In this document: positions 1 through 64,000 of the stretch, piece by piece | Numbering within the stretch: the first letter of the stretch is position 1 | Layout of the letters: each line of letters starts with the position of its first letter | Assembly (NCBI RefSeq): GCF_034555375.1 | Contig: NZ_CP140706.1 | Span: 2,905,001-2,969,000, forward strand | Direction of reading: 5' to 3' | Source of the DNA: Pseudomonas sp. B33.4 | Lineage (GTDB): Bacteria; Pseudomonadota; Gammaproteobacteria; Pseudomonadales; Pseudomonadaceae | DNA length: 64,000 nucleotides | The notes under the pieces: generated by a model | Seen by the model: only the letters and a program-made list of their open reading frames with translations | What the model was told of the DNA's origin: nothing | Database searches by the model: none | Program-made: the position numbers and the translations under genes

Positions 1-159
1 GTGTGGCTGGATGATCCACGGGATTTCAGCAGTTTCAACAAGGTTTTCGGCGAGTATTTCAAGCCTGAGCACGCACCGGCGCGGGCCTGTGTGCAGGCGA
101 GCATGATGGTTGATTGCAAGGTCGAGATCGATTGCATCGCCTACAAGAAAAAGGCTTGA
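1..159 (+). CDS. RidA family protein (C-terminal part)
   Basis: The first bases are the last 52 codons of a gene that begins before the window. The translation has the RidA/YjgF C-terminal pattern: a WLDDPRDF stretch, F-x-EYF, APARACVQ and a final VEIDCIAY strand. The Arg in PARACVQ matches the residue RidA proteins use to bind the carboxylate of enamine or imine substrates. The family hydrolyses reactive 2-aminoacrylate-type intermediates released by PLP enzymes. A PLP-dependent deaminase lies two genes downstream on the same strand, which fits that role, but 210 bases separate this gene from the next one. Confidence 0.85.
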   Translation: MWLDDPRDFSSFNKVFGEYFKPEHAPARACVQASMMVDCKVEIDCIAYKKKA

Positions 160-184
160 AAATTGCTGCGTTGCTTAGGCCGCA

Positions 185-317
185 GCCCCTCACCCTAACC
201 CTCTCCCAAGGGAGAGGGGACTGATTTGTATCGATGCGGATTTTGCGTATGACGCTTACATTTACATCGATACGGTCAGGCTCCCTCTCCCTCCGGGAGA
301 GGGCGGGGGGTGAGGGC
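185..317. repeat. Pair of GC-rich intergenic inverted repeats
   Basis: Two related elements, each an inverted repeat of the CCCTCTCCC / GGGAGAGGG type next to a CCTCACCC or GGGTGAGG arm, face each other in the gap between the RidA gene and the IclR regulator. They resemble dispersed intergenic repeats of Pseudomonas genomes. Either could fold in RNA and serve as a transcription end. No promoter was identified in the gap. Confidence 0.6.
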
Positions 318-384
318 AGCAATCCAACTGACACAACACCAAGGGCCAGTTACCATCCGGCGACTTTGAATGGGAACCACTGAA

Positions 385-1149
385 ATGACCGAAGACAGCA
401 TCAAACGCCGGGCCCGCGGTCTGGACCGGGCGTTCGATATCCTCGATTTCCTCAAGGAGATCGGCCAGCCGCTGCGCCCGAACGACATCGCCAACGGCAT
501 CGGCAGTCCGAAATCCACGGTCTACGAACTGGTCGCTTCGCTGCTGGAACGACGGATCCTGGAACCGGTGGGCAAGGACGGTCACGTCTATCTCGGCCGG
601 CAGTTGTACTTTCTCGGTCAGGCGCACCTGCGCCATTTCGATCTCAGTCGCGAGGCCGATCACGCCTTGCAGGAAATCGTCAGCCAGACCCATGAAACCG
701 CGCAGATGTGCCTGCTCAACGGGCGCAAATACACGGTGGCACTGATGAAGGAAGGCGAGCGGCATTTCCGCATTTCCTCCGACATCGGCGAAAACGCGCC
801 AATCCCGTGGACCGCTTCCGGACGCCTGTTGCTCGCACACCTGAGCGATCAGCAGATCATCGACCTCATCGACGAAGATGATTACATCCTGCCCGACGGC
901 GAGCGTTTGCCACTGGAGCGTTTTCTTGGCGAAATCCGTCAGGCCGGCATCGATGGATTTTTCTCTTTCGACAGCGTTGCTGACACCTTTACCCATTGCT
1001 TCGCCGCCCCGGTCAAAGACCCTCAAGGCGTGGCCATTTGCACCTTGTGCATCGTCGCCCCACGGGCCGATGCGAAGAACAATTACAACGACTATCGCCG
1101 GGTTCTGATCGAGAGCGCCAACAGCCTCGCCCGGCGCATCAACGAATAA
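385..1149 (+). CDS. IclR family transcriptional regulator
   Basis: A 254-residue IclR-type regulator. Residues about 10-70 form the winged helix-turn-helix (GLDRAFDILDFL then SPKSTVYELVASLLERR). The remainder is the effector-binding domain, with the family-like segment IPWTASGRLLLAHL. IclR proteins usually control a neighbouring catabolic operon in response to a small carboxylic ligand. The deaminase and sugar kinase just downstream on the same strand are the likely targets. The second in-frame ATG was chosen because the protein then starts MTEDSIKRR; an ATG at 370 would add five residues. Neither has a clear Shine-Dalgarno. The ligand is not visible from the sequence. Confidence 0.85.
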   Translation: MTEDSIKRRARGLDRAFDILDFLKEIGQPLRPNDIANGIGSPKSTVYELVASLLERRILEPVGKDGHVYLGRQLYFLGQAHLRHFDLSREADHALQEIVSQTHETAQMCLLNGRKYTVALMKEGERHFRISSDIGENAPIPWTASGRLLLAHLSDQQIIDLIDEDDYILPDGERLPLERFLGEIRQAGIDGFFSFDSVADTFTHCFAAPVKDPQGVAICTLCIVAPRADAKNNYNDYRRVLIESANSLARRINE

Positions 1150-1191
1150 TCGCGGCTGCCTGCGGCCGCGAAAAAAGTGAGGAGTTCGACC

Positions 1192-2406
1192 ATGACGACT
1201 GCCATCAATACTGCTGTGGAAAAGGGCGACGCGGCCATTGGCGCACATCTGACGCGTGACGTCAGCCTGCCGGCGCTGGTGCTGCACCGCAAAGCGCTGG
1301 AGCACAACATCCGCTGGATGCAGAAGTTTGTCAGCGACAGCGGCGCGGAACTCGCGCCCCACGGTAAAACCAGCATGACCCCGGCACTGTTCCAGCGTCA
1401 GCTCGACGCCGGCGCATGGGGCATCACCCTCGCCAGCGCGACCCAGACTCGTGCCGCTTACGCCCATGGTGTACGCCGCGTGCTCATGGCCAACCAATTG
1501 GTCGGCACGCCGAACATGGCGTTGATCGCCGATCTGCTCGCCGATCCCGCGTTCGATTTCTATTGCATGGTTGATCACCCGGACAACGTCGCTGATCTCG
1601 GTGCCTACTTCGCCTCGCGTGGGGTGAAGCTGAATGTGATGATCGAATACGGCGTGGTCGGCGGACGTTGTGGTTGCCGCAGCGAGCAGGAAGTCATCGA
1701 ACTGGCCAAGGCCATCAGCGCGCAACCGGCACTGGCCCTGACCGGTATCGAAGGCTACGAAGGGGTGATTCACGGCGATCACGCGGTCAGCGGGATTCGT
1801 GAATTTGCCGCGTCGTTGGTGCGTCTGGCCGTGCAGTTGCAGGACAGCGGTGCGTTTGCCATCGGCAAGCCGATCATCACTGCCTCGGGTTCAGCCTGGT
1901 ACGACCTGATTGCCGAATCGTTCGAAGCGCAGAACGCTGCCGGACGTTTCCTCAGCGTGTTGCGTCCGGGCAGCTATGTCGCTCACGACCATGGCATCTA
2001 CAAAGAAGCGCAGTGCTGCGTGCTCGACCGCCGCAGTGATTTGCACGAAGGTTTGCGTCCGGCGCTGGAAGTCTGGGCCCACGTGCAATCGTTGCCGGAA
2101 CCGGGTTTTGCAGTGATCGCGCTGGGGAAGCGCGATGTTGCGTTCGATGCCGGTTTGCCGGTGCCGTTGTTGCGTTACAAGGCCGGTGTGGTGCCGGCGC
2201 TGGGCGAGGATGTCGGTGCGTGCAAGGTCACGGCGGTGATGGATCAGCACGCGTTCATGACCGTGGCGCCGGGTGTGGAGTTGCGCATTGGCGACATCAT
2301 TTCCTTTGGCACGTCGCATCCGTGCCTGACGTTCGACAAGTGGCGTGTGGGGTTGTTGGTGGATGAGCAGTTGTCGGTGATCGAGAGCATGGAAACCTGT
2401 TTCTAA
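1192..2406 (+). CDS. PLP-dependent amino acid deaminase (DSD1 / D-threonine aldolase-like)
   Basis: A 404-residue fold-type III PLP enzyme. The N-terminal alanine-racemase-like barrel has the PLP lysine in the segment LAPHGKTSMTP. The C-terminal D-serine-dehydratase-like domain carries the metal-site candidates H and C in SFGTSHPCLTFDKW. Members act on D-serine, D-threonine or related amino acids, and D-glucosaminate dehydratase activity has been described in Pseudomonas. The start is the ATG preceded by GTGAGGAG, not the GTG five codons earlier. The gene sits between an IclR regulator and a KDG-kinase-like gene, with a RidA gene nearby. That context suggests elimination of ammonia from an amino sugar acid to give a keto-deoxy acid. 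The substrate is inferred. Confidence 0.8.
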   Translation: MTTAINTAVEKGDAAIGAHLTRDVSLPALVLHRKALEHNIRWMQKFVSDSGAELAPHGKTSMTPALFQRQLDAGAWGITLASATQTRAAYAHGVRRVLMANQLVGTPNMALIADLLADPAFDFYCMVDHPDNVADLGAYFASRGVKLNVMIEYGVVGGRCGCRSEQEVIELAKAISAQPALALTGIEGYEGVIHGDHAVSGIREFAASLVRLAVQLQDSGAFAIGKPIITASGSAWYDLIAESFEAQNAAGRFLSVLRPGSYVAHDHGIYKEAQCCVLDRRSDLHEGLRPALEVWAHVQSLPEPGFAVIALGKRDVAFDAGLPVPLLRYKAGVVPALGEDVGACKVTAVMDQHAFMTVAPGVELRIGDIISFGTSHPCLTFDKWRVGLLVDEQLSVIESMETCF

Positions 2407-2424
2407 GACTTGAAACCGAGTCGC

Positions 2425-2526
2425 GGCCAATCGCTGGCAAGCCAGCTCCCACAGGGTTCAGTGTTGATTAAAAAATTTGTGAGCGACATGAATCCTTGTG
2501 GGAGCTGGCTTGCCAGCGATGAGGCC
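2425..2526. repeat. REP inverted pair
   Basis: Two copies of a REP-like sequence (ATCGCTGGCAAGCCAGCTCC and its reverse complement) face each other across about 37 bases. Each copy is itself an imperfect hairpin with a GCTGGC core. This is the usual paired arrangement of Pseudomonas REP/REPIN elements, between the deaminase and kinase genes. Confidence 0.85.
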
Positions 2527-2563
2527 AGACCAGACACCCGCGCATCAACAGAGACAGCACAAG

Positions 2564-3502
2564 ATGAACACCCTCAGCCCCCTGGGCCCGAACACCCCGC
2601 GCATCGCCCTGATCGGCGAGTGCATGATCGAACTGCAGCAACGCGCCGACGGCAGTCTGCAGCAAAGTTTCGGCGGTGACACCCTGAACACCGCGGTGTA
2701 CCTGTCCCGCGCAATGGGCGACAAGGCCGATGTCGACTACGTCACCGCGCTGGGCGACGACAGTTTCAGCGACGCCATGTGCCAGATCTGGACAAGCGAA
2801 GGTATCGGCCTCGATCTGGTTCAACGCCTGCAGGGTCGCTTGCCGGGCCTGTATTGCATCCAGACCGACGCCAACGGCGAGCGCCGTTTCCTCTATTGGC
2901 GCAACGAAGCGGCGGTTCGCGATTGTTTCACCACCCCGGCAGCCGAACCGATTCTGGCGGCTTTGCCGAATTACGATGTGCTGTATTTCAGCGGCATCAC
3001 CTTGGCCGTGCTCGGTACGAAGGGCCGTGAGCGATTGATCCAGACCCTGATCGAAGCACGTCAGCGCGATGCGCGGATTGTCTTCGACAACAACTACCGG
3101 CCGCGCTTGTGGGCGTCACCGGAAGAGGCGCGTGCGGCTTATCGCAGCGTTCTTCCGCACATAGACCTAGCGTTGTTGACGGTGGATGACGAGCAGGCCC
3201 TGTTCGGGTTTGCCGATTGCGATGCGGTGTTCGAGGCTTACGCGCAGATCGGCACGCCGGAAGTGGTGCTCAAGCGTGGCGCTGAAGCGTGCCTGATTCG
3301 TTGTGATGGCGAAGCGTTTGAAGTGCCGGCGCAGAAGGTCGAAAAAGTGGTGGACACCACGGCGGCGGGGGATTCGTTCAGTGCGGCGTATCTGGCCAGC
3401 CGGTTGCTGGGCGGCAGTCCGGCCGAGGCTGCCGAGGCGGGGCATCAGTTGGCAAGCCGGGTGATTCAGGTGCCGGGAGCATTGATTCCGAAACAGGCTT
3501 GA
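2564..3502 (+). CDS. kdgK: PfkB-family sugar kinase, probable 2-keto-3-deoxygluconate kinase
   Basis: A 312-residue PfkB (ribokinase) family kinase. The N-terminal GECMIEL and GGDTLNTAVYLSR segments form the sugar site. FDNNYRPRLW is typical of KDG kinases. DTTAAGDSFSAAYLA near residue 265 holds the anion hole and catalytic Asp. The reaction would be phosphorylation of 2-keto-3-deoxygluconate to KDPG, feeding the Entner-Doudoroff aldolase. The ATG that begins MNTLSPLG was chosen because the longer frame runs through a REP element. Position after a deaminase that could generate a keto-deoxy acid supports the assignment, although other PfkB sugars cannot be excluded. Confidence 0.85.
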   Translation: MNTLSPLGPNTPRIALIGECMIELQQRADGSLQQSFGGDTLNTAVYLSRAMGDKADVDYVTALGDDSFSDAMCQIWTSEGIGLDLVQRLQGRLPGLYCIQTDANGERRFLYWRNEAAVRDCFTTPAAEPILAALPNYDVLYFSGITLAVLGTKGRERLIQTLIEARQRDARIVFDNNYRPRLWASPEEARAAYRSVLPHIDLALLTVDDEQALFGFADCDAVFEAYAQIGTPEVVLKRGAEACLIRCDGEAFEVPAQKVEKVVDTTAAGDSFSAAYLASRLLGGSPAEAAEAGHQLASRVIQVPGALIPKQA

Positions 3503-3524
3503 ATGGCCGCTTGCTGCGCAATAG

Positions 3525-3595
3525 TTCGCGAGCAAGCTCGCTCCCACAGGGGAATGCATTCCAGATGTGGGAGCGAGCCTGCTCGCGAAGAGGCC
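3525..3595. repeat. REP inverted pair
   Basis: Two facing copies of the TTCGCGAGCARGCTCGCTCC type REP, separated by about 13 bases, lie between the convergent kinase and parvulin genes. They form a strong hairpin and may also end transcription from both sides. Confidence 0.85.
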
Positions 3596-3608
3596 CTGGA
3601 GCCAAGCA

Positions 3609-3884
3609 CTAATCGCGGTAAAACACCTGCACCAAGTGATACCCGAACTTGCTCTTGATCGGCCCATGCACGGTGCGCAGCGGCTTTTTGAAGATCACTG
3701 CATCAATCGCCCCGACCATCTGCCCCGGCCGCACTTCACCCAGATCACCGCCGCGTTTGCCGGACGGGCAGGTGGAAAATTTCTTCGCCAGCACATCAAA
3801 CGCTTCACCCTTGGCGATGCGTTGTTTGAGCTGTTCAGCCTCTTCGGCGGTTTTCACCAGAATGTGGCGGGCTTGGGCTTTCAT
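3609..3884 (-). CDS. Parvulin-type peptidyl-prolyl cis-trans isomerase
   Basis: A 91-residue single-domain parvulin of PpiC size. It shows the family signatures ARHILVKT at the N-terminus, FSTCPSGKRGGDLGEV in the middle, and FGYHLVQV at the end with the conserved His. There is no signal peptide, so it acts in the cytoplasm on X-Pro bonds. It converges with the sugar kinase and lies just downstream of the hybrid histidine kinase on the same strand, 51 bases from it. A second, different parvulin of the same class is found at 23389-23670. Confidence 0.9.
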   Translation of the reverse strand: MKAQARHILVKTAEEAEQLKQRIAKGEAFDVLAKKFSTCPSGKRGGDLGEVRPGQMVGAIDAVIFKKPLRTVHGPIKSKFGYHLVQVFYRD

Positions 3885-3935
3885 CGTGCGGTACCTGATA
3901 ACGGGGTGACGGCGGGGCGCGGATTATGCCTCAAG

Positions 3936-6473
3936 TCACGGGGTTTGGCTGAGCATCATGCGGATCTTGCTGGCCAGCAGCTCAATGGCAAACGGTTTGG
4001 CGACCATGTCCATGCCGTCCTCGAGAAAACCCTGGCGCTCGGCGGCTTTCTGCGCGTAACCGGTCATGAACAGCACCTTGAGGCCCGGTCGATGCTGACG
4101 GGCGATTTCCGCCAGTTGCCGGCCATTCATGCCGGGCAGGCCAACGTCGGTCACCAGCAGATCCACGCGCAGATCGGACTCAAGCAAGGGCAGGGCGGTC
4201 TTCGCGTCTTCGGCTTCATAGGCTTGATAACCCAACTCCCTGAGCAGATCGAGCACCAGCATGCGCACGGCCGGGTCATCTTCAACAACCACCACGGTTT
4301 CACCCGTGGCCGTCGTCGGCGCTTGTTCGAGCGGCACAATCGTCGGACGTTCCGGCTCAATACCGTAAAGGCGCGGCAAGTACAGACGCACACAAGTGCC
4401 CTGGCCGGGCAAGCTATCAAGGCTGACATGCCCGCCCGATTGCTGGGCAAACCCATAAATCATCGACAATCCCAGACCGGTGCCCTGGCCTATGGGCTTG
4501 GTGGTGAAGAACGGATCAAAAGCCTTGGAACGTACGGACGGCGTCATGCCGGTGCCGTTGTCGCTGACCGCCAGCATCAGGTAATCGCCGGCCTTGACCG
4601 GTTCCAGCGTGGTGATGTCACTGCCATCGAGATACACGTTGGCAGTTTCAATCACCAGCTCGCCGCCATCAGGCATCGCATCCCGGGCATTGATGACCAG
4701 GTTGAGCAGGGCGTTTTCCAATTGGCTGACGTCGGTGCTGACCGGCCATACATGCTCGGCCAGACGCAGTTTGAGTTCGATCGGATCGCCCTTGGTCCGA
4801 CGGATCAGGTCTTCCAGCGAATGCACCAGTTCATTGACGTTGAGGGTTTTGCGATCCAGCGACTGTCGCCGCGAAAACGCCAGCAGACGATGGGTCAGCG
4901 CCGCCGCTCGGTTGGCCGATGACACCGCCGCTTCGGTAAAACGACCAATCTCATCGGCCCGGCCATTGGCAATGTAGCGCTGCATCAAATCGAGACTGCC
5001 GATGATCCCGGTGAGCATGTTGTTGAAGTCGTGGGCGATGCCGCCGGTGAGCTGACCGACCGCCTCCATTTTCTGCGCGTGGCGCAAGGCATCTTCGGCG
5101 CGCTCGCGTTCGAACATCTCGTTTTGCAAACGCTGGTTGGCCTGCGCCAGTTGTTCGGTGCGAGCACTGACCCGTTCTTCGAGGGTTTCGTTGAGATTAC
5201 GCAAGGCTTCTTCGGTTTTCTTGCGCTCGGTCTCGTCGATGACAAAGATGTAGAAACCATTCACCGCGCCGTCCGCACCGTAACGTGGCAGGTAATTCAT
5301 CAGCGCGTGGCGGCTGCTGCCATCGCGGTGCGGGGTGTACAGGCTGAATGAGCACGGTCTGCCGGCCAGGGCTTCGGCAATGTAAGGCAGGCGCAAAAAA
5401 TAGGCTTCTTCACCGATGACGTCACGAATCGTGCGCCCGTAAAGCTCTTGCGGCGTGAGCCCGTACCAGTCGAGATAGGCCGCATTGTTCAGGCGAAAAC
5501 GCTCTTCGCGGTCGACGTAACTGATCAGGATCGGCATGGCGTTGATGATCAGTTGCAGTTCGGTCTGGCTCTGGCGCAACGCTTGTTCGGTGTGTTTACG
5601 CTCGGTCAGATCCAGCGCTGCTCCAAGGAAACGCATGGGCCGGCCATGGTGATCCTTGTAGCAGCGCCCGCGGGCGAACACCCAGCGCACCTCGCCGTCG
5701 GCTTGCAGCAGGCGATATTCCTCAGCGTATTCGGTGCCATAGGTGATGCAGTGTTTGATGCTGCGCGCGACCATCGCGCGGTCTTCAGGGTGCACGCCTT
5801 GCAAGTAATCGCTAATCGGCAACTGCCCGGCAAGACTGGGATCGATGCCATGCAACTGAGCGAAATGCGCATCGGCGATGAAGCGATCTTCACCAATATC
5901 CCAATCCCAGGTGCCGACGGCATCGGTCGCGGCGAGGGCCAGTTGCAGACGCTCCTCGGTTTCGCGTTGGGCCTTGAGACTTTCTTCGGAACGTCGCTGC
6001 AGTTCCAGAGCGATGCGTCGGCGTTCGTTGGTTTCGATGGCCGTCACCAGAATTCCGGCCACTTGCGCGGTTTCATCGCGAATCGGGCTGTAGGTCAGAT
6101 CCAGCCAGAAGTCGGACTCTTTGCCTTCGCGCTGCAGGGTGAAGCGTCTTTCGCTGTAGGTGCGTACCTGGCCTTGTAGGACGGCGCTGTAAATCGGGTC
6201 GGTAAAGTCGCGAAGTTCCGGCCAGATCTGGTGCGCAGGCTGTCCGAAAGCGTGCGGATGCTTGTGGCCGGCGAGCAGGGCGAAGCCATTGTTGTAGATC
6301 TGCGTGAGTTGCGGGCCCCACAGCAACAGCATCGGCATCGGCGAGTGAATCACAATGTCCACCGCCGTACGCAGGCTCTGCGGCCAACTCCCGGCAGCGC
6401 CCAGCGGGCCGCGACTCCAGTCGGTACGGGCGATCAGTGCCTGCGCGTCGTCGGTGTTCGGTACAGCATTCAT
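3936..6473 (-). CDS. PAS-domain hybrid sensor histidine kinase
   Basis: An 845-residue cytoplasmic hybrid kinase without transmembrane segments. From the N-terminus it has a PAS-like domain (about 20-150), a short coiled coil, two more PAS domains (about 180-300 and 305-420), a second coiled coil, a HisKA domain with phospho-His in AHDFNNML near residue 475, a HATPase domain with the G-boxes DNGTGM and GQGTGLGLS, and a C-terminal receiver with the phospho-Asp in LVTDVGLPGMNG. Such proteins sense a diffusible ligand, redox state or light through PAS. No output regulator gene is adjacent, and the receiver would relay phosphate or act in feedback. The signal is unknown. Confidence 0.9.
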   Translation of the reverse strand: MNAVPNTDDAQALIARTDWSRGPLGAAGSWPQSLRTAVDIVIHSPMPMLLLWGPQLTQIYNNGFALLAGHKHPHAFGQPAHQIWPELRDFTDPIYSAVLQGQVRTYSERRFTLQREGKESDFWLDLTYSPIRDETAQVAGILVTAIETNERRRIALELQRRSEESLKAQRETEERLQLALAATDAVGTWDWDIGEDRFIADAHFAQLHGIDPSLAGQLPISDYLQGVHPEDRAMVARSIKHCITYGTEYAEEYRLLQADGEVRWVFARGRCYKDHHGRPMRFLGAALDLTERKHTEQALRQSQTELQLIINAMPILISYVDREERFRLNNAAYLDWYGLTPQELYGRTIRDVIGEEAYFLRLPYIAEALAGRPCSFSLYTPHRDGSSRHALMNYLPRYGADGAVNGFYIFVIDETERKKTEEALRNLNETLEERVSARTEQLAQANQRLQNEMFERERAEDALRHAQKMEAVGQLTGGIAHDFNNMLTGIIGSLDLMQRYIANGRADEIGRFTEAAVSSANRAAALTHRLLAFSRRQSLDRKTLNVNELVHSLEDLIRRTKGDPIELKLRLAEHVWPVSTDVSQLENALLNLVINARDAMPDGGELVIETANVYLDGSDITTLEPVKAGDYLMLAVSDNGTGMTPSVRSKAFDPFFTTKPIGQGTGLGLSMIYGFAQQSGGHVSLDSLPGQGTCVRLYLPRLYGIEPERPTIVPLEQAPTTATGETVVVVEDDPAVRMLVLDLLRELGYQAYEAEDAKTALPLLESDLRVDLLVTDVGLPGMNGRQLAEIARQHRPGLKVLFMTGYAQKAAERQGFLEDGMDMVAKPFAIELLASKIRMMLSQTP

Positions 6474-6586
6474 TACATCAGTCCTGAGCGTGGTTCGTTG
6501 AGGCGACGTCTATCATTGTTGCAGTTGAGCTGCGCCAAGCGCAGACCATTTTCTGTTCATTGAATGCTTCGCGGGTGCTTTTTGCC

Positions 6587-7696
6587 ATGGAAATCGATGC
6601 ACTGTTGTCAGTTTTGTCCAATAAAAACGGTTCCGACCTGTTCCTCTCCACGGGTGCGTCGCCGAGCGCACGCATCGACGGCGTGCTGACAGCGCTGAGC
6701 GATCAAACCTTCAAGAACGGTGAAACCGCCGCGATAGCAGCTTCCCTGATGGACGCCGAGCAACGACGGGAGTTCGACCGGGATCTGGAAATGAACCTGG
6801 CGATTTCGCGAACGGGCATCGGCCGCTTTCGCGTGAACATCTTCAAACAGCGCAACGATGTATCGATCGTCATACGCAACGTCAAACTCGACATTCCGCG
6901 TTTTGCCGATTTGAAACTGCCGGCGGTACTGCTCGAAACCGTCATGCTCAAGCAAGGGTTGATCCTGTTCGTCGGCGCCACCGATTCCGGTAAATCAACC
7001 TCGCTGGCCGCGCTGATCGACCACCGCAACCGCCACAGCAGCGGCCACATCATCACCATCGAGGATCCGATCGAGTACATCCATCGGCATCAGCGTTCGA
7101 TCATCAATCAACGGGAAGTCGGGGTCGATACGCGCAGCTTCCACGCAGCCTTGAAAAACACCCTGCGCCAGGCACCGGATGTAGTGCTGATTGGTGAAAT
7201 CCGCGACCGCGAAACCATGGAACATGCTTTAGCGTTTGCCGATACCGGGCATCTGGTGTTGTCGACGTTGCATGCCATCAATGCCAATCAAGCGTTGGAC
7301 CGGATTATCAATATGTTCCCGCAAGAGCGCCGGCCGCAGTTGTTGCAGGCGCTGGGCAATAATTTGAAAGCATTTATCTCGCAACGCTTGGTGCGCACTG
7401 TTGATGGCCAACGAAGGGCGGCTGTAGAGGTGTTATTGGGCACCCCGACAATTGCTGATTCGATCCGACGCAATGAGTTAGGCGAATTGAAAAGTATCAT
7501 GGAAAAATCCGCAGAGGCGGGCATGCAGACTTTCGATACAGCACTGCTACGGTTGGTCGAAGAGCGTGCGATTACAGTGGATGAGGCGTTAAAAAATGCA
7601 GACTCGGTAAATAATTTAAGGCTTGGTATAAAGCTCAAAGTCGAGTCCGCAGGGAATGCTGATATGTCTACAGGTGATTGGGGTTTGGTCGAGTAA
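6587..7696 (+). CDS. Orphan PilT/PilU-like pilus retraction ATPase
   Basis: A 369-residue secretion/retraction ATPase. The N-terminal PAS-like domain starts GSDLFLSTGASP, followed by a RecA-like core with Walker A GATDSGKST, an Asp box around IITIEDPIEYIH, a Walker B-like segment VVLIGEIRDRETME and the His box HLVLSTLHA. The C-terminus (MQTFDTALLRL, NADSVNNLRLGIKL) resembles PilU more than PilT. Walker A has Asp where Gly is usual, but the lysine and Ser/Thr remain. No other pilus gene is nearby, so it is an extra paralogue. The ATG giving MEIDALL was preferred over one nine codons upstream by alignment to PilU N-termini. The stop lies 143 bases before an AT-rich gene. Confidence 0.85.
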   Translation: MEIDALLSVLSNKNGSDLFLSTGASPSARIDGVLTALSDQTFKNGETAAIAASLMDAEQRREFDRDLEMNLAISRTGIGRFRVNIFKQRNDVSIVIRNVKLDIPRFADLKLPAVLLETVMLKQGLILFVGATDSGKSTSLAALIDHRNRHSSGHIITIEDPIEYIHRHQRSIINQREVGVDTRSFHAALKNTLRQAPDVVLIGEIRDRETMEHALAFADTGHLVLSTLHAINANQALDRIINMFPQERRPQLLQALGNNLKAFISQRLVRTVDGQRRAAVEVLLGTPTIADSIRRNELGELKSIMEKSAEAGMQTFDTALLRLVEERAITVDEALKNADSVNNLRLGIKLKVESAGNADMSTGDWGLVE

Positions 7697-7839
7697 GTTG
7701 CTCTGGTGATGTTGAGCAATATCGCTGGGTTGGGGGGGTGAAATGTCGACTTATATATAAGTGATTGAAAGTTTTTCTGTTTTTATTAAGTTTGGCTTGC
7801 TGTTCTAGAAGTCATAATTAATAAACAGAGAATCGTGAT

Positions 7840-10800
7840 ATGAAAAATCGCTGTGGTTTTAACAAGATCTCCGGGTTGGTTGCTGTCGATAATGTGCGTT
7901 GTTCTGCTGCAGATGAAGCGGAGCGGAGGGTATTGATCGAACAGTTGAAAAAGTTCAGGGGCGAAGTACAAAAAATTGAAGTGCTTGAATTATCGAAAAT
8001 CAGCGAATGGGTTATAAAGTTGTGGCCAGAGTCCTCTTTCGGACGCTTGCAGAAACCCGCGAGTGAAATGCTTGAAGATCTGATGAATCTGATGGGGTCA
8101 TCGCTGTACAGCAGGGTGACGTCTTCGGGGGAGCTTCACGTATATGCTTCTCACGAAGGCTGGGTAGATGTGACGCACAACGTTAAGCGTAATGCTCAAG
8201 CAAGTATTAAACTTGAACGAATAGCTGCGATTGCCATGGAGCTCGGCGGCTTTGTTCACATTGATAATACAGTGCTGCTCTCGCAATGGTTAAGCTTTCA
8301 TGGGTTCAACGTACCGGATGACCGGACAAAACTCGATAGTTTGATTGGCTTTCTTGAATGGAAGTGGCCTGAGGCAGATAACTTTGCCAACTATTGGGAG
8401 CAGATAACAGGCTTCAATGATGAATCGATCGCCTTGACGCCGCTTCAGTGCGCCGAGATTCGTGCGTTGACTGAAAAAAAGGTTCCAGCGGGTGAGAGCT
8501 TGCTTGGCAGTATTTTTAAACGGGTCAAGCCATATAATACTGTTACTGTCGATTGGAATAGTGCGAATGAGGTCATAGCGATTCTGCTTCGCCATTCCAC
8601 CTCGCAGCAACTTGCCAGAGAATATATCGAGGCGTTGGGCTGGTGGGGGGCAACGAAGTCCGAAAAAGTTGATGAAGACGACCTTGCGCAGGTTCTACTG
8701 ACCGCTATTATTCTGCAATCGGATCCTTCTATCGGGATAAGCGCAAAGCGTAATTGCATCGGACGGTTTGATATTTACGATCCGGGTTCAATGGCTGACA
8801 AGCCTTTGTATACGCTTCGTGAAAATTTTGAGGCCTATCTCGTTGCAAAGGGTCATTCGCACTCGATCGTTCCCTTGATTTCTCATTTGCTGTTGGCTCA
8901 GGTGGCACCCGGACTCTTGGTGAAAAACCTGCCGGCGCAACTTCATGTCGGCTCGATAGGCTGGGTGACTTTTTGCCAAGCGCTAAATTTTGTCGAGGTC
9001 AATCGAAGAGGGGCCTCTCGCTTCATGTCTTATGAGCAGATCATGAAGTTCGCAAATATGGAGGTGGTTAGTCCTGTTCTGGGGCAACTTCAGGGTATTG
9101 CTGCTATCGACCCTATCATTGACTGGGCATTGATCAACGAGGTCATCACTCATGAAAATCTGCAGACTGCTGCTACTGCTGCGGCCCAAAGTGCCCTGGA
9201 TGCCTATAAAGCTCATGTCGATGCAATGGTCTTGGGAGTCAAGGCGTTTGCGGCGCCCCCACCCAATCGAAAACGATTGGCGATGACTGCCTTGCAGCAG
9301 GCAGTACCCCATTGTGATTTTATCGAAGAACCGCTGTTACGCCCGGAAGCCTTCTCCGCGATGAGGGTATCGATGCTCGATCTGCATATCGAAGGTTTAT
9401 TGACATCCGCGACATGGGATTGGAATAAAGAGCCGAATATATTTAACGCCTATCCCGAACTGTTGCTGTTGCCTCCCATCAAGCCGATGTTCGAGGCGGA
9501 ATTGGCCAGTTATCACCAAGATATTCATAAGGCTATTGGTTCGAATATAAAATTGGCTATAGCCGGAATGCCCCGTGCCGATCGAGAAATATTTGCCTCC
9601 AGCAAGGTCACTTTTTTTACTGTTCGGCCCTCGGTCGCCGAGCTGCACTATCCCTCATCGAGTAACTACAACCTGGTGGGTGTGGCTAATCAACCACCTA
9701 AAAATATCGAGGTTCAGTTAAAGAAGGATCAAGCGGTAGGGCGGTTTGGCGTGATCATGATAGCGTCCTACGGCAATAATCAGACGTTATGTTATGAAAT
9801 GTTCACCTTGCTGGGCGAGTGCAGAAGGAATGACGAGTTAGGCAAACTGATTGTCTATACTCAAAAAATGAATATGCCTGGCAGGGTAGAGTACAAAGGG
9901 AAGCTGAATGATGCATTTTTTCCTTTGCCCGCAACGCATAATGTGCCAACTGATTTCGATAGCTACATTGTCGGGAAAAAACCTGTCCGGAATGCTTCAG
10001 GGATCATGATCATAGAAAAGCTCGGCTACGTTCCGGCGCCGACATCCACGAGGAAAACAGCTCGTAATTCATATCAGTTTTTTGTCAGTGAGCACATCGA
10101 CAATATTGCCCGGTTCGTCGTGGAAAACAGACCGTTGGGCAGTCTTCAGGATTTCAGGGAGGTATTTACCGAGTACACAGATAAAGAGCGTATAGCCAAT
10201 ACATATAAAGAAGTGTTGACCTATATTATTGATTTGTGTGTTCCATTCAAAAAGTGCATCGAGGATTTGGCGTCTGGAAATAGAAATCAGGTTGTTGACG
10301 GGATTTATGCATGTACGATGGATGCTATCGGTATATTTTTTACGGTATTGGGTGCGCCAACGAAAATTTTGCACATCGCAGCCAAGACAGTGTCACTGAC
10401 TGCAAAAATCGGCAGCCTGGTCAGGTTTGGCATGTCGCTGACGGTTTCCACTTTCAACCCGATTGATGGGTTACCGACTGCGGGATATCAAGCGTCCAAA
10501 GCATTGTTCAAGAGTGTCATGCATCTGGGCGCGTCGGGAGCGAAAGTGGTGGAGGCTGCGGTTGTCCAGATGGGCAGGTTGACCGGTACTGCGCAGGACT
10601 TTCACAAACTGGCGAGTGCTGCAGATCTGGGGCTTGGTAAGTGGCGTCCGTTGGGAAGCACGGCGGCAGCTTTGAATGTTTGCGCGATCAATAAAAGTAG
10701 TCAGTGGTTTGCAGTCAATCGTTTGGGTAAACCATGGGGAAAGCGACTTGTTAATTTCGATCATCAACAGAAATTCAGTTTGCCGCTGCTACAAAAGCCG

Positions 10801-11532
10801 ATACCGTCTACTTTCACGAGTCATATTATGGAGCGCAGCTTGACAGCAGCCCGCTTGAAAATTGACAACGCTATTGATGTGCTACGGTCTCCCGCCTTGA
10901 ATTTCAAAACTGACCTCGCGATTGGGCTGTTTTTGGGCAGTACCCCGGCTGCGCGTGACGGCTTATCGAATTTGTTAGGTACAATCAGGCTGGATTTTGC
11001 CGGCATTTCCGCAAGTAACCTCTACCTGGACTTTTTGAAAGTCGATGACAGCGTCATCCATGTAAACCCATTCGATTATGGTAAGTGGAAAAATGCGGGT
11101 GCGCAGGAGAGGAAGCATCTGCAGTACATGACGGTCAATACGATCAACTTCAATCAGCGATTCAGCTTGTCGGGTTATGGCGAAGTCGCGGATGACCTCA
11201 TTCATGAAATGACAAGGGTTACTCCTGCCAAGACCAGTCTGGTCACAGCAGAAAGTGCGACTATCGATGGCAAGACAGGCTTGGATGTTGCGCCCTTGCT
11301 AAACCTGGCGAAGGGGCGCCACCGGCGAACCGAGATGAGCGGCGCTGAGGATTTCCACAACAGTGCTCAAGCGCTTGCCAATGCGGACTCGCTAGCGCTT
11401 GTGGTGGCATTGCTCAGTCTGTTGAAAACGGACGAAGCGCTGTTTTCGGTGACCGTTGGCGTCATGCGTGCAGCACTCGACGCCAGTGCGAATCAGCCGA
11501 TTACGGATGAAGTTGTGGTCAGTCTGAACTAA
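7840..11532 (+). CDS. Large AT-rich protein of unknown function with degenerate aspzincin-like C-terminus
   Basis: A 1230-residue protein that I do not recognise with confidence. It has no signal peptide. Most of it is mixed helical sequence; a moderately hydrophobic Gly/Ala-rich stretch lies around residues 820-930. Near the C-terminus, DDLIHEMTR (residues 1118-1126) followed by ALANADSLALVVALL (about 1178-1192) recalls the HExxH...NADxxA layout of M35-type aspzincin metallopeptidases, but the second His is Arg. Large proteins with such ends in Pseudomonas are often toxin-like. Base composition is clearly more AT-rich than both neighbours, which suggests transfer. It stands alone between divergently arranged housekeeping-like genes, and its Shine-Dalgarno is weak. 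Confidence 0.6.
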   Translation: MKNRCGFNKISGLVAVDNVRCSAADEAERRVLIEQLKKFRGEVQKIEVLELSKISEWVIKLWPESSFGRLQKPASEMLEDLMNLMGSSLYSRVTSSGELHVYASHEGWVDVTHNVKRNAQASIKLERIAAIAMELGGFVHIDNTVLLSQWLSFHGFNVPDDRTKLDSLIGFLEWKWPEADNFANYWEQITGFNDESIALTPLQCAEIRALTEKKVPAGESLLGSIFKRVKPYNTVTVDWNSANEVIAILLRHSTSQQLAREYIEALGWWGATKSEKVDEDDLAQVLLTAIILQSDPSIGISAKRNCIGRFDIYDPGSMADKPLYTLRENFEAYLVAKGHSHSIVPLISHLLLAQVAPGLLVKNLPAQLHVGSIGWVTFCQALNFVEVNRRGASRFMSYEQIMKFANMEVVSPVLGQLQGIAAIDPIIDWALINEVITHENLQTAATAAAQSALDAYKAHVDAMVLGVKAFAAPPPNRKRLAMTALQQAVPHCDFIEEPLLRPEAFSAMRVSMLDLHIEGLLTSATWDWNKEPNIFNAYPELLLLPPIKPMFEAELASYHQDIHKAIGSNIKLAIAGMPRADREIFASSKVTFFTVRPSVAELHYPSSSNYNLVGVANQPPKNIEVQLKKDQAVGRFGVIMIASYGNNQTLCYEMFTLLGECRRNDELGKLIVYTQKMNMPGRVEYKGKLNDAFFPLPATHNVPTDFDSYIVGKKPVRNASGIMIIEKLGYVPAPTSTRKTARNSYQFFVSEHIDNIARFVVENRPLGSLQDFREVFTEYTDKERIANTYKEVLTYIIDLCVPFKKCIEDLASGNRNQVVDGIYACTMDAIGIFFTVLGAPTKILHIAAKTVSLTAKIGSLVRFGMSLTVSTFNPIDGLPTAGYQASKALFKSVMHLGASGAKVVEAAVVQMGRLTGTAQDFHKLASAADLGLGKWRPLGSTAAALNVCAINKSSQWFAVNRLGKPWGKRLVNFDHQQKFSLPLLQKPIPSTFTSHIMERSLTAARLKIDNAIDVLRSPALNFKTDLAIGLFLGSTPAARDGLSNLLGTIRLDFAGISASNLYLDFLKVDDSVIHVNPFDYGKWKNAGAQERKHLQYMTVNTINFNQRFSLSGYGEVADDLIHEMTRVTPAKTSLVTAESATIDGKTGLDVAPLLNLAKGRHRRTEMSGAEDFHNSAQALANADSLALVVALLSLLKTDEALFSVTVGVMRAALDASANQPITDEVVVSLN

Positions 11533-11550
11533 AGCTGTGCAGCGCAGGTT

Positions 11551-13524
11551 TCATCTTTGAATGCCCTCGGTCGCGCCCAGCTCCGGCCGATCCCGAAACT
11601 GCTCCAGCGCTTCGGGATTGGCCAGTGCATCAGTATTTTTAACCGGCCGTCCATGCACTACCTCACGCACGGCCAGCTCCACAACCTTGCCACTGATGGT
11701 GCGCGGAATGTCCGTCACCGCAACGATCTTCGCCGGTACATGCCTTGGTGTGGTATTGGCGCGGATTATCTGACGGATGCGCTGCTCCAGTGCTTCATCC
11801 AGTTCCAGCCCTTCGCGCAACCTGACAAACAGCACAACCCGCACGTCATCCTGCCACTGCTGACCGATGGCAACGCTGTCCAGCACTTCAACGACTTTCT
11901 CAACCTGACGGTAGATCTCCGCCGTGCCGATGCGCACACCGCCGGGATTGAGCACGGCATCCGAGCGGCCATGAATCAGCATCCCGCCATGAGGCCGTTG
12001 TTCGGCGTAATCGCCCTGTGCCCAGACCCCGGGAAACAGGCTGAAATACGACTGCCGCAGTTTTGCTCCGTCGGGGTCATTCCACAGACCGATCGGCATC
12101 GCCGGGAAGTGTCGGGTGCAGACCAGTTCGCCTTTTTCGCCAATCACTGGCTGCCCGGCGTCGTTCCAGACTTCAACCGCCATGCCCAGGCTTTTGCCCA
12201 TGTTCTCGCCGCGACGCACGGGTGACAGCGGGTTGCCATTGACGAAGCACGAGACGATGTCGGTGCCGCCAGACATCGAGGCCAGACACACATCAGGTTT
12301 GAAGTCGCGATAGACGAAGTCATAGCTTTGCGGCGACAGCGCCGAGCCGGTGCACAGCAGCGTTTTCAGACTCCCCAGATCATGGCTTTCGCGGGGTTTG
12401 ACGCCGCTGCTTTCGAGGGTGGCGAGGAACTTGGGGCTGGTGCCGAACACGCTGATGCGTTCATCGTCGATCAGCTCGAGCAAACGCTGGTTGTCCGGGT
12501 GAAACGGCGAACCGTCATACAGCACCACGGCGCTGCCGACCGCGAGCGCGGAGACCAGCCAGTTCCACATCATCCAGCCGCACGTCGTGTAGTAAAACAA
12601 TCGATCGCCAGGACTAAGATCGCAATGCAGGCCGTGTTCCTTGACGTGTTGCAGCAGTACGCCGCCGGTGCTGTGAACGATGCATTTCGGCACGCCGGTA
12701 GTGCCGCTGGAATACAACACGTACAGCGGATGATTGAACGGCACCGCTACAAAATCCGCTTCGCCGCCTGCTTCATAGAAGTCATCCCACAAGGTCACTT
12801 CGGCGCGAGTCCGGTAGGTCTCGACGTGGGCGTGCGGATGCGCGTAAGGCACGATGATCAACTGCTTTAACGTTGGCAGTTGTTCGAGTATTCCGTTGAT
12901 TTTGTCGCTCTGGTCGATCGCCTTGCCGGCATAGCGATAACCCGCGCAGGTGATCAGTACCTTCGGTTCGATCTGGCCGAAACGGTCGATCACGCCGTGG
13001 GTGCCGAAGTCCGGCGAGGAGCACGACCAGATCGCGCCGAGGCTGGTAGTAGCGAGCATCGCCACCAGCGTCTGCCAGGTATTCGGCATGCACGCGGCGA
13101 CGCGATCACCGAGGCCAACACCGGCAGCTTGCAGGCTCGCTTGAAACCCGGCGACGCGCTCGGCGAGTTCGGCCCAGGTCAACTGCTCGCGCTGGCCATT
13201 CTCCGCCACGCTTATTACCGCCACAGCATCGTCGCGACGACGCAGCAGGTGTTCGGCGAAGTTCAGCGTGGCGCCAGGAAACCACTCGGCGTCGGGCATG
13301 TTCGGCCCTTCACGCAACACGGCATCGGGCTGGGTGTGAAAACGGATATCGAAGAAGTCGACGATTGCCTGCCAGAATTCCGCGCGCTGTTCGACGCTCC
13401 ATTGGTGCAGGGCAGGGTAGTCGTCGAGTTTCAGCGAGTGGCGCTCATTGATCGCACGGCGGAAGGTGTCCATGCGCGAATTGGCGATACGGTTGGCGTC
13501 GGGTTGCCAGAGGATGTCGGACAT
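11551..13524 (-). CDS. Acetoacetate-CoA ligase
   Basis: A 657-residue AMP-forming ligase of the acetyl-CoA/acetoacetyl-CoA synthetase family. The ATP signature YSSGTTGVPK lies near residue 270 and TTCGWMMWN follows. GGVRIGTAEIY is close to the C-terminal hinge, and the terminal loop has the catalytic lysine in RTISGKVVEL. The length and the motif GTAEIYRQVE are typical of acetoacetate-CoA ligases. It activates acetoacetate to acetoacetyl-CoA with ATP. It is the last gene of a minus-strand group after the 3-hydroxybutyrate dehydrogenase, separated from it by a REP pair. This would complete conversion of 3-hydroxybutyrate to acetoacetyl-CoA for thiolysis. Confidence 0.9.
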   Translation of the reverse strand: MSDILWQPDANRIANSRMDTFRRAINERHSLKLDDYPALHQWSVEQRAEFWQAIVDFFDIRFHTQPDAVLREGPNMPDAEWFPGATLNFAEHLLRRRDDAVAVISVAENGQREQLTWAELAERVAGFQASLQAAGVGLGDRVAACMPNTWQTLVAMLATTSLGAIWSCSSPDFGTHGVIDRFGQIEPKVLITCAGYRYAGKAIDQSDKINGILEQLPTLKQLIIVPYAHPHAHVETYRTRAEVTLWDDFYEAGGEADFVAVPFNHPLYVLYSSGTTGVPKCIVHSTGGVLLQHVKEHGLHCDLSPGDRLFYYTTCGWMMWNWLVSALAVGSAVVLYDGSPFHPDNQRLLELIDDERISVFGTSPKFLATLESSGVKPRESHDLGSLKTLLCTGSALSPQSYDFVYRDFKPDVCLASMSGGTDIVSCFVNGNPLSPVRRGENMGKSLGMAVEVWNDAGQPVIGEKGELVCTRHFPAMPIGLWNDPDGAKLRQSYFSLFPGVWAQGDYAEQRPHGGMLIHGRSDAVLNPGGVRIGTAEIYRQVEKVVEVLDSVAIGQQWQDDVRVVLFVRLREGLELDEALEQRIRQIIRANTTPRHVPAKIVAVTDIPRTISGKVVELAVREVVHGRPVKNTDALANPEALEQFRDRPELGATEGIQR

Positions 13525-13573
13525 TGCTTGCCTCTTGTTTTATTAATGCACAAGGTCGAGCGCACACATGACA

Positions 13574-13670
13574 CCTGTGGGAGCGAGCCTGCTCGCGAAG
13601 ACGTCCGTACACTCAACGACTTCATTGGCTGACCCAGCGCTTTCGCGAGCAGGCTCGCTCCCACAGAGGG
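13574..13670. repeat. REP inverted pair
   Basis: Two facing REP copies (GGGAGCGAGCCTGCTCGCGA and its complement) lie between the acetoacetate-CoA ligase and the 3-hydroxybutyrate dehydrogenase genes, which are transcribed in the same direction. Such a pair inside a presumed operon can stabilise the upstream message or attenuate read-through. Confidence 0.85.
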
Positions 13671-13677
13671 GGGCGTG

Positions 13678-14451
13678 CTATTGGGCTAACCAGCCACCAT
13701 CAATATTCCACGCCGCCCCACGCACCTGGCTGCCAGCCTCGCTGCACAGGAACAACACCAGTTCGCCTAGATGCTGCGGTGTGACGAATTCCAGTGACGG
13801 CTGTTTCTCGGCCAGCAAATCATGCTGCGCCTGCTGCGGATCGACACCCTTGGCCGCTCGGTCATCGATCTGCTTTTGTACCAGCGGGGTCAGCACCCAG
13901 CCCGGGCAGATCGCGTTGCAGGTGACGTTACTGGTGGCAGTTTCCAAGCCAACCACTTTGGTCAAACCGATCACACCGTGCTTGGCGGCGACGTAGGCCG
14001 CTTTGCCGGTCGAGCCGACTTGGCCATGCACCGAGGCGATATTGATGATTCGTCCCCAGCCTTTGGTGCGCATCCCCGGCAGGCTCAGGCGCGTGCTGTG
14101 AAACACCGAAGACAGGTTGATGGCGATGATCGAATCCCAGCGCTCGACCGGAAATTCCTCGACAGCGGCGACATGCTGGATGCCGGCGTTGTTGACCAGA
14201 ATGTCGACACCGCCGAACTCGCGCTCGGCATACGCAATCATCTCGGCAATTTGCGCCGGGTCACTGACATCCGCCGGATGATGGCCAACCTTGCCGCCGA
14301 ACCGGGCGACTTCGGCGATGACTTTCGATGCATCACCAAAGCCGTTGAGAATCAGATTGGCGCCAGCCTTGGCCAGGCTCAGTGCGATACCCAGGCCAAT
14401 GCCGCTGGTGGAACCGGTAACCAGTGCGGTCTTGCCGGAAAGAGTGGTCAT
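13678..14451 (-). CDS. bdhA: 3-hydroxybutyrate dehydrogenase (SDR)
   Basis: A 257-residue short-chain dehydrogenase, the normal size for 3-hydroxybutyrate dehydrogenase. It has the cofactor loop TGSTSGIGLGIA, NNAG at residue about 90, the catalytic Ser in IINIASVHG and the YVAAKHG motif holding Tyr and Lys. It oxidises (R)-3-hydroxybutyrate to acetoacetate with NAD+. The ATG with GAGGT upstream was chosen over a start five codons earlier. It lies 7 bases downstream of the GntP-type permease gene, so the two are cotranscribed. The neighbouring acetoacetate-CoA ligase and sigma-54 activator match the hydroxybutyrate locus known in P. aeruginosa. Confidence 0.9.
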   Translation of the reverse strand: MTTLSGKTALVTGSTSGIGLGIALSLAKAGANLILNGFGDASKVIAEVARFGGKVGHHPADVSDPAQIAEMIAYAEREFGGVDILVNNAGIQHVAAVEEFPVERWDSIIAINLSSVFHSTRLSLPGMRTKGWGRIINIASVHGQVGSTGKAAYVAAKHGVIGLTKVVGLETATSNVTCNAICPGWVLTPLVQKQIDDRAAKGVDPQQAQHDLLAEKQPSLEFVTPQHLGELVLFLCSEAGSQVRGAAWNIDGGWLAQ

Positions 14452-14458
14452 GAATACC

Positions 14459-15850
14459 TCACACAATGCCAGTGGCGTAGAAAGTGCCGATCACGACGAA
14501 AACCGCGAGGGTCTTGATCAGCGTAATACAGAAAATGTCTTTATAGGCTTCGCGGTGGGTCAGGCCGGTGACGGCCAGCAGGGTGATGACCGCGCCGTTG
14601 TGCGGCAGGGTGTCCATGCCGCCACTGGCCATCGCGGCAACGCGGTGCAGCACTTCGAGCGGAATGTTCGCGGCGTGGGCTGCGGCAATGAACTGTTCCG
14701 ACATCGCCGCCAGCGCAATGCTCATGCCGCCCGACGCCGAGCCGGTGATACCCGCCAGCAGCGTCACGGTGATGGCTTCGTTGACCAGCGGATTGGGGAT
14801 CTGCTTGAGCCAGTCAGCCAATACCAGAAAGCCCGGCAGCGAAGCGATCACTGCGCCGAAGCCATATTCGGATGCGGTGTTCATCGCCGCCAGCAACGCA
14901 CCGCTGACCGCGCTTTTGCTGCCTTCGGCGAGCTTGCTGCGAATCGCCTGAAAACCGAACGCCAGCACCATCAGAATGCCAACCAGCAAAGCCGCTTGCA
15001 CCGCCCAGATCGCCGTCAGTTTGGCGATCTCGGTGGTGACTGGGGTGGCCATGCCCGGCAGCGCGAGGCTATGGGTCTTGCCATACCACTGCGGAATCCA
15101 CTGGGTAAACAGCAGGTTCATGATGCCCACTGCCAGCAGCGGCGACAGCGCAATCCATGGGTTCGGCAGCTTCAGGTCTTCTGCGGTTTCCGGCTCGTTG
15201 CGCAGTTCAGTGCCGTAGCCTTCGCCGGCGCGCTGGGCGTTGTTGCGTTGACGCTGGAGAAACAGCATGCCGGCGCAGAACACGAAAATCGTACCGATCA
15301 CGCCCAGCCACGGCGCCGCCCACGCGGTGGTATTGAAGAACGTGCTGGGGATGATGTTCTGGATCTGCGGGGTGCCGGGCAGGGCGTCCATGGTGAACGA
15401 GAAGGCGCCGAGGGCGATGGTCGCCGGAATCAGCCGTTTGGGAATATTGCTCTGGCGGAACATCTCCGCTGCGAACGGATAAACCGCGAACACAACGACG
15501 AACAACGACACGCCGCCATAAGTGAGCAGGGCGCAGACCAGCACGATCACCAGCATCGCCTGCTTGGTGCCGAGCAAGCGGATGGCGGCCGCAACGATCG
15601 AGCGGGAGAAGCCCGACAGTTCGATCAACTTGCCGAACACGGCACCGAGCAGGAACACAGGGAAATACAGTTTGATAAAGCCGACCATTTTCTCCATGAA
15701 CACCCCGGTGAACGCGGGGGCCACGCCGGAAGGGTCGGTAAGCAGCACAGCGCCGAGGGCGGCAATCGGCGCGAAAAGGATAACGCTGTAGCCACGGTAG
15801 GCGGCGAGCATCAGCAGCGCGAGGGCCGCCAAGGCAATGATCACACTCAT
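14459..15850 (-). CDS. GntP-family permease, probable 3-hydroxybutyrate uptake
   Basis: A 463-residue inner-membrane protein with about 12 hydrophobic segments and the GntP/citrate-type layout (MLAAYRGYSVILFAPIAALGA at the start, GGMSIALAAM and MASGGMDTLPHNGAVI near the end). GntP-type proteins are proton symporters of small organic acids. The first place in an operon with 3-hydroxybutyrate dehydrogenase, as at the PA2004-PA2003 locus, makes 3-hydroxybutyrate or acetoacetate the likely substrate rather than gluconate. A Shine-Dalgarno (GGAGAGAC) precedes the ATG. Transcription appears to start from a sigma-54 promoter about 60 bases upstream. The substrate is inferred from context. Confidence 0.85.
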   Translation of the reverse strand: MSVIIALAALALLMLAAYRGYSVILFAPIAALGAVLLTDPSGVAPAFTGVFMEKMVGFIKLYFPVFLLGAVFGKLIELSGFSRSIVAAAIRLLGTKQAMLVIVLVCALLTYGGVSLFVVVFAVYPFAAEMFRQSNIPKRLIPATIALGAFSFTMDALPGTPQIQNIIPSTFFNTTAWAAPWLGVIGTIFVFCAGMLFLQRQRNNAQRAGEGYGTELRNEPETAEDLKLPNPWIALSPLLAVGIMNLLFTQWIPQWYGKTHSLALPGMATPVTTEIAKLTAIWAVQAALLVGILMVLAFGFQAIRSKLAEGSKSAVSGALLAAMNTASEYGFGAVIASLPGFLVLADWLKQIPNPLVNEAITVTLLAGITGSASGGMSIALAAMSEQFIAAAHAANIPLEVLHRVAAMASGGMDTLPHNGAVITLLAVTGLTHREAYKDIFCITLIKTLAVFVVIGTFYATGIV

Positions 15851-15908
15851 GGTGTGTCTCTCCAGAATTGTTATTTTTGTGGGTGGAACGGCTGTGGGAG
15901 AGGTGTTA

Positions 15909-15923
15909 GCGAGATCTGTGCCA
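15909..15923 (-). promoter_or_regulatory. Sigma-54 (-24/-12) promoter of the permease-dehydrogenase operon
   Basis: On the minus strand the sequence reads TGGCAC-AGATC-TCGC. This matches the sigma-54 consensus TGGCAC-N5-TTGC with one mismatch, and the essential GG and GC dinucleotides are exactly 12 apart. It sits about 60 bases before the permease ATG. The next gene upstream encodes a sigma-54 activator, as required for such a promoter. Confidence 0.8.
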
Positions 15924-15986
15924 GTTATCTAACTAGTTGAAATATAACGATATTATCGTGCGTGCAGGGCGGTTTTCAGAGTTTTT

Positions 15987-16002
15987 GTCTCACTATGGAG
16001 AC
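15987..16002. promoter_or_regulatory. Candidate enhancer palindrome 1 (GTCTC-N6-GAGAC)
   Basis: The sequence GTCTCACTATGGAGAC is a 5-6-5 inverted repeat about 65 bases upstream of the -24/-12 promoter. The same arms and spacing recur at 16129-16144. Bacterial enhancer-binding proteins bind paired palindromes upstream of sigma-54 promoters, so this is a candidate site for the adjacent activator. The binding protein is inferred. Confidence 0.5.
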
Positions 16003-16014
16003 GGCATTGAGCCG

Positions 16015-16098
16015 AAAAGATCGCAGCCTTCGGCAGCTCCTACAGTGCGGAGCCAATATTCCCCTGTAGGAGCTGCCGAAGGCTGCGATCTTTTGATC
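16015..16098. repeat. Inverted pair of REP-like sequences
   Basis: Two facing copies of AAGATCGCAGCCTTCGGCAG and its complement, with about 18 bases between them, form a long hairpin. The element class (CCTTCGGCAGCTCCTAC word) differs from the GCGAGC-type REP elsewhere in the window. It lies between the two GTCTC palindromes, just downstream of the sigma-54 activator gene. Confidence 0.8.
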
Positions 16099-16128
16099 CT
16101 GGCGAATTTTCTAATTAATGAGATCCGC

Positions 16129-16144
16129 GTCTCTTTATAGAGAC
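16129..16144. promoter_or_regulatory. Candidate enhancer palindrome 2 (GTCTC-N6-GAGAC)
   Basis: GTCTCTTTATAGAGAC abuts the stop codon of the sigma-54 activator gene and repeats the GTCTC-N6-GAGAC design of the element 142 bases away; here the central bases extend the pairing to 6-4-6. Together the two form a plausible pair of upstream activator sites for the divergently read permease promoter. Alternatively this copy could be a weak transcription end of the activator gene. Confidence 0.45.
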
Positions 16145-17551
16145 TCAAGCAATCCCCAGCGCCACCATTTTCTTGTACAGCGTCGACCGACCAAGCCCCA
16201 GTCGAGCAGCCGCTTCCGGTACATTCCCCGCGCATTGAGCGAGGGCAGACTGAATCAACTGCCGATCAAACCGCTCGCGTGCCTGGGCGAATGTTTCCTT
16301 TGGCGCCATCTCAGCCAGTGGGGCAGAACCACGCTCGACCGGCGTCAACGTGCCAATCGCCGCACGAATATCCTGCTCGGTCAGCATCAAGTCATCACTG
16401 AGCAGCGCTGCCCGCTCCAGCACATTGCGCAGTTCGCGAATGTTCCCCGGCCATGCGTGCTGTGCGAGCAATGCCAGCGCATCTCGGTGCAGTTCGTGCT
16501 GACTGCGCAGCTCTTCAAGAATGGCTTCGCTGAGCGCCGGCAGGTCATCAAGACGTTCACGCAGCGCCGGCACCTGGATCGGCAACACATTGAGGCGGTA
16601 GTACAAGTCGGCGCGGAACTCACCGCGTTTGATCGCCGCTTGCAGATCGGTCGAAGTCGCGGCAATCACCCGAACGTCACTTTGAATGACGTCGTTGGAA
16701 CCGACCGGTTCGAATTCCTTTTCCTGCAGCACACGCAGCAGTTTGCTCTGCAAGGGCAGCGGCATGTCACCGATCTCGTCGAGAAACAGCGTGCCGCCCT
16801 GAGCTATCTGCAGCTTGCCGGTGCGACCCTTGCGGTCGGCGCCGGTGAACGCACCGGGTGCCGTGCCGAAAAACTCCGCTTCCAGCAGTGCCTCGGGAAT
16901 CGCCGCGCTGTTGATGCTGACAAACGCTTTGTGCGCCCGTGGCGAGGCGCTGTGAATGGCCTGGGCCAACAGCTCTTTGCCGGTGCCGGTTTCGCCGAGC
17001 AGCAACACCGGCGACTCGGCGCTGGCACTGCGTCGGGCACGGCGTTTGACTTCCAGGCTGGCGGCACTGGTACCGATGAAATGGGCGAAGTTGTATTTGG
17101 TTTGCCGGGCGCGCAGCAGAGAACGGGTCGAGGCCAGTTCTTCCTGCATACTCAAGTAGCGCTTGAGCATCGGCGACAGAGTGCGCAGTTCATCGAACAG
17201 GGCAAAACCGATCGCGCCGATCACCGTGCCGGCGTCGTCATGGATTGGCAGACGCATCACCACCAATGGCTCTTTAGGGGTGTCCTGCATGTCCAGAAGG
17301 ATGGGCCGCCCGGTGCGCACGACTTCACGCAACAAACTGCCGGGGATCACGCTCTCACAGGGTTTGCCGATCGCACCTGCTGCCGATTCAAGACCGAAGC
17401 GCCGGGCGTAACGCTCGTTCATCCAGACGATGTTGGCATCGCGATCGACAATCACCGTGCCTTCGCTGGACTGCTCGATGATCTCGAACAGCGAACGGAT
17501 CGCCAGGCTGCGAACCCGTTGGTAGTCCTTGAGGCTTTCGGTGGTGTTCAT
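16145..17551 (-). CDS. Sigma-54-dependent Fis-family activator (HbcR-like)
   Basis: A 468-residue enhancer-binding protein. A PAS domain occupies about residues 20-130. The AAA+ domain has Walker A GETGTGKE, the sigma-54 contact loop GAFTGA, Walker B GGTLFLDEIGDMPL and an arginine-finger region ending in RLNVLPI. A Fis-type helix-turn-helix closes the protein (GNVPEAAARLGLGRSTLYKK). Gene order and family match HbcR (PA2005), which activates 3-hydroxybutyrate use in P. aeruginosa. A sigma-54 promoter lies in front of the downstream permease operon. The ATG giving MNTTESLKD was used because the longer frame translates a REP element (CGSEPARE). Confidence 0.85.
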   Translation of the reverse strand: MNTTESLKDYQRVRSLAIRSLFEIIEQSSEGTVIVDRDANIVWMNERYARRFGLESAAGAIGKPCESVIPGSLLREVVRTGRPILLDMQDTPKEPLVVMRLPIHDDAGTVIGAIGFALFDELRTLSPMLKRYLSMQEELASTRSLLRARQTKYNFAHFIGTSAASLEVKRRARRSASAESPVLLLGETGTGKELLAQAIHSASPRAHKAFVSINSAAIPEALLEAEFFGTAPGAFTGADRKGRTGKLQIAQGGTLFLDEIGDMPLPLQSKLLRVLQEKEFEPVGSNDVIQSDVRVIAATSTDLQAAIKRGEFRADLYYRLNVLPIQVPALRERLDDLPALSEAILEELRSQHELHRDALALLAQHAWPGNIRELRNVLERAALLSDDLMLTEQDIRAAIGTLTPVERGSAPLAEMAPKETFAQARERFDRQLIQSALAQCAGNVPEAAARLGLGRSTLYKKMVALGIA

Positions 17552-17587
17552 GGAGGCTGATCCTGATTGTATGTTGCCTGCGCCGGC

Positions 17588-17684
17588 CTTTTCGCGAGCA
17601 GGCTCGCTCCCACAGTGGACAGGGTTGTTCACAAATTTTGTAAGCGAGCTTGACCTTTGTGGGAGCGAGCCTGCTCGCGAAAGC
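17588..17684. repeat. REP inverted pair
   Basis: Two facing copies of the TTCGCGAGCAGGCTCGCTCC type REP lie between the yejF 3' end and the start of the sigma-54 activator gene, separated by about 40 bases. Confidence 0.85.
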
Positions 17685-17718
17685 CGTGACCCGGTTTCAG
17701 GTCGAGCACAGATTATGC

Positions 17719-19293
17719 CTACCCCGGATGCGCCGCCGCCAACAGCTCTTTGGTATACGGATGCTGCGGTGCGTCGAACACCTCATGACTGGCGCCACGC
17801 TCGACCACTTTACCGTCCTTGATCACGATCATGTCGTGGGCCAGGGCGCGTACCACTGCCAGGTCATGGCTGATGAACAGATAGGTCAAGCCGTGTTTTT
17901 CCTGAAGCTGGCGGAGCAGGGCGACCACTTGTTTTTGCACCGTGCGATCCAGCGCAGAGGTCGGCTCGTCAAGCAGGATCAGCGCCGGTTTCAGTACCAA
18001 GGCCCGCGCGATGGCAATGCGCTGGCGCTGGCCACCGGAGAATTCGTGGGGGTAGCGATGGCGACTCTGCGGATCGAGACCGACCTCCTTAAGCACGCGG
18101 ATCACTTGTTCATCGCACTCGTCAGCGCTCGATTCACAGTGCACTTCGAGGCCTTCGCTGATGATCTGCGCCACCGACATGCGCGGGCTCAGACTGCCGA
18201 ACGGATCCTGAAACACCACTTGCATCTGACGGCGCCACGGCCGCATCTGTTTTTGATTAAGACCGTCGAGCGCTTGGCCCTGAAAGCGGATACTGCCCTC
18301 GGAGTCGAGCAGACGCAGGATCGCCTGGCCCAGCGTCGACTTGCCGGATCCGGATTCGCCAACGATGCCCAACGTCTTGCCACGCTGGATACTCAGGCTG
18401 ATGCCATCCACCGCCCGCAGGTATTGCTTGCGCTGAAACAGACCGCCACCGACGACGAACTCGACCTTCAGATCATCCACTTCCAGCACGTTTTCGCGTT
18501 CATCCCGGGGCAGGGCTTCGCCTTCTGGTTCGGCGTTGAGCAGCACGCAGCTGTAAGGATGCTTTGGCTCGGTGAACAGGGTTTCGCAAGGCGCCTGTTC
18601 GACGATTTCCCCGGCCTTCATCACGCACACGCGCTGCGCAATGCTGCGCACCAGATTGAGGTCGTGGCTGATCAGCAGCAGCGACATGCCCAGGCGTTGT
18701 TGCAGGGATTTGAGCAGCAGCAGGATCTTGCGCTGCACCGTCACGTCGAGCGCGGTGGTCGGCTCATCGGCGATCAACAGCTCCGGTTCGCAGGCCAGGG
18801 CCATGGCAATCATCACTCGTTGCCGTTGTCCGCCAGAGAGCTGATGGGGATAGGCCTTGAGCCGCTCCTTGGGTTTCTGGATGCCCACCAGTCCGAGCAG
18901 TTCGAGGATGCGTTGCTGCGCAGCTTTGCCGCCAAGACCCCGGTGCAAAAGCAGCGTCTCGCCGATCTGCTTTTCGATGGTGTGCAGCGGATTGAGCGAG
19001 GTCATCGGCTCCTGGAAGATCATCGCGATACGGTTGCCACGCAATTCGCGCAAGACCTTGGGCTCGGCACCGATCAGCTCCTGTCGGCGATAGCGAATGC
19101 TGCCGGTGGTTTGCGCTTCGCTTTCGGGCAGCAATTGCAGAATCGAATGGGCGGTCACCGATTTGCCCGAGCCCGATTCGCCCACCAGTGCCAGGCACTC
19201 ACCGGGGCGGATGTCCAGGCACAGGTCGCGCACCACGGTCTGGCCATGGAAGGCGACGTTGAGGTTGCGGATTTCAATCAGGTTGTCAGTCAT
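17719..19293 (-). CDS. yejF: Oligopeptide/microcin C-type ABC transporter, double ATPase subunit YejF
   Basis: A 524-residue protein with two complete ABC ATPase halves joined in one chain, as in YejF. Both halves carry GESGSGKS Walker A loops, the signatures LSGGQRQR and FSGGQRQR, and Walker B stretches [12 protein letters not shown] and [12 protein letters not shown]. It powers uptake of peptides (and microcin C-like compounds) through YejB and YejE. The ATG was chosen; a GTG two codons earlier is also possible. It is the last gene of the yejABEF operon and lies 9 bases from yejE. Confidence 0.9.
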
Positions 19294-19302
19294 GGCCACG
19301 CT

Positions 19303-20325
19303 TCAGGATCGAGGGTCGAACGCGTCTCGCAACGCTTCGCCAATGAACACCAATAAGGAAAGGATCAGCGCCAGGGTGAAAAACGCCGTCAACCCAAGCC
19401 AAGGTGCCTGCAGGTTCTGTTTGCCCTGACCGATCAACTCACCCAGCGAAGCACTGCCGGCAGGCATGCCGAAACCGAGAAAGTCCAGCGCGGTGAGGGT
19501 GGAAATCGCACCGGTCAGAATGAACGGCAAGTAGCTCAGTGTCGCGTTCATTGCGTTGGGCAGAATGTGCCGGAAAATCACCTTGCGGTCGCTCATGCCC
19601 AGCGCGCGCGCGGCTTTGACGTACTCCAGATTGCGTCCGCGCAGGAACTCGGCGCGCACCACATCCACCAGCGCCAGCCATGAAAATAGCGCCATGATCC
19701 CCAGCAGCCACCAGAAGTTCGGTTCGACAAAACCGGAGAGAATGATCAGCAGGTACAGCACCGGCAGCCCCGACCAGACTTCCAGCAAACGTTGCCCGAG
19801 CAGATCGACCCAGCCGCCGTAGTAACCCTGCAACGCCCCGGCGGCGATGCCGATCAGGGCGCTGACAAAGGTCAGCATCAAGGCAAACAGAATCGACACC
19901 CGTGCGCCGAAAATCACCCGTGCCAGCACATCCCGCGACTGGTCGTCGGTGCCCAGCCAGTTGACCGACGTAGGCGGGCTCGGCGCCGGTTTGGTGAGGT
20001 CGTAGTTCGGCGTGTCGTCACTGAACGGAATCGGCGGGAACAGCAGCCAGCCACCGTCCTTGCGAATCAGGTTCTGCACATAATCGCTACGGTAATCGGC
20101 CTGAAACGGCAGTTGCCCGCCGAACTCCTGCTCGGTGTGGCGCTTGAATACCGGGAAGTACCATTGGTCTTGATAGCTGACGACCAAAGGCTTGTCGTTG
20201 GCGATCAATTCGCCACCCAGCGTCACTACAAACAGGCCGATAAACAGCCACAGCGACCACCAGCCACGGCGGTTTTTCTTGAAGCGTTCGAAGCGACGAC
20301 GGCCCAGAGGCGAGAGCTTGAACAT
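19303..20325 (-). CDS. yejE: Peptide ABC transporter permease YejE
   Basis: A 340-residue inner-membrane permease of the DppC type. An N-terminal membrane anchor (WWSLWLFIGLFVVTLGGEL) is followed by a long periplasmic insertion with PIPFSDDTPNYDL, as in YejE, then five more hydrophobic segments. The cytoplasmic EAA loop (EYVKAARALGMSDRKVIFRHILPNA) contacts the ATPase. A good Shine-Dalgarno (GAGGAAC) precedes the ATG, and the start overlaps the yejB stop by one base (TGATG). Confidence 0.9.
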   Translation of the reverse strand: MFKLSPLGRRRFERFKKNRRGWWSLWLFIGLFVVTLGGELIANDKPLVVSYQDQWYFPVFKRHTEQEFGGQLPFQADYRSDYVQNLIRKDGGWLLFPPIPFSDDTPNYDLTKPAPSPPTSVNWLGTDDQSRDVLARVIFGARVSILFALMLTFVSALIGIAAGALQGYYGGWVDLLGQRLLEVWSGLPVLYLLIILSGFVEPNFWWLLGIMALFSWLALVDVVRAEFLRGRNLEYVKAARALGMSDRKVIFRHILPNAMNATLSYLPFILTGAISTLTALDFLGFGMPAGSASLGELIGQGKQNLQAPWLGLTAFFTLALILSLLVFIGEALRDAFDPRS

Positions 20326-21386
20326 CAGGCGTTCCTCGCGGCGAAATCGATACGCGGATCAACCAGCGTGTAACACAGGTCGCCCACCAGTTTTATCAGC
20401 AGGCCGAAGAGAGTGAAGATGAACAGCGAACCGAACACCACCGGATAGTCCCGCGACACCGCGGCTTCGTAGCTCATGCGTCCCAGGCCTTCGAGGGAGA
20501 AGATCACTTCGATCAGCAGGGAGCCAGCGAAGAACACGCTGATGAACGCCTGCGGGATGCCGGACACCACCAGCAGCATCGCGTTGCGGAACACATGCCC
20601 GTAGAGCACGCGACGTTCGCTCAGGCCTTTGGCGCGCGCAGTGACCACGTACTGACGAGTGATTTCATTGAGAAACGAGTTTTTCGTCAGGATCGTCAGC
20701 GTGGCGAAACCACCGATCACCAGCGCCGTCACCGGCAGCACCAGATGCCAGAAGTAGTCGGTGATTTTGCCGAGAGTCGACAGTGATTCAAAGTTGTCCG
20801 AGACCAGACCGCGCACCGGAAACCAGTTCAGCGACGTGCCGCCGGCAAACACCACGATCAGGAACATCGCAAACAGAAACGCCGGCATTGCGTAGCCGAT
20901 GATGATCGCTGTGCTGCTCCAGATATCGAAATGACTGCCATGATGCACGGCCTTGCGGATCCCCAGCGGGATCGACACCAGGTAGGTGATCAGCGTCGCC
21001 CACAACCCGAGGGAAATGGTCACCGGCATTTTTTCCAGGATCAGGTCGGTGACCGTCGCGCCGCGGAAAAAGCTTTTGCCGAAATCCAGTTGCGCGTAGT
21101 TCTTCAACATCAGCCACAAACGTTCATGGGCCGGTTTGTCGAAGCCGTACTGTTTTTCGATGTCCTTGATCAGTTGCGGATCGAGGCCGCGACTGGCACG
21201 TGACGTGCCGCTCATGGTTTCGCTGGCGCCGCCACCAACACTGGCGCCGCCGATCCCTTGCAGGTGGGCAATGGCCTGTTCTACCGGACCGCCGGGCGCG
21301 GCTTGAATGATCACGAAATTGACCAGCAGAATGATCACCAGCGTCGGGATGATCAGCAGCAAACGCCGCAGTATGTAACCCCACAT
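20325..21386 (-). CDS. yejB: Peptide ABC transporter permease YejB
   Basis: A 353-residue DppB-type permease beginning [20 protein letters not shown]. After the first membrane helix a periplasmic insertion includes an unusual Gly/Ser-rich piece ([15 protein letters not shown]), followed by five membrane helices and the EAA loop [20 protein letters not shown]. The start is the ATG overlapping the yejA stop (TGATG); the longer frame would overlap yejA by 84 bases. Together with YejE it forms the channel of the importer. Confidence 0.9.
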
Positions 21387-23254
21387 CAGTGCGGCCCTCC
21401 GGGTCTGCCACGGGCAATTTTTTCGGCGGTCATCTGCTGATTGGTCAGTGGTGTACTGCTGATTTCCCACCAGCTCTCGATGGCTTCGTCATTGCTGGCT
21501 TGTACTGAGGGTATGCCGAAACGGTTCCACCAGACGGTCGAGGTGCCGGGTGGATAGTAATTGGGAATCCAGTAGTAATTCCATTGCAGTACCCGATCCA
21601 GAGCATGGGCGTAATGCAGCATGTCGGACTGCGTGGACGCCCGGATCAGACCATTGACCAGCGTATCCACCGCCGGGTTCTTCAACACCATGTAGTTGTT
21701 CGCGCCCGGGTCGTTGGCCGACGCGGAAGCGAAGTAATTGAGCAACTCGCCGCCCGGCGAAGTGCTGACCGGGTAGCCGGTGACAATCATGTCGTAGTCA
21801 CGGCTCATCAGGCGATTGACGTATTGCGAGGAGTCGATGCGGCGAATGTTCAGGTCGATGCCGATCTGTTTCAGCGTGCGTTTGTACGGCAGCAGCAGCC
21901 GGTCCATGCCGTTCTGGCTGACCAGAAAGGTGAAGGTCAGCGGCTCACCCTGGGCATTCACCAGTTGATCGCCATCCGGTTTCCAGCCCGCCTGTTCGAG
22001 CAGTTCGAGGGCTTGCAATTGTTTGTCGCGGATCAAGCCACTGCCATCGGTTTTCGGCGCTTCAAAGACTGTGTTGAAGACTTCGTCGGGCACCTGGCCG
22101 CGCAGCGGTTCGAGGATTTTCAGTTCCTGGGCATCGGGCAATTCGCTTGCCGCCAGTTGTGTGTTGGAAAAGTAGCTTTGCTGGCGGATATACATGCCGC
22201 GCATCATCTGCCGGTTGCTCCACTCGAAGTCCCAAAGCATTGCCAGAGCCTGTCGCACACGGCGATCGGCGAATACAGGTTTTTGCAGATTGAACACAAA
22301 GCCCTGGGCCGATTGCGGCGCCTCGGTAGCCAGATGCGCTTTTTGCAGGCGTCCGTCGCTTAGTGCGGGGCTGTCGTAGCCGATCGAATATCCCGTGGCC
22401 GAGAATTCGCGGTTGTAGTCATAGGCACCACCGCGCAGCACTTGCCGGGCGACGTCGGTATCACCAAAGTATTCGATGCTGAAATGATCGAAATTGTAGA
22501 GGCCGCGACTGACCGGCAAGTCTTTGCCCCACCAGTCGGCGTTGCGCTCAAAGGTGATGCTGCGCCCCGAATCGACTTTGCCGACTCGATAGGGGCCGCT
22601 GCCCAGTGGTGGTTCATAGCCGCCACCCCCGGCGAAATCGCGGCTCTTCCACCAATGCTCGGGAAATACCGGCAGGGTCGCGACGTCCAGGGGCAGGGTG
22701 CGGTTTTCATTGCTCTTGAAGTCGAATCGCACGGTCAACGGACCTTCCACTTCGACGCCTTTGACGTCAGCAAACTGGGTGCGATAACGCAGGCTGCCCT
22801 GAGTCATCAATAAATCGTAGGTGTAGCGTACGTCTTCGGCGGTAATCGGCTTGCCATCGGCAAAGCGTGCTTTGGGATTGATGAAGAACCGCAGCGACAG
22901 ACCATCGTCCGAGCGCTCCATCTTTTGCGCGACCAGGCCATAGACGGTGTAAGGCTCGTCCAGCGAACGCTGGGCCAGTGGCGAGTAAAGCAAGCCATCG
23001 ATCTGAGTGACGCCGATGCCTTTGTCTATATAAGGAAGGACATGGTCGAAGTGGCCGATCTCGATGGCCGAGCGGCGCATCGTCCCACCTTTGGGCGCTT
23101 GCAGATTGGTGTAGTCGAAGTGGCTGAAACCGGCGGGGTACTTGGCAGGTTCGCCATAAACGGTCAACGCGTGTTGCGGTGCAGCGTTCACGCCAGCGGC
23201 GCCTGTCAGCAGGGTGAGGGCGGTGAACATCAATGTGGGGAAAACCAGTCGCAT
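21386..23254 (-). CDS. yejA: Peptide-binding periplasmic protein YejA
   Basis: A 622-residue extracellular solute-binding protein of family 5. The signal peptide is [18 protein letters not shown] followed by cleavage near VNA-APQ. The mature part has the family's cluster [20 protein letters not shown] and a long second lobe ending in WWEISST. YejA proteins deliver oligopeptides to YejBEF and in enteric bacteria take up microcin C. The chosen ATG starts the signal peptide; an extension of 32 codons upstream does not look like protein. It is the first gene of the operon. Confidence 0.9.
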
Positions 23255-23338
23255 TGTCAGCCTTGGAACCGGGAAATCGATAAGCGCAAGTTGTACGCGA
23301 GAGGCGCGCCAGCCGCCAGCCGTATATGTAACTGAAAC

Positions 23339-23367
23339 GCAACGGCCCACCAGAAGGCGGGCCGTTG
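23339..23367 (-). terminator. Hairpin terminator after the second parvulin gene
   Basis: AACGGCCC...GGGCCGTT forms a stem with a short GC-rich loop between the parvulin stop and the yejA start. On the minus strand it is followed by GCGTTTC, so the T-run is weak. It separates parvulin transcription from the yej operon. Confidence 0.5.
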
Positions 23368-23388
23368 GTCAACATTCAGGCGAACGGA

Positions 23389-23670
23389 TCAGTCCTGACG
23401 GCTGGTGACTTCCAGCAGGTGATAACCGAACTGAGTCTTCACCGGACCTTGCACGACGTTGATTGGCGCGCTGAAGACCACGGTGTCGAATTCCTTGACC
23501 ATCTGGCCAGGACCGAACGAGCCCAGGTCGCCGCCCTGACGGCTGGACGGGCAGGTGGAGTTGGCCTTGGCGATTTCGGCGAAATCAGCGCCGCCTTCGA
23601 TCTGGGCCTTGAGTTCGTTGCACTTGTCTTCGCTGGAAACCAGGATGTGGCGGGCAGTGGCTTTAGCCAT
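23389..23670 (-). CDS. ppiC: Parvulin-type peptidyl-prolyl isomerase PpiC
   Basis: A 93-residue parvulin with MAKATARHILV at the start, NSTCPSSRQGGDLGSF, FGPGQMV and FGYHLLEV at the end; this is the standard PpiC form of Pseudomonas. It has no signal peptide. The ATG with a nearby GAGAGTTTCCCC stretch was preferred to a start five codons upstream. It is the closer match to PpiC of the two parvulins in this window; the other, at 3609-3884, has a more divergent middle part. Confidence 0.9.
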   Translation of the reverse strand: MAKATARHILVSSEDKCNELKAQIEGGADFAEIAKANSTCPSSRQGGDLGSFGPGQMVKEFDTVVFSAPINVVQGPVKTQFGYHLLEVTSRQD

Positions 23671-23767
23671 GGGGAAACTCTCCAATCTATTTCAGTAAAG
23701 TGTGGAGCCTACCGGAATCAGTGGGCGAATTCTCGGCAAAGTTCCGTCCGATTGTCCGTGACGTTGC

Positions 23768-24637
23768 TCAGAGATTTGCGGCGCGCAGACGTCCGGCATG
23801 TTCAACGTACAGTCCAATCGGGTCGGGCACAGCCGTGACGGTACTGGCTGTGCGGCGCAGGCTGCCCAGATGGTCCAGCGGATAGTCGGAGCGGATCACC
23901 TGGCCCAGGTGAGAACTGAAGCGGCCGACGAAGCCGTCATTCTGCTGCGTCTCGGTCATGAAGTATTGCGATAGCGCGTGGCAGATGTTTTGTGTCGGGT
24001 CGAGTGAGGACGGGCTGTCTGCCGGCAGGACGCCGCTCCAGGAGTAATAGCGCACACCATTGACCTGCTCCGGACCGTGCCCGCCCCAGGTCTTGGGCAG
24101 TCCCTGCGGAAATTTGTCGTTGAAATCACCGACTCCTTCGGTCGTCAGTGCATTGAGCGCCGCCAGCGCATTCTGCGGCAACGTCACACTGCCACTGAGC
24201 AATGAAAGAAAATTGCCAAACAGCGTTGCCACATTCTGTGCGACCGCCTCGGGCAGTCGCCCGGGTATCAATGCCTTGCGCAGAAAATCAGCCAGTTCCG
24301 AACCGTGGTTCGGCCCGCTGACGGAAGTCACCGAGGCTACGGCGTGTGGTGCAAGCGCAGCCGCGTATCGAGCAGCCAATGCCCCCTGACTATGTCCGAT
24401 GAGGTTGACTTTATCGGCGCCTGTGCCACGCAGCACACGATCAATCTGTGCAAGCAGTTGCTCACCCCTTGTTTCGTTTTTATGGGTAGCAGAAAGGTGT
24501 GGAACAAACACTCGGCTGCCGGCCGTTTTCAAAGCGTCCTTTACATCATGGAACAGCTCGAAATGACCGATGCGCTCGAATCCGAACAGACCGTGTACCA
24601 ACAGGATGGGATAGCGAGTTGAAGCATTCCGTTGCAT
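23768..24637 (-). CDS. Triacylglycerol lipase, family I
   Basis: A 289-residue alpha/beta hydrolase similar to Pseudomonas family I.1 lipases. The N-terminus has YPILLVHGLFGF with the oxyanion region, the nucleophile Ser in GHSQG, the catalytic Asp in NDGFVG and the catalytic His in SSHLGQVI. The stretch VNGVRYYSWSG is shared with LipA. There is no clear signal peptide and no foldase gene next to it, as for the shorter P. fragi-like lipases. The start MQRNAST has an AAGGTAAG Shine-Dalgarno; an ATG nine codons earlier is possible. A Gln after the nucleophile replaces the His common in LipA. Confidence 0.85.
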   Translation of the reverse strand: MQRNASTRYPILLVHGLFGFERIGHFELFHDVKDALKTAGSRVFVPHLSATHKNETRGEQLLAQIDRVLRGTGADKVNLIGHSQGALAARYAAALAPHAVASVTSVSGPNHGSELADFLRKALIPGRLPEAVAQNVATLFGNFLSLLSGSVTLPQNALAALNALTTEGVGDFNDKFPQGLPKTWGGHGPEQVNGVRYYSWSGVLPADSPSSLDPTQNICHALSQYFMTETQQNDGFVGRFSSHLGQVIRSDYPLDHLGSLRRTASTVTAVPDPIGLYVEHAGRLRAANL

Positions 24638-24971
24638 GTTCTTACCTTTTTCACAGAAGTTCATCGGGAAATCCGGAGGCCACTCTAAAACACTCATCTC
24701 GTTGAAGAAGTAGGAAGAGGCTTCTCTTGGCCGATGAATCTGGACTAGGGGTTGTACGAATTTTCAGCTACTTATGAAATCCGAATCGGAAGTTGCAGCC
24801 ATCTATCGCTAGGTTGATCGCGTTTTTGTGCTGTTTGCCTACCGAGTTCGCTGCCTTTGCCGATTGCCTGCGGCGGAGACGGCTGACATCGGAAATGTGA
24901 GGGGTAGCGTTCAATGTTGGCTGTCGACGCCGCCCACGAAACGGCGTTTTTTCCAAGGAATGGAGGCAATA
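24638..24971. other. Divergent intergenic region
   Basis: This gap separates the divergently transcribed lipase gene and the three-repeat protein gene. Open frames crossing it on either strand have no start signal and were not accepted. The only clear element is a strong Shine-Dalgarno (AATGGAGGC) just before the downstream ATG. No operator or terminator was recognised. Confidence 0.5.
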
Positions 24972-26048
24972 ATGAACACGCACGAAGTCGAGTTTTGCTA
25001 CCGGATGCGCCACCACGTCAGTCCGTGTCTGGCAAGCGAACTGCTGCCAGCGGTTACCATCGACTCTCTGGAGGGGACGGTGCTTGATCCCTCGTTGGGC
25101 AAGGTCGTTGTCCGAATCGCTCCTTATGCAGGCATGGTTTGCGGCGATCAGTTGCTGTTGAACTGGGAGGGCCTCGATATAGAGGGCTTTGCTTATCAAC
25201 ATGAGATGGTCCGCCATGTCAGCGAAGCCCAGGTCGGCAAGGATGTCATTTTCGTCATCAAAGGCATGCATATCGCGGCGCTGGACGGCGGTTCGCTGGA
25301 GATCCACTGGAAGTTGCTCAGCGCAGGGACCGAGCCTGCGCTGTCTTCGCGTGTGCATTTGTCTGTCGGAGATACACGGCCGCAGTTGCTCGCACCCATT
25401 GTCGAGGGGCTGATCGGCGGGACGCTGGATCTGGCGCGAGTGACCGAGGGCACGCTTGTCGTGCTCCAGCCTTATGCGCGAATGGCTGCGGGGGATCGGG
25501 TTACTTTGCAGTGGGGCGCAGATGCATTGCCGGCAACGTTCAGCGATAGCTTGAAGGTCGAAGCCTTTGCTGTCGCAGAGGTCCTGTCATTTTGGGTGGG
25601 TGGGGCGCATATCGCTGAACATCTTGGTGGCGAGGTGGTGGTGCGCTATCGCATCGAGCAGGTCGATGGGGCAGTTCGCGAGTCCGAGGCAGCAAGGATT
25701 CTCGTCACCCCGTTCGTGCATGGTGAACTGGACGCTCCTGACGTACTTGAAGCTGAAGACGGCGTGCTGTTGAAAGCGGATTCGATTGATGGCGTCACCA
25801 TTGTGATGGGCAATGCTCAGACGCAGGAAGGTGAGTTGGTGTACCTCAAGTGCGACGGCGATCTTTTCAATCACCGGGATGACCGCGAAATCACTCGTGA
25901 GACGGCGGGAAAGCCACTGATCTTTATCGTGCCGCATCGATTCTGGCGTGAGCACGATGGCACTACCGTGTGTGTGTCCTACACCGTTGAACGTCTGGAC
26001 GATGTCAGTCAGAAGTCAGCGGTGACGCGGGTGCGGGTGGAGGTTTAG
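24972..26048 (+). CDS. Protein of three tandem beta-rich repeats, unknown function
   Basis: A 358-residue protein without signal peptide or membrane segments that appears to consist of three diverged modules of about 105-115 residues. Each begins with a leader like LxAPxVxxxxGGTLD, continues with a hydrophobic strand (VVVRIAPYAGM, LVVLQPYARM, VTIVMGNAQT), a conserved turn with GDxLxLxW or GELVYLKC, and closes with a [ST]xxxRVxV strand. The layout suggests Ig-like sandwiches as in adhesin or insecticidal-protein-associated modules. The function is unknown to me. Start choice is firm owing to GGAGG. It converges on the DAHP synthase gene, with a shared hairpin terminator between them. Confidence 0.65.
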   Translation: MNTHEVEFCYRMRHHVSPCLASELLPAVTIDSLEGTVLDPSLGKVVVRIAPYAGMVCGDQLLLNWEGLDIEGFAYQHEMVRHVSEAQVGKDVIFVIKGMHIAALDGGSLEIHWKLLSAGTEPALSSRVHLSVGDTRPQLLAPIVEGLIGGTLDLARVTEGTLVVLQPYARMAAGDRVTLQWGADALPATFSDSLKVEAFAVAEVLSFWVGGAHIAEHLGGEVVVRYRIEQVDGAVRESEAARILVTPFVHGELDAPDVLEAEDGVLLKADSIDGVTIVMGNAQTQEGELVYLKCDGDLFNHRDDREITRETAGKPLIFIVPHRFWREHDGTTVCVSYTVERLDDVSQKSAVTRVRVEV

Positions 26049-26060
26049 CGGCAGCGTCGC

Positions 26061-26094
26061 CAGCCCTGCGGATTGCAATCAATCCGCAGGGCTG
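26061..26094. terminator. Bidirectional hairpin between convergent genes
   Basis: CAGCCCTGCGGATT and AATCCGCAGGGCTG form a perfect 14-bp stem with a six-base loop, between the stop codons of the three-repeat protein gene and the DAHP synthase gene. T-runs are poor on both sides, yet the position and stem strength fit a shared transcription end. Confidence 0.7.
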
Positions 26095-26103
26095 GCCTGG
26101 CAA

Positions 26104-27180
26104 TCAGCCTTTGGCGTGTGCAGCAAGACGCTGGGCAGCGTCAAGGAGCAAGTGTTCTGTTGCGCTGAAACCAAGGCAACCATCAGTAATCGAAACCCCG
26201 TAGCGCAGGGATTCGCTCAGCGGCTGGCAACCTTCGAACAGGTGAGACTCGATCATCATGCCGATCAGAGCACGATCACCTTGCAAGCGTTGCTCGAGCA
26301 CTTCGTTGAATACGGCAGGCTGACGCAATGGGTCCTTGCCGCTGTTGGCGTGGCTGCAATCGACCATGATCCGGCGCGGAATTTTCAGTCGGTTCAGGTC
26401 GGCGTGGATTTGCGCCACGCTGTCGCGATCATGGTTCGGCCCTTTATGGCCCCCGCGCAATACCAGGTGGGTGTCGGGGTTGCCTGGCGTTTGAATGACG
26501 GCCGGATGCCCTTGGCTGTCAACGCCGAAATGTCGGTGCGGATGGGCGGCCGAACGCATGGCGTCAACGGCAATGGCGGCGCCGCCGTCGGTGCCGTTCT
26601 TGAAACCTACCGGCATGTTCAAACCACTGGCCATCTCCCGGTGGATCTGCGATTCAGTGGTGCGGGCGCCAATCGCGACCCAACTCAACAGGTCATCGAA
26701 GTATCCGGCAGCCATGGGTTGCAGCAACTCGGTGGCCACCGGCAAGCCGACGCGGATCATTTCCAGCATCAGCTCGCGCGACAGGGTAAGGCCGCCAGCC
26801 ATGTCATCACTGCCGTCCAGATGCGGGTCGTAGGCCAGGCCTTTCCAGCCGACCGTGGTACGCGGTTTCTCGACGTAGGCGCGCATCACCAACAGCATTT
26901 CGCCGCTGACGTCTTCAGCCAGTCGAGCAAGCTTGCCGGCGTACTCAAGCGCAGATTGTGGATCGTGGATAGAGCAGGGGCCAACGATGACCAGCAGTCG
27001 CGGGTCCTGGCCATTGAGAATGGCGCGAATCGCCTGACGATGGGCGGCGACTTGCAGGTTCAAGGCATTGCTCAGGGGCAATTGCTGTTTGAGTTGCAAC
27101 GAGCTGGGCAGACGCAGGGTCAATGCTTCGTTGGCAGAGTTCAAAGTGGACAGCGGCAGAGCAGAAACGGACGAGTTCAT
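26104..27180 (-). CDS. 3-deoxy-7-phosphoheptulonate synthase (DAHP synthase, class I)
   Basis: A 358-residue AroF/AroG/AroH-type enzyme, which condenses PEP and erythrose 4-phosphate in the first step of the shikimate pathway. Key segments are LLVIVGPCSIHDP, MRAYVEKPRTTVGWKGLAYDP with the PEP-binding KPRT, GARTTESQIHR, LVLRGGHKGPNH and VDCSHANSGKDP with a metal His. It acts in the cytoplasm and is normally feedback-inhibited by one aromatic amino acid; which one is not evident here. AGGAAGACCGAAT precedes the ATG. The long upstream region contains an aromatic-codon leader, a terminator and a second aromatic-rich small ORF, so expression is probably controlled by attenuation. Confidence 0.92.
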   Translation of the reverse strand: MNSSVSALPLSTLNSANEALTLRLPSSLQLKQQLPLSNALNLQVAAHRQAIRAILNGQDPRLLVIVGPCSIHDPQSALEYAGKLARLAEDVSGEMLLVMRAYVEKPRTTVGWKGLAYDPHLDGSDDMAGGLTLSRELMLEMIRVGLPVATELLQPMAAGYFDDLLSWVAIGARTTESQIHREMASGLNMPVGFKNGTDGGAAIAVDAMRSAAHPHRHFGVDSQGHPAVIQTPGNPDTHLVLRGGHKGPNHDRDSVAQIHADLNRLKIPRRIMVDCSHANSGKDPLRQPAVFNEVLEQRLQGDRALIGMMIESHLFEGCQPLSESLRYGVSITDGCLGFSATEHLLLDAAQRLAAHAKG

Positions 27181-27227
27181 ATTCGGTCTTCCTGGGCTGG
27201 CGGCGGGTGCTTCCCGCTCGCTCGGCC

Positions 27228-27380
27228 CTACTGGGGTGTTCGACAGTTGGCCGTATTGGCTACATGTATGTGCTTGCCACCTGTAGGTGACCGATCGGAG
27301 GCGGCAGGCTGTCCCGAGCGGAAGCTGGTAAATCGCCAGGCGCTGGAGCTGTCGTAACGGTAATAAGTGGCGTAGTTCAT
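27228..27380 (-). CDS. Small aromatic-rich ORF, possible second leader peptide
   Basis: A 50-codon frame that starts with a good Shine-Dalgarno (TTGAGGATT, 7 bases to the ATG) and ends 47 bases before the DAHP synthase ATG. Its first 20 codons contain four Tyr, one Trp and two Phe (MNYATYYRYD, then AWRFTSF). It lies downstream of the attenuator terminator. It could be a second sensor of charged aromatic tRNAs, a translationally coupled leader, or a small protein in its own right. No terminator was found between it and the synthase gene. Confidence 0.55.
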   Translation of the reverse strand: MNYATYYRYDSSSAWRFTSFRSGQPAASDRSPTGGKHIHVANTANCRTPQ

Positions 27381-27430
27381 GTCGTGAATCCTCAAAGTGT
27401 CTGGTGTGTTGCGGAAAAAGTCTGGGGCTG

Positions 27431-27470
27431 AAAAAACAAAACCCCCGGTCGGGAGGCCGACCGGGGGTTG
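27431..27470 (-). terminator. Rho-independent terminator, probable attenuator
   Basis: On the minus strand CCCCCGGTCGG-N4-CCGACCGGGGG forms an 11-bp perfect stem followed by TTTTGTTTTTT. It begins about 50 bases after the stop of an aromatic-rich leader ORF and 250 bases before the DAHP synthase gene, the position expected for transcription attenuation rather than for ending an upstream gene. Confidence 0.85.
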
Positions 27471-27516
27471 AGAATTCTCTGGTAGGCGACCCGTTTTCAT
27501 GGGCGCCGTTTGGGTA

Positions 27517-27645
27517 TCAGGCGCGCCAGTGGCTAAACCAATACCCAAAATAAAAGCTGACCGGAGCGCAAACGTCATTCACCCGGGCAGCCGCAACCGA
27601 GCGCAAGGCGCTGGCGGTACGAAGCTGTGAAAGGGCGTTGAGCAT
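27517..27645 (-). CDS. Aromatic-rich leader peptide of the DAHP synthase gene
   Basis: A 42-codon ORF with a GGAGAC Shine-Dalgarno seven bases before ATG. It starts MLNALSQLRTASALRS and its end reads SFYFGYWFSHWRA: three Phe, two Tyr and two Trp among eleven residues. The arms ATACCCAAA (overlapping its stop) and TTTGGGTAT (over the Phe-Gly-Tyr codons) pair perfectly over nine bases with a 23-base loop, giving a pause-type hairpin. A strong terminator follows. This is the architecture of ribosome-mediated attenuation, here responding to Phe, Tyr and/or Trp supply. The alternative antiterminator pairing was not worked out. Confidence 0.75.
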   Translation of the reverse strand: MLNALSQLRTASALRSVAAARVNDVCAPVSFYFGYWFSHWRA

Positions 27646-27796
27646 GTTCTGTCTCCGATGAATGGGCCGAGCTTACTAGAGGCCGATATGCCGCAGCAAT
27701 CAGAAATTGCTATCGCATTATCGACAAAACGCCTATTGCTCGATTCACGCAAGAGTTGTGACACTCTGCGCTTCGCTTGATTGCCAAGGATGAACC

Positions 27797-28558
27797 GTGT
27801 CGACATTGACCATTGCCGCAGCCCAGAGCATTTCCATTGCCGGTGACCTCTCGGGGAATATTGCCCGACATCGTCGCTTCCTCGAGACAGCAGCAGAGCA
27901 GGGCGTCGACTTGCTGGTCTTTCCCGAGTTGTCGCTGACTGGCTACGAAGGAGAAACAGCCGCAGCGTTGGCGATCGAACCGCAAGATGTCGTGCTGCAA
28001 CCTCTCAGGGATTTGGCCCGAGAGCTGAGGATCACTGCCGTAGTCGGCATGCCGATTCGACTGGAGGGCAGTGATTCGGTGTGCATTGGTGCGCTGGTCC
28101 TGGGGGCTGATGGTAAGCTCAGGGTTTACAGCAAGCAGCATTTGCACGCGGGCGAGGAGTTGGTTTTTGCACCCGGCCTCGGCGGGCCGGCACTGAATAT
28201 CGGCGGCGAAGTGGTCGCGCTGGCCGTGTGCGCCGATTTCTCACATGCCAGCCATGCCGCCGCGGCGGCAGAACAGGGCGCAGGTTTGTACGCAGCCGGC
28301 GTATTGATCAGCGAAAAAGGTTACGCAGCCGACACAGCAATACTTCAGGGCTACGCCCGGCAACACACGATGGCTGTTCTGATGGCCAATCACGGTGGAC
28401 TGACGGGTGGTTGGCAATCCGCAGGGCGCAGTGGTATCTGGTCGGAAGACGGTTCACTGATCGTCGCAGCATCGGGGGCGGGCGACCTTCTGGTCGTGGC
28501 TCAGCGTATCGATTGTGTGTGGCAGGGACGGGTTATTCCTGTAGCGAACGTCCCATGA
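27797..28558 (+). CDS. Carbon-nitrogen hydrolase (nitrilase superfamily)
   Basis: A 253-residue nitrilase-superfamily amidohydrolase. The catalytic triad is visible: Glu in VFPELSLTGYE, Lys in VYSKQHLH and Cys in LAVCADFSH. Members cleave non-peptide C-N bonds such as amides, carbamoyl groups or omega-amides in the cytoplasm. The GTG start has AAGGA seven bases upstream. Its stop overlaps the ATG of the acetyltransferase gene (ATGA), so the two are translationally coupled. The substrate is not known; the active-site sequence does not fit NIT2/omega-amidase particularly well. Confidence 0.8.
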   Translation: MSTLTIAAAQSISIAGDLSGNIARHRRFLETAAEQGVDLLVFPELSLTGYEGETAAALAIEPQDVVLQPLRDLARELRITAVVGMPIRLEGSDSVCIGALVLGADGKLRVYSKQHLHAGEELVFAPGLGGPALNIGGEVVALAVCADFSHASHAAAAAEQGAGLYAAGVLISEKGYAADTAILQGYARQHTMAVLMANHGGLTGGWQSAGRSGIWSEDGSLIVAASGAGDLLVVAQRIDCVWQGRVIPVANVP

Positions 28559-28998
28559 CATTCCAGCTCCGAGAGGCGGTGCCGGAGGATCTGGCGTTTG
28601 CCCGCGATCTCACCTGTCAGAACATGTTGCGCTATTACATTCGCCATGACTTGTTATGGCAGGACGAGGCGTTTGACGTGGCATGGTCGGGGCGGCAGAA
28701 CTGGCTGATAGTGCAGGGGGATGTGGTCGTTGGTTTTTTCAGTCTCAGCCGGGACATGCGCGCGCTGTGCATTCGTGAATTGCAGATTGCTGAAGCGTTT
28801 AAGGGGCGAGGAGCGGGTTCCTGGGCGATCGATCAGGTTATCGGCATGGCCCGCAAAGAAACACGCCCGGCTTTGCGCCTGACCGTATTCGAAAATAATC
28901 CGGCAAGACACTTGTATGAAAGAAAAGGACTACAGGTTCAGGGTGCGGACGAGTGTTTTCTGCGAATGCAGCTTGATATCAGTACACGTGTGCTCTGA
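28555..28998 (+). CDS. GNAT family N-acetyltransferase
   Basis: A 147-residue GCN5-related acetyltransferase. The acetyl-CoA-binding motif A is IRELQIAEAFKGRGAGSWAI, with the QxxGxG/A loop in the variant form FKGRGAGS, and motif B ends in VFENNPARHLYERKGL. The N-terminus LREAVPEDLAFARDLT is also typical. It probably acetylates an amine on a small molecule or protein; the substrate is unknown. The ATG overlaps the stop of the nitrilase-like gene by four bases, which suggests a joint function. Confidence 0.85.
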   Translation: MTFQLREAVPEDLAFARDLTCQNMLRYYIRHDLLWQDEAFDVAWSGRQNWLIVQGDVVVGFFSLSRDMRALCIRELQIAEAFKGRGAGSWAIDQVIGMARKETRPALRLTVFENNPARHLYERKGLQVQGADECFLRMQLDISTRVL

Positions 28999-29125
28999 AA
29001 GCCACGGCCGGCAAGCCCTCAATGATGAATTGAAACTTTTTAAATGACGCATTCTGCTAGGTCTGCGTGGCACTTTTTGCTAAGGTGTCCGGCATCCCAA
29101 TATGACCATATCGCGAGGTGTCTGC

Positions 29126-29767
29126 TTGATTAGGGTGCTAGTGGTCGATGACCATGATCTCGTTCGTACAGGCATTACACGTATGCTGGCCGATATCGAT
29201 GGCTTGCAGGTGGTTGGCCAGGCCGAATCCGGGGAAGAGTCCCTGATCAAGGCCCGAGAGTTGAAACCCGATGTGGTGCTGATGGACGTCAAGATGCCTG
29301 GCATCGGCGGCCTGGAAGCCACGCGCAAACTGTTGCGCAGCCATCCGGATATCAAGGTCGTCGCAGTTACGGTGTGTGAAGAGGATCCCTTCCCGACACG
29401 CTTGCTGCAGGCAGGGGCTGCAGGTTATCTGACCAAGGGTGCCGGATTGCCGGAAATGGTTCAGGCCATTCGCCTGGTGTTTGCCGGTCAACGCTATATC
29501 AGCCCGCAGATTGCCCAGCAATTGGCGATCAAGTCCTTCCAGCCGTCCAACGATTCTCCCTTCGACGCCTTGTCCGAGCGGGAAATTCAAATCGCCTTGA
29601 TGATTGTCGGCTGTCAGAAAGTGCAGATCATTTCCGACAAGTTGTGCCTGTCGCCGAAAACCGTGAACACCTATCGCTACCGTATTTTCGAGAAGCTTTC
29701 GATCAGCAGCGACGTCGAGTTGACACTGTTGGCGGTTCGTCACGGCATGGTTGATGCCAGCCTCTGA
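29126..29767 (+). CDS. gacA: Response regulator GacA
   Basis: A 213-residue NarL/FixJ-type regulator with a receiver (phospho-Asp in [10 protein letters not shown] near residue 54) and a C-terminal LuxR-type helix-turn-helix ([30 protein letters not shown]). It is the partner of the GacS kinase and switches on the Rsm small RNAs that govern secondary metabolism, biofilm and exoproducts. The start is TTG with GAGGTG seven bases upstream, giving the known N-terminus [14 protein letters not shown]; an ATG eight codons earlier has no support. uvrC follows after two bases, the conserved gacA-uvrC operon. Confidence 0.96.
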
Positions 29768-29769
29768 CC

Positions 29770-31593
29770 ATGACTGAAACATTCGATTCCGGCGCGTTTC
29801 TGTCGACAGTCAGCGGGCGTCCTGGTGTCTATCGCATGTTCGACAGCGATGCACGCCTGTTGTACGTGGGCAAGGCCAAGAACCTCAAAAAGCGTTTGGC
29901 CAGCTACTTTCGCAAAACCGGTCTGGCGCCTAAAACTGCTGCATTGGTCGGGCGCATTGCCCAGGTCGAAACGACCATCACCGCCAACGAAACCGAAGCG
30001 CTGTTGCTTGAACAAACCCTGATCAAGGAATGGCGGCCGCCGTACAACATTCTGTTGCGCGACGACAAATCCTACCCCTATGTGTTTCTGTCCGATGGCC
30101 AGTTTCCGCGTTTGAGCATTCATCGTGGAGCGAAAAAAGCCAAAGGCAAGTATTTCGGTCCCTATCCAAGTGCTGGCGCCATCCGCGAGAGCCTGAGTCT
30201 GCTGCAAAAGACCTTCTTCGTTCGCCAGTGTGAAGACAGCTATTACAAAAACCGTACCCGACCATGCCTGCAGTATCAGATCAAGCGCTGCAAGGCGCCG
30301 TGCGTTGGTCTGGTCGAGCCGGAGGTTTATGCCGAAGACGTGCGTCACTCGGTGATGTTCCTGGAGGGCCGCAGTCATGCGCTGACCAACGAACTGTCGA
30401 CGGCGATGGAGGAGGCGGCGATCAACCTGGAGTTCGAGCGGGCTGCCGAGTTGCGTGATCAGATCGCACTGTTGCGTCGGGTCCAGGATCAACAAAGCAT
30501 GGAAGGCGGCACGGGGGATATCGATGTCATCGCGGCATTCGTCAACCCGGGCGGTGCCTGCGTGCATTTGATCAGTGTGCGTGGCGGACGCGTGCTGGGC
30601 AGCAAGAATTTCTTCCCGCAAGTCGGGATCGAAGAAGACGTGTCGGAAGTCATGGCCGCGTTTCTTGGCCAGTATTTCATCAGCAGCCCTGAGCGCGATT
30701 TGCCCAGCGAACTGATCGTCAATGTGGTGCACGAAGATTTCCCGACGCTGATCGAAGCGATCCATGAGTTGCGGGGCCGCGAGTTGGCCATCAGTCATCG
30801 GGTGCGCGGCACGCGTGCGCGCTGGCAGCAACTGGCTGTAACCAACGCCGAGCAGGCATTGGGCGCACGTCTGGCCAACCGTCAACACACTGCAGCACGG
30901 TTTGAGGCGCTGGCCGAAGTACTGAACCTGGATGAGCCGCCGCAGCGTCTGGAATGCTACGACATCAGTCATTCCAGTGGTGAAGCGACGGTTGCTTCCT
31001 GTGTGGTGTTTGGCCCTGAAGGTGCGATCAAGTCGGACTACCGGCGCTACAACATTGAAGGGGTCACGGCCGGTGACGACTATGCCGCCATGCATCAGGC
31101 CCTGACGCGACGCTTCAGCAAACTCAAGGAAGGCGAGGGCAAGTTGCCGGATATCCTGCTGGTAGACGGTGGCAAGGGCCAACTGTCGATGGCCCGTGAT
31201 GTCCTCAACGAGTTGGCTGTGCCCGACCTGATCCTGCTGGGCGTTGCCAAGGGCGCCACGCGCAAGGCCGGCTTCGAAACGTTGTATCTAAATGATGCGG
31301 CGCATGAGTTCACCTTGCGTGGCGACTCGCCGGCGCTGCACCTGATTCAACAGATCCGCGATGAGGCCCACCGCTTCGCTATCACGGGGCATCGCGCCCG
31401 CCGCGGGAAAACCCGCCGTACGTCAACACTGGAAGGCGTTGCGGGGGTCGGGCCGACCCGACGTCGCGACTTGCTGAAACATTTTGGTGGATTGCAGGAG
31501 CTGTCTCGTGCAAGCATCGAAGAGATCGCCAAAGCCCCGGGGATCAGTAAAAAGCTCGCAGAGTCGATTTATGCGAACCTGCATAGCGAGTAG
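29770..31593 (+). CDS. uvrC: Excinuclease ABC subunit C
   Basis: A full-length 607-residue UvrC. It has an N-terminal GIY-YIG nuclease (GVYRMF...[14 protein letters not shown]), a UVR motif that binds UvrB around residues 200-235 ([19 protein letters not shown]), the C-terminal RNase H-like endonuclease ([24 protein letters not shown] with acidic residues) and tandem helix-hairpin-helix DNA-binding repeats at the end ([20 protein letters not shown]). It makes both incisions in nucleotide excision repair. It starts two bases after the gacA stop and precedes pgsA. Confidence 0.97.
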
Positions 31594-31625
31594 AATGCCC
31601 CTTCACCTCGTAGCCAGTTGTGCCG

Positions 31626-32186
31626 ATGAATATCCCTAATCTGATTACCGTTCTACGCGTCCTGCTTATCCCAATCTTCATTTTGCTGTTCTATCTGCCT
31701 TATCAGTGGAGTTACATGGCGTCCGCTTCGGTGTTTGCCTTCGCGGCAGCGACGGACTGGCTGGATGGTTATCTGGCCCGCCGTCTGGAGCAAAGCACTC
31801 CGTTCGGAGCGTTTCTCGACCCGGTCGCTGACAAACTCATGGTCGCAGTGGCACTGGTGCTGCTGGTCCAGGAACATGGCAATCTCTGGCTCACCTTGCC
31901 AGCTGCTGTCATCATCGGTCGCGAGATTGTGGTGTCGGCCTTGCGTGAGTGGATGGCCGAACTCGGCGCCCGTGCCCACGTAGCCGTTTCGAATCTCGGC
32001 AAATGGAAAACCGCAGCGCAGATGCTCGCGTTGGTGATTCTGTTGGCCAACCCGAAGGACTTCAGCTTCTGGGTCGTCTTGGGTTACGCCTTGCTGATGG
32101 TCTCTGCCGGCTTGACGTTGTGGTCGATGGTTCAGTACCTTCGCGCCGCCTGGCCGCACCTGAAGACCGATGTTGAAAAGAAATAA
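31626..32186 (+). CDS. pgsA: CDP-diacylglycerol-glycerol-3-phosphate 3-phosphatidyltransferase
   Basis: A 186-residue membrane enzyme that makes phosphatidylglycerophosphate, the first committed step to phosphatidylglycerol. The CDP-alcohol phosphotransferase motif is complete: [20 protein letters not shown] followed by LDPVADK, with the three catalytic Asp residues. About four to five hydrophobic segments are visible. The ATG giving [12 protein letters not shown] is the usual start; a GTG two codons earlier is less likely. It follows uvrC by 32 bases and precedes the tRNA cluster. Confidence 0.95.
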
Positions 32187-32246
32187 AACTTTTTTGAATC
32201 AAGGGGTTGACGGAGCTTCTTAATTCTATAGAATGCGCATCACCAA

Positions 32247-32322
<76 letters not shown>

Positions 32323-32369
32323 AGTTTAAAACGCATTTGTTGTTGAGCTACTGATAACAAATGTTTTGA

Positions 32370-32443
32370 GGCCGAGTAGCAAAATGGTTATGCAGTGGAT
32401 TGCAAATCCACCTACGCCGGTTCGATTCCGACCTCGGCCTCCA
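32370..32443 (+). tRNA. tRNA-Cys (GCA), site of island insertion
   Basis: A 74-base cloverleaf with acceptor arms GGCCGAG and CTCGGCC, anticodon GCA within GGATTGCAAATCC, T-loop TTCGATT and encoded CCA. The last 49 bases are repeated identically at 47681, so the gene served as attachment site. The tRNA itself is intact because the island supplies an identical 3' half. Confidence 0.97.
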
Positions 32444-32445
32444 CT
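32395..32445 (+). repeat. attL: 51-bp direct repeat within tRNA-Cys
   Basis: The 51 bases from the anticodon stem through the CCA end of tRNA-Cys and two bases beyond are identical to 47681-47731. Direct repeats of a tRNA 3' end bounding a block with an integrase remnant mark the ends of an integrated element. Confidence 0.9.
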
Positions 32446-32449
32446 CTTA

Positions 32450-32487
32450 AAAACCCCGTAGATCAATGATCTACGGGGTTTTTTTTG
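32450..32487 (+). terminator. Terminator after tRNA-Cys (island copy)
   Basis: AACCCCGTAGAT pairs with ATCTACGGGGTT and eight T residues follow. A diverged version of the same hairpin follows the right repeat at 47738. Confidence 0.9.
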
Positions 32488-32678
32488 CCTGAAAGAAAGT
32501 GGGGTGTTCCGCAATTTCTGGTGCGCGTTCCGCAACCCGGCCAAGGAAAATCTGTGTTATGTGACCAGTCTTCAAGAGAACGATTGCTGCGTGCTAATCT
32601 CACTTGATTGTGCTTTCGGGTAGCCATCCGTGCTGTCGCCCCTGCCAGGTGCGAGATCTCTACTTCAAGGAAATGAAG

Positions 32679-33131
32679 ATGGTGAAACATAAGAAACAAA
32701 GGCAGAGTATTCCCCCTTTTGTTAAAAAATTGCTTCGTCAAGAGGTAGGATTCGGTTGTCCTGTAGAGGGCTGTGGAAATCCATATCTTGAGTATCATCA
32801 CTTCGATCCTCCAGTAAAAGTTCGTGCTCACAATGAACCGCAAGGAATGATTGCACTCTGTGCGCATCATCATAAGAAGGCAGATGGTGGCGCGTTTACT
32901 ACAGAGCAACTTCATAAGATGAAAGTCAATCGGGAAAATGCTGCAGTCGTAAGAGGAAATCTAGATTGGTTGAGGCGAGAACTTTTAGTTGTTGCGGGTG
33001 GTAGTTTTTATTATGAAACTCCCCGCATTCTTGTCATCGATCAGCATGATGTGATTGCGCTAAAAAGAGATGATGAAGGTTATCTAAGGCTTAGCGCCAA
33101 AATGCTAAGTCTCGCACTGAGGAGCGTTTGA
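32679..33131 (+). CDS. HNH-type nuclease domain protein
   Basis: A 150-residue protein whose first half is an HNH-like zinc module: Cys pair in GCPVEGCG, then YLEYHHFDPP with the core histidines, and MIALCAHHHKKADGGAF. The second half (after about residue 85) is unassigned and beta-rich. The ATG was chosen because AAGGA lies seven bases upstream; another ATG six bases earlier is too close. The gene is AT-rich compared with the chromosome and is the first cargo gene inside attL. The next gene overlaps it by four bases, so they form a unit. It could be a defence nuclease or a toxin; no evidence distinguishes these. Confidence 0.7.
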   Translation: MVKHKKQRQSIPPFVKKLLRQEVGFGCPVEGCGNPYLEYHHFDPPVKVRAHNEPQGMIALCAHHHKKADGGAFTTEQLHKMKVNRENAAVVRGNLDWLRRELLVVAGGSFYYETPRILVIDQHDVIALKRDDEGYLRLSAKMLSLALRSV

Positions 33132-33490
33132 GAATCACGGACGGAACATGGAGCATGAAGGGCGACCCGGTTGACCTTAGAAGTCCGTCACAGGGTAAGG
33201 AACTGGAGGTTACTTACCGCAATGGCGACCGTTTTTATCTAAAATTTATTAGTGATATTCAAGACTTTGAATGTTTACAGGGAAGGTACTCCGTTAACCT
33301 ATGCGCTCTGCGAGAACATTTGAGTTTTCCCTTGACTATCCTTGAGATTAATCTTGAAATCGCTGGTGCTGGAATAACGATTAGCCCCAGTTCTATTAGC
33401 TTGCCCGGTTTTTATGCATGCAATATCATCTCTATAAGAAGTGGGGTTGCTATTGAATATTCTTCAAATTTAAAATGGCGCAACTTATAG
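33128..33490 (+). CDS. Small protein coupled to the HNH gene, unknown function
   Basis: A 120-residue AT-rich ORF starting at a TTG that overlaps the HNH stop codon (TTGA), with AGGAG four to five bases upstream. The protein seems beta-rich (ELEVTYRNGDRFYLKF, SGVAIEYSSNLKW) and lacks signal or membrane segments. I do not recognise the family. Strict coupling to a nuclease-like gene suggests a partner, perhaps an inhibitor or a targeting subunit; this is inference. A later start at the ATG after nine codons is possible. Confidence 0.55.
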   Translation: MRITDGTWSMKGDPVDLRSPSQGKELEVTYRNGDRFYLKFISDIQDFECLQGRYSVNLCALREHLSFPLTILEINLEIAGAGITISPSSISLPGFYACNIISIRSGVAIEYSSNLKWRNL

Positions 33491-33516
33491 GCTGTACTGA
33501 AGTCATCCAGTCGGGT

Positions 33517-33960
33517 TCATTTGGTTGGTTTCACTATTTCTCCAACTCGACGATAGACTTTCTTGGTCATTTCTTCAGTGGAATGACCGAGTAATCGGCT
33601 TGCGTCCTTAATATCCTCAATCTCGCTGCCTGCTTTTGGTCGGATATCTCTGAATTGAAACTTCCGGATAGTGATGGCTAGTTCGGCGTCACCCTCAGTC
33701 GCCGCCTTCGTTGCAGCCTTGTCTCGGGCTTCGTCCCAGCGATTGCGCAACATGTTGTAGCTCATGCGAGGCCTGCTTGGTTGGTGATCAGGACCGAAGT
33801 TTTGGTACCGGCTTGGGCCCGCCGATCAAGTAGTCCGTTGATGAACACACAGAGGTCCGTTTCGTTGGTGCCGTCGTAGAGGCGGATCCGCAAGCGCTTT
33901 ACTGTCTTGCCCTGGCCAACCATCAGGAAGCCATGATTAAGATCGGTGGTCGATACCTTC
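33517..33960 (-). pseudogene. Tyrosine recombinase (integrase), decayed C-terminal part
   Basis: Two overlapping frames together encode the C-terminal half of a phage integrase: PADVLKVSTTDLNHGFL in one frame, then FQFRDIRPKAGSEI, ASRLLGHSTEEMTKKVYRR with the RxxR, LGHS and catalytic Tyr pattern in the other. The frame changes by one base at about 33763 (an ATGA overlap). Nothing recognisable of the N-terminal domain remains upstream. It is presumably the enzyme that inserted the island at tRNA-Cys and is now inactive unless the shift is a sequencing error. Confidence 0.75.
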
Positions 33961-34085
33961 AGCACATCAGCCGGGTCAGTTTCATCAGGCGGCTGAAGTA
34001 CTGCATGTACGCCTCTGGTGCGGATTGCGGGATGATGGTTTCGGGCATCGGTGGGACGCCGTGCAGGCATTCCCATTCGGCTGGG

Positions 34086-34433
34086 TGGTTTGATGAGCTG
34101 CGGCGCTCGACGGAGTTTCGCTGGGCCTCTCAAGAACGCCTAACGCGTCGATCGGCGCAACAGGCAGTGGGCATCGGTGAGGAAAAAATCACCCTGAAGG
34201 GCGCGATTTTTCCGGGCGTCAAAGGCGGCATCAAACAACTGGATACCCTGCGCAGTCTCGGTTCCCAGCTGAAACCGCTGACACTCACCAGCGGTTATGG
34301 TGACGTGCTGGGCACCTGGTGCCTGAAGAACGTTGAAGAAGAACATAGCGCGCTGCTGCAGGGCGGGATCCCGCGTAAGCAGGCATTTACTTTGGAGTTC
34401 GCGCGTTATGGCGATGACCTGCAGAACGTCTGA
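34086..34433 (+). pseudogene. P2-like tail protein gpU, N-terminally truncated
   Basis: About 115 codons match the gpU tail-terminator family: FDELRRSTEFRWASQERL, VGIGEEKITLKGAIFP, SGYGDVLGTWCL and a C-terminal FTLEFARYGDDL. The first 15 or so residues (the LGxFVF segment) are replaced by unrelated sequence, so the gene has lost its start at a deletion junction. Its 3' end overlaps gpX as in intact phages. It is the left boundary of the tail remnant. Confidence 0.7.
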
Positions 34434-34614
34434 CGGAGATCTGCTCGATACCCTGTGTTATCACGCGTATGGGCATCTGGACGGCACTGTCGAGGCGGTA
34501 CTCGATGCCAATCAGGGGCTGGCCGATGAGCCGCAGCCTTACCGCGCCGGCATCGTGATTGAGCTGCCGGATCTGCCGGCGTCCACCAACGGAGGAGTAA
34601 TGTTGTGGGGCTAA
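34414..34614 (+). CDS. P2-like tail protein gpX
   Basis: A 66-residue protein with the gpX pattern TSDGDLLDTLCYHAYG, VEAVLDANQGLAD, YRAGIVIELPDLP and LWG at the end, i.e. a LysM-like tail fold. It overlaps the end of gpU in a different frame, as usual in P2-like phages and R-type tailocins. An ATG six bases earlier would add two residues. Intact, although the surrounding tail module is broken. Confidence 0.8.
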   Translation: MTCRTSDGDLLDTLCYHAYGHLDGTVEAVLDANQGLADEPQPYRAGIVIELPDLPASTNGGVMLWG

Positions 34615-34702
34615 CACGTCCTTTGATATTGCGATGGCAGTTTGCCATGGATTTCCGGTGCCGATAGACTTGTCATTTTTAGGAATAGGTGAGAGCCGGT
34701 AC

Positions 34703-35023
34703 ATGGAAAAGTCGACGGAACTGAGGGAAGTTAAACGCAGTATCAAAGAGGAAATCCCTCATCGCATCATTTGGTTCATCATCTCCGCAGCAGTAATAGC
34801 TCTATTAGCCTTGATCCCAATTGTTGGGTGGATTCTGGCGTTGGTGATGGTGTTCGCGGTTTTCACCAAGATCTTCGGCTCTCGGGAATCCTTTCTAGTT
34901 GGCAACTGCCCGACCTGTACCAAGTTGTTGCCGGTGCCTGATACTGACGTGTTTGCCTGTCCCGTCTGTAACAGTGTGATTGCTGTAGGAGATGATAGTC
35001 TGACCATCGTTAAGACCGACTGA
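34703..35023 (+). CDS. Membrane protein with zinc-ribbon-like tail, phage moron
   Basis: A 106-residue protein: a charged N-terminus, one long or two short hydrophobic segments around residues 20-60 (IIWFIISAAVIALLALIP, WILALVMVFAVFTKIF) and a C-terminal four-Cys module (NCPTCTKL...ACPVCNSV) that could bind zinc. It is inserted between gpX and gpD, genes normally adjacent, and has its own terminator, the hallmarks of a moron gene. The Shine-Dalgarno is weak. Function unknown. Confidence 0.6.
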   Translation: MEKSTELREVKRSIKEEIPHRIIWFIISAAVIALLALIPIVGWILALVMVFAVFTKIFGSRESFLVGNCPTCTKLLPVPDTDVFACPVCNSVIAVGDDSLTIVKTD

Positions 35024-35060
35024 TCTGCAATGTCATGTAGCTAGCAAATTGATGAAACTA

Positions 35061-35083
35061 GCCCGCCTTGAGCGGGCTTTTTT
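35061..35083 (+). terminator. Rho-independent terminator after the moron gene
   Basis: GCCCGC-CTTGA-GCGGGC followed by six T residues, placed between the inserted membrane-protein gene and the gpD start. Confidence 0.85.
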
Positions 35084-35096
35084 ATGGATGAAACAA

Positions 35097-36147
35097 ATGA
35101 CCCCAGCCTTTCGAGTCGTGGCAAATGGCGCCGACATCACCACACTGATCAATGACCGGCTACTGCAGCTGAAAACCACGGACAAGCCCGGCATGGAATC
35201 CGATGAGTTCGAACTACGCATTGATGACCGCGACAGTGCGGTGGTGCTGCCCCCGCGCGGAGCCAGCATTGAGATCTTCCTCGGTTACGTCGAAACGTCG
35301 CTGACCCGCATCGGGAGCTACGTCGTCGACGAGATCGAGCTATCCGGCCCACCAGACACGCTGGTTATCACCGGCAAGGCCCAGCGACATGCGCGGCACC
35401 GGCAAGACCACCCGCAGTGGCAGCTGGGAGAGCGTGCCACTGTCGCAGATCGTTGCCGACGTCGCCGCACGCAATGGCTGGCAACCGGTGTGTCCGGTGC
35501 AAACCAAAGTGCCTCGCGCGGATCAACTCAGCGAATCGGATTTCAATTTCATCACCGGCCTGGCCAAGCAGTACGACTGCACGGCCAAGGTCGCCGACGG
35601 CAAGCTGCTGGTGATGCCGCGCCAAGCCGGGCAGAGCGCCTCGGGCAAGAGCTTTGGCGTTGTATTGATCCAGCGGCGCGACGTGAGTCGCTTCCAGTTT
35701 CGCCTCGGTGATCGCAACACGCACAAAGCGGTATCGACCAAGCACCAAGACAAGAAAACCGGAAAGCTCGCGGTCGTCACTCTCGACAACGACGAATCAC
35801 CGGACGGCTTGCCGCCTGTGCATACCGACCGCCACATCTACCCGAACAAGTCTGCAGCTGAAGAAGCAGCTAAGGCACGGCTGGCGGCTTTCAATCGGTC
35901 TACGGCCGGTGTCCGGTTGGAAATGCCAGGGCGCACCGATCTGTTCGCCGAGCGATCGATCAATGCCCAAGGGTTCAAGGTTGGCCTCGACGGCGAGTAC
36001 CTGGTCGACTCGGTGGAACAGGTGTTCACACGGTCCGGCTGGAGCACGACGGTCGAGTGCAACGGTGGCAAAAAAGGCAAGGCGAAGGCCAAAGGCAAGA
36101 AGAAAAAAGCGGTGAAGGATCTGAAGGTCGTTCAGCTCAAGGAGTAG
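35097..36147 (+). pseudogene. P2-like late control/tail protein gpD, frameshifted
   Basis: The two halves of gpD lie in different frames. The first begins MTPAFRVVANGADITTLIND and runs to VITGKA; the second continues as SDMRGTGKTTRSGSWESVPL, includes SESDFNFITGLAKQYDC and ends in a Lys-rich tail before VVQLKE. Joining them requires a one-base change near 35380, in the GGCCCAG stretch. Intact gpD forms the tail hub. The shift would truncate it to the N-terminal third, consistent with a non-functional tail module, unless it is a sequencing error. The chosen ATG matches the family N-terminus. Confidence 0.8.
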
Positions 36148-36265
36148 CAAAGTGTCCTTGGTCGTATTGAGATTGAACCGGGCTGGAGTAATTACATCTT
36201 GTTCGATGGCACGGAGTTTGGTTTTTCGTTAGCGTCTCTGAAACCCACCAGAAAGGTAGTTTGTG

Positions 36266-36418
36266 ATGCTTGGAAGACTGTACCTAACCCTTTATTTCGT
36301 GCCGATGCTCGCATTTGCAGCAGCAGCGTTGCCGCCATTCGTGGAGAAGAGGAATGCTGACTTAGAATGCGCGCATGAAATGGTCCGCCACCCTACCACC
36401 TCGAAATGTACCCTTTGA
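36266..36418 (+). CDS. Small putative exported protein in the phage remnant
   Basis: A 50-codon ORF with an AAAGGTAG Shine-Dalgarno six bases before the ATG. It begins MLGRLYLTLYFVPMLAFAAA, a plausible signal or membrane segment, followed by a short tail with two Cys. It lies between gpD and the endolysin. Another open frame runs through the same bases in the gpD frame after the gpD stop but has no start codon. Whether this ORF is expressed cannot be judged; lysis modules often hold small membrane proteins (holins) here. Confidence 0.4.
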   Translation: MLGRLYLTLYFVPMLAFAAAALPPFVEKRNADLECAHEMVRHPTTSKCTL

Positions 36419-36439
36419 TCGAAATGTCAATTAACTGAG

Positions 36440-36463
36440 AAGCCCGCGTAAAGCGGGCTTTTT
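36440..36463 (+). terminator. Rho-independent terminator before the endolysin gene
   Basis: AAGCCCGC-GTAA-AGCGGGCTTTTTC forms a short strong stem with a T-run between the small exported-protein ORF and the endolysin start. Confidence 0.8.
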
Positions 36464-36477
36464 CATTTGGAGCATTT

Positions 36478-37041
36478 ATGCAGATAACGACGCAGCAGAT
36501 TCAAACCATCATGCCCAACGCCCGCCGCCAAGCGGGCGTTTCTGTTTCCGCCCTCAACGCAGCTATGGCGCATCGACAGATCAACACACCGAAACGCCAA
36601 GCCGCATTCTTGGCTCAAGTCGGTCACGAGTCTGGTCAACTGCAGTACGTGCGCGAGCTGGGCGGCGATCAATACCTGAGCAAATACGACACGGGTACGC
36701 TGGCCGCAAAACTGGGCAACACCCCTGCAGCGGATGGCGATGGACAACGCTATCGCGGTCGCGGACTGATCCAGGTCACCGGCCATGACAACTACCTGCG
36801 CTGCAGCTTGGCGCTGTTCGGCGATGAGCGATTGCTACGCACTCCGGAGCTGCTGGAGCTGCCGCAATGGGCTGCTGAGTCAGCCGCGTGGTTCTGGTCG
36901 GTGAATGGGTTGAACTCCCTCGCGGATCAAAACGAATTCAACGCGATCACCCGAAGAATCAACGGCGGCCTTAATGGCCTGCAGGATCGGCTCGAACTGT
37001 GGGAGCGGGCGAGGGCGGTGTTTTGCGTTTCGGCGACTTGA
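36478..37041 (+). CDS. Phage endolysin, glycoside hydrolase family 19-like
   Basis: A 187-residue chitinase-like lysozyme as found in P2-like phages and R-type tailocins of Pseudomonas. Motifs: the catalytic region AAFLAQVGHESGQLQYVREL with the acidic residue, then RYRGRGLIQVTGHDNY, AAWFWSVNGLNSLAD and ITRRINGGLNGLQDR. It would cleave peptidoglycan glycan strands. No signal peptide is visible, so it relies on a holin. GGAGCATTT precedes the ATG. The stop overlaps the spanin gene start (TGATG). Confidence 0.85.
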   Translation: MQITTQQIQTIMPNARRQAGVSVSALNAAMAHRQINTPKRQAAFLAQVGHESGQLQYVRELGGDQYLSKYDTGTLAAKLGNTPAADGDGQRYRGRGLIQVTGHDNYLRCSLALFGDERLLRTPELLELPQWAAESAAWFWSVNGLNSLADQNEFNAITRRINGGLNGLQDRLELWERARAVFCVSAT

Positions 37042-37565
37042 TGCCAGCGCCGTATCGGCTGATGGTCAAACCGGTGCTACTGATCGCCTTGGCCGGCACA
37101 TCCGCAGCAATCACTTGGCAGGTGCAGGACTGGCGCTACGGTAGTCGCCTCAGCGAGCAGTCCCGGCTGCACACCGAAACCCTCAACCAACTGAATCTGG
37201 CCACGGCCGCGCAACGGCGTGCGGAACAGGACAAACGCCTCGCGCTCGAGCAGCGCCTGGCATCCAGCGAACAAACCCATTACCGAGCCTTGAGCGATGC
37301 CCAGCGTAATCAAGGTCGCCTGCGCGACCGCCTTGCCACTGCTGATCTGCGCTTGTCAGTCCTACTCGACGCCACCACCGGCGCCGGCAACGGATCGGTG
37401 TCAGTCACCACCGCCACCGGCGGCGTGGTTCATGGCTCCACAAGAGCCGAACTTGACCCGGCGCATGCTCACCGAATTATCGGCATCATCGTTGACGGCG
37501 ACCGGGGGCTGATCGCCCTCGCGGCCTGTCAGGCATACGCCAGAGAAGTCTCAACATCGAAGTGA
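37041..37565 (+). CDS. Rz-like inner-membrane spanin
   Basis: A 174-residue protein with one N-terminal membrane segment (LMVKPVLLIALAGTSAAITW) and a long helical periplasmic part rich in Ala, Gln, Arg and Leu that should form a coiled coil (about residues 45-110). This is the i-spanin/LysB layout. It starts within the endolysin stop (TGATG). A second reading frame inside it encodes an Rz1-like lipoprotein. Together they would disrupt the outer membrane after endolysin action. Confidence 0.75.
   Translation: MPAPYRLMVKPVLLIALAGTSAAITWQVQDWRYGSRLSEQSRLHTETLNQLNLATAAQRRAEQDKRLALEQRLASSEQTHYRALSDAQRNQGRLRDRLATADLRLSVLLDATTGAGNGSVSVTTATGGVVHGSTRAELDPAHAHRIIGIIVDGDRGLIALAACQAYAREVSTSK
37297..37512 (+). 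CDS. Rz1-like outer-membrane spanin lipoprotein nested inside Rz
   Basis: A 71-residue ORF entirely within the Rz gene in the +1 frame. It begins MPSVIKVACATALPLLICAC, a lipoprotein signal peptide with a Cys acceptor after a small residue. It is followed by a Pro-rich stretch (STPPPAPATD, SPPPPA), the usual Rz1 features. Nested Rz/Rz1 pairs are well known. This one survives in a remnant whose tail genes are broken, which may reflect constraint on the overlapping frame. Confidence 0.7.
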   Translation: MPSVIKVACATALPLLICACQSYSTPPPAPATDRCQSPPPPAAWFMAPQEPNLTRRMLTELSASSLTATGG

Positions 37566-37576
37566 AAAAGAGCGGC

Positions 37577-37604
37577 CGATCCGGATGCGTCGACATCCGG
37601 ATCG
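37577..37604. terminator. Perfect hairpin after the lysis genes
   Basis: CGATCCGGATG-N6-CATCCGGATCG is an 11-bp perfect stem 11 bases after the spanin stop. A T-run is missing, so termination is likely but not certain. Confidence 0.55.
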
Positions 37605-37794
37605 ACCGCCGTACCCGCAGATGGTCCCTAGAAGTCCAGCCAAGGCTGGTAGGGGGAGAGGGAGATGCACTTTTACTGTGATTTTTTGGAATACGACCGA
37701 CTTAAGTGTGATAATGACCGACCCATGCGACTTCGATGATTCAATCAGCAGCATTCGGCGTCATTCGTTAATCACCACAATGGAATCTAAGTAA

Positions 37795-38844
37795 ATGCAG
37801 AAAGACTATGTGGGCGGGATACAGGCCCTAAGGTTACTTGCTTGTTTCTTTGTTCTTTTTCAGCACGTAACATTCTTTACCTGTTACTTTAAAGGTCTAG
37901 ATTATCAGCCATTTCTGATGATTAATTTTGGTCGCATGGGTGTTAGTTTGTTTTTCGTGATATCTGGCTATGTCATGGGAATGTGTCTAGATCAAGGTAA
38001 GATGTTTCTTTGGAATCGTGTTGCGCGAGTATATCCGCCCTACTGGTTGGCCATAGTAGTTAGTTGGTTGGTTTTAGTTCCGCTCGGTGTCGATTGGACT
38101 TTTGACTTTAGGTCTGCGTTATTGTTGCCTACACTGCTAGTAAATAATAGCTATAAAATTCCTTACTGGACGCTCTGTTATGAGATGGCATTTTATGTGC
38201 TTGTATTTGCGCTGATGCTAATGAGGGCATCTCGCAAGAATATGTTGTGGTTCTGCGCTGCTTGGCTATCTGTGATCATCGTTGTTGACGCCTATAAGGT
38301 TATTGGCGACATCGATACGGCACAGGCTTTTGCACCTGTTGCTCAGCCAGGGTGGGGGATCCTAATAACGCCTTATCCGATCTTTTTTATCGCAGGATTG
38401 ATTGCTTCGATTGGCGGGCTTTCAAGATTTGAACGAATTCCACCTTTTTACCTTGTTTTGATTGCAATTTGCACTTGGGCAGTTAGCAATAATATGAGAC
38501 TTCCCTCACCTGGTCCGATGTTTATTATGCAGTCGTTCAGCTTTGTCTGTTTGATTGCTGCTTCGAAGCAGATAAGTTTCCCTTCTGTCGTTACTCGGTT
38601 GGGAGATTATTCGTACGGTATTTATCTTGTTCATATGATAATCATTGGTGCTTTGATTGCCCTGTTTAAAGCCTATAATGTGGAAATGCGATTCTCTGGA
38701 GTTTTTGCGATTTTTATGCTGTGCTCAATTATTGGTGGCTGCGCCTTTGGTTGGTTTGAGCACAAGCTTCATACCCGTTTTATTAAACGGGTATTTAGGA
38801 GCGAGCCTGTAAAGCCTGTTGCTCAATCGTTGAATGCGCAGTAG
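37795..38844 (+). CDS. Acyltransferase-3 family membrane protein (OafA-like)
   Basis: A 349-residue inner-membrane protein with about ten hydrophobic segments and the family start GGIQALRLLACFFVLFQHV, whose His is the conserved catalytic residue; RMGVSLFFVISGYVMG and ARVYPPYWLAI are also typical. Acyltransferase-3 proteins transfer acetyl or other acyl groups to O-antigen, exopolysaccharide or other glycans. The gene is markedly AT-rich and has no SGNH domain. Placed next to the phage lysis genes it looks like serotype-conversion cargo. A weak hairpin (GCCTGCCG...CGGCAGGC) lies 20 bases after the stop. The substrate is unknown. Confidence 0.85.
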   Translation: MQKDYVGGIQALRLLACFFVLFQHVTFFTCYFKGLDYQPFLMINFGRMGVSLFFVISGYVMGMCLDQGKMFLWNRVARVYPPYWLAIVVSWLVLVPLGVDWTFDFRSALLLPTLLVNNSYKIPYWTLCYEMAFYVLVFALMLMRASRKNMLWFCAAWLSVIIVVDAYKVIGDIDTAQAFAPVAQPGWGILITPYPIFFIAGLIASIGGLSRFERIPPFYLVLIAICTWAVSNNMRLPSPGPMFIMQSFSFVCLIAASKQISFPSVVTRLGDYSYGIYLVHMIIIGALIALFKAYNVEMRFSGVFAIFMLCSIIGGCAFGWFEHKLHTRFIKRVFRSEPVKPVAQSLNAQ

Positions 38845-39579
38845 CGCCGCCATTTTTCTCGCCTGCCGTTCACCGGCAGGCTGTGAGGCGTAGGTTTAGG
38901 TTTACAACTGGATTAGTTCGGCGGGAACGCTGACGGTGTTGCCGATCTTCGCTGCGACGATGGCGCGGCATGCGGCGATCGCTCGGGTTTCGCCGGGTTG
39001 GCGTTCAAATGGATCGCGCTTCGTGTCGGCCAGCCATGCAAAATAGGCACCGGGCACAACCCAGACGACATACTTCTCGATCAACCGTTCGATATCGAGC
39101 AGTTGGACGAAGGGCAGTTGCAGCTGACCGGCGACTGGCTGGCGCCGAAAATCAGATGGCGTTGCTGCTGTCACTGGGGCTGTCGCTCGACAGCAGTGCG
39201 CTGCCGCCGTGGGCGTGGGGCATCATTCGGATGCTCGACGACTCGATGTCCGATGATTGCAAGGAGGACGTGCTGATTGAAGGGATGGTGCTGTTCACGA
39301 AGTTTTCTTGACGCCGCACGACATTCGAGACCGACATCCCAGAACAGATGACGTCTGCGATGGCGATCGTAAATGGGGGGGGCTCGTCTGGCAAATATAT
39401 CCGCAACTCAGGAGGCAGTCGCGGCCGGCAAGCCAGTCGACCCCTCCCGGTTCTACCCGACCGACCCCAACGATCTGTTATGACCTCTGATCTACGGTTG
39501 TGCAGGGTGGACGATCGCCCCCGACCCTAGGCCGAGACCTATCTACTTGCATTCGACCTGCTCTCACATCTACATCGGA
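38845..39579. other. Gene-poor junction between acyltransferase and sugar operon
   Basis: Several short overlapping frames occur on both strands but none has a convincing start, length or recognisable product. A stretch around 39160-39310 reads like the end of a protein (SLGLSLDSSALPPWAWGIIRML) and may be a remnant. An 8-base G run preceded by GTAAAT is at 39375. I take the region to be decayed phage or island sequence. Confidence 0.5.
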
Positions 39580-40725
39580 TTATCGTTTGGCAAGGTCTAT
39601 GGAGCGCAACAGCACGTCAATTACTTCGTTCTGCTCGTTATGTGTCAATCCCACCCATAACGGCAGACGGATAAGTCGCGCAGGTAGCGTTTCGGTGACA
39701 TGCAGCGCGCCGTGTGCACGCCCTAAAGCGCGCCCCGCCGGCGCCGTGTGCAGCGGCACATAGTGGAATACCGCACCGATACCATACTGCTTCATGCGTT
39801 GGAGCACTGCGTCGCGATCCACATCCGCGGCGAGCAGCACGTAGTACATATGCCCGTTATGCGTGCAAGTGTCGGGCACGATCGGGCGGCGCAGGATGCC
39901 GGCCGCCTCGGCGGCCTCTAGGCACTCATGATAATAGCGCCACGACGAGAGGCGCTCTCTCCCGATGCGGTCGGACTGTTCCAGTTGCGCCCACAAAAAA
40001 GCCGCTGTCAGTTCGCCAGGCAGAAACGACGAGCCGACCTCCTGCCATGTGTACTTGTCGACCTCGCCGCGAAAAAAGCGGCTCCGGTCCGTACCTTTCT
40101 CACGGATGATCTCGGCGCGCAGTACGCTCTCGGGCTTTTTGACGAGCAGCGCACCGCCCTCGCCGGAGATCACATTTTTGGTTTCATGAAAGCTGTACGT
40201 GCCAAAATCGCCGATACTGCCGAGTTCCTTTCCTCGATATGTAGACGTTACGCCTTGCGCCGCGTCCTCTATCACGAGGATGTTGTGACGCCGCGCGATT
40301 GCGAGGATCGAGTCCATCTCGCAACTAACGCCCGCGTAGTGCACCGGCACAATCGCGCGCGTGCGCGGCGTGATCGCGGCCTCAATGAGACGTTCGTCGA
40401 GATTTAGCGTATCCGCGCGAATATCGACAAACACCGGCACACCGCCACGCAATACGAACGCATTTGCGGTCGATACGAATGTATAGGACGGCATGATGAT
40501 TTCGTCGCCGGGCCTAATTCCTGCGAGTATGGCGCTCATCTCTAGCGCCGCCGTGCATGAATGCGTAAGCAGCGCTCGAGCGGCGCCCGTGCGCGCTTCG
40601 AGCCATGCATGGCAGCGCTTTGTATATGCTCCATCGCCCGCGAATTGTAGATTTGCGTGCGCGTCGGAGATGTAGGTAAGTTCTAGCCCTGTCATATACG
40701 GCTTATTGAACGGGATATGGATCAT
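39580..40725 (-). CDS. DegT/DnrJ/EryC1 sugar aminotransferase (RffA/WecE-like)
   Basis: A 381-residue PLP aminotransferase of the sugar type. It begins IPFNKPYMTGLELTYI, characteristic of dTDP-4-amino-4,6-dideoxygalactose transaminase (RffA/WecE). The PLP lysine is in SFHETKNVISGEGG, and VIEDAAQGV and DFGTYSFHETK are also diagnostic. It would convert a dTDP-4-keto-6-deoxyhexose to the 4-amino sugar with glutamate. It is the last gene of a seven-gene minus-strand operon with four-base overlaps; AAGGAAG precedes the ATG. The hexose donor (rmlAB products) must come from elsewhere. The exact stereochemistry is not predictable. Confidence 0.88.
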   Translation of the reverse strand: MIHIPFNKPYMTGLELTYISDAHANLQFAGDGAYTKRCHAWLEARTGAARALLTHSCTAALEMSAILAGIRPGDEIIMPSYTFVSTANAFVLRGGVPVFVDIRADTLNLDERLIEAAITPRTRAIVPVHYAGVSCEMDSILAIARRHNILVIEDAAQGVTSTYRGKELGSIGDFGTYSFHETKNVISGEGGALLVKKPESVLRAEIIREKGTDRSRFFRGEVDKYTWQEVGSSFLPGELTAAFLWAQLEQSDRIGRERLSSWRYYHECLEAAEAAGILRRPIVPDTCTHNGHMYYVLLAADVDRDAVLQRMKQYGIGAVFHYVPLHTAPAGRALGRAHGALHVTETLPARLIRLPLWVGLTHNEQNEVIDVLLRSIDLAKR

Positions 40726-41588
40726 AACTTCCTTGCAATGAGAAAACGCGAGCCGCCCACCGGGAAATCGACGCCTGTGCGGATCATCCGCGCTTCGGCC
40801 ACCATTGCCGCGCTGAGCAGGCGGTTCAACCACGGCGCGACACTGAGTTCTGCCCCAGCTACTTCAGCATCGACGCCGCGACGGCTGAACCTCGACAGCA
40901 TCATCAGAGGTAACAGCATTGCGACGAAAGACGTGCTACGGACGATCGAGAATCCCGCGGCGCGCACCTTCGCGTGCAGATCGGCAGCGGCGTAGCGGCG
41001 CACATGACATGCATACTCGTCGGTGGCACTCCACAGCCACTGATGTTGAGGCACGGTCAGCAGCAGATGACCGCCCGGTCTTAGCGAGGCGTGTGCCTGG
41101 CTCAGCACCGTTTCGTCCTCCACGATGTGTTCGAGCACATCGAACATTCCGATCGCGCCATACTCGCCAGAGAACGGAATGTCACGTGCGTCCATTTGCA
41201 TGAAACCAGCGCCGGGCAGACGGTTTGCCGCGAACGAAAGCCCTGCCGAAAAAATCTCGCTACCTGCGACGCGTGCTTGCGGAAAAGCCGCGGCGAGCGC
41301 GGTTAGCACATAGCCGGTGCCACAGCCCACTTCAAGAAATGAGCCAAAGTCGCGCGCATAGTGGCGTAGCGCCCAAATGATCAACCGATTACGAGCTTCG
41401 AACCAGAAGTTACCGGTTTCGACTGCAGCGAGCTCGGCAAAGTGGCTTGCCTTGAAGCCAGGGCTTTCCGCACTCAGTGCTGGCGCATATGTCGGCAGCC
41501 CATTCTCCAGTGCCGGCTGCCAGCGGCAAGCCGGGCAGGCCATATCGCTGACCGGGTACAAGGTGTCGCAACTGAGGCACCGCTTCAC
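40722..41588 (-). CDS. Class I SAM-dependent methyltransferase with N-terminal Cys motif
   Basis: A 288-residue methyltransferase. The N-terminus has four Cys in a zinc-ribbon-like arrangement (CLSCDTLYPVSDMACPAC); then comes the SAM site FLEVGCGTGYVLTAL, the adjacent acidic residue in VAGSE and MFDVLEHIVEDETVL. The C-terminal part has a hydrophobic hairpin (SFVAMLLPLMMLSRF) that could touch the membrane. The GTG start has AGGAG six bases upstream and overlaps the GtrA-like stop (GTGA). Within this sugar operon it may methylate the transferred sugar or its lipid carrier form. Confidence 0.8.
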   Translation of the reverse strand: MKRCLSCDTLYPVSDMACPACRWQPALENGLPTYAPALSAESPGFKASHFAELAAVETGNFWFEARNRLIIWALRHYARDFGSFLEVGCGTGYVLTALAAAFPQARVAGSEIFSAGLSFAANRLPGAGFMQMDARDIPFSGEYGAIGMFDVLEHIVEDETVLSQAHASLRPGGHLLLTVPQHQWLWSATDEYACHVRRYAAADLHAKVRAAGFSIVRSTSFVAMLLPLMMLSRFSRRGVDAEVAGAELSVAPWLNRLLSAAMVAEARMIRTGVDFPVGGSRFLIARKL

Positions 41589-42001
41589 GGGTTGCTCCTG
41601 GCGATCGGATCGGGACGAGGAAACACAAGAAACTTGAATGTGACGAACAAGAAGCCCGCTACCGCTAGTATCGCCACCGCCTGCACGACGCGATATGGAA
41701 AGTGCAGGTGGTCGGCGAAGACCGCGAGAATCACGTAGTTCAGGAGGTATCCGCAAACATGAGCGCCGAAGTACTTGAATGCCGGCCCGGCGATGCCGCC
41801 GCGGTGGCCGAACGTCCAGTTGCGGTTGCTCCAGAATCCAGCGCTCGCGCCCGCAACATAAAGTACCGTCATTGCTGCCTTCGGCTCCATTCCTAGCCAG
41901 GTGATTAATATGAACAGGAGATAGCCGCCTAAATTCACGGCCCCACCGACGAGGCCATAGCGAAGCAGCTGGGCGAGCGACGCGCGCGATTGTGATGTCA
42001 T
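41585..42001 (-). CDS. GtrA-family membrane protein, probable glycolipid flippase
   Basis: A 138-residue protein with four hydrophobic segments and the GtrA pattern LLRYGLVGGAVNLGGYLLF at the start, then GFWSNRNWTF. GtrA proteins act with a GtrB-type glycosyltransferase and a serotype-specific transferase; GtrA is thought to move undecaprenyl-phosphate-linked sugar across the inner membrane. The start is ATG at a GTG-ATG pair; the GTG is possible too. It is translationally coupled to the methyltransferase downstream. Confidence 0.85.
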   Translation of the reverse strand: MTSQSRASLAQLLRYGLVGGAVNLGGYLLFILITWLGMEPKAAMTVLYVAGASAGFWSNRNWTFGHRGGIAGPAFKYFGAHVCGYLLNYVILAVFADHLHFPYRVVQAVAILAVAGFLFVTFKFLVFPRPDPIARSNP

Positions 42002-42008
42002 CACGTAC

Positions 42009-42689
42009 TCACCCCTGATCGCTGACGGTTACGGCCGTTGCCGGATCGAGTGTGCGTAGCCGCCGCGCCGGCGCACCAACATAGACGCAGAGGTCTTGCG
42101 TGTCGCGATTGACCATCGACTGGGCGCCAATCAGGGTATCGTCTCCGATGCGCCTGCTTTGCATCACCACGGCCGAGAAGCCGATGAAGTTGCGAGCACC
42201 GATCGTGACATTGCCGCCGAGCGTCGCATTGGCGGCGATGAAATTGTGATCGCCGATTTTGCTGTCGTGGCACAGGGTGGCGTTCGACCAGATTACGTTA
42301 TTCGAGCCGAGCTTAACGCCCGTCTCGATGACAGCGCCGGGCATGACAATCACGTTATCCCCGATAACCGCATCGGCGGCGATCCACGCGGTCGGATGCA
42401 TTAGATTGGCAAGTGGGTAGCCGCATTGTTTAATCGAGCGATACGCGCTTTCCCTTGCCAGCATGCTTCGATAGCCAACCGCGACGAACACCATCACGTC
42501 AGCGGGTGCGAAGCGATTGCACACTGTTTGCCAGCCGAGCAATGGTATGCCGTCGAGCTCTGAGATTCCGTCGGGCAGATACGATTCGTCGACGGTAAAT
42601 GCGTGAACCTGCATGCCGAGATCGTTTGTCGCGTACCGGTACACCAGTTGTGCAAACGGTCCCGCGCCGAAGATGATCAATCCTGTCAT
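42009..42689 (-). CDS. NeuD/PglD-like sugar N- or O-acetyltransferase
   Basis: A 226-residue protein with an N-terminal Rossmann-like nucleotide-sugar domain (LIIFGAGPFAQLVYRYA) and a C-terminal left-handed beta-helix of hexapeptide repeats (VIGDNVIVMPGAVI, IGDHNFIAANATLGGNV, IGDDTLIGAQSMVN) ending in YVGAPARRL. This is the layout of PglD/NeuD-type acetyltransferases that act on 4-amino-dideoxy nucleotide sugars. With the aminotransferase of the same operon it would make a 4-acetamido-4,6-dideoxy sugar. The ATG overlaps the previous stop (ATGA). Confidence 0.85.
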   Translation of the reverse strand: MTGLIIFGAGPFAQLVYRYATNDLGMQVHAFTVDESYLPDGISELDGIPLLGWQTVCNRFAPADVMVFVAVGYRSMLARESAYRSIKQCGYPLANLMHPTAWIAADAVIGDNVIVMPGAVIETGVKLGSNNVIWSNATLCHDSKIGDHNFIAANATLGGNVTIGARNFIGFSAVVMQSRRIGDDTLIGAQSMVNRDTQDLCVYVGAPARRLRTLDPATAVTVSDQG

Positions 42690-43663
42690 TCGCGCTCCCT
42701 ACACGATTCATCGCTCGCAGGTGGGGCGTGAGCGCGGTCGTCATGATAGATGGCTCTAACCAGCGAAGTCGGACGCCTCTTCACCTCGAGGAAGATCTTG
42801 GAGATGTAGATTCCGACCACTCCAATCGAAAAGATAATGACGCCGCCGATCAGGAACAGCGCGGCCATCAGCGACGTCCACCCGAGAAACACATGCCCCC
42901 AGAACAGCTTTCGCGCGAGGAGGTAGAGAATCACTGTCGTCGCGATGCCCGACGAAAGTAGGCCCAGGTAGAAGATCCCGGTAAGCGGCTTGCTGCTGAA
43001 CGACGTGATCGCGTCGATTGCCATCGTTAACTTCTTGCGAAAGGTGTACGACGAGTTGCCATCGAATATTTTTGTCGCAACGATGCGCTTCTGTCTGAAT
43101 CCCGCATCTTTCCAGACTGCGGGAAGAAACAGTTCCGTTTCACCGTACTGCAGTAGAGCGCTCACATAGCTGCGTTTCATGAGCCGCGAGACGATATCGC
43201 GATCTGATACCTGCACCGGCGAGAGCGCGTTGAACACTTTGTAAAAGAGGTCGCTGGTGAAGGCTTTCGCGAACGGAAGTGTCTTCTTCTCGAGTTGGCC
43301 TACCACCACGTCGGTTTCCGGGTCCTCGTCCATCTCGTGCCAGAAGCGGCCAAGATTCTCCGGTTCTTCCTCGAGATCGACGTCGATTACGAAAACATGC
43401 TCGCCGCTTGCGTAGCGCATGCCGGTGATTAGTGCGCGATGCTGACCGACGTTGCGCGCGAGATCGATCACCCTGACGCGGGGGTCAGACGCGCACAACC
43501 GGCGCGCCAATTCCAATGAATCGTCGGGAGACGCATCGTTGACAAACACAATCTCAAAAGACGATGTGAGTTTTTGCGCATCAGCCACAATGCGGAGATA
43601 AAACTCGTCGATGTAGCCTGCCGACCGATAAAGGCTGGTCACCACGGAGAGCTTTAACATCAT
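42686..43663 (-). CDS. GT2 family glycosyltransferase (GtrB/DPM1-like)
   Basis: A 325-residue glycosyltransferase: a GT-A domain with VVTSLYRSAGYIDEF, the Asp motifs IVFVNDASPDDSLELA and VIDVDLEEEPE, and two C-terminal membrane segments (GIFYLGLLSSGIATTVILYLL and AALFLIGGVIIFSIGVVGIYI). This is the polyprenyl-phosphate glycosyltransferase type of GtrB, ArnC and DPM1 relatives. It would load the sugar on undecaprenyl phosphate at the cytoplasmic face. The first of two tandem ATGs overlaps the previous stop (ATGA). Confidence 0.88.
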   Translation of the reverse strand: MMLKLSVVTSLYRSAGYIDEFYLRIVADAQKLTSSFEIVFVNDASPDDSLELARRLCASDPRVRVIDLARNVGQHRALITGMRYASGEHVFVIDVDLEEEPENLGRFWHEMDEDPETDVVVGQLEKKTLPFAKAFTSDLFYKVFNALSPVQVSDRDIVSRLMKRSYVSALLQYGETELFLPAVWKDAGFRQKRIVATKIFDGNSSYTFRKKLTMAIDAITSFSSKPLTGIFYLGLLSSGIATTVILYLLARKLFWGHVFLGWTSLMAALFLIGGVIIFSIGVVGIYISKIFLEVKRRPTSLVRAIYHDDRAHAPPASDESCRERE

Positions 43664-44352
43664 CGGACCCTCATGAAAGCCGCATGCTCGGGGCCGACGT
43701 TGAAAAGCAGATCTAGTATGCTCACGCCATGCGCGAACGGCGGAAAGAGCTGCGGATATTCCGGGTAGCCGTCATATTGCATCCATTCGACGCGTACACC
43801 AGCATTGGTAAAGAGAGTTTCGTCGAGATAGTCGCTGGCGGCCGGGCCTGACAGATAAATATCCGCACCCGCCTGCCGGCAGATGCCAACCAGCCGTTCG
43901 ACCCGGTCGCCTTCGAGCTCATAGTCTCTTGATGAAGTAATGTGGGTGGTGATGCCGAAAATCGCGCAGACCTCGCGAATGAAAAACGCATTAATATCTG
44001 ACAGTAGTTCGCACGCACCGGCCTCGCTGTACCACGCTTCGACCATAGGAGCATATTTTTCGAAGTGGGGCGCACGCGCATAATTGTTAACGACAGTTCT
44101 CCAGTGTCGTGCTGCCCAGCGCGAATCGACTACTCGCGTCTCGCTGATCTTCTGTCCTAGTCGGTCCTGGCGGACGGGAATCGTCAGCCATTGCACGCCG
44201 GTTTGGGTTTTGATGCGATTACGATTGCGCCAGTCATTCTTTGTGTACTGCACCTCGTCGTACAGGATGAACTCGTCAACTGAGCGGATCAGATCGAAGT
44301 AACCCTTCCACGGTACGTAGTTCGACTGGAGAATGGCGACTTTCCTGGTCAT
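43660..44352 (-). CDS. WbqC family protein
   Basis: A 230-residue protein of the WbqC family: VAILQSNYVPWKGYFDLI at the start, DEFILYDEVQYTKNDWRNRNRI, WLTIPV, then SGPAASDYLDE and FPPFAHGVSILDLLFN at the end. Members occur in O-antigen and flagellin-glycan clusters, and their biochemical role is not settled; some resemble acyl or aminoacyl transfer enzymes. The ATG overlaps the stop of the membrane glycosyltransferase gene, and the stop overlaps the GT2 start. An acyl modification of the amino sugar would be a reasonable guess. Confidence 0.8.
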   Translation of the reverse strand: MTRKVAILQSNYVPWKGYFDLIRSVDEFILYDEVQYTKNDWRNRNRIKTQTGVQWLTIPVRQDRLGQKISETRVVDSRWAARHWRTVVNNYARAPHFEKYAPMVEAWYSEAGACELLSDINAFFIREVCAIFGITTHITSSRDYELEGDRVERLVGICRQAGADIYLSGPAASDYLDETLFTNAGVRVEWMQYDGYPEYPQLFPPFAHGVSILDLLFNVGPEHAAFMRVR

Positions 44353-45521
44353 TGTCGGTCTGCCACTGCAGGCACGACTGGCGCACGCCGGCGCTTCCAT
44401 CGCGCGAGCGCGCTACGGATGAGCACAATAAAGTAGATCACGTACACAACACGCAGGAAGTAGAAGTAGCGGTTCTCGACGTGCGCAATTGCCATGCTAA
44501 GTGATACCGAGCAGAACGCGGTGATTACCAGTACCGCGAGCCACGGCTGGCCAGACGCGATCGAGGCAAAAGACAGGATCGCAACCAGTAGGAATGCGAT
44601 CACGGTGCCGGTGATCTCGGCGCCTGTGTAGTCGATTATCGGCGCCAATGCGTCGGCCGGCGGCCGTCCTGCGTACACCGCCCAGTAGAATTTGGATAGG
44701 CCTATCCAGAACTTTGTGGCGAAATATTGAATCTCCGGAACCTGCGCTGCCAGCTTCGAGAAATAAACAACCGCTGTCGGCTCCATGTACACGGCCAGTT
44801 CGACATAGGGCTGACGATTGGCTGGATCGAATGCGGCCATCGCGCGCAAGTCGTATAGCCACGGCACACCTGAATGCAGATATACCCACAAAATTTGCAC
44901 GAATCCCAGCGATGCACCGCAGCAAAAGCAGATGAGTGATGGAAGCGCGGATTTAATATCGCGCCTGCTAATTAGGGCAAGCCACAGTGGCACGATCAAT
45001 ACCGCGCTTACCGCGAAATTTTGCTTCATCAGGATCGAGGCGCCAAGAAGTATCCCTGCCAGGAATGCCTTGCCTTTCGTTGGGTTAAGTCCATCAGCGC
45101 TTAACAAACAGAATGACAGTAGGAATAGCGTCAGACTTTGAAGGTCGGACAGACGCACTGAAATGTAGCCAATTGAGAACAGTGTGATCAGAATAACAAG
45201 CGAAACATCGCCGATGAGTGGCCGTCTCTGTACGCCGGGCGGCAAAGCGCCGTTCTCGACGCTAGAGAATCGTCGCAGAAGCGTGAGACCAGCATAGATC
45301 AGCAGCACAAAGAAAAGCAGATTCTGGAACAGAGTGATATAGCTCACCAGAATTGGATCATCCGTGAACAGCAACGGGATGGCGTAGTAAATCACAATGC
45401 CGATGGGGCGATAGTCGTGATAACAGGTAGCGCCCGGGTCATCGCTGCCTAGGAGGAAATGCGCACACGCGGTAGCCACTTCAAGATACTGGGGCGCATC
45501 CCCGATCGAAGGAAAATCCAT
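44349..45521 (-). CDS. Multi-pass membrane protein, probable GT-C glycosyltransferase (GtrC-like)
   Basis: A 390-residue integral membrane protein with about nine hydrophobic segments. The start MDFPSIGDAPQYLEVATACA recalls the first periplasmic loop of GT-C transferases, whose acidic residue is catalytic, but the usual preceding membrane helix is missing, so the protein is either short or starts upstream. It heads the operon. In gtr cassettes the third, serotype-specific gene encodes such a protein, moving sugar from the lipid to the O-antigen in the periplasm. No close family was recognised, as expected for this variable component. Confidence 0.6.
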   Translation of the reverse strand: MDFPSIGDAPQYLEVATACAHFLLGSDDPGATCYHDYRPIGIVIYYAIPLLFTDDPILVSYITLFQNLLFFVLLIYAGLTLLRRFSSVENGALPPGVQRRPLIGDVSLVILITLFSIGYISVRLSDLQSLTLFLLSFCLLSADGLNPTKGKAFLAGILLGASILMKQNFAVSAVLIVPLWLALISRRDIKSALPSLICFCCGASLGFVQILWVYLHSGVPWLYDLRAMAAFDPANRQPYVELAVYMEPTAVVYFSKLAAQVPEIQYFATKFWIGLSKFYWAVYAGRPPADALAPIIDYTGAEITGTVIAFLLVAILSFASIASGQPWLAVLVITAFCSVSLSMAIAHVENRYFYFLRVVYVIYFIVLIRSALARWKRRRAPVVPAVADRQ

Positions 45522-46358
45522 GCTCTGCTCTAATACGGGGCGAATCTGCGAGGTTAGTCTAAAGCGTTGAAATTTACAACAAATGCCAACGGCGTCTCGG
45601 GGTGGCCAGGGAGCTGATCAGGGACAGAGCATCAAAATCAGAATAGTGGCGTGAGCTGGAGCAAGTCGAATAGGTAATCGGAGTCCATCTGGTGATCGTC
45701 ATCGTTCGAGATGTGCGTGTGTCGATCTGGATACCAGTGACCCTCCCAGCCCATCAGCGAGGATTCGGTCTGTTTTGGACTCCAGTTGTCTCGGCTCAAG
45801 TAGTTCAGAGCGTGTCGAATCGTATCGTCCCCCCCCCGTATGCCATGCGGGAGCTTCAGGGATTGCTAGAGCTTCACATCACCATCAGTCTGTCGTCACT
45901 AGCAGCCATTTGGCAGTGGTTGCCACTTGGACCGCCCGTCAACGTCGATTCGCTCTGCCGTGCGGGCCTATTCGCCCTCTGAGTTTTTCGGCCTTGTGGT
46001 AAATGGGGGGGGGGGGGGGGGGGCAAGCGATGCGGCAGGGGCGCCTGTTCGTTGCAGTCATCGTTTTAATACCTTATGGAAAGAAAAAGCACCGCATCGT
46101 GGCGGACGACGCGAGGCGAGTTGAGGGGCAGCGAAGCAAGATCTCGTACCAATAAACGTGTTTTGGCATGATTGAGCAAGTATGGTTTTGATCTAAGCCC
46201 TTGATTTAATTGTTCCTGAAAGCTTACTGGACACCTTGAAGCAAAGCGGTGTAATTCTGCTCTCAGGTTTTTCGACAGATTGGAAATTTCTTTCTGGACC
46301 AAATTGGACTGATCGATCCATGTCCTGGTTGACTAGGGGGAGCTACAGCGACTGGGAT
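45522..46358. other. Gene-poor region with homopolymer tracts
   Basis: No convincing gene is present. A 78-codon minus-strand frame at 46066-46302 starts only at a TTG without a ribosome site. The stretch contains a 9-base C run (45829-45837) and a 19-base G run (46005-46023). The promoter of the seven-gene sugar operon should lie at the left edge, but no clear -35/-10 pair was identified. Confidence 0.5.
46005..46023. repeat. Poly-G tract of 19 bases
   Basis: Nineteen consecutive G residues preceded by GGTAAAT. A shorter copy of the same context (CGTAAAT followed by eight G) lies at 39368-39382, on the other side of the sugar operon. Tracts this long vary in length during replication and are also error-prone in sequencing. 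Confidence 0.8.
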
Positions 46359-46574
46359 CTAGGACGCCCCCTTTCCCTTCAGCTTGGCTAAGCCTTGCTT
46401 GATGTGTCCAGCGTTCTCGCCAATTACCCATAAGGCGCCCCGTACGTTGTCTCCGACCTCGCTCATCCCTTGCTTCTCAGAATGAAGCGTCAGCTACATC
46501 AGTGCTGCCTCTAGGGCGAGCTGATTCTGGTACATCCTTTCTAGCACGTCCGATAACGAATATTCGTCTGGCAT
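46359..46574 (-). pseudogene. Small conserved-type gene broken by an in-frame TAG
   Basis: A strong Shine-Dalgarno (AAAGGAGG) precedes an ATG whose frame reads MPDEYSLSDVLERMYQNQLA and LEAALM, then a TAG, then continues for 44 more codons (LTLHSEKQGMSEVGDNVRGA ... HIKQGLAKLKGKGAS) to a normal stop. The part after the TAG keeps coding character, and its layout resembles the 76-residue protein at 48634-48864. A GAG-to-TAG change would explain it. The function of these small helical proteins is unknown to me. Confidence 0.65.
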
Positions 46575-46818
46575 GGCATCGCCTCCTTTCGAGAAAAAGT
46601 ACAAGCATAGTACCGTTAGTGCCCCTGTCAGGCAGTGATTGCGGATTGCTTAGAAATTGCTACAAAGCGAAGAGATTTTAGCGGGTGAGCCCTTCAGGCT
46701 GGGGTGTTGGCGGAGACCTGCGCCCAATCCATCATCGTATCGATCAAGACGTACGAAGCTGGAAATCGAATAGCAACGATGGCAAAGTGCCTTCTTGCCA
46801 TTTTGAGAGGGAGGCGGT

Positions 46819-47511
46819 ATGTACCAGCAGGTACTGGCGCTATTCAGCAGCGACGGTGCAGTTGCGGCCGCCATAGGTGTGCTGGTGGCAGTGATTGTCA
46901 AATCTATATCCATGTTGAATCAGATTATGGAATTTCATGACAAGCACTTCATCGAAAAGCGGTACAAGCTTTTAAAGCAGCTGGCTTCCGGGATTCCGGT
47001 AGAGAGCAGAGTAAAGCGTTACCTGGATGACTCCGTAGAACATGAGATATTTCGTATCGTGTCAGGCATCAGAGGCAGCTCTTTGCAGATCGCAGCTCTG
47101 GTCAAATTGGACAGCCTAGGTTATTGGAATCGGGAGCAGATTCGGAGAGTCGCTAGGTTCCTGGTGGTCACGCCAGGGGAGCCACACCCACTGGTCAAGA
47201 TCACAAAGGCAGACAAATTTGGGGCAATGTTTGGCCTGACGTTTGCCATTCTCCTTCTTCTGACTGGGGGAGTGATTTCGATCGCGCTGACCATCAAAAT
47301 TCCCCCTTTTGGATTCTTCATAGGGTTGACCGTGTTAAGTGTGATGATATGGGCGGGAGCCTTTTTTGCGGCCGACCATGGTGCCTATAAGACTGCCCTA
47401 GATATCCAGAAGTACCTCGCCGAGCATCCCAATACGTTCGCAACGCATCTGTCGGGGAGAGGTGCACCGTCAGAAAATAGGGTTGAAAATGAGGTTCAAG
47501 CCACTACGTAG
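46819..47511 (+). CDS. Membrane protein of unknown function, island cargo next to attR
   Basis: A 230-residue protein with an N-terminal hydrophobic segment (AVAAAIGVLVAVIVKSISML), a central helical soluble part (about residues 35-130, KRYKLLKQL ... REQIRRVARFLV) and two adjacent C-terminal membrane helices (FGLTFAILLLLTGGVISIAL, GFFIGLTVLSVMIWAGAFFA). A GGGAGG Shine-Dalgarno lies 5 bases before the ATG. I do not recognise the family. The position as the last island gene, alone before attR, is typical for accessory cargo such as stress or defence genes; no function can be assigned. Confidence 0.65.
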   Translation: MYQQVLALFSSDGAVAAAIGVLVAVIVKSISMLNQIMEFHDKHFIEKRYKLLKQLASGIPVESRVKRYLDDSVEHEIFRIVSGIRGSSLQIAALVKLDSLGYWNREQIRRVARFLVVTPGEPHPLVKITKADKFGAMFGLTFAILLLLTGGVISIALTIKIPPFGFFIGLTVLSVMIWAGAFFAADHGAYKTALDIQKYLAEHPNTFATHLSGRGAPSENRVENEVQATT

Positions 47512-47680
47512 ATAGCTATCAACGGAGCTAGCGGGCTGACTGTCTCGCGATTGGTCGGGCGTGAAAAGAGTTCGCAACGATATTTGTCCCCTTGATGGGG
47601 CGTGCCCTAGGGGGCTTTAGAAATCAGTAGCTTGCGTAACACATCGCGTGCTAACCTATTGATCTACTTAGCTTTGTAGC

Positions 47681-47731
47681 GTGGATTGCAAATCCACCTA
47701 CGCCGGTTCGATTCCGACCTCGGCCTCCACT
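47681..47731 (+). repeat. attR: second copy of the tRNA-Cys 3' end
   Basis: Fifty-one bases identical to 32395-32445, starting in the anticodon stem and including the CCA. The 5' half of the tRNA is absent, so this is not a functional tRNA gene. It marks the right end of the island, about 200 bases before tRNA-Leu. Confidence 0.9.
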
Positions 47732-47737
47732 ATAAAC

Positions 47738-47774
47738 AAGCTCCGTAGATCCATGATTTACGGAGCTTTTTTAT
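47738..47774 (+). terminator. Original tRNA-Cys terminator at the right junction
   Basis: AAGCTCCGTAGAT pairs with ATTTACGGAGCTT and is followed by a T-run. The hairpin is a diverged relative of the one after the intact tRNA-Cys and is probably the ancestral chromosomal one, displaced by the island. Confidence 0.85.
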
Positions 47775-47926
47775 TTGCACTGCGCTGCAAGATTTAGTCT
47801 TGAAATACGGCCATTGCAAACTTGCTTCGCCGGGAAGTGATGTATATATTTCCCGCTCTGCTGCTCAAGGTTGGATCCTGTCAGGATCTCCACTTCTGGA
47901 GCAGAAGACAGCAACACCGCGCTACC

Positions 47927-48013
47927 GCCCGAATGGCGAAACTGGTAGACGCATGGGACTTAAAATCCCCCGCTCGTAAGGGCGTGCCGGTTCGATTCCG
48001 GCTTCGGGCACCA
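47927..48013 (+). tRNA. tRNA-Leu (UAA)
   Basis: An 87-base class II tRNA with acceptor arms GCCCGAA and TTCGGGC, anticodon TAA within GGGACTTAAAATCCC, a long variable arm (CCCCGCTCGTAAGGGCGT), T-loop TTCGATT and encoded CCA. It completes the Gly-Cys-Leu cluster that the island interrupts. Confidence 0.96.
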
Positions 48014-48024
48014 TGAATATCAAA

Positions 48025-48058
48025 GGCCTGCATGAGTATTCTCATGCAGGCCTTTTTT
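48025..48058 (+). terminator. Terminator after tRNA-Leu
   Basis: GGCCTGCATGAG-TATT-CTCATGCAGGCC is a 12-bp perfect stem followed by six T residues. Confidence 0.93.
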
Positions 48059-48079
48059 GTGCCTGCTTTTTACTTAGCG

Positions 48080-48364
48080 CTAAACAAATGCCTGGCCGCT
48101 AAAACCTCGAGGCAAGCGCTGAAGACCGGCCATTGCTGTCAGCCGATCGATCCATTCTGCGCGCCAGTCTGTTGCGCTGTGCGTGGCTTTGCCTTGACGA
48201 GACATTCTGCGGGCAGCGTTACGCTGATCTTTTCGTGCCTGCTTGTAGGCATCGGTATTGCGGCAGCTGCGGCACTTCACGCGGTTGAGCTCACGGCTTG
48301 CCGCAAGCTGTTTGCCTTTGTGCCCACAGGCCAGATGCCCGTCGACGTTGAAATGGATAACCAT
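48080..48364 (-). CDS. Small Cys-containing protein of unknown function
   Basis: A 94-residue basic protein with an N-terminal Cys motif (HLACGHKGKQLAASRELNRVKCRSC) that may bind zinc, followed by a helical Arg/Lys-rich part (KQARKDQRNAARRMSRQGKA) and a C-terminal WRAEWIDRL. AAGGAG lies seven bases before the ATG. No partner genes are evident; neighbours on the same strand are other small proteins. A nucleic-acid-binding role is possible but is only inferred from charge and the Cys pattern. Confidence 0.65.
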   Translation of the reverse strand: MVIHFNVDGHLACGHKGKQLAASRELNRVKCRSCRNTDAYKQARKDQRNAARRMSRQGKATHSATDWRAEWIDRLTAMAGLQRLPRGFSGQAFV

Positions 48365-48633
48365 AAACCGTCTCCTTTGCGACGTGTATGAGTTATGACA
48401 ACTCACGGATCACACCGTTCGGCGACTGGGTCGCAGGCAAAAGAACACCCGCATGCGGGCGGGTGGGCTGATGTTGTGGTGCAAAGAAGTGATTCCACTG
48501 TAGGCGCACAGTTGCGGTCGTTCTGTGAAAGGTGCCGTCGCCGGAAAAGAATATGGCGGACAGACAAGCATGCGGTGACCCGTGTGTCACCGCAGTGAAG
48601 GCAAACTCTGAAAAAGCCTTGGTGCGATCGGTG

Positions 48634-48864
48634 TCATCTGAACCGAGGCAGTGGCCGATCGACAGGCTTGAGCGCCGACAGCGTATTGCGAATCAGCGGA
48701 GCATCCTTCTCGATATCGTTCAGCCGGTCACGGATGCGCAGGGCGGTCGGGTGTCCGCCTTGGTGGTCGACCCAGTCGGCAATCTCTTTGCAGGCGGCCG
48801 CGAGGCGCGCTTGCCGGGCGTCGAGCAGGGTGAGGAGGGTGGTGATGGACTCTTTTTCGGACAT
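48634..48864 (-). CDS. Small helical protein of unknown function
   Basis: A 76-residue protein, probably all helical (LLTLLDARQARLAAACKEIADW, ALRIRDRLNDIEKDAPLIRNTLSAL), preceded by a very good Shine-Dalgarno (GGAGGTG). The layout of an aromatic residue plus QGG turn followed by a second helix ending in NTLSAL resembles the broken gene at 46359-46574, so the two may be distant paralogues. No function is known to me. Confidence 0.65.
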   Translation of the reverse strand: MSEKESITTLLTLLDARQARLAAACKEIADWVDHQGGHPTALRIRDRLNDIEKDAPLIRNTLSALKPVDRPLPRFR

Positions 48865-48982
48865 GGAACACCTCCGTTCTATGAAACCTGAGCTGCAGCA
48901 AAAAGCCCGCGTGTTGCGAGCCTTCTGCCGTGGGGCGCTGCTCCTTCAGCTGGTTTCAGTATAGACCCGGTTCTGATCGGCA

Positions 48983-49213
48983 TCAGCCGGACGATTCGCG
49001 GGCCGGTAATGGGGAACTGGCTGCGTTGAGGCGTTTGCATTCACGTCGTGCGTCCTCTTCCTCGTCGTAGCCATCGCCGATGAAGCCGCCAGTACGCGTA
49101 TCGCAGATGCGAAACCAGCTATGCGCTTCGGCTGGATCATGCTGGCTGTCACCGGCGCGTCGACCGTGAATAATGATCTTGTTGCAACGCTTCACGACGA
49201 AAATGTCTTCCAT
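48983..49213 (-). CDS. Small conserved-type protein of unknown function
   Basis: A 76-residue protein reading MEDIFVVKRCNKIIIHGRRA, then AHSWFRICDTRTGGFIGDGYDEEEDARRECKRLN. The centre looks like a short beta sheet and the end is an acidic-basic helix. The start was set at the ATG with GGTGA upstream; the longer frame overlaps the ABC-F gene region without coding character. Function unknown. Confidence 0.6.
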   Translation of the reverse strand: MEDIFVVKRCNKIIIHGRRAGDSQHDPAEAHSWFRICDTRTGGFIGDGYDEEEDARRECKRLNAASSPLPARESSG

Positions 49214-49284
49214 GGCGTCACCGCAGCTGATTCGTGTCAGATCAACTATAGAAGCCCCCGGCAATCGTGCAAAAAATACACAGC

Positions 49285-50922
49285 TCAGCTCGTCGGTTGC
49301 CAGCGCCAGCCTTCGCGGTGCCAGATCAAATGATGGCTTGGGTTCAATGCCCGCAAAAACCCCTGATCGTGGGAAACCGCGACAATCGCTCCGGGAAATG
49401 TCTGCAAGGCTTTCTCGAAAGCCTCCACGCAAGCCAGATCAAGATGATTGGTGGGCTCATCCAGCAGCAGCAATTGTGCGGGTGTCTGGCGCCACAGCGC
49501 CAACGCGAGGGCAGCTTTCAAGCGTTCGCCACCACTGAGCGAGCCGCATGGCCGCGTGGCGCGTTGTGCGTCCAGTTGTAATTGCGCGAGGTAACTGCGC
49601 AAGGTGCCTTCGCTCAGGGGCGTTTGCTGTGCCTGCAATTGATCGACAATAGAAGTGCGGTCATCCAGCAGTTTCAGCTGTTGATCGAGAAAGGCAAAAG
49701 CCACATGCGTGATGCATTCGCCACTGACTGGCGTCCATTCACCCGCCAGCAATTTCAGCAGCGTTGATTTGCCACAACCGTTGTGACCGCTGACTGCGAT
49801 GCGCAGCGGTCCCTGAATGGTGAGGTCAAGCCGGGTGGTGGGCGCATCTGCCGGCAACCATGGCAGGCACGCGTCGATCAGTGTGCACACTCGACGATTG
49901 TTTGGAACCGCACTGCCCGGCAGATTGATCAGTACGCCGTCGTCCGGCAATACGTTTTCGTACGCCTCACGCACGCGCTCATCCAGATCGGATTTGCGTG
50001 CCTGATGGCCGACCTTTACGTGGCCCATGATGTCTCGCGCGGCCGCTTTCAGCGCAGCCCGTTCGAAGCCAGAGACGTTAGCGGATTGTGCGTTGCGACG
50101 GCTGCCGGCCGCGTGACGCTGAATGGCGTCGTGCTCGCGTTGCAGTCGCGTACGTTCGCGCTGACGTTCGGTGCGGGCCTGATCGAGTTGCGCCTGCGCT
50201 GCTTGTTGATGTACTCGACGTTGCTCGGTGAACTCCGAAAACCTGCCGCTGAAAACTGTAGCCCCCAGCGGCGTAAGTTCGACGATTCGCTGCATCTGCT
50301 CCAGCATTTGCCGGTCATGACTGACGACGATCAGTCCGCCACGCCAGCGATCGAGCGAGCTCATCAGCCACTGTCGACCGGCAGTGTCGAGGTGATTGGT
50401 CGGCTCGTCGAGCACCAGTAATTGCGCCTGACTCAGCAGCGCACCGATCAAGGCAATCCTGGCTTGCTGGCCACCGCTGAGATTTTCGGTCAGATCCGTC
50501 GCGGTGATATCGGTCAGCGCGGCCTCATCAAGCATTTGACGCAATCGTTCTGCCAGATCCCAGCGTTCACCGATGAGATCGAAATCTTCGGCTGTGGCAC
50601 CACCGAGTTTCAGTCGTTCCAGTGCGCGGATCACCGTGGCTGTTCCTGTCGCGTCAGCTACGGTTTGTCCAGGTGTGGTGACGAAGGTTTGCGCGACATA
50701 GTGCGCGGACGCTGAACGTGCCACGCTGCCGAAATCAGGCTGCAACTGCCCGGCAATCAAGCGTGCGAGCACACTTTTGCCGACGCCATTGCGCCCGACG
50801 ATAGCGGTCGGTTGACCATCGAAATTCAGGTTCAGGGCTTCGAATAGCGTGACGCCATTGGCGAACTGAAAACCCAGTTGATTCAGGGAAACGAGTGCGG
50901 CTGTACGCGAGACGTGAGTCAT
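49285..50922 (-). CDS. ABC-F family ATPase
   Basis: A 545-residue soluble protein with two ABC domains (Walker A GRNGVGKS and GHNGCGKS; signatures LSGGQQAR and LSGGERLK; Walker B LLVLDEPTNHLD twice) and a charged helical linker around residues 235-310. It has no membrane part. This is the ABC-F layout (Uup, YheS, EttA, antibiotic-resistance types), whose members act on ribosomes. The linker sequence does not identify the subgroup. GGAGGTG precedes the ATG; a start 11 codons earlier is unlikely. It is monocistronic. Confidence 0.9.
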   Translation of the reverse strand: MTHVSRTAALVSLNQLGFQFANGVTLFEALNLNFDGQPTAIVGRNGVGKSVLARLIAGQLQPDFGSVARSASAHYVAQTFVTTPGQTVADATGTATVIRALERLKLGGATAEDFDLIGERWDLAERLRQMLDEAALTDITATDLTENLSGGQQARIALIGALLSQAQLLVLDEPTNHLDTAGRQWLMSSLDRWRGGLIVVSHDRQMLEQMQRIVELTPLGATVFSGRFSEFTEQRRVHQQAAQAQLDQARTERQRERTRLQREHDAIQRHAAGSRRNAQSANVSGFERAALKAAARDIMGHVKVGHQARKSDLDERVREAYENVLPDDGVLINLPGSAVPNNRRVCTLIDACLPWLPADAPTTRLDLTIQGPLRIAVSGHNGCGKSTLLKLLAGEWTPVSGECITHVAFAFLDQQLKLLDDRTSIVDQLQAQQTPLSEGTLRSYLAQLQLDAQRATRPCGSLSGGERLKAALALALWRQTPAQLLLLDEPTNHLDLACVEAFEKALQTFPGAIVAVSHDQGFLRALNPSHHLIWHREGWRWQPTS

Positions 50923-51065
50923 CGGCACCTCCAAAAATGTCGTGAAAACTGACAAGCGCCGAGAGCGGCGTGTCGCGATTGCATTTTTAGAAGGTTGAGT
51001 TGTTCACTTCTGCGGTCGTCCGGAGGAGGGGAAGGTCGCTAGCCTAGATGACGCTGCGCAGCGGA

Positions 51066-52103
51066 TCAAGGTGCGTCGGTCATTTCGCTCATTCGCTCAA
51101 GAAACATTGCCAATGCGACTTCCTCGGCCCGCAAGCCCTTGCGCACACGCGGACGCGGCAGTTCGGCAAGCGCGCCGAGCATGAATTTTTCCACCACAGC
51201 AGGGTGGATGTAGCACTTTCGGCAAACCGCCGGCGTGTTGCCCAGCTGCCTGGCGACGCCTTTGACCATCTCGACCACGTGCCGCTTGGCTTCGGTCTCG
51301 GACTCCCATTGCAACTCGCGCAACACCGCCAACGCCAGAGCGCTGCCGGCCCAGGTGCGATAGTCCTTGGCGGTGAAGTCAGCGCCGGTGAGGGTTTGCA
51401 GGTAACTGTTGACGTCGGAAGAGCTGACGGTGTGGCGCTCGCCGTTTTCATCCAGATACTGGAACAGGTTCTGCCCGGGAATTTCCAGACAACGCTTGAT
51501 GATGCGCGCCAGGCGCCGGTCTTTGACGGTGATCTGATGTTCGATGCCGCTCTTTCCGCGAAACTGGAACAGGATTGCGCTGCCGTTGACCTCGACATGT
51601 CGACTGCGCAGGGTGGTCAGGCCATAGGAGCGATTGTCGCGGGCGTATTGCGTGTTGCCGACGCGAATCAGTGTGGCGTCGAGCAGGGTGATTACCGTGG
51701 CCATGACCTTGTCGCGACTGAAGCCGGGCGCGGCCAGCAACGCCTCCAGTTGTTTGCGCAACTTTGGCAGCGCCAGACCGAACTCGCGCAGGCGTGAATA
51801 CTTGTCGGCATCGCGCACTTCGCGCCAGCGCGGGTGATAGCGATATTGCTTGCGGCCACGGGCATCACGGCCGGTGGCTTGCAAGTGGCCGCACGGGTCG
51901 GCGCAGATCCACACATCGGTATAAGCCGGCGGCACGGCGAGAGCATTGATGCGTTTGATTTCATCTGGGTCGCTGATGCGCTCGCCAGACGGTTTGAAAT
52001 AGCTGAACTTGCCGCGCCGTTTCTTGCGGGTGATACCGGGCTGGGTGTCATCAACGTAATGCAGATCGGAGGGCAGCTCGGTAATCAGCTCGGTGTCGGG
52101 CAT
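51066..52103 (-). CDS. DNA topoisomerase IB
   Basis: A 345-residue type IB topoisomerase of the bacterial, poxvirus-like kind. The N-terminal domain has ITRKKRRGKFSYFKP and IKRINALAVPPAYTDVWIC. The catalytic domain holds RVGNTQYARDNRSYGLTTLR with the active-site Arg, the Lys in QFRGKSGIEH, KDYRTWAGS with His replaced by Arg-Thr-Trp context, and CRKCYIHPAVV with the nucleophilic Tyr. It relaxes supercoils by nicking one strand through a 3'-phosphotyrosine. AAGGA lies eight bases before the ATG. It is a single gene. Confidence 0.9.
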   Translation of the reverse strand: MPDTELITELPSDLHYVDDTQPGITRKKRRGKFSYFKPSGERISDPDEIKRINALAVPPAYTDVWICADPCGHLQATGRDARGRKQYRYHPRWREVRDADKYSRLREFGLALPKLRKQLEALLAAPGFSRDKVMATVITLLDATLIRVGNTQYARDNRSYGLTTLRSRHVEVNGSAILFQFRGKSGIEHQITVKDRRLARIIKRCLEIPGQNLFQYLDENGERHTVSSSDVNSYLQTLTGADFTAKDYRTWAGSALALAVLRELQWESETEAKRHVVEMVKGVARQLGNTPAVCRKCYIHPAVVEKFMLGALAELPRPRVRKGLRAEEVALAMFLERMSEMTDAP

Positions 52104-52175
52104 GGCGGTTTCCTTCGGTGGTGCGGCGGTCTGTAAGACGATTGACCGCACGCCGTTGCCGTCGTGCCGAATGAT

Positions 52176-53255
52176 TCAGGCGAGGACCGCGACCGCTTTG
52201 ATCTGCGCCCACAATCGCTGGCCCGGGTGCACGCCCAATTGATCTCTGGAATAGCGGGTGATGCGCGCGAGCAGCGGGGTGCCGCCCGCATCGAGACGAA
52301 TCAGCACGTGGGCGGCGTTGTCGGCCGATTGCTCACTGACCACCGTGACTGGCAGTCGATTGAGAATGCTGCTGAATTCACTGTTCTGCAGGGTCAGGCT
52401 GATATCGCGCGCGTGCACTTTGCAGCGCAGGGCCTGACCCAGCGCCATCGGCGCGTGGGTGACGCGGATACTCATCTCGGTGGCCGGCAGTTGCAGGCTC
52501 AGCAGTTGATAGTCGGCGTCGTAAGCGCTGACCTGGCCTTCAATGATCACGCCGGCGTCATCGCCCATGGCCATCGGCAGGTCCAGGCGCGCGAGGGTTT
52601 CGCCGATCGGGCCGCTGGCCAGCGCTTTGCCTTCGCTGAGCAACACCAGGTGATCGGCCAGCCGGGCGACTTCGTCCTGAGCATGGCTGACGTACAGCAC
52701 GGGAATGTCCAGTTCGTCATGCAGGCGTTGCAGGTAAGGCAGGATTTCACTTTTGCGCTGGCTGTCGAGGGCCGCCAGCGGTTCGTCCATCAGCAACAGT
52801 TTCGGGCTGGTCAGCAACGCTCGGGCGATCCCGACACGCTGGCGTTCACCGCCCGACAAATGTTGCGGATGGCGTTCGAGCAAATGACCGATGCCCAAGA
52901 GTTCGGTGGCCTGTGCCATATCGACCCGGCGCTGGGATTTGGCAATGCGCTTGAGGCCGAATTGCAGATTGGCCAGCACCGACAAATGCGGGAACAGGCT
53001 GGCCTCCTGAAACACATAGCCGAGCGCACGTTTGTGTGGCGGGACGAAAATGCCTTTTTCGCTGTCCTGCCAGACTTCGTCGTTGATCTGAACGAAACCT
53101 TGTTCGGCGCGCTCAAGTCCGGCGATGCAGCGCAGGCAGGTGGTTTTGCCGGAGCCCGAGTGCCCATAAAGCGCGGTCACGCCACGGCCCGGCAGGTTCA
53201 GATCGACATCGAGACTGAAGCCCGAATAGACCCTGTTCAGACGTACATCGATCAT
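52176..53255 (-). CDS. modC: Molybdate ABC transporter ATPase ModC
   Basis: A 359-residue ATPase: Walker [10 protein letters not shown], signature [10 protein letters not shown], Walker [13 protein letters not shown], followed from about residue 230 by the ModC regulatory part with two TOBE/MOP-like segments ([18 protein letters not shown]). It drives molybdate uptake through ModB. It ends the modABC operon and starts three bases after modB. Confidence 0.94.
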
Positions 53256-53258
53256 CGA

Positions 53259-53939
53259 TCAGCTCCAGCCTGCACGGGTCTTGCGGCTGGAATACAGCGC
53301 CAGCAATACCAGAAACGAGAACACCAGCATCGCCCCGGCCAACCAGTGGGCCTGCGCGTATTCCATTGCTTCTACGTGGTCGTAGATTTGCACGGAAACC
53401 ACGCGAGTCTTGTCGGGAATGTTGCCGCCGATCATCAGCACCACGCCGAACTCACCGACGGTATGCGCGAAGCCGAGGATCGCCGCGGTGATAAAACCGG
53501 GGCGGGCCAGCGGCAGAATCACGCTGAAAAAAGTGTCCCAGGGATTGGCGCGCAAGGTTGCGGCCACTTCCAGTGGACGGGTGCCGATCGCCGAGAACGC
53601 GTTTTGCAACGGTTGCACCACGAAAGGCATGGAATAGATCACCGAACCGATCACCAGCCCGGTGAAGCTGAAGGTCAGGGTGCCCAGGCCCAGCCATTGG
53701 GTGAATTGGCCGAGAAAGCCGTGCGGGCCCATCATCAGCAACAGATAGAAACCGATCACGGTCGGTGGCAGTACGAGGGGCAGGGCGACGATCGCTCCGA
53801 TCGGGCCGCGCAGCCACGAACGGGTGTGCGACAACCACAGGGCAATCGGAGTGCCGACAACCAACAGGATCGCAGTGGTCAGGGACGCCAGTTTGAGGGT
53901 CAGCCAGATCGCCGCGAAATCGGCACTCGTCAGCGACAT
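53259..53939 (-). CDS. modB: Molybdate ABC transporter permease ModB
   Basis: A 226-residue permease with five to six membrane helices and the EAA loop [42 protein letters not shown] is also typical of ModB. It forms the inner-membrane channel for molybdate. Its ATG directly abuts the modA stop, so the genes are coupled. Confidence 0.94.
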
Positions 53940-54807
<868 letters not shown>

Positions 54808-54877
54808 AAATGCCGCCAAACAGGAAGTGTTGCTTGAACCAAGAGTGAAGATGCTTGAATCCTCACTCTGTTCAGCG

Positions 54878-55942
54878 TCACTGACGAGTGAGTTTTGCCA
54901 ATGCACCTTCGGCTAATTGCCGGGTTAGTTCTGCGCTGTTCAAGTCCTTGCCGAGGGGGAATGCCTGACCGGCCCAGAGGTTGGCAAACCCGGCCTCGTC
55001 GATCGTTCGCAGCGGCATCAACGCACCGCCGGCCAAGGGAAATGCTGGTGCCTTCGGCGACATCGGGCCGACCTCACGCATGACGCGGTTGAGAATACCC
55101 CGCGCCGGACGTCCGGTGAAGATATTGGTGATCGCCGTTTCGCTTTCCTTGGCCGTGCGCAATGCCTTGTGGTGAGCGGCGCTGACTTTCGCTTCTGGCG
55201 TGAACAGATAGGCCGTGCCGACCTGTACCGCCGATGCTCCCAATGTGAACGCCGCCGCCACGCCGCGTGCATCGGCAATGGCGCCGGCGGCAATCACCGG
55301 TACGTTCACCGCGTCGACCACTTGGGGCACCAGGGCAAACGTGCCCACCTGACTGCTCAGTTCATCACTGAGAAACATGCCTCGATGGCCGCCAGCCTCG
55401 TAGCCCATGACGATAATTGCGTCGCAGCCGTGCTGTTCCAGCCAGATCGCTTCATCGACAGTGGTGGCCGAGGAGAGAATTTTTGCCCCGGTCGCCTTGA
55501 CCCGATCGAGCAAGGATTGCTCTGGCAGACCGAAGTGAAAACTCACGACCTCAGGCCGAAATTCTTCCAGCACTGCGCAGGCTGCCGCATCGAACGGCGC
55601 TCGGTTGGACACCGGTGTAGGTGCGTCGAAATCGGCGCCCAGTTCGCGGTAATACGGTTCCAGCAGCTGCTTCCATTCACGTGCGCGTTGCTCATTCGCC
55701 GCCGGTGGCTGATGGCAGAAGAAGTTCACGTTGAAGGGCTTGTCGGTGTGTTGGCGAATGGTTTTCAGCTCTTCGCGCAATTGCTCGATGCTCAGCATCG
55801 CCGCCGGCATCGAACCCAGGCCGCCGGCATTGCACACGGCGATGACCATCGACGAATTCGTCGCACCGGCCATCGGGCCCTGAATGATCGGCAGCTCAAT
55901 GCCGAGCAGATCAAGAATGCGGGTGTCTGGCCATTGGCTCAT
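54878..55942 (-). CDS. Nitronate monooxygenase-like flavoprotein (YrpB/2-nitropropane dioxygenase family)
   Basis: A 354-residue TIM-barrel FMN enzyme. The start LDLLGIELPIIQGPMAGATN, the FMN-phosphate loop GYEAGGHRG, VPVIAAGAIADARGVAAAFT and GASAVQVGTAYLFTPEA are characteristic of the nitronate monooxygenase family. Members oxidise alkyl nitronates such as propionate 3-nitronate or act as NAD(P)H-dependent oxidoreductases. The gene lies 170 bases upstream of modA on the same strand, but the ModE operator and the gap suggest separate transcription. The substrate is not established. Confidence 0.88.
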   Translation of the reverse strand: MSQWPDTRILDLLGIELPIIQGPMAGATNSSMVIAVCNAGGLGSMPAAMLSIEQLREELKTIRQHTDKPFNVNFFCHQPPAANEQRAREWKQLLEPYYRELGADFDAPTPVSNRAPFDAAACAVLEEFRPEVVSFHFGLPEQSLLDRVKATGAKILSSATTVDEAIWLEQHGCDAIIVMGYEAGGHRGMFLSDELSSQVGTFALVPQVVDAVNVPVIAAGAIADARGVAAAFTLGASAVQVGTAYLFTPEAKVSAAHHKALRTAKESETAITNIFTGRPARGILNRVMREVGPMSPKAPAFPLAGGALMPLRTIDEAGFANLWAGQAFPLGKDLNSAELTRQLAEGALAKLTRQ

Positions 55943-56040
55943 GAACGCTGTTCTCCGAACGGTGGAAGGCAGAGCCGGTTTTTTAACAGCAAAACCGGAT
56001 CCGCAGCCAGTTCGAAATTCAGAACAACCCGTGCAGTTTT

Positions 56041-58470
56041 TCAGCGTCGATGAAAGCCACCGCCGCCAAACGAGTGGTTCATGAATTGCGAGGAGTTGTG
56101 AAAGTTGTTGGTCCGCTGGTTGCCGAAATTACGCGCAGCAGAGTCGCGGTTGAGGTTCTGCAATTGCGCATTGTTGTTGATGGGGGCGCTGCGGGTCGCG
56201 CCGCCGCCAACCATCGACTGCCAGCCGTTGTCGGTCTTTTTATACACGTTGCCGTCGTGGCCTGCGTAAACGTTGTCGCCAACGTGTGCAGCGCCGCCGT
56301 TGCGTCCGCGAATGCCGCCATATTGGGTGGTGTTGCCAGTGTTGGGGTTGTACACGGCGCCACGATTGGCGGTGACCTGCGTGCCGTTGCGCGCATTGCC
56401 GGCAGTGACCCGCTCGCCGGCAATTGCGCCACCGTTCGGTCCGACCGCCACACCACTTCGTCCAGCAGCATAATTGCCGGTGTAGACGTTATGCACGGCG
56501 CCCCGTTGACCGGCAGCCGCGACGCCGGTGCGGGAGTTGTAGGAAGCGCCGACCTGACCGGCCCAGCGATTGCCGGTCCAGGCGTTGTACCCGGCGCCGT
56601 AGCGGCTGACTGTAGCCCGGTCGCCCCACTGATGATAAATGTTGCCGGTGGTTCCGGCCCAACCACCGGGACCCCAGGCCACTGCGCCGCCGCGATAACC
56701 GTAAGCGGCGCCACCCCAGGCCAAAGGCGCCGGATACAGGTGCGGGCCCCAGGCGTAACCCCAGCCGTAGTTGCCCCACCACGGGTAGGCGCCCCAGCCC
56801 CAACCCATCGCTACAGTGCTGCCGCCCCAACTCCAGCCAAAACCGAAACCGAAGGTCCAGCCGGTCCACGGTGTATAGCGGATGGCGACGCCGAAACCGT
56901 AAGTCACCGGCGGGCCATACCAGACGCTGCCCACCCATGGTGTGTACGGATAACCGGTGCCATACACCACGACACCCGTCGCCGGATCCAGATTCGAACC
57001 CTGATACCCGGGTGTGTAGCCGACCACTACCGTGTCACCGCTGGACTCGTAGACTTTGACGTAGGTGAGGTAATGCATCGGCGAACTCGGCGGGATCGAA
57101 TAGATAACCGCCGGCACCGAACTGGCGACAACCCAAGGTCCGTTTACAGTAGTGGCAGTGAACCAGATACCGTTCTCCACCGCGTACCAACTATTGTTGT
57201 CGACGCGGATGATGGGCGTGGCGCTGTTGACCACGTATTGCAGCGGCGTGGCATTGATGGCTTTGAGTTGCGGTTCGCCATCGAACTGTGGTGCGGTCAT
57301 TTTTACCGCGCTTTTCTTGATGGCCGACGTCTGTGGAATGGTCGCGGCAATGGCCGCCTCTTTGGCTTGCGGCGTGCCGGCGACCGAAGCCTTGACGTTC
57401 TCTTTCGGGCTGTCGTCGGGAATGTTGGCGAAGTCCGCCGGCAGTTTGTCTGCGGGGGTAAAGGTCCACGGACCATTCATGTCAATGGCGCGAAACCAGC
57501 GCCCGGAAATCAGCACATAACTGTTCTGGTCACCGATTTCCTTGAAGATGTGCCCGGTAGTGTTGCTGACATACAGCAATCCGGTGCCCTGAATTGGCGT
57601 CCATTGCGCTGCGCCGTCAGTGACCAACAATTCCGTGGGCGTGGTGGCGATGAAAATCTTCGGTTGCGGTGGTTTGGCCAGGCTTGGAATCTTGTCTTTC
57701 GGATCGCTTTGCCCAGTCAGCAGATCCACTTGCCGGCTCTGAATGGCGGCCTGTTTGGCTTTCTCCAGTTCGGCAAACGGTGTGACCAGACGGGTATACG
57801 CGCCATTGATCTGGTCGGCGACCATCCAGCCATCGAAGACATGCAGATAATGTTTGCCCTGTGCATCTTTCAATAACAGAGGGCGAGTGTTGATCACTCG
57901 TTGCAGCGCCGTGCCTTCCACCGGTCGGTACGCCGCGTCGCCATCGATATAGACGAGCAGGGCGGGAACGTCGGAACTGATGATCGTCGGCGGGGTGTTT
58001 TCCAGCGGCGCGCTGTCGGCTTTCTGTTCTGCAGAGAGTACACCGACCGCAGCTTCGAGCTGATCGAGCGAAATGGTTTTCTTGCGGCTGTCGGCGTCTT
58101 TTTGCAAAGCCGCGAGCCAGGTGTCGGCTTGACTGGCATCGGCCGGGAAATCGGCCTTGATGATCTTGTACTGATCCAGCGCGACCCAGCGCGTGGCCTT
58201 GTCGACCAGCGTATGTGCGCTGAACTGCACAATTCCGTAGGTGGATTTGCCGTCGGCACCGGTGGCTTCAACGGCCGCACGAGCATTGAGCGTGTAACCG
58301 TCCCAGCTGTCGAGTTGCGGCTGATACACCGTCAGTTTCGCTTTGCCGCTGCTGATGACTTGCGGCCAGGTCGGCTCGCTCGGGGCCTCAGTGGCCGATG
58401 CCGCCCAGGCACTGCCGAGTGCCAGCAGACACAGCATCAACATCACAAAGAACGAGCGCGGGTAAGACAT
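56041..58470 (-). CDS. Exported Gly/Trp/Tyr-rich protein of unknown function
   Basis: An 809-residue protein with a signal peptide (SYPRSFFVMLMLCLLALGSA, cleavage near WA-ASA). The N-terminal 470 residues contain at least three similar units with the pattern PLQYVxNTxxxII and WYxxxxGxWFxAxxxxGPW, seen around residues 270-340 and 400-440. The C-terminal 330 residues are low-complexity, rich in Gly, Trp, Tyr and Asn (GWSWGGSTVAMGWGWGAYPW) and then Arg/Asn/Gly repeats. Such tails occur in surface-associated proteins. I do not recognise the family. GGAG lies seven bases before the ATG, and the longer start is unlikely. Next to it, divergently, lies the AcuI-like gene. Confidence 0.65.
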   Translation of the reverse strand: MSYPRSFFVMLMLCLLALGSAWAASATEAPSEPTWPQVISSGKAKLTVYQPQLDSWDGYTLNARAAVEATGADGKSTYGIVQFSAHTLVDKATRWVALDQYKIIKADFPADASQADTWLAALQKDADSRKKTISLDQLEAAVGVLSAEQKADSAPLENTPPTIISSDVPALLVYIDGDAAYRPVEGTALQRVINTRPLLLKDAQGKHYLHVFDGWMVADQINGAYTRLVTPFAELEKAKQAAIQSRQVDLLTGQSDPKDKIPSLAKPPQPKIFIATTPTELLVTDGAAQWTPIQGTGLLYVSNTTGHIFKEIGDQNSYVLISGRWFRAIDMNGPWTFTPADKLPADFANIPDDSPKENVKASVAGTPQAKEAAIAATIPQTSAIKKSAVKMTAPQFDGEPQLKAINATPLQYVVNSATPIIRVDNNSWYAVENGIWFTATTVNGPWVVASSVPAVIYSIPPSSPMHYLTYVKVYESSGDTVVVGYTPGYQGSNLDPATGVVVYGTGYPYTPWVGSVWYGPPVTYGFGVAIRYTPWTGWTFGFGFGWSWGGSTVAMGWGWGAYPWWGNYGWGYAWGPHLYPAPLAWGGAAYGYRGGAVAWGPGGWAGTTGNIYHQWGDRATVSRYGAGYNAWTGNRWAGQVGASYNSRTGVAAAGQRGAVHNVYTGNYAAGRSGVAVGPNGGAIAGERVTAGNARNGTQVTANRGAVYNPNTGNTTQYGGIRGRNGGAAHVGDNVYAGHDGNVYKKTDNGWQSMVGGGATRSAPINNNAQLQNLNRDSAARNFGNQRTNNFHNSSQFMNHSFGGGGFHRR

Positions 58471-58656
58471 TGTCAGCTCCATCGACAGGCCGGTTTCTGA
58501 AGGAATAACGGCGAAACAACGGCCGTCGAAAAAGCATAGTCGTCCGCCATGGAAATACCCGGCCGATTCACCGATTGGCGCAAAGTCGAATGTGGCAGCG
58601 TGTTGCGATGTGTTATTTCAGGGCACGACATTCCGAAACAGTCATGCGAGGCAGTC

Positions 58657-59640
58657 ATGTTCAACGCCATTGTGATCGACAAAGACGACAGCGGTTATCG
58701 CGCCAACCTGCAGCAGGTCAACGAAGAGCAATTGCCCGAAGGCGATGTCACCGTCGGAGTTGCTTACAGCACGCTGAATTTCAAGGATGGCCTGGCGATT
58801 ACCGGCAGCAGTCCGGTGGTGCGCAAGTTTCCGATGGTGCCGGGGATCGACCTTGCGGGCCGCGTAGAAGCCAGTTCGCACCCCGACTATAAGGTGGGTG
58901 ATCAGGTGCTGCTCAATGGCTGGGGCGTCGGCGAAAATCACTGGGGTGGCCTGGCGCAGAAAGCACGGCTCAATGGCGACTGGCTGATCCCATTGCCCAA
59001 CGCCTTCACGGCGGCGCAAGCCATGGCGATCGGCACGGCCGGCTATACGGCGATGCTGTGCATTCTGGCACTCGAGCGCAATGGCGTGACGCCAGAGCAG
59101 GGCGAGGTTCTGGTCACTGGGGCCAATGGTGGCGTTGGCAGTTTCGCCATCGCTTTGCTGAGCAAGCTCGGCTATCGCGTCGTCGCATCCACTGGCCGTG
59201 TCTCCGAGCATGAGTACCTGAAGCAACTGGGCGCCGGTGAAATCATCGACCGCGCGACCTTGTCAGTGCCCGGCAAGCCACTGGCCAAAGAGCGCTGGGC
59301 AGCGGTGATCGATTCGGTGGGCAGTCACACCCTGGCCAATGCCTGCGCCAGCACTCGCTCCGAAGGCACCGTCGCCGCGTGTGGTCTGGCGCAGGGCATG
59401 GATTTCCCGGCTTCGGTTGCCCCGTTCATTTTGCGTGGCGTGACCCTGGCCGGCATCAACAGCGTGACCCAGCCCAAGGCTCGCCGTCTGGAGGCGTGGG
59501 ATCGTCTGGCCAGGGATCTGGATGTCTCGTTGCTGGCATTGATCAGCCATGAAATCGGTCTGAGTGAGGCCATTGATGCAGCGCCGAAGTTGCTCGCCGG
59601 GCAACTTCGCGGACGGGTTGTCGTTGATGTCAATCGCTGA
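58657..59640 (+). CDS. acuI: Acrylyl-CoA reductase AcuI / YhdH-type quinone oxidoreductase
   Basis: A 327-residue medium-chain dehydrogenase/reductase without zinc ligands. YSTLNFKDGLAITG, PMVPGIDLAGRVE, GWGVGENHWGGLAQ and the NADPH loop VTGANGGVGSFAIALLSKLG are diagnostic of the AcuI/YhdH group. These enzymes reduce acryloyl-CoA to propionyl-CoA with NADPH, protecting against toxic acryloyl-CoA. GAGGC lies six bases before the ATG; a frame extending 36 codons upstream has no support. It is monocistronic, divergent from the exported Gly-rich protein gene. Confidence 0.88.
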   Translation: MFNAIVIDKDDSGYRANLQQVNEEQLPEGDVTVGVAYSTLNFKDGLAITGSSPVVRKFPMVPGIDLAGRVEASSHPDYKVGDQVLLNGWGVGENHWGGLAQKARLNGDWLIPLPNAFTAAQAMAIGTAGYTAMLCILALERNGVTPEQGEVLVTGANGGVGSFAIALLSKLGYRVVASTGRVSEHEYLKQLGAGEIIDRATLSVPGKPLAKERWAAVIDSVGSHTLANACASTRSEGTVAACGLAQGMDFPASVAPFILRGVTLAGINSVTQPKARRLEAWDRLARDLDVSLLALISHEIGLSEAIDAAPKLLAGQLRGRVVVDVNR

Positions 59641-59667
59641 CAACTGCCGACGGGGTGGGACGTCCTC

Positions 59668-60735
59668 TCAGGACGTCGTCTCGCGTTCCAGCAACTGACG
59701 CTTGCGCTCGACGCCCCAGCGATAGCCCGAAAGATTGCCATCGCTGCGCACCACGCGGTGGCAAGGAATCGCCACTGCCAAGCGGTTGGCGCCGCACGCC
59801 TGAGCCACTGCGCGCATGGACGTCGGTGCGCCGATGCGCTGAGCGATTTCGGCGTAACTGGCGGTGTGGCCCGCCGGAATTTCCCGCAGCGCCTGCCACA
59901 CACGTTCCTGGAACGCCGTGCCGCGAACGTCCAGCGGCAGATCCAGGCCAATCGCCGGAGCTTCGATAAATCCCACCACCTTGGCGATCAGTTGTTCGAA
60001 ACCGGCATCGGCGCCGATCAGGTTGGCCTGGCGAAACTGATCCTGCAGATCGCACACCAGTTGATGCGGGTCATCGCCCAACAGAATCGCGCACACCCCA
60101 CGCTCGCTTTGCGCCACCAGAATCGCTCCCAGCGAACACTGGCCAACGGCGAAGCGAATGTCGTTGTTCTTACCGGCCGCACGATAATCGCCAGGTTTCA
60201 TGCCCAGCAAGTGATCCGCTGATTCATAGAAACGGCTATTGGAATTGAAGCCCGCGTCGTACAGCGCTTCCGTCACCGAATCGCCGTCTGCCAAGCGCTC
60301 ACGGACTTTGCGCGAGCGATGGGCCGTTGCGTAGCCTTTGGGCGTCAATCCCGTCGCGGCTTTGAAGACACGATGGAAATGAAACGGACTCAGGCCGGCG
60401 GTCTGCGCCAGTTCATTCAGTGCCGGCAAGGTCTCGGCGGATTCGATAAGACGGCAGGCAATGGCGACGGTCGCGGCATGCTGCGCGGCGACATCACTCT
60501 GATCCTTGCTGGCACGCTTGCTCGGCCGATAACCGGCAGCCTCGGCCTGCTCAGCCGTATCGAAAAACTCGACGTTCTGCGGTTTCGGCAAGCGTGAGAG
60601 ACTGCTCGGGCGGCAGTAGATGCCGGTGGTTTTCACTGCGTAGACAAATTGTCCGTCCGCCCGTGAGTCTCGCGCAACCACGGCGGCCCAGCGTGGATCG
60701 TTTTCGGTCTTGAAGGGGGTCGAAAGCGTTTTCAT
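59668..60735 (-). CDS. ada: Ada-type methyltransferase/regulator with altered zinc site
   Basis: A 355-residue Ada. The N-terminal methylphosphotriester domain (about 1-75) keeps the motif TTGIYCRPS, but of the four zinc Cys of E. coli Ada (38, 42, 69, 72) only the first is present; the others read Ser, Ser and Ala (CRPSS, RPSKRAS). An AraC-type helix-turn-helix region (about 85-180) and the C-terminal O6-methylguanine methyltransferase with PCHRVV active site follow. The C-terminal activity should be intact; DNA-methylation sensing by the N-domain is doubtful. alkB and a 2OG oxygenase gene lie just upstream on the same strand. The start has only a weak Shine-Dalgarno. Confidence 0.85.
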   Translation of the reverse strand: MKTLSTPFKTENDPRWAAVVARDSRADGQFVYAVKTTGIYCRPSSLSRLPKPQNVEFFDTAEQAEAAGYRPSKRASKDQSDVAAQHAATVAIACRLIESAETLPALNELAQTAGLSPFHFHRVFKAATGLTPKGYATAHRSRKVRERLADGDSVTEALYDAGFNSNSRFYESADHLLGMKPGDYRAAGKNNDIRFAVGQCSLGAILVAQSERGVCAILLGDDPHQLVCDLQDQFRQANLIGADAGFEQLIAKVVGFIEAPAIGLDLPLDVRGTAFQERVWQALREIPAGHTASYAEIAQRIGAPTSMRAVAQACGANRLAVAIPCHRVVRSDGNLSGYRWGVERKRQLLERETTS

Positions 60736-60821
60736 GGTGGTTATCCGTTGTCCTGTTTGATTCAGGTTAACCAGCGTCGCAAGGCGCAACACTCCGAGCC
60801 TTGCGGTCAAACTTTTGCAGG

Positions 60822-61496
60822 TTATCCGGCCACACGAAAGGTCAGATTGATCCGTTGCTCACCCAGACGTGGATGGCGGCCTTGCTTGATCGGCAGCACG
60901 CCGTGATAACGCAAGCGATCAACGCCGCCCCAGACCACCATGTCGCCATGCAACAAAGCAATGCGCTGGCTCTTGTCGCTGCGATTGAAACCGCCGAAGA
61001 GAAACATGGCCGGCAACCCGAGTGACAGCGAAACGATCGGCGCGCTGTAGGCCTTTTCGTCTTTGTCCTGATGCAATGACATCTTGGCGCCGGGGATATA
61101 GCAATTGATAAGGCAGGAATCAGCGTTGAAGTCAGCGAATCCAGCTTGCGCCGCTGCTGAGTGCGCCAGTGCCGCGAAGACTTCCGGCAGCGGCGGCCAT
61201 GGCAAATCACTGAGCGGATCGACGCTCGAATAACGATAACCGTGGCGATCAGTGATCCAGCCCAGTGCGCCGCAACTGCTGGTGCCCACCGACATGCTGA
61301 ATCCACCCGGCGTGACCATGTGGCGCAAGGGCGCTGCGGCAAGAATCGCATCCAGTGCTGGCAGAATCTGCTCGACCAGCGGCAGGGCAAAACCATGCAA
61401 CACCCAGGATTGCTCGCCAATCTGCTCGGCGTGGGGGCGTTGTTCGGGTTCATGACCGGCGAACAGATCGAAAGTGTTCGGTTGCATGGTCGTCAT
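60822..61496 (-). CDS. alkB: Alpha-ketoglutarate-dependent dioxygenase AlkB
   Basis: A 224-residue AlkB. The iron site is HQDKDE plus the distal His in RLRYHGVLP, and the 2-oxoglutarate Arg lies in the end INLTFRVAG; GDMVVWGGVDRL is a family signature. It removes methyl groups from 1-methyladenine and 3-methylcytosine in DNA. The ATG overlapping the stop of the upstream gene (ATGA) was used; an ATG three codons later is equally possible. Placed between ada and a second 2OG oxygenase, it belongs to an alkylation-response group. Confidence 0.93.
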   Translation of the reverse strand: MTTMQPNTFDLFAGHEPEQRPHAEQIGEQSWVLHGFALPLVEQILPALDAILAAAPLRHMVTPGGFSMSVGTSSCGALGWITDRHGYRYSSVDPLSDLPWPPLPEVFAALAHSAAAQAGFADFNADSCLINCYIPGAKMSLHQDKDEKAYSAPIVSLSLGLPAMFLFGGFNRSDKSQRIALLHGDMVVWGGVDRLRYHGVLPIKQGRHPRLGEQRINLTFRVAG

Positions 61497-62203
61497 GTGG
61501 CGTCGTGGAAGATGATGCCTAGGGTATGCCTTTTTCCACTGTGCAGGCGACTGACGCCGTGGCGCATGGTCACCCGATAATCACCGCGCACGCCTTTGAC
61601 CGGACGCTGGTTGACGGCAAAGATCAGCGCATCTCCTTTCTTCAGATCCAGTACGTGCGGCCGCGACTGCATGCGCGGGCGTTGCTCGGTGAGAACGAAT
61701 TCTCCACCCGTGAAGTCTTGCCCGGGTTCTGACAGAAGAATCGCCACTTGCAGCGGAAAAACCGATTCACCGTACAGATCCTGGTGCAGGCAGTTGTAGT
61801 CCTGCGCGCCGTACTGCAATAGGAGAGGCGTCGGGCGGGTCTGACCGGCGGCATGGCAGCGCTGAAGAAATTCGGCGTGATCCGACGCAAAGCGCTCGGG
61901 CAGGTTCATGCGTTCGTACCAGCGATTGGCCAATGCAACGAGGTGTGGATACAGCGCGCCGCGCAGGCGTTCGACCGGTGTCGGAAGAGGGTAGCGAAAG
62001 TACTTGTACTCGCCGCGACCGAAACCGTGGCGGGCCATGATGACCTGCGAACGAAACGGTTCGGTCTGCGGATACAGCGCACTCAAGTGATCACAGGTTT
62101 CGGCTTGCAGCAGCGAACGGATGATCGCGCAGCCGTCCTGATCCAGTTGCCGCTCAAGGCTTGCCCAGTCGAGCGAATCCAGCCGGGAAGGTGACATCGA
62201 CAT
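61493..62203 (-). CDS. 2OG-Fe(II) oxygenase
   Basis: A 236-residue prolyl-4-hydroxylase-type dioxygenase. The metal triad is visible as H-x-D in NCLHQDLYGE and a distal His in VTMRHGVSRLHSGKRHTLG, with the 2OG-binding Arg/Lys near the end. FTGGEFVLTEQRPRMQSR and KGDALIF are typical. AGGAG lies six bases before the chosen ATG. The gene starts the alkB-ada group with a four-base overlap to alkB. Family members occur in many Pseudomonas ada loci; whether it acts on DNA, tRNA or protein is not known. Confidence 0.85.
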   Translation of the reverse strand: MSMSPSRLDSLDWASLERQLDQDGCAIIRSLLQAETCDHLSALYPQTEPFRSQVIMARHGFGRGEYKYFRYPLPTPVERLRGALYPHLVALANRWYERMNLPERFASDHAEFLQRCHAAGQTRPTPLLLQYGAQDYNCLHQDLYGESVFPLQVAILLSEPGQDFTGGEFVLTEQRPRMQSRPHVLDLKKGDALIFAVNQRPVKGVRGDYRVTMRHGVSRLHSGKRHTLGIIFHDAT

Positions 62204-62295
62204 ACTGACTCCTAGACTCATGGTCGAAGAACGTCAGTCTGGGCAGGGCCTTGCGGCAGAACACTCCGGCGCTTGCGGTCAAACTCCTTCGTTGC

Positions 62296-62469
62296 TTAAA
62301 GCGCTTTGCTGACGGCGATGTCGCTGATCTCGTCTTCCTGGCCATGAAGCTTGGCCAGTTCAACCTTGGCTTCTTCTTCAGTGCCGTTTACCAGCTGCGC
62401 GAACTCGAAGCGGCGTTCACCGTTGAGTTTGTACTTGATGACGTATTTGGTCGTTTGGGCCACGGTCAT
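62296..62469 (-). CDS. Small conserved-type protein of unknown function
   Basis: A 57-residue ORF: MTVAQTTKYVIKYKLNGERR, then FEFAQLVNGTEEEAKVELAKLHG and ending DIAVSKAL. A beta strand pair followed by an acidic helix is likely. GGAAGGA lies five bases upstream of the ATG, and codon use is typical of the genome. It precedes the ada group and follows the DUF1883 gene on the same strand, 28 bases from it. Function unknown. Confidence 0.7.
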   Translation of the reverse strand: MTVAQTTKYVIKYKLNGERRFEFAQLVNGTEEEAKVELAKLHGQEDEISDIAVSKAL

Positions 62470-62497
62470 GCATTCCTTCCTGGTTGAACGGCGTGTC

Positions 62498-62800
62498 TCA
62501 GCTGAGTTTGGTGCTGGAGCGACGGATGATCTTGATCGAGTGAGTCAGCGTCGGCTTGCGCGTCACGCTGATCGGACGGCGGTTGACGGTGTCGATGGTG
62601 ATGTTCCAGAAACCGGTGCTTGGCGCGGTGATACGGGCCGGAAAGGTGTCGAAGGCGCCGCCGTGATAGGTGTGACGGCCGCCATTCTTGAAGCTGCGGA
62701 AGTTGGCGTCGTTCATCAGACGGATGTTGCACATTTGCGAGCATTGAATGACGACGATGTCGTCTTCGTTGAGGTGTTCGCGCTGGTGAATGAATTTCAT
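62498..62800 (-). CDS. DUF1883 domain protein
   Basis: A 100-residue protein with the DUF1883 sequence pattern MKFIHQREHLNEDDIVVIQC, SQMCNIRLMNDANFRSFKNG, GGAFDTFPARITAPSTGFWN and VNRRPISVTRK. It should be a small beta-rich cytoplasmic protein; related domains occur as accessory modules in TIR-type and other proteins, but the biochemical role is unknown. GGAGGCGCCC lies before the ATG. It is followed by the 57-residue ORF on the same strand. Confidence 0.85.
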   Translation of the reverse strand: MKFIHQREHLNEDDIVVIQCSQMCNIRLMNDANFRSFKNGGRHTYHGGAFDTFPARITAPSTGFWNITIDTVNRRPISVTRKPTLTHSIKIIRRSSTKLS

Positions 62801-63011
62801 GGGCGCCTCCAGAAGGGCTTTTTCTACAAAATCAAAACGATAGCTTGTCGATTGGGCGCAGTTTATCAGCCCGCACGGGTTATTATCTGGCCGTCGGGCG
62901 TTGGTTTGACAATTTTGAACAGATATTCGCAATCGGATGCGGGTTAAATGCAGAAGACACCGGAGAAAAACGGCATTTGTGCTGTCGGACGGTCTTTAAC
63001 GGAGGTTTTGT

Positions 63012-63368
63012 ATGAAGTGGGGTGTGGTGTGTCTGCCGTTGGTTCTGGCTGTGAGTGGTTGCGCGAGTGTTTCCGAAATCAATGAAACGCTGCCGACCAT
63101 GAGCGTAATCTCCGGCAAGAAACCCCATGAATATGCCCAATGTCTGGCCGAAAAGCTGGCAGACAGCCGTGGCGCGCTGCAAATGCAGCCGCACAAGGAT
63201 GGGGTTCGGGTGATCGTGCCAGGGAAACTTTCCACCGGCGCGGCGGCAGTGTTTGATATCGAAGATCGCTCGGGTGGCAGCAGCATCAAGCTGCATGAGC
63301 GCATGTCGAATGTGCCGGTTCGTCCGCGTGATGTGCAACGCGCCGCCAATGCGTGTATTTCCGGCTGA
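63012..63368 (+). CDS. Small lipoprotein of unknown function
   Basis: A 118-residue lipoprotein. The signal peptide KWGVVCLPLVLAVSGC ends in a lipobox (VSGC) followed by ASV, so it should go to the outer membrane. The mature part (CLAEKLADSRGALQMQPHK, STGAAAVFDIEDRSGGSSI) is typical of small Pseudomonas lipoproteins of unknown role. GGAGG lies seven bases before the ATG, and a terminator follows the stop. Confidence 0.8.
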   Translation: MKWGVVCLPLVLAVSGCASVSEINETLPTMSVISGKKPHEYAQCLAEKLADSRGALQMQPHKDGVRVIVPGKLSTGAAAVFDIEDRSGGSSIKLHERMSNVPVRPRDVQRAANACISG

Positions 63369-63391
63369 TAGACTGATCGTCATCAGCACCA

Positions 63392-63425
63392 ATGCCGTCG
63401 CAGCGATGCTGTGACGGCATTTTTA
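63392..63425 (+). terminator. Rho-independent terminator after the lipoprotein gene
   Basis: ATGCCGTCGCAG-CGATG-CTGTGACGGCAT forms a stem with one mismatch, followed by TTTTAT. Confidence 0.85.
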
Positions 63426-63439
63426 TTTCTGGAGTCGCG

Positions 63440-63670
63440 ATGAAGCGAGAGCAAGTACGGGAGCGCCATGCAGAGGGCCTTATCTCTGCCACCCATGTCA
63501 TCCAGAACCCGGCGAATCCGGGGGAGTGGATCGTGTTTTTCAAGAAGAGCGCCGGACGCAGTTATTTCCTGGTGGACGATAACGATGAAGTCGAGTCGTT
63601 CGGTCGCCTCGACGATCTGATCGAAGTCGTGCGCGGACTCGGTATCAAATTCGCCGAAATTCACATGTAA
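63440..63670 (+). CDS. Small protein of unknown function
   Basis: A 76-residue ORF with GGAG seven bases before the ATG. It reads KREQVRERHAEGLISATHVI, then EWIVFFKKSAGRSYFLVDDNDEVESFGRLDDL. The pattern of a charged helix, two or three strands and an acidic helix suggests a compact cytoplasmic protein. It starts 15 bases after a terminator and converges with the last lipoprotein gene. No family recognised. Confidence 0.65.
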   Translation: MKREQVRERHAEGLISATHVIQNPANPGEWIVFFKKSAGRSYFLVDDNDEVESFGRLDDLIEVVRGLGIKFAEIHM

Positions 63671-63673
63671 GGT

Positions 63674-63967
63674 TTACTTGCAGACGACGACTACGCTGCG
63701 ATTCTTGTAGTTGCCGACATCGACGCCAAGGGTTTTGTCGCTTTCTTTGGGCTGAGGCGTGCCGTCTGTGCCAACGATGCGATAACCGGTGCCTGCGCAG
63801 GACGCATCAGCTTTTTCATAGCAGCTCGCCCAGGAGTTGGCTTCGCCGGAGCAATCGATGGCCAGGCCCTGTTCGCCGTTTTTCAGGTAAGTAGGCTGAG
63901 ACGTGGCACAGCCGGCCAGTGCCAATACCGCAATCAGTGGCAGCAATTTTTTCATGGTCATGTTCAT
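63674..63967 (-). CDS. Small lipoprotein of unknown function
   Basis: A 97-residue lipoprotein with signal KKLLPLIAVLALAGC and lipobox LAGC followed by ATS. The mature part has four further Cys (IDCSGEANSWASCYEKADASC, VVVVCK), which may form disulfides, and a GYRIVG segment typical of small Pseudomonas lipoproteins. Three in-frame ATGs are available; starts at 63961 or 63955 would shorten the peptide by two or four residues. It converges with the gene before it. Confidence 0.8.
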   Translation of the reverse strand: MNMTMKKLLPLIAVLALAGCATSQPTYLKNGEQGLAIDCSGEANSWASCYEKADASCAGTGYRIVGTDGTPQPKESDKTLGVDVGNYKNRSVVVVCK

Positions 63968-64000
63968 GGTCTTCAGCGAGGGGGACTAGACGCTGTGACA

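What the first reader, a model, noticed from the sequence alone, without database searches (positions are those of the whole stretch)
39580..45521. Seven-gene overlapping operon that looks like a gtr-type cassette with its own sugar-synthesis genes
From 45521 down to 39580 the genes encode a membrane protein of GT-C type, WbqC, a GT2 with two C-terminal membrane helices (GtrB-like), a PglD/NeuD-like acetyltransferase, GtrA, a SAM methyltransferase and an RffA/WecE-like aminotransferase. All but one junction overlap by 4 bases. Known gtr cassettes pair GtrA and GtrB with one variable transferase and use glucose. Here the sugar would be a 4-acetamido-4,6-dideoxyhexose, possibly methylated or acylated. 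Its place in an island next to phage lysis genes and an O-acyltransferase suggests serotype conversion.
Basis: partly seen in the sequence, partly recalled or inferred. Interest (0 to 1): 0.75.

Follow-up and report, generated by a model that had tools for sequence, protein, structure and literature searches.

The report
Prophage-borne amino-sugar surface decoration cassette
A decayed phage remnant in a bacterial chromosome carries seven overlapping genes that appear to make an unusual amino sugar and attach it to the cell's outer sugar coat, a more self-contained version of a known way in which phages change bacterial surfaces.

Summary
In detail: seven minus-strand genes (45521-39580), five of six junctions overlapping by 4 bases. 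Best reading: a three-component periplasmic glycosylation cassette that makes its own sugar, probably an N-acylated 4-amino-4,6-dideoxygalactose, for the O-antigen (acceptor inferred).

Weak points: moderate GT-C model, no biochemical evidence, acceptor unknown.

The parts
32395..32445 (+). attL: 51-base repeat covering the 3' end of tRNA-Cys(GCA) (tRNA 32370-32443)
   Evidence: the repeat ends where the empty site resumes in 12 of 20 relatives
33517..33975 (-). Integrase remnant (3' part only)
   Evidence: PHROG 1 integrase E 3.1e-4 on the 82-aa ORF 33517-33765; DNA 33519-33975 83.6% identical to the 3' part of the G019 integrase gene (PF00589)
33933..36147 (+). Phage tail genes; the last one is split over two frames (35049-35711 and 35389-36147)
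   Evidence: PHROG 4094/76 tail and PHROG 52 tail, the two pieces covering profile 189-284 and 287-530
36478..37041 (+). Endolysin (glycoside hydrolase 19 type)
   Evidence: PF00182, PHROG 181
36999..37565 (+). Rz-like spanin; left edge of the cargo slot
   Evidence: PHROG 2466, 174.2 bits
37795..38844 (+). Acyltransferase-3 (O-acetyltransferase type), cargo
   Evidence: PF01757 94.2 bits, PHROG 3333 O-acetyltransferase
39580..40725 (-). WecE-type sugar aminotransferase
   Evidence: TIGR02379 593.7 bits; solved WecE structures 470 and 456 bits, next family 184
40722..41588 (-). SAM-dependent methyltransferase with an N-terminal cysteine-rich stretch
   Evidence: PF13489 61 bits; start from the GTGA overlap
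41585..42004 (-). GtrA-type flippase
   Evidence: PF04138 60.1 bits, cut-off 26.1
42009..42689 (-). NeuD/PglD/VioB-type sugar N-acetyltransferase
   Evidence: TIGR03570 174.9 bits; solved PglD, VioB and perosamine N-acetyltransferase relatives
42686..43663 (-). GtrB/ArnC-type polyprenyl-phosphate glycosyltransferase (GT2)
   Evidence: PHROG 841; solved GtrB-type sll0501 144 bits, ArnC 97 bits
43660..44352 (-). WbqC, proposed amino-sugar-modifying enzyme
   Evidence: PF08889; model pLDDT 95 closest to BshC
44349..45521 (-). GT-C-like membrane glycosyltransferase, first membrane helix absent
   Evidence: 15 homologues; model pLDDT 57; VIA-align rows
46005..46023 (-). C19 tract upstream of the operon, possible slippage site
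46819..47511 (+). Unassigned ORF (230 aa) at the right end of the cargo slot
   Evidence: no Pfam, NCBIfam or PHROGs hit
47681..47731 (+). attR: second copy of the 51-base tRNA-Cys repeat
   Evidence: 47612-47731 is 86.7% identical to the right end of the G019 prophage

Best explanation
The seven genes are a self-supplied three-component glycosylation cassette, stranded in the cargo slot of a decayed tRNA-Cys prophage. WecE converts dTDP-4-keto-6-deoxyglucose from the host's own pathway to dTDP-Fuc4N. NeuD, and probably WbqC, acylate the 4-amino group; the methyltransferase adds a methyl group at an unknown position. The GT2 loads the finished sugar on undecaprenyl phosphate, GtrA flips it, and the GT-C-like protein transfers it in the periplasm to a surface glycan, most likely the O-antigen. 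Shown by computation: gene families, operon layout, prophage setting, co-occurrence of the core set. Inferred: the exact sugar, the order of acylation, the acceptor, and any effect on phage or tailocin sensitivity.
For: Family assignments. Tight overlaps. Host rmlB over its cut-off; an rmlA-like ORF beside it recognised by eye. In 11 related cassettes of the genus: WbqC next to GT2 in 10, WecE in 10, a flippase candidate (GtrA 6 or EamA-type 4, never both) in 10, an N-acyl transferase candidate (NeuD 8 or formyltransferase-like 2, never both) in 10, wbpM within the 20-kb segment in 9 (Pfam checks of examples). The two weaker GT-C relatives (G088, G352) also have GtrA (PF04138 71.9 and 84.5 bits) and a GT2-type gene next to them. 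att repeats, empty sites and a 38-kb prophage at the same site. Phage GtrB proteins match the GT2 at about 30-35% identity.
Confidence: 0.7

Rival explanations
1. Refinement: WbqC is an ATP-dependent BshC-like ligase that joins an amino acid to the 4-amino group of the dTDP-sugar, and NeuD then acetylates the amino acid, so the surface sugar is an aminoacylated Fuc4N rather than plain Fuc4NAc.
Against: No sequence-level link: none of 36 WbqC members matched a BshC family in Pfam and no PDB sequence matched the WbqC profile. Foldseek gave no hit at E<=0.001. BshC activity itself was not shown in vitro according to the 2015 review. The control segments are not polysaccharide loci, where DegT genes are common in any case.
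Confidence: 0.3
2. Same chemistry, other acceptor: the GT-C-like protein decorates an exopolysaccharide, another LPS part, a lipid or a protein instead of the O-antigen.
For: No acceptor evidence exists in this genome; the cassette stands alone in a prophage. L023 carries the set without wbpM in the 20-kb segment. ArnT, a GT-C enzyme that modifies lipid A (recalled), is among the fold matches.
Against: 9 of 11 related cassettes lie near wbpM, and phage cassettes of this kind classically act on O-antigen (PMC11127046 and PMC11436027, passages).
Confidence: 0.22
3. The cassette is a silent relic of the decayed prophage and makes nothing.
For: The prophage is broken: integrase reduced to a fragment, a tail gene split over two frames, no capsid, portal or terminase family among the 13 non-cassette ORFs scanned. 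Few promoter-like sites. The GT-C is rare: 3 of 398 genomes at E<=1e-10, own included, the other two at 37% and 32% identity.
Against: All seven frames are intact and of the length of relatives, with overlaps preserved, beside broken phage genes.
Confidence: 0.12

Closest known systems
Phage gtrABC seroconversion operons (P22, SfI, SfII, SfIV and others)
   Same: GtrA, GtrB-type GT2 and a GT-C-like transferase, in a prophage close to an att site; GT2 about 30% identical
   Different: Carries its own aminotransferase, N-acetyltransferase, WbqC and methyltransferase; the sugar is not glucose
Three-component pentofuranose system of Citrobacter youngae O1/O2 (PMC11127046, passages)
   Same: Cassette that includes synthesis of its own lipid-linked donor, a flippase and a GT-C enzyme; decorates O-polysaccharide
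   Different: Donor made by a UbiA-type phosphoribosyltransferase instead of a GT2 using a nucleotide sugar; pentofuranose instead of an amino sugar
Arn (L-Ara4N) pathway
   Same: Amino sugar, ArnC-like GT2 (97 bits), GT-C transfer; EamA-type transporters in sister cassettes recall ArnE/ArnF (recalled)
   Different: Transaminase scores as WecE, not ArnB; no ArnA- or ArnD-like gene in the cassette; own arn-like genes lie elsewhere (L031)
Enterobacterial common antigen Fuc4NAc branch
   Same: WecE-type transaminase
   Different: NeuD-type acetyltransferase and GT2 plus flippase plus GT-C here; WecD and WecF (recalled) have no counterpart recognised in the cassette
Pseudomonas phage D3 serotype conversion (PMC11436027, passages)
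   Same: Pseudomonas prophage that alters O-antigen; the island here also holds an acyltransferase-3 gene
   Different: D3 is described there as acting by O-acetylation of a fucosamine residue, not by adding a sugar
BshC (bacillithiol synthesis), for WbqC only
   Same: Predicted fold over 220 of 232 residues; putative ligase acting on an amino-sugar amine
   Different: 540 residues in the solved chain against 230; no detectable sequence similarity; different pathway

Membership tests
Three-component (Gtr-type) periplasmic glycosylation system | GT2 polyprenyl-phosphate glycosyltransferase with C-terminal membrane helices | tested here: met
   PHROG 841 and solved GtrB/ArnC relatives; two C-terminal hydrophobic segments; activity untested
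Three-component (Gtr-type) periplasmic glycosylation system | GtrA-type flippase | tested here: met
   PF04138 60.1 bits, cut-off 26.1
Three-component (Gtr-type) periplasmic glycosylation system | GT-C transferase | tested here: inconclusive
Three-component (Gtr-type) periplasmic glycosylation system | Transfer of a lipid-phosphate-linked sugar to a periplasmic glycan | not testable with these tools
   Needs biochemistry or LPS analysis
Prophage seroconversion cassette | Lies in a prophage cargo position | tested here: met
   Between spanin and attR of a tRNA-Cys prophage remnant
Prophage seroconversion cassette | Changes the O-serotype | not testable with these tools
   No phenotype data
WecE (dTDP-Fuc4N transaminase) | Scores over the curated family cut-off | tested here: met
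   TIGR02379 593.7 against 434.85; WecE structures 470 and 456 bits
Arn (L-Ara4N) pathway | ArnB-type transaminase | tested here: not met
   NF008658 192 bits against a cut-off of 631
WbqC family | PF08889 over cut-off | tested here: met
   268.4 against 21.3
BshC-type ligase | BshC sequence family | tested here: not met
   36 of 36 members match WbqC; no BshC family among the matches
BshC-type ligase | Same fold | tested here: inconclusive
Flagellin or pilin glycosylation island | Adjacent flagellin or pilin gene | not tested
   No dedicated search was made; none was recognised by eye in the island's ORF list

The most novel reading that the evidence does not exclude
WbqC belongs to an undescribed class of BshC-fold ligases that couple an amino acid to nucleotide-linked 4-amino sugars, and this prophage-borne cassette uses it to put an aminoacylated Fuc4N on the O-antigen, possibly switched on and off by slippage of the C19 tract upstream. 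Phages would then spread a complete pathway for an amino-acid-bearing surface sugar that the host did not make before.
Probability: 0.18. Interest if true: 0.78.

Novelty: new variant of a known kind. Interest (0 to 1): 0.57.

Why it matters
Three-component cassettes are a main route by which phages reshape bacterial surface glycans, and O-antigen composition and display were the most important factors in tailocin sensitivity in a screen of pseudomonads (PMC8319346, abstract and passages). A cassette that brings its own amino-sugar pathway does not depend on the host making that sugar. The interchangeable flippases (GtrA or EamA-type) and acyl-transferase candidates (NeuD or formyltransferase-like) in sister cassettes are a natural experiment on modular parts. 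The WbqC result turns a widespread and apparently uncharacterised family into a concrete, testable prediction of an amide ligase.

Tried and rejected
No yield. GT-C relatives: viral contigs by single protein and by alignment A1, plasmids and phages: none. GT-C in 293 'relatives' at E<=1e-30: own genome and G088 only. Foldseek of the GT-C model: no hit at E<=0.001. DNA of 45522-46818 in plasmids: no match. Papers: 'WbqC' gave 12 papers, most of them on unrelated subjects by title; four hold 'WbqC-like' or 'WbqC family'; terms for glycyl-acylated Qui4N gave 0. I saw these as listings only and read none of the WbqC papers.

Considered and rejected or demoted. Arn pathway: the transaminase is WecE-type. 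ECA branch: different acetyltransferase and transfer route. WbqC as obligatory partner of the GT2: of the 29 non-own WbqC loci returned, 10 have a full-length GT2 beside WbqC, one a partial match, 18 none. GT-C gene truncated by recombination: all 15 homologues listed start at the same M[DN]FP, so the missing first helix looks like a family trait.

Weak points. C19: 29 of 199 genomes, own included, hold a C run of 16 or more on either strand, a few with hundreds of matches that look like assembly artefacts; I looked at 12 places fetched by the tool (L156-L167), at G130 in L026 and at my own. Besides my own, two lie upstream of wbpM (G130, G193), one lies 0.36 kb after an acyltransferase-like ORF named by eye (G057); in the other ten I recognised no glycan gene. 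The control (20 tRNA-Cys segments) is not matched for polysaccharide loci. Gene lists of loci are mechanical longest-ORF lists named by BLAST or by eye. 'GT-C' labels in other loci are guesses from position and hydrophobicity; of four of those scanned with Pfam, three had no hit and one a sub-cut-off PMT_2 hit. Equal longest-contig lengths (10 of 15 GT-C homologues against the 120 WbqC rows listed) are only a proxy for co-location. EamA type was confirmed over the cut-off for L019 alone, just under it for L018; L020, L021 and L023 rest on similarity to L019. Glycyl-acylated Qui4N in some O-antigens is recalled and unverified.
Full report
WHAT IS THERE. Seven minus-strand ORFs run from 45521 to 39580. 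Pfam, NCBIfam and PHROGs name six: WbqC, GT2, NeuD-type acetyltransferase, GtrA, methyltransferase, WecE-type aminotransferase. The first ORF has no HMM hit. Five of six junctions overlap by four bases; NeuD and GtrA are four bases apart. Likely coordinates: GT-C 45521-44349, WbqC 44352-43660, GT2 43663-42686, NeuD 42689-42009, GtrA 42004-41585, methyltransferase 41588-40722, aminotransferase 40725-39580.

THE ISLAND. A 51-base perfect direct repeat of the 3' end of tRNA-Cys lies at 32395-32445 and 47681-47731. I fetched the tRNA-Cys site of 20 relatives (of 30 loci returned). In 12 of the 20 (L091-L094, L096, L101-L107) the sequence that follows the right copy here follows tRNA-Cys within two bases; in six the gap is 0.9-4.8 kb; in two (G019, G148) the right flank is beyond the 20-kb segment. 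So the 15.3 kb between the repeats is an insertion. In G019, 98% identical over the 344-base left flank, the two att copies enclose about 38 kb: an integrase near the left end (PF00589), terminase- and tail-like ORFs named by eye, endolysin, an Rz-type spanin (PF03245), two small ORFs, attR. The window's island keeps the 3' part of that integrase (33519-33975, 83.6% DNA identity), tail genes, endolysin and spanin and the right end (47612-47731, 86.7%). Its integrase is a fragment and its last tail gene is split over two frames, so it is decayed. Between the spanin and the right end, where G019 has two small ORFs, it has an acyltransferase-3 gene, the seven-gene cassette and an unassigned ORF (46819-47511).

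THE CASSETTE ELSEWHERE. The GT2 was searched in 199 genomes of the genus; 12 match at E<=1e-60, own included. In the 20-kb segments of the other 11 (L019-L029), WbqC lies next to GT2 in 10 and a WecE homologue (66-73% identity) in 10. GtrA is in six and an EamA-type small transporter in four, never both. NeuD is in eight and a formyltransferase-like protein in two, never both. wbpM, used in print as the 3' boundary of the O-antigen cluster (PMC8319346, passages), is in nine (Pfam of examples). The odd one, L027, has only GT2 and a PhyH-like gene. In genome contigs two loci came up, a Legionella waltersii locus and a Hyphomicrobiales contig, and both hold WbqC-, NeuD- and WecE-like genes. In plasmids, three of the rows listed have an annotated WbqC under or beside the GT2 match (H21-H23). 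The own genome has one WbqC; its wbpM region (L109) has rml-like genes, an ABC-transporter-like pair and another DegT aminotransferase. Close relatives of GT-C (74-95% for 12 of 15) and of WbqC are named as Pseudomonas, Paraburkholderia and, for WbqC, Ralstonia proteins. For 10 of 15 GT-C homologues a WbqC homologue is listed with the same longest-contig length.

POSSIBLE SWITCH. A C19 run lies about 480 bases upstream (46005-46023). It is the only C/G run of 12 or more in the 6.6-Mb genome. Of 199 genomes 29 have a run of 16 or more. Among 13 other places looked at, two lie upstream of wbpM: C34 in G130, 0.1-0.3 kb before wbpM and beside its own cassette, and G24 in G193, about 90 bases before wbpM. 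In most of the others I recognised no glycan gene. This is a lead only.

COMPARISON AND NOVELTY. The logic is that of three-component systems; galactose and pentofuranose versions are published and a phage-encoded pentofuranose example is mentioned (PMC11127046, passages). D3 conversion is described as O-acetylation (PMC11436027, passages). In the held library no title or abstract start that I saw describes a cassette of this composition (listings); most subscription papers are not held, so this is weak evidence of absence. I rate it a new variant of a known kind: the self-supplied WecE/WbqC/NeuD module in a prophage slot is the new part, and WbqC the most interesting component.

Noticed in passing
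46005-46023: C19 (minus strand) run, the only C/G run of 12 or more in the genome; long C/G runs also lie just upstream of wbpM in two other genomes (G130, G193).
   Followed up: partly
44349-45521: The GT-C-like protein and all 15 listed homologues lack the first membrane helix that other GT-C enzymes have; the likely catalytic loop starts at the initiator methionine.
   Followed up: partly
32395-47731: tRNA-Cys is a busy integration site in the genus: empty in 12 of 20 relatives, 0.9-4.8 kb inserts in six, element-sized inserts in two.
   Followed up: partly
Own genome C1 1561527-1563544 (L030): A second set with a GT2 (33% identical, one in-frame stop in the match), a methyltransferase-like stretch and GtrA (54.9 bits); a third GtrA hit at 5.27 Mb.
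   Followed up: no
46819-47511: A 230-aa ORF with hydrophobic stretches and no family hit at the right end of the cargo slot.
   Followed up: no
L125, L126 (viral contigs): WbqC beside NeuD-, PhyH- and GH130-like genes in two 127-131-kb viral contigs, without GT2 or GtrA.
   Followed up: partly
37795-38844 and L040 14853-15902: The island's acyltransferase-3 gene has a 74% identical relative in G088, about 16 kb from a wbpM-like gene named by eye.
   Followed up: no
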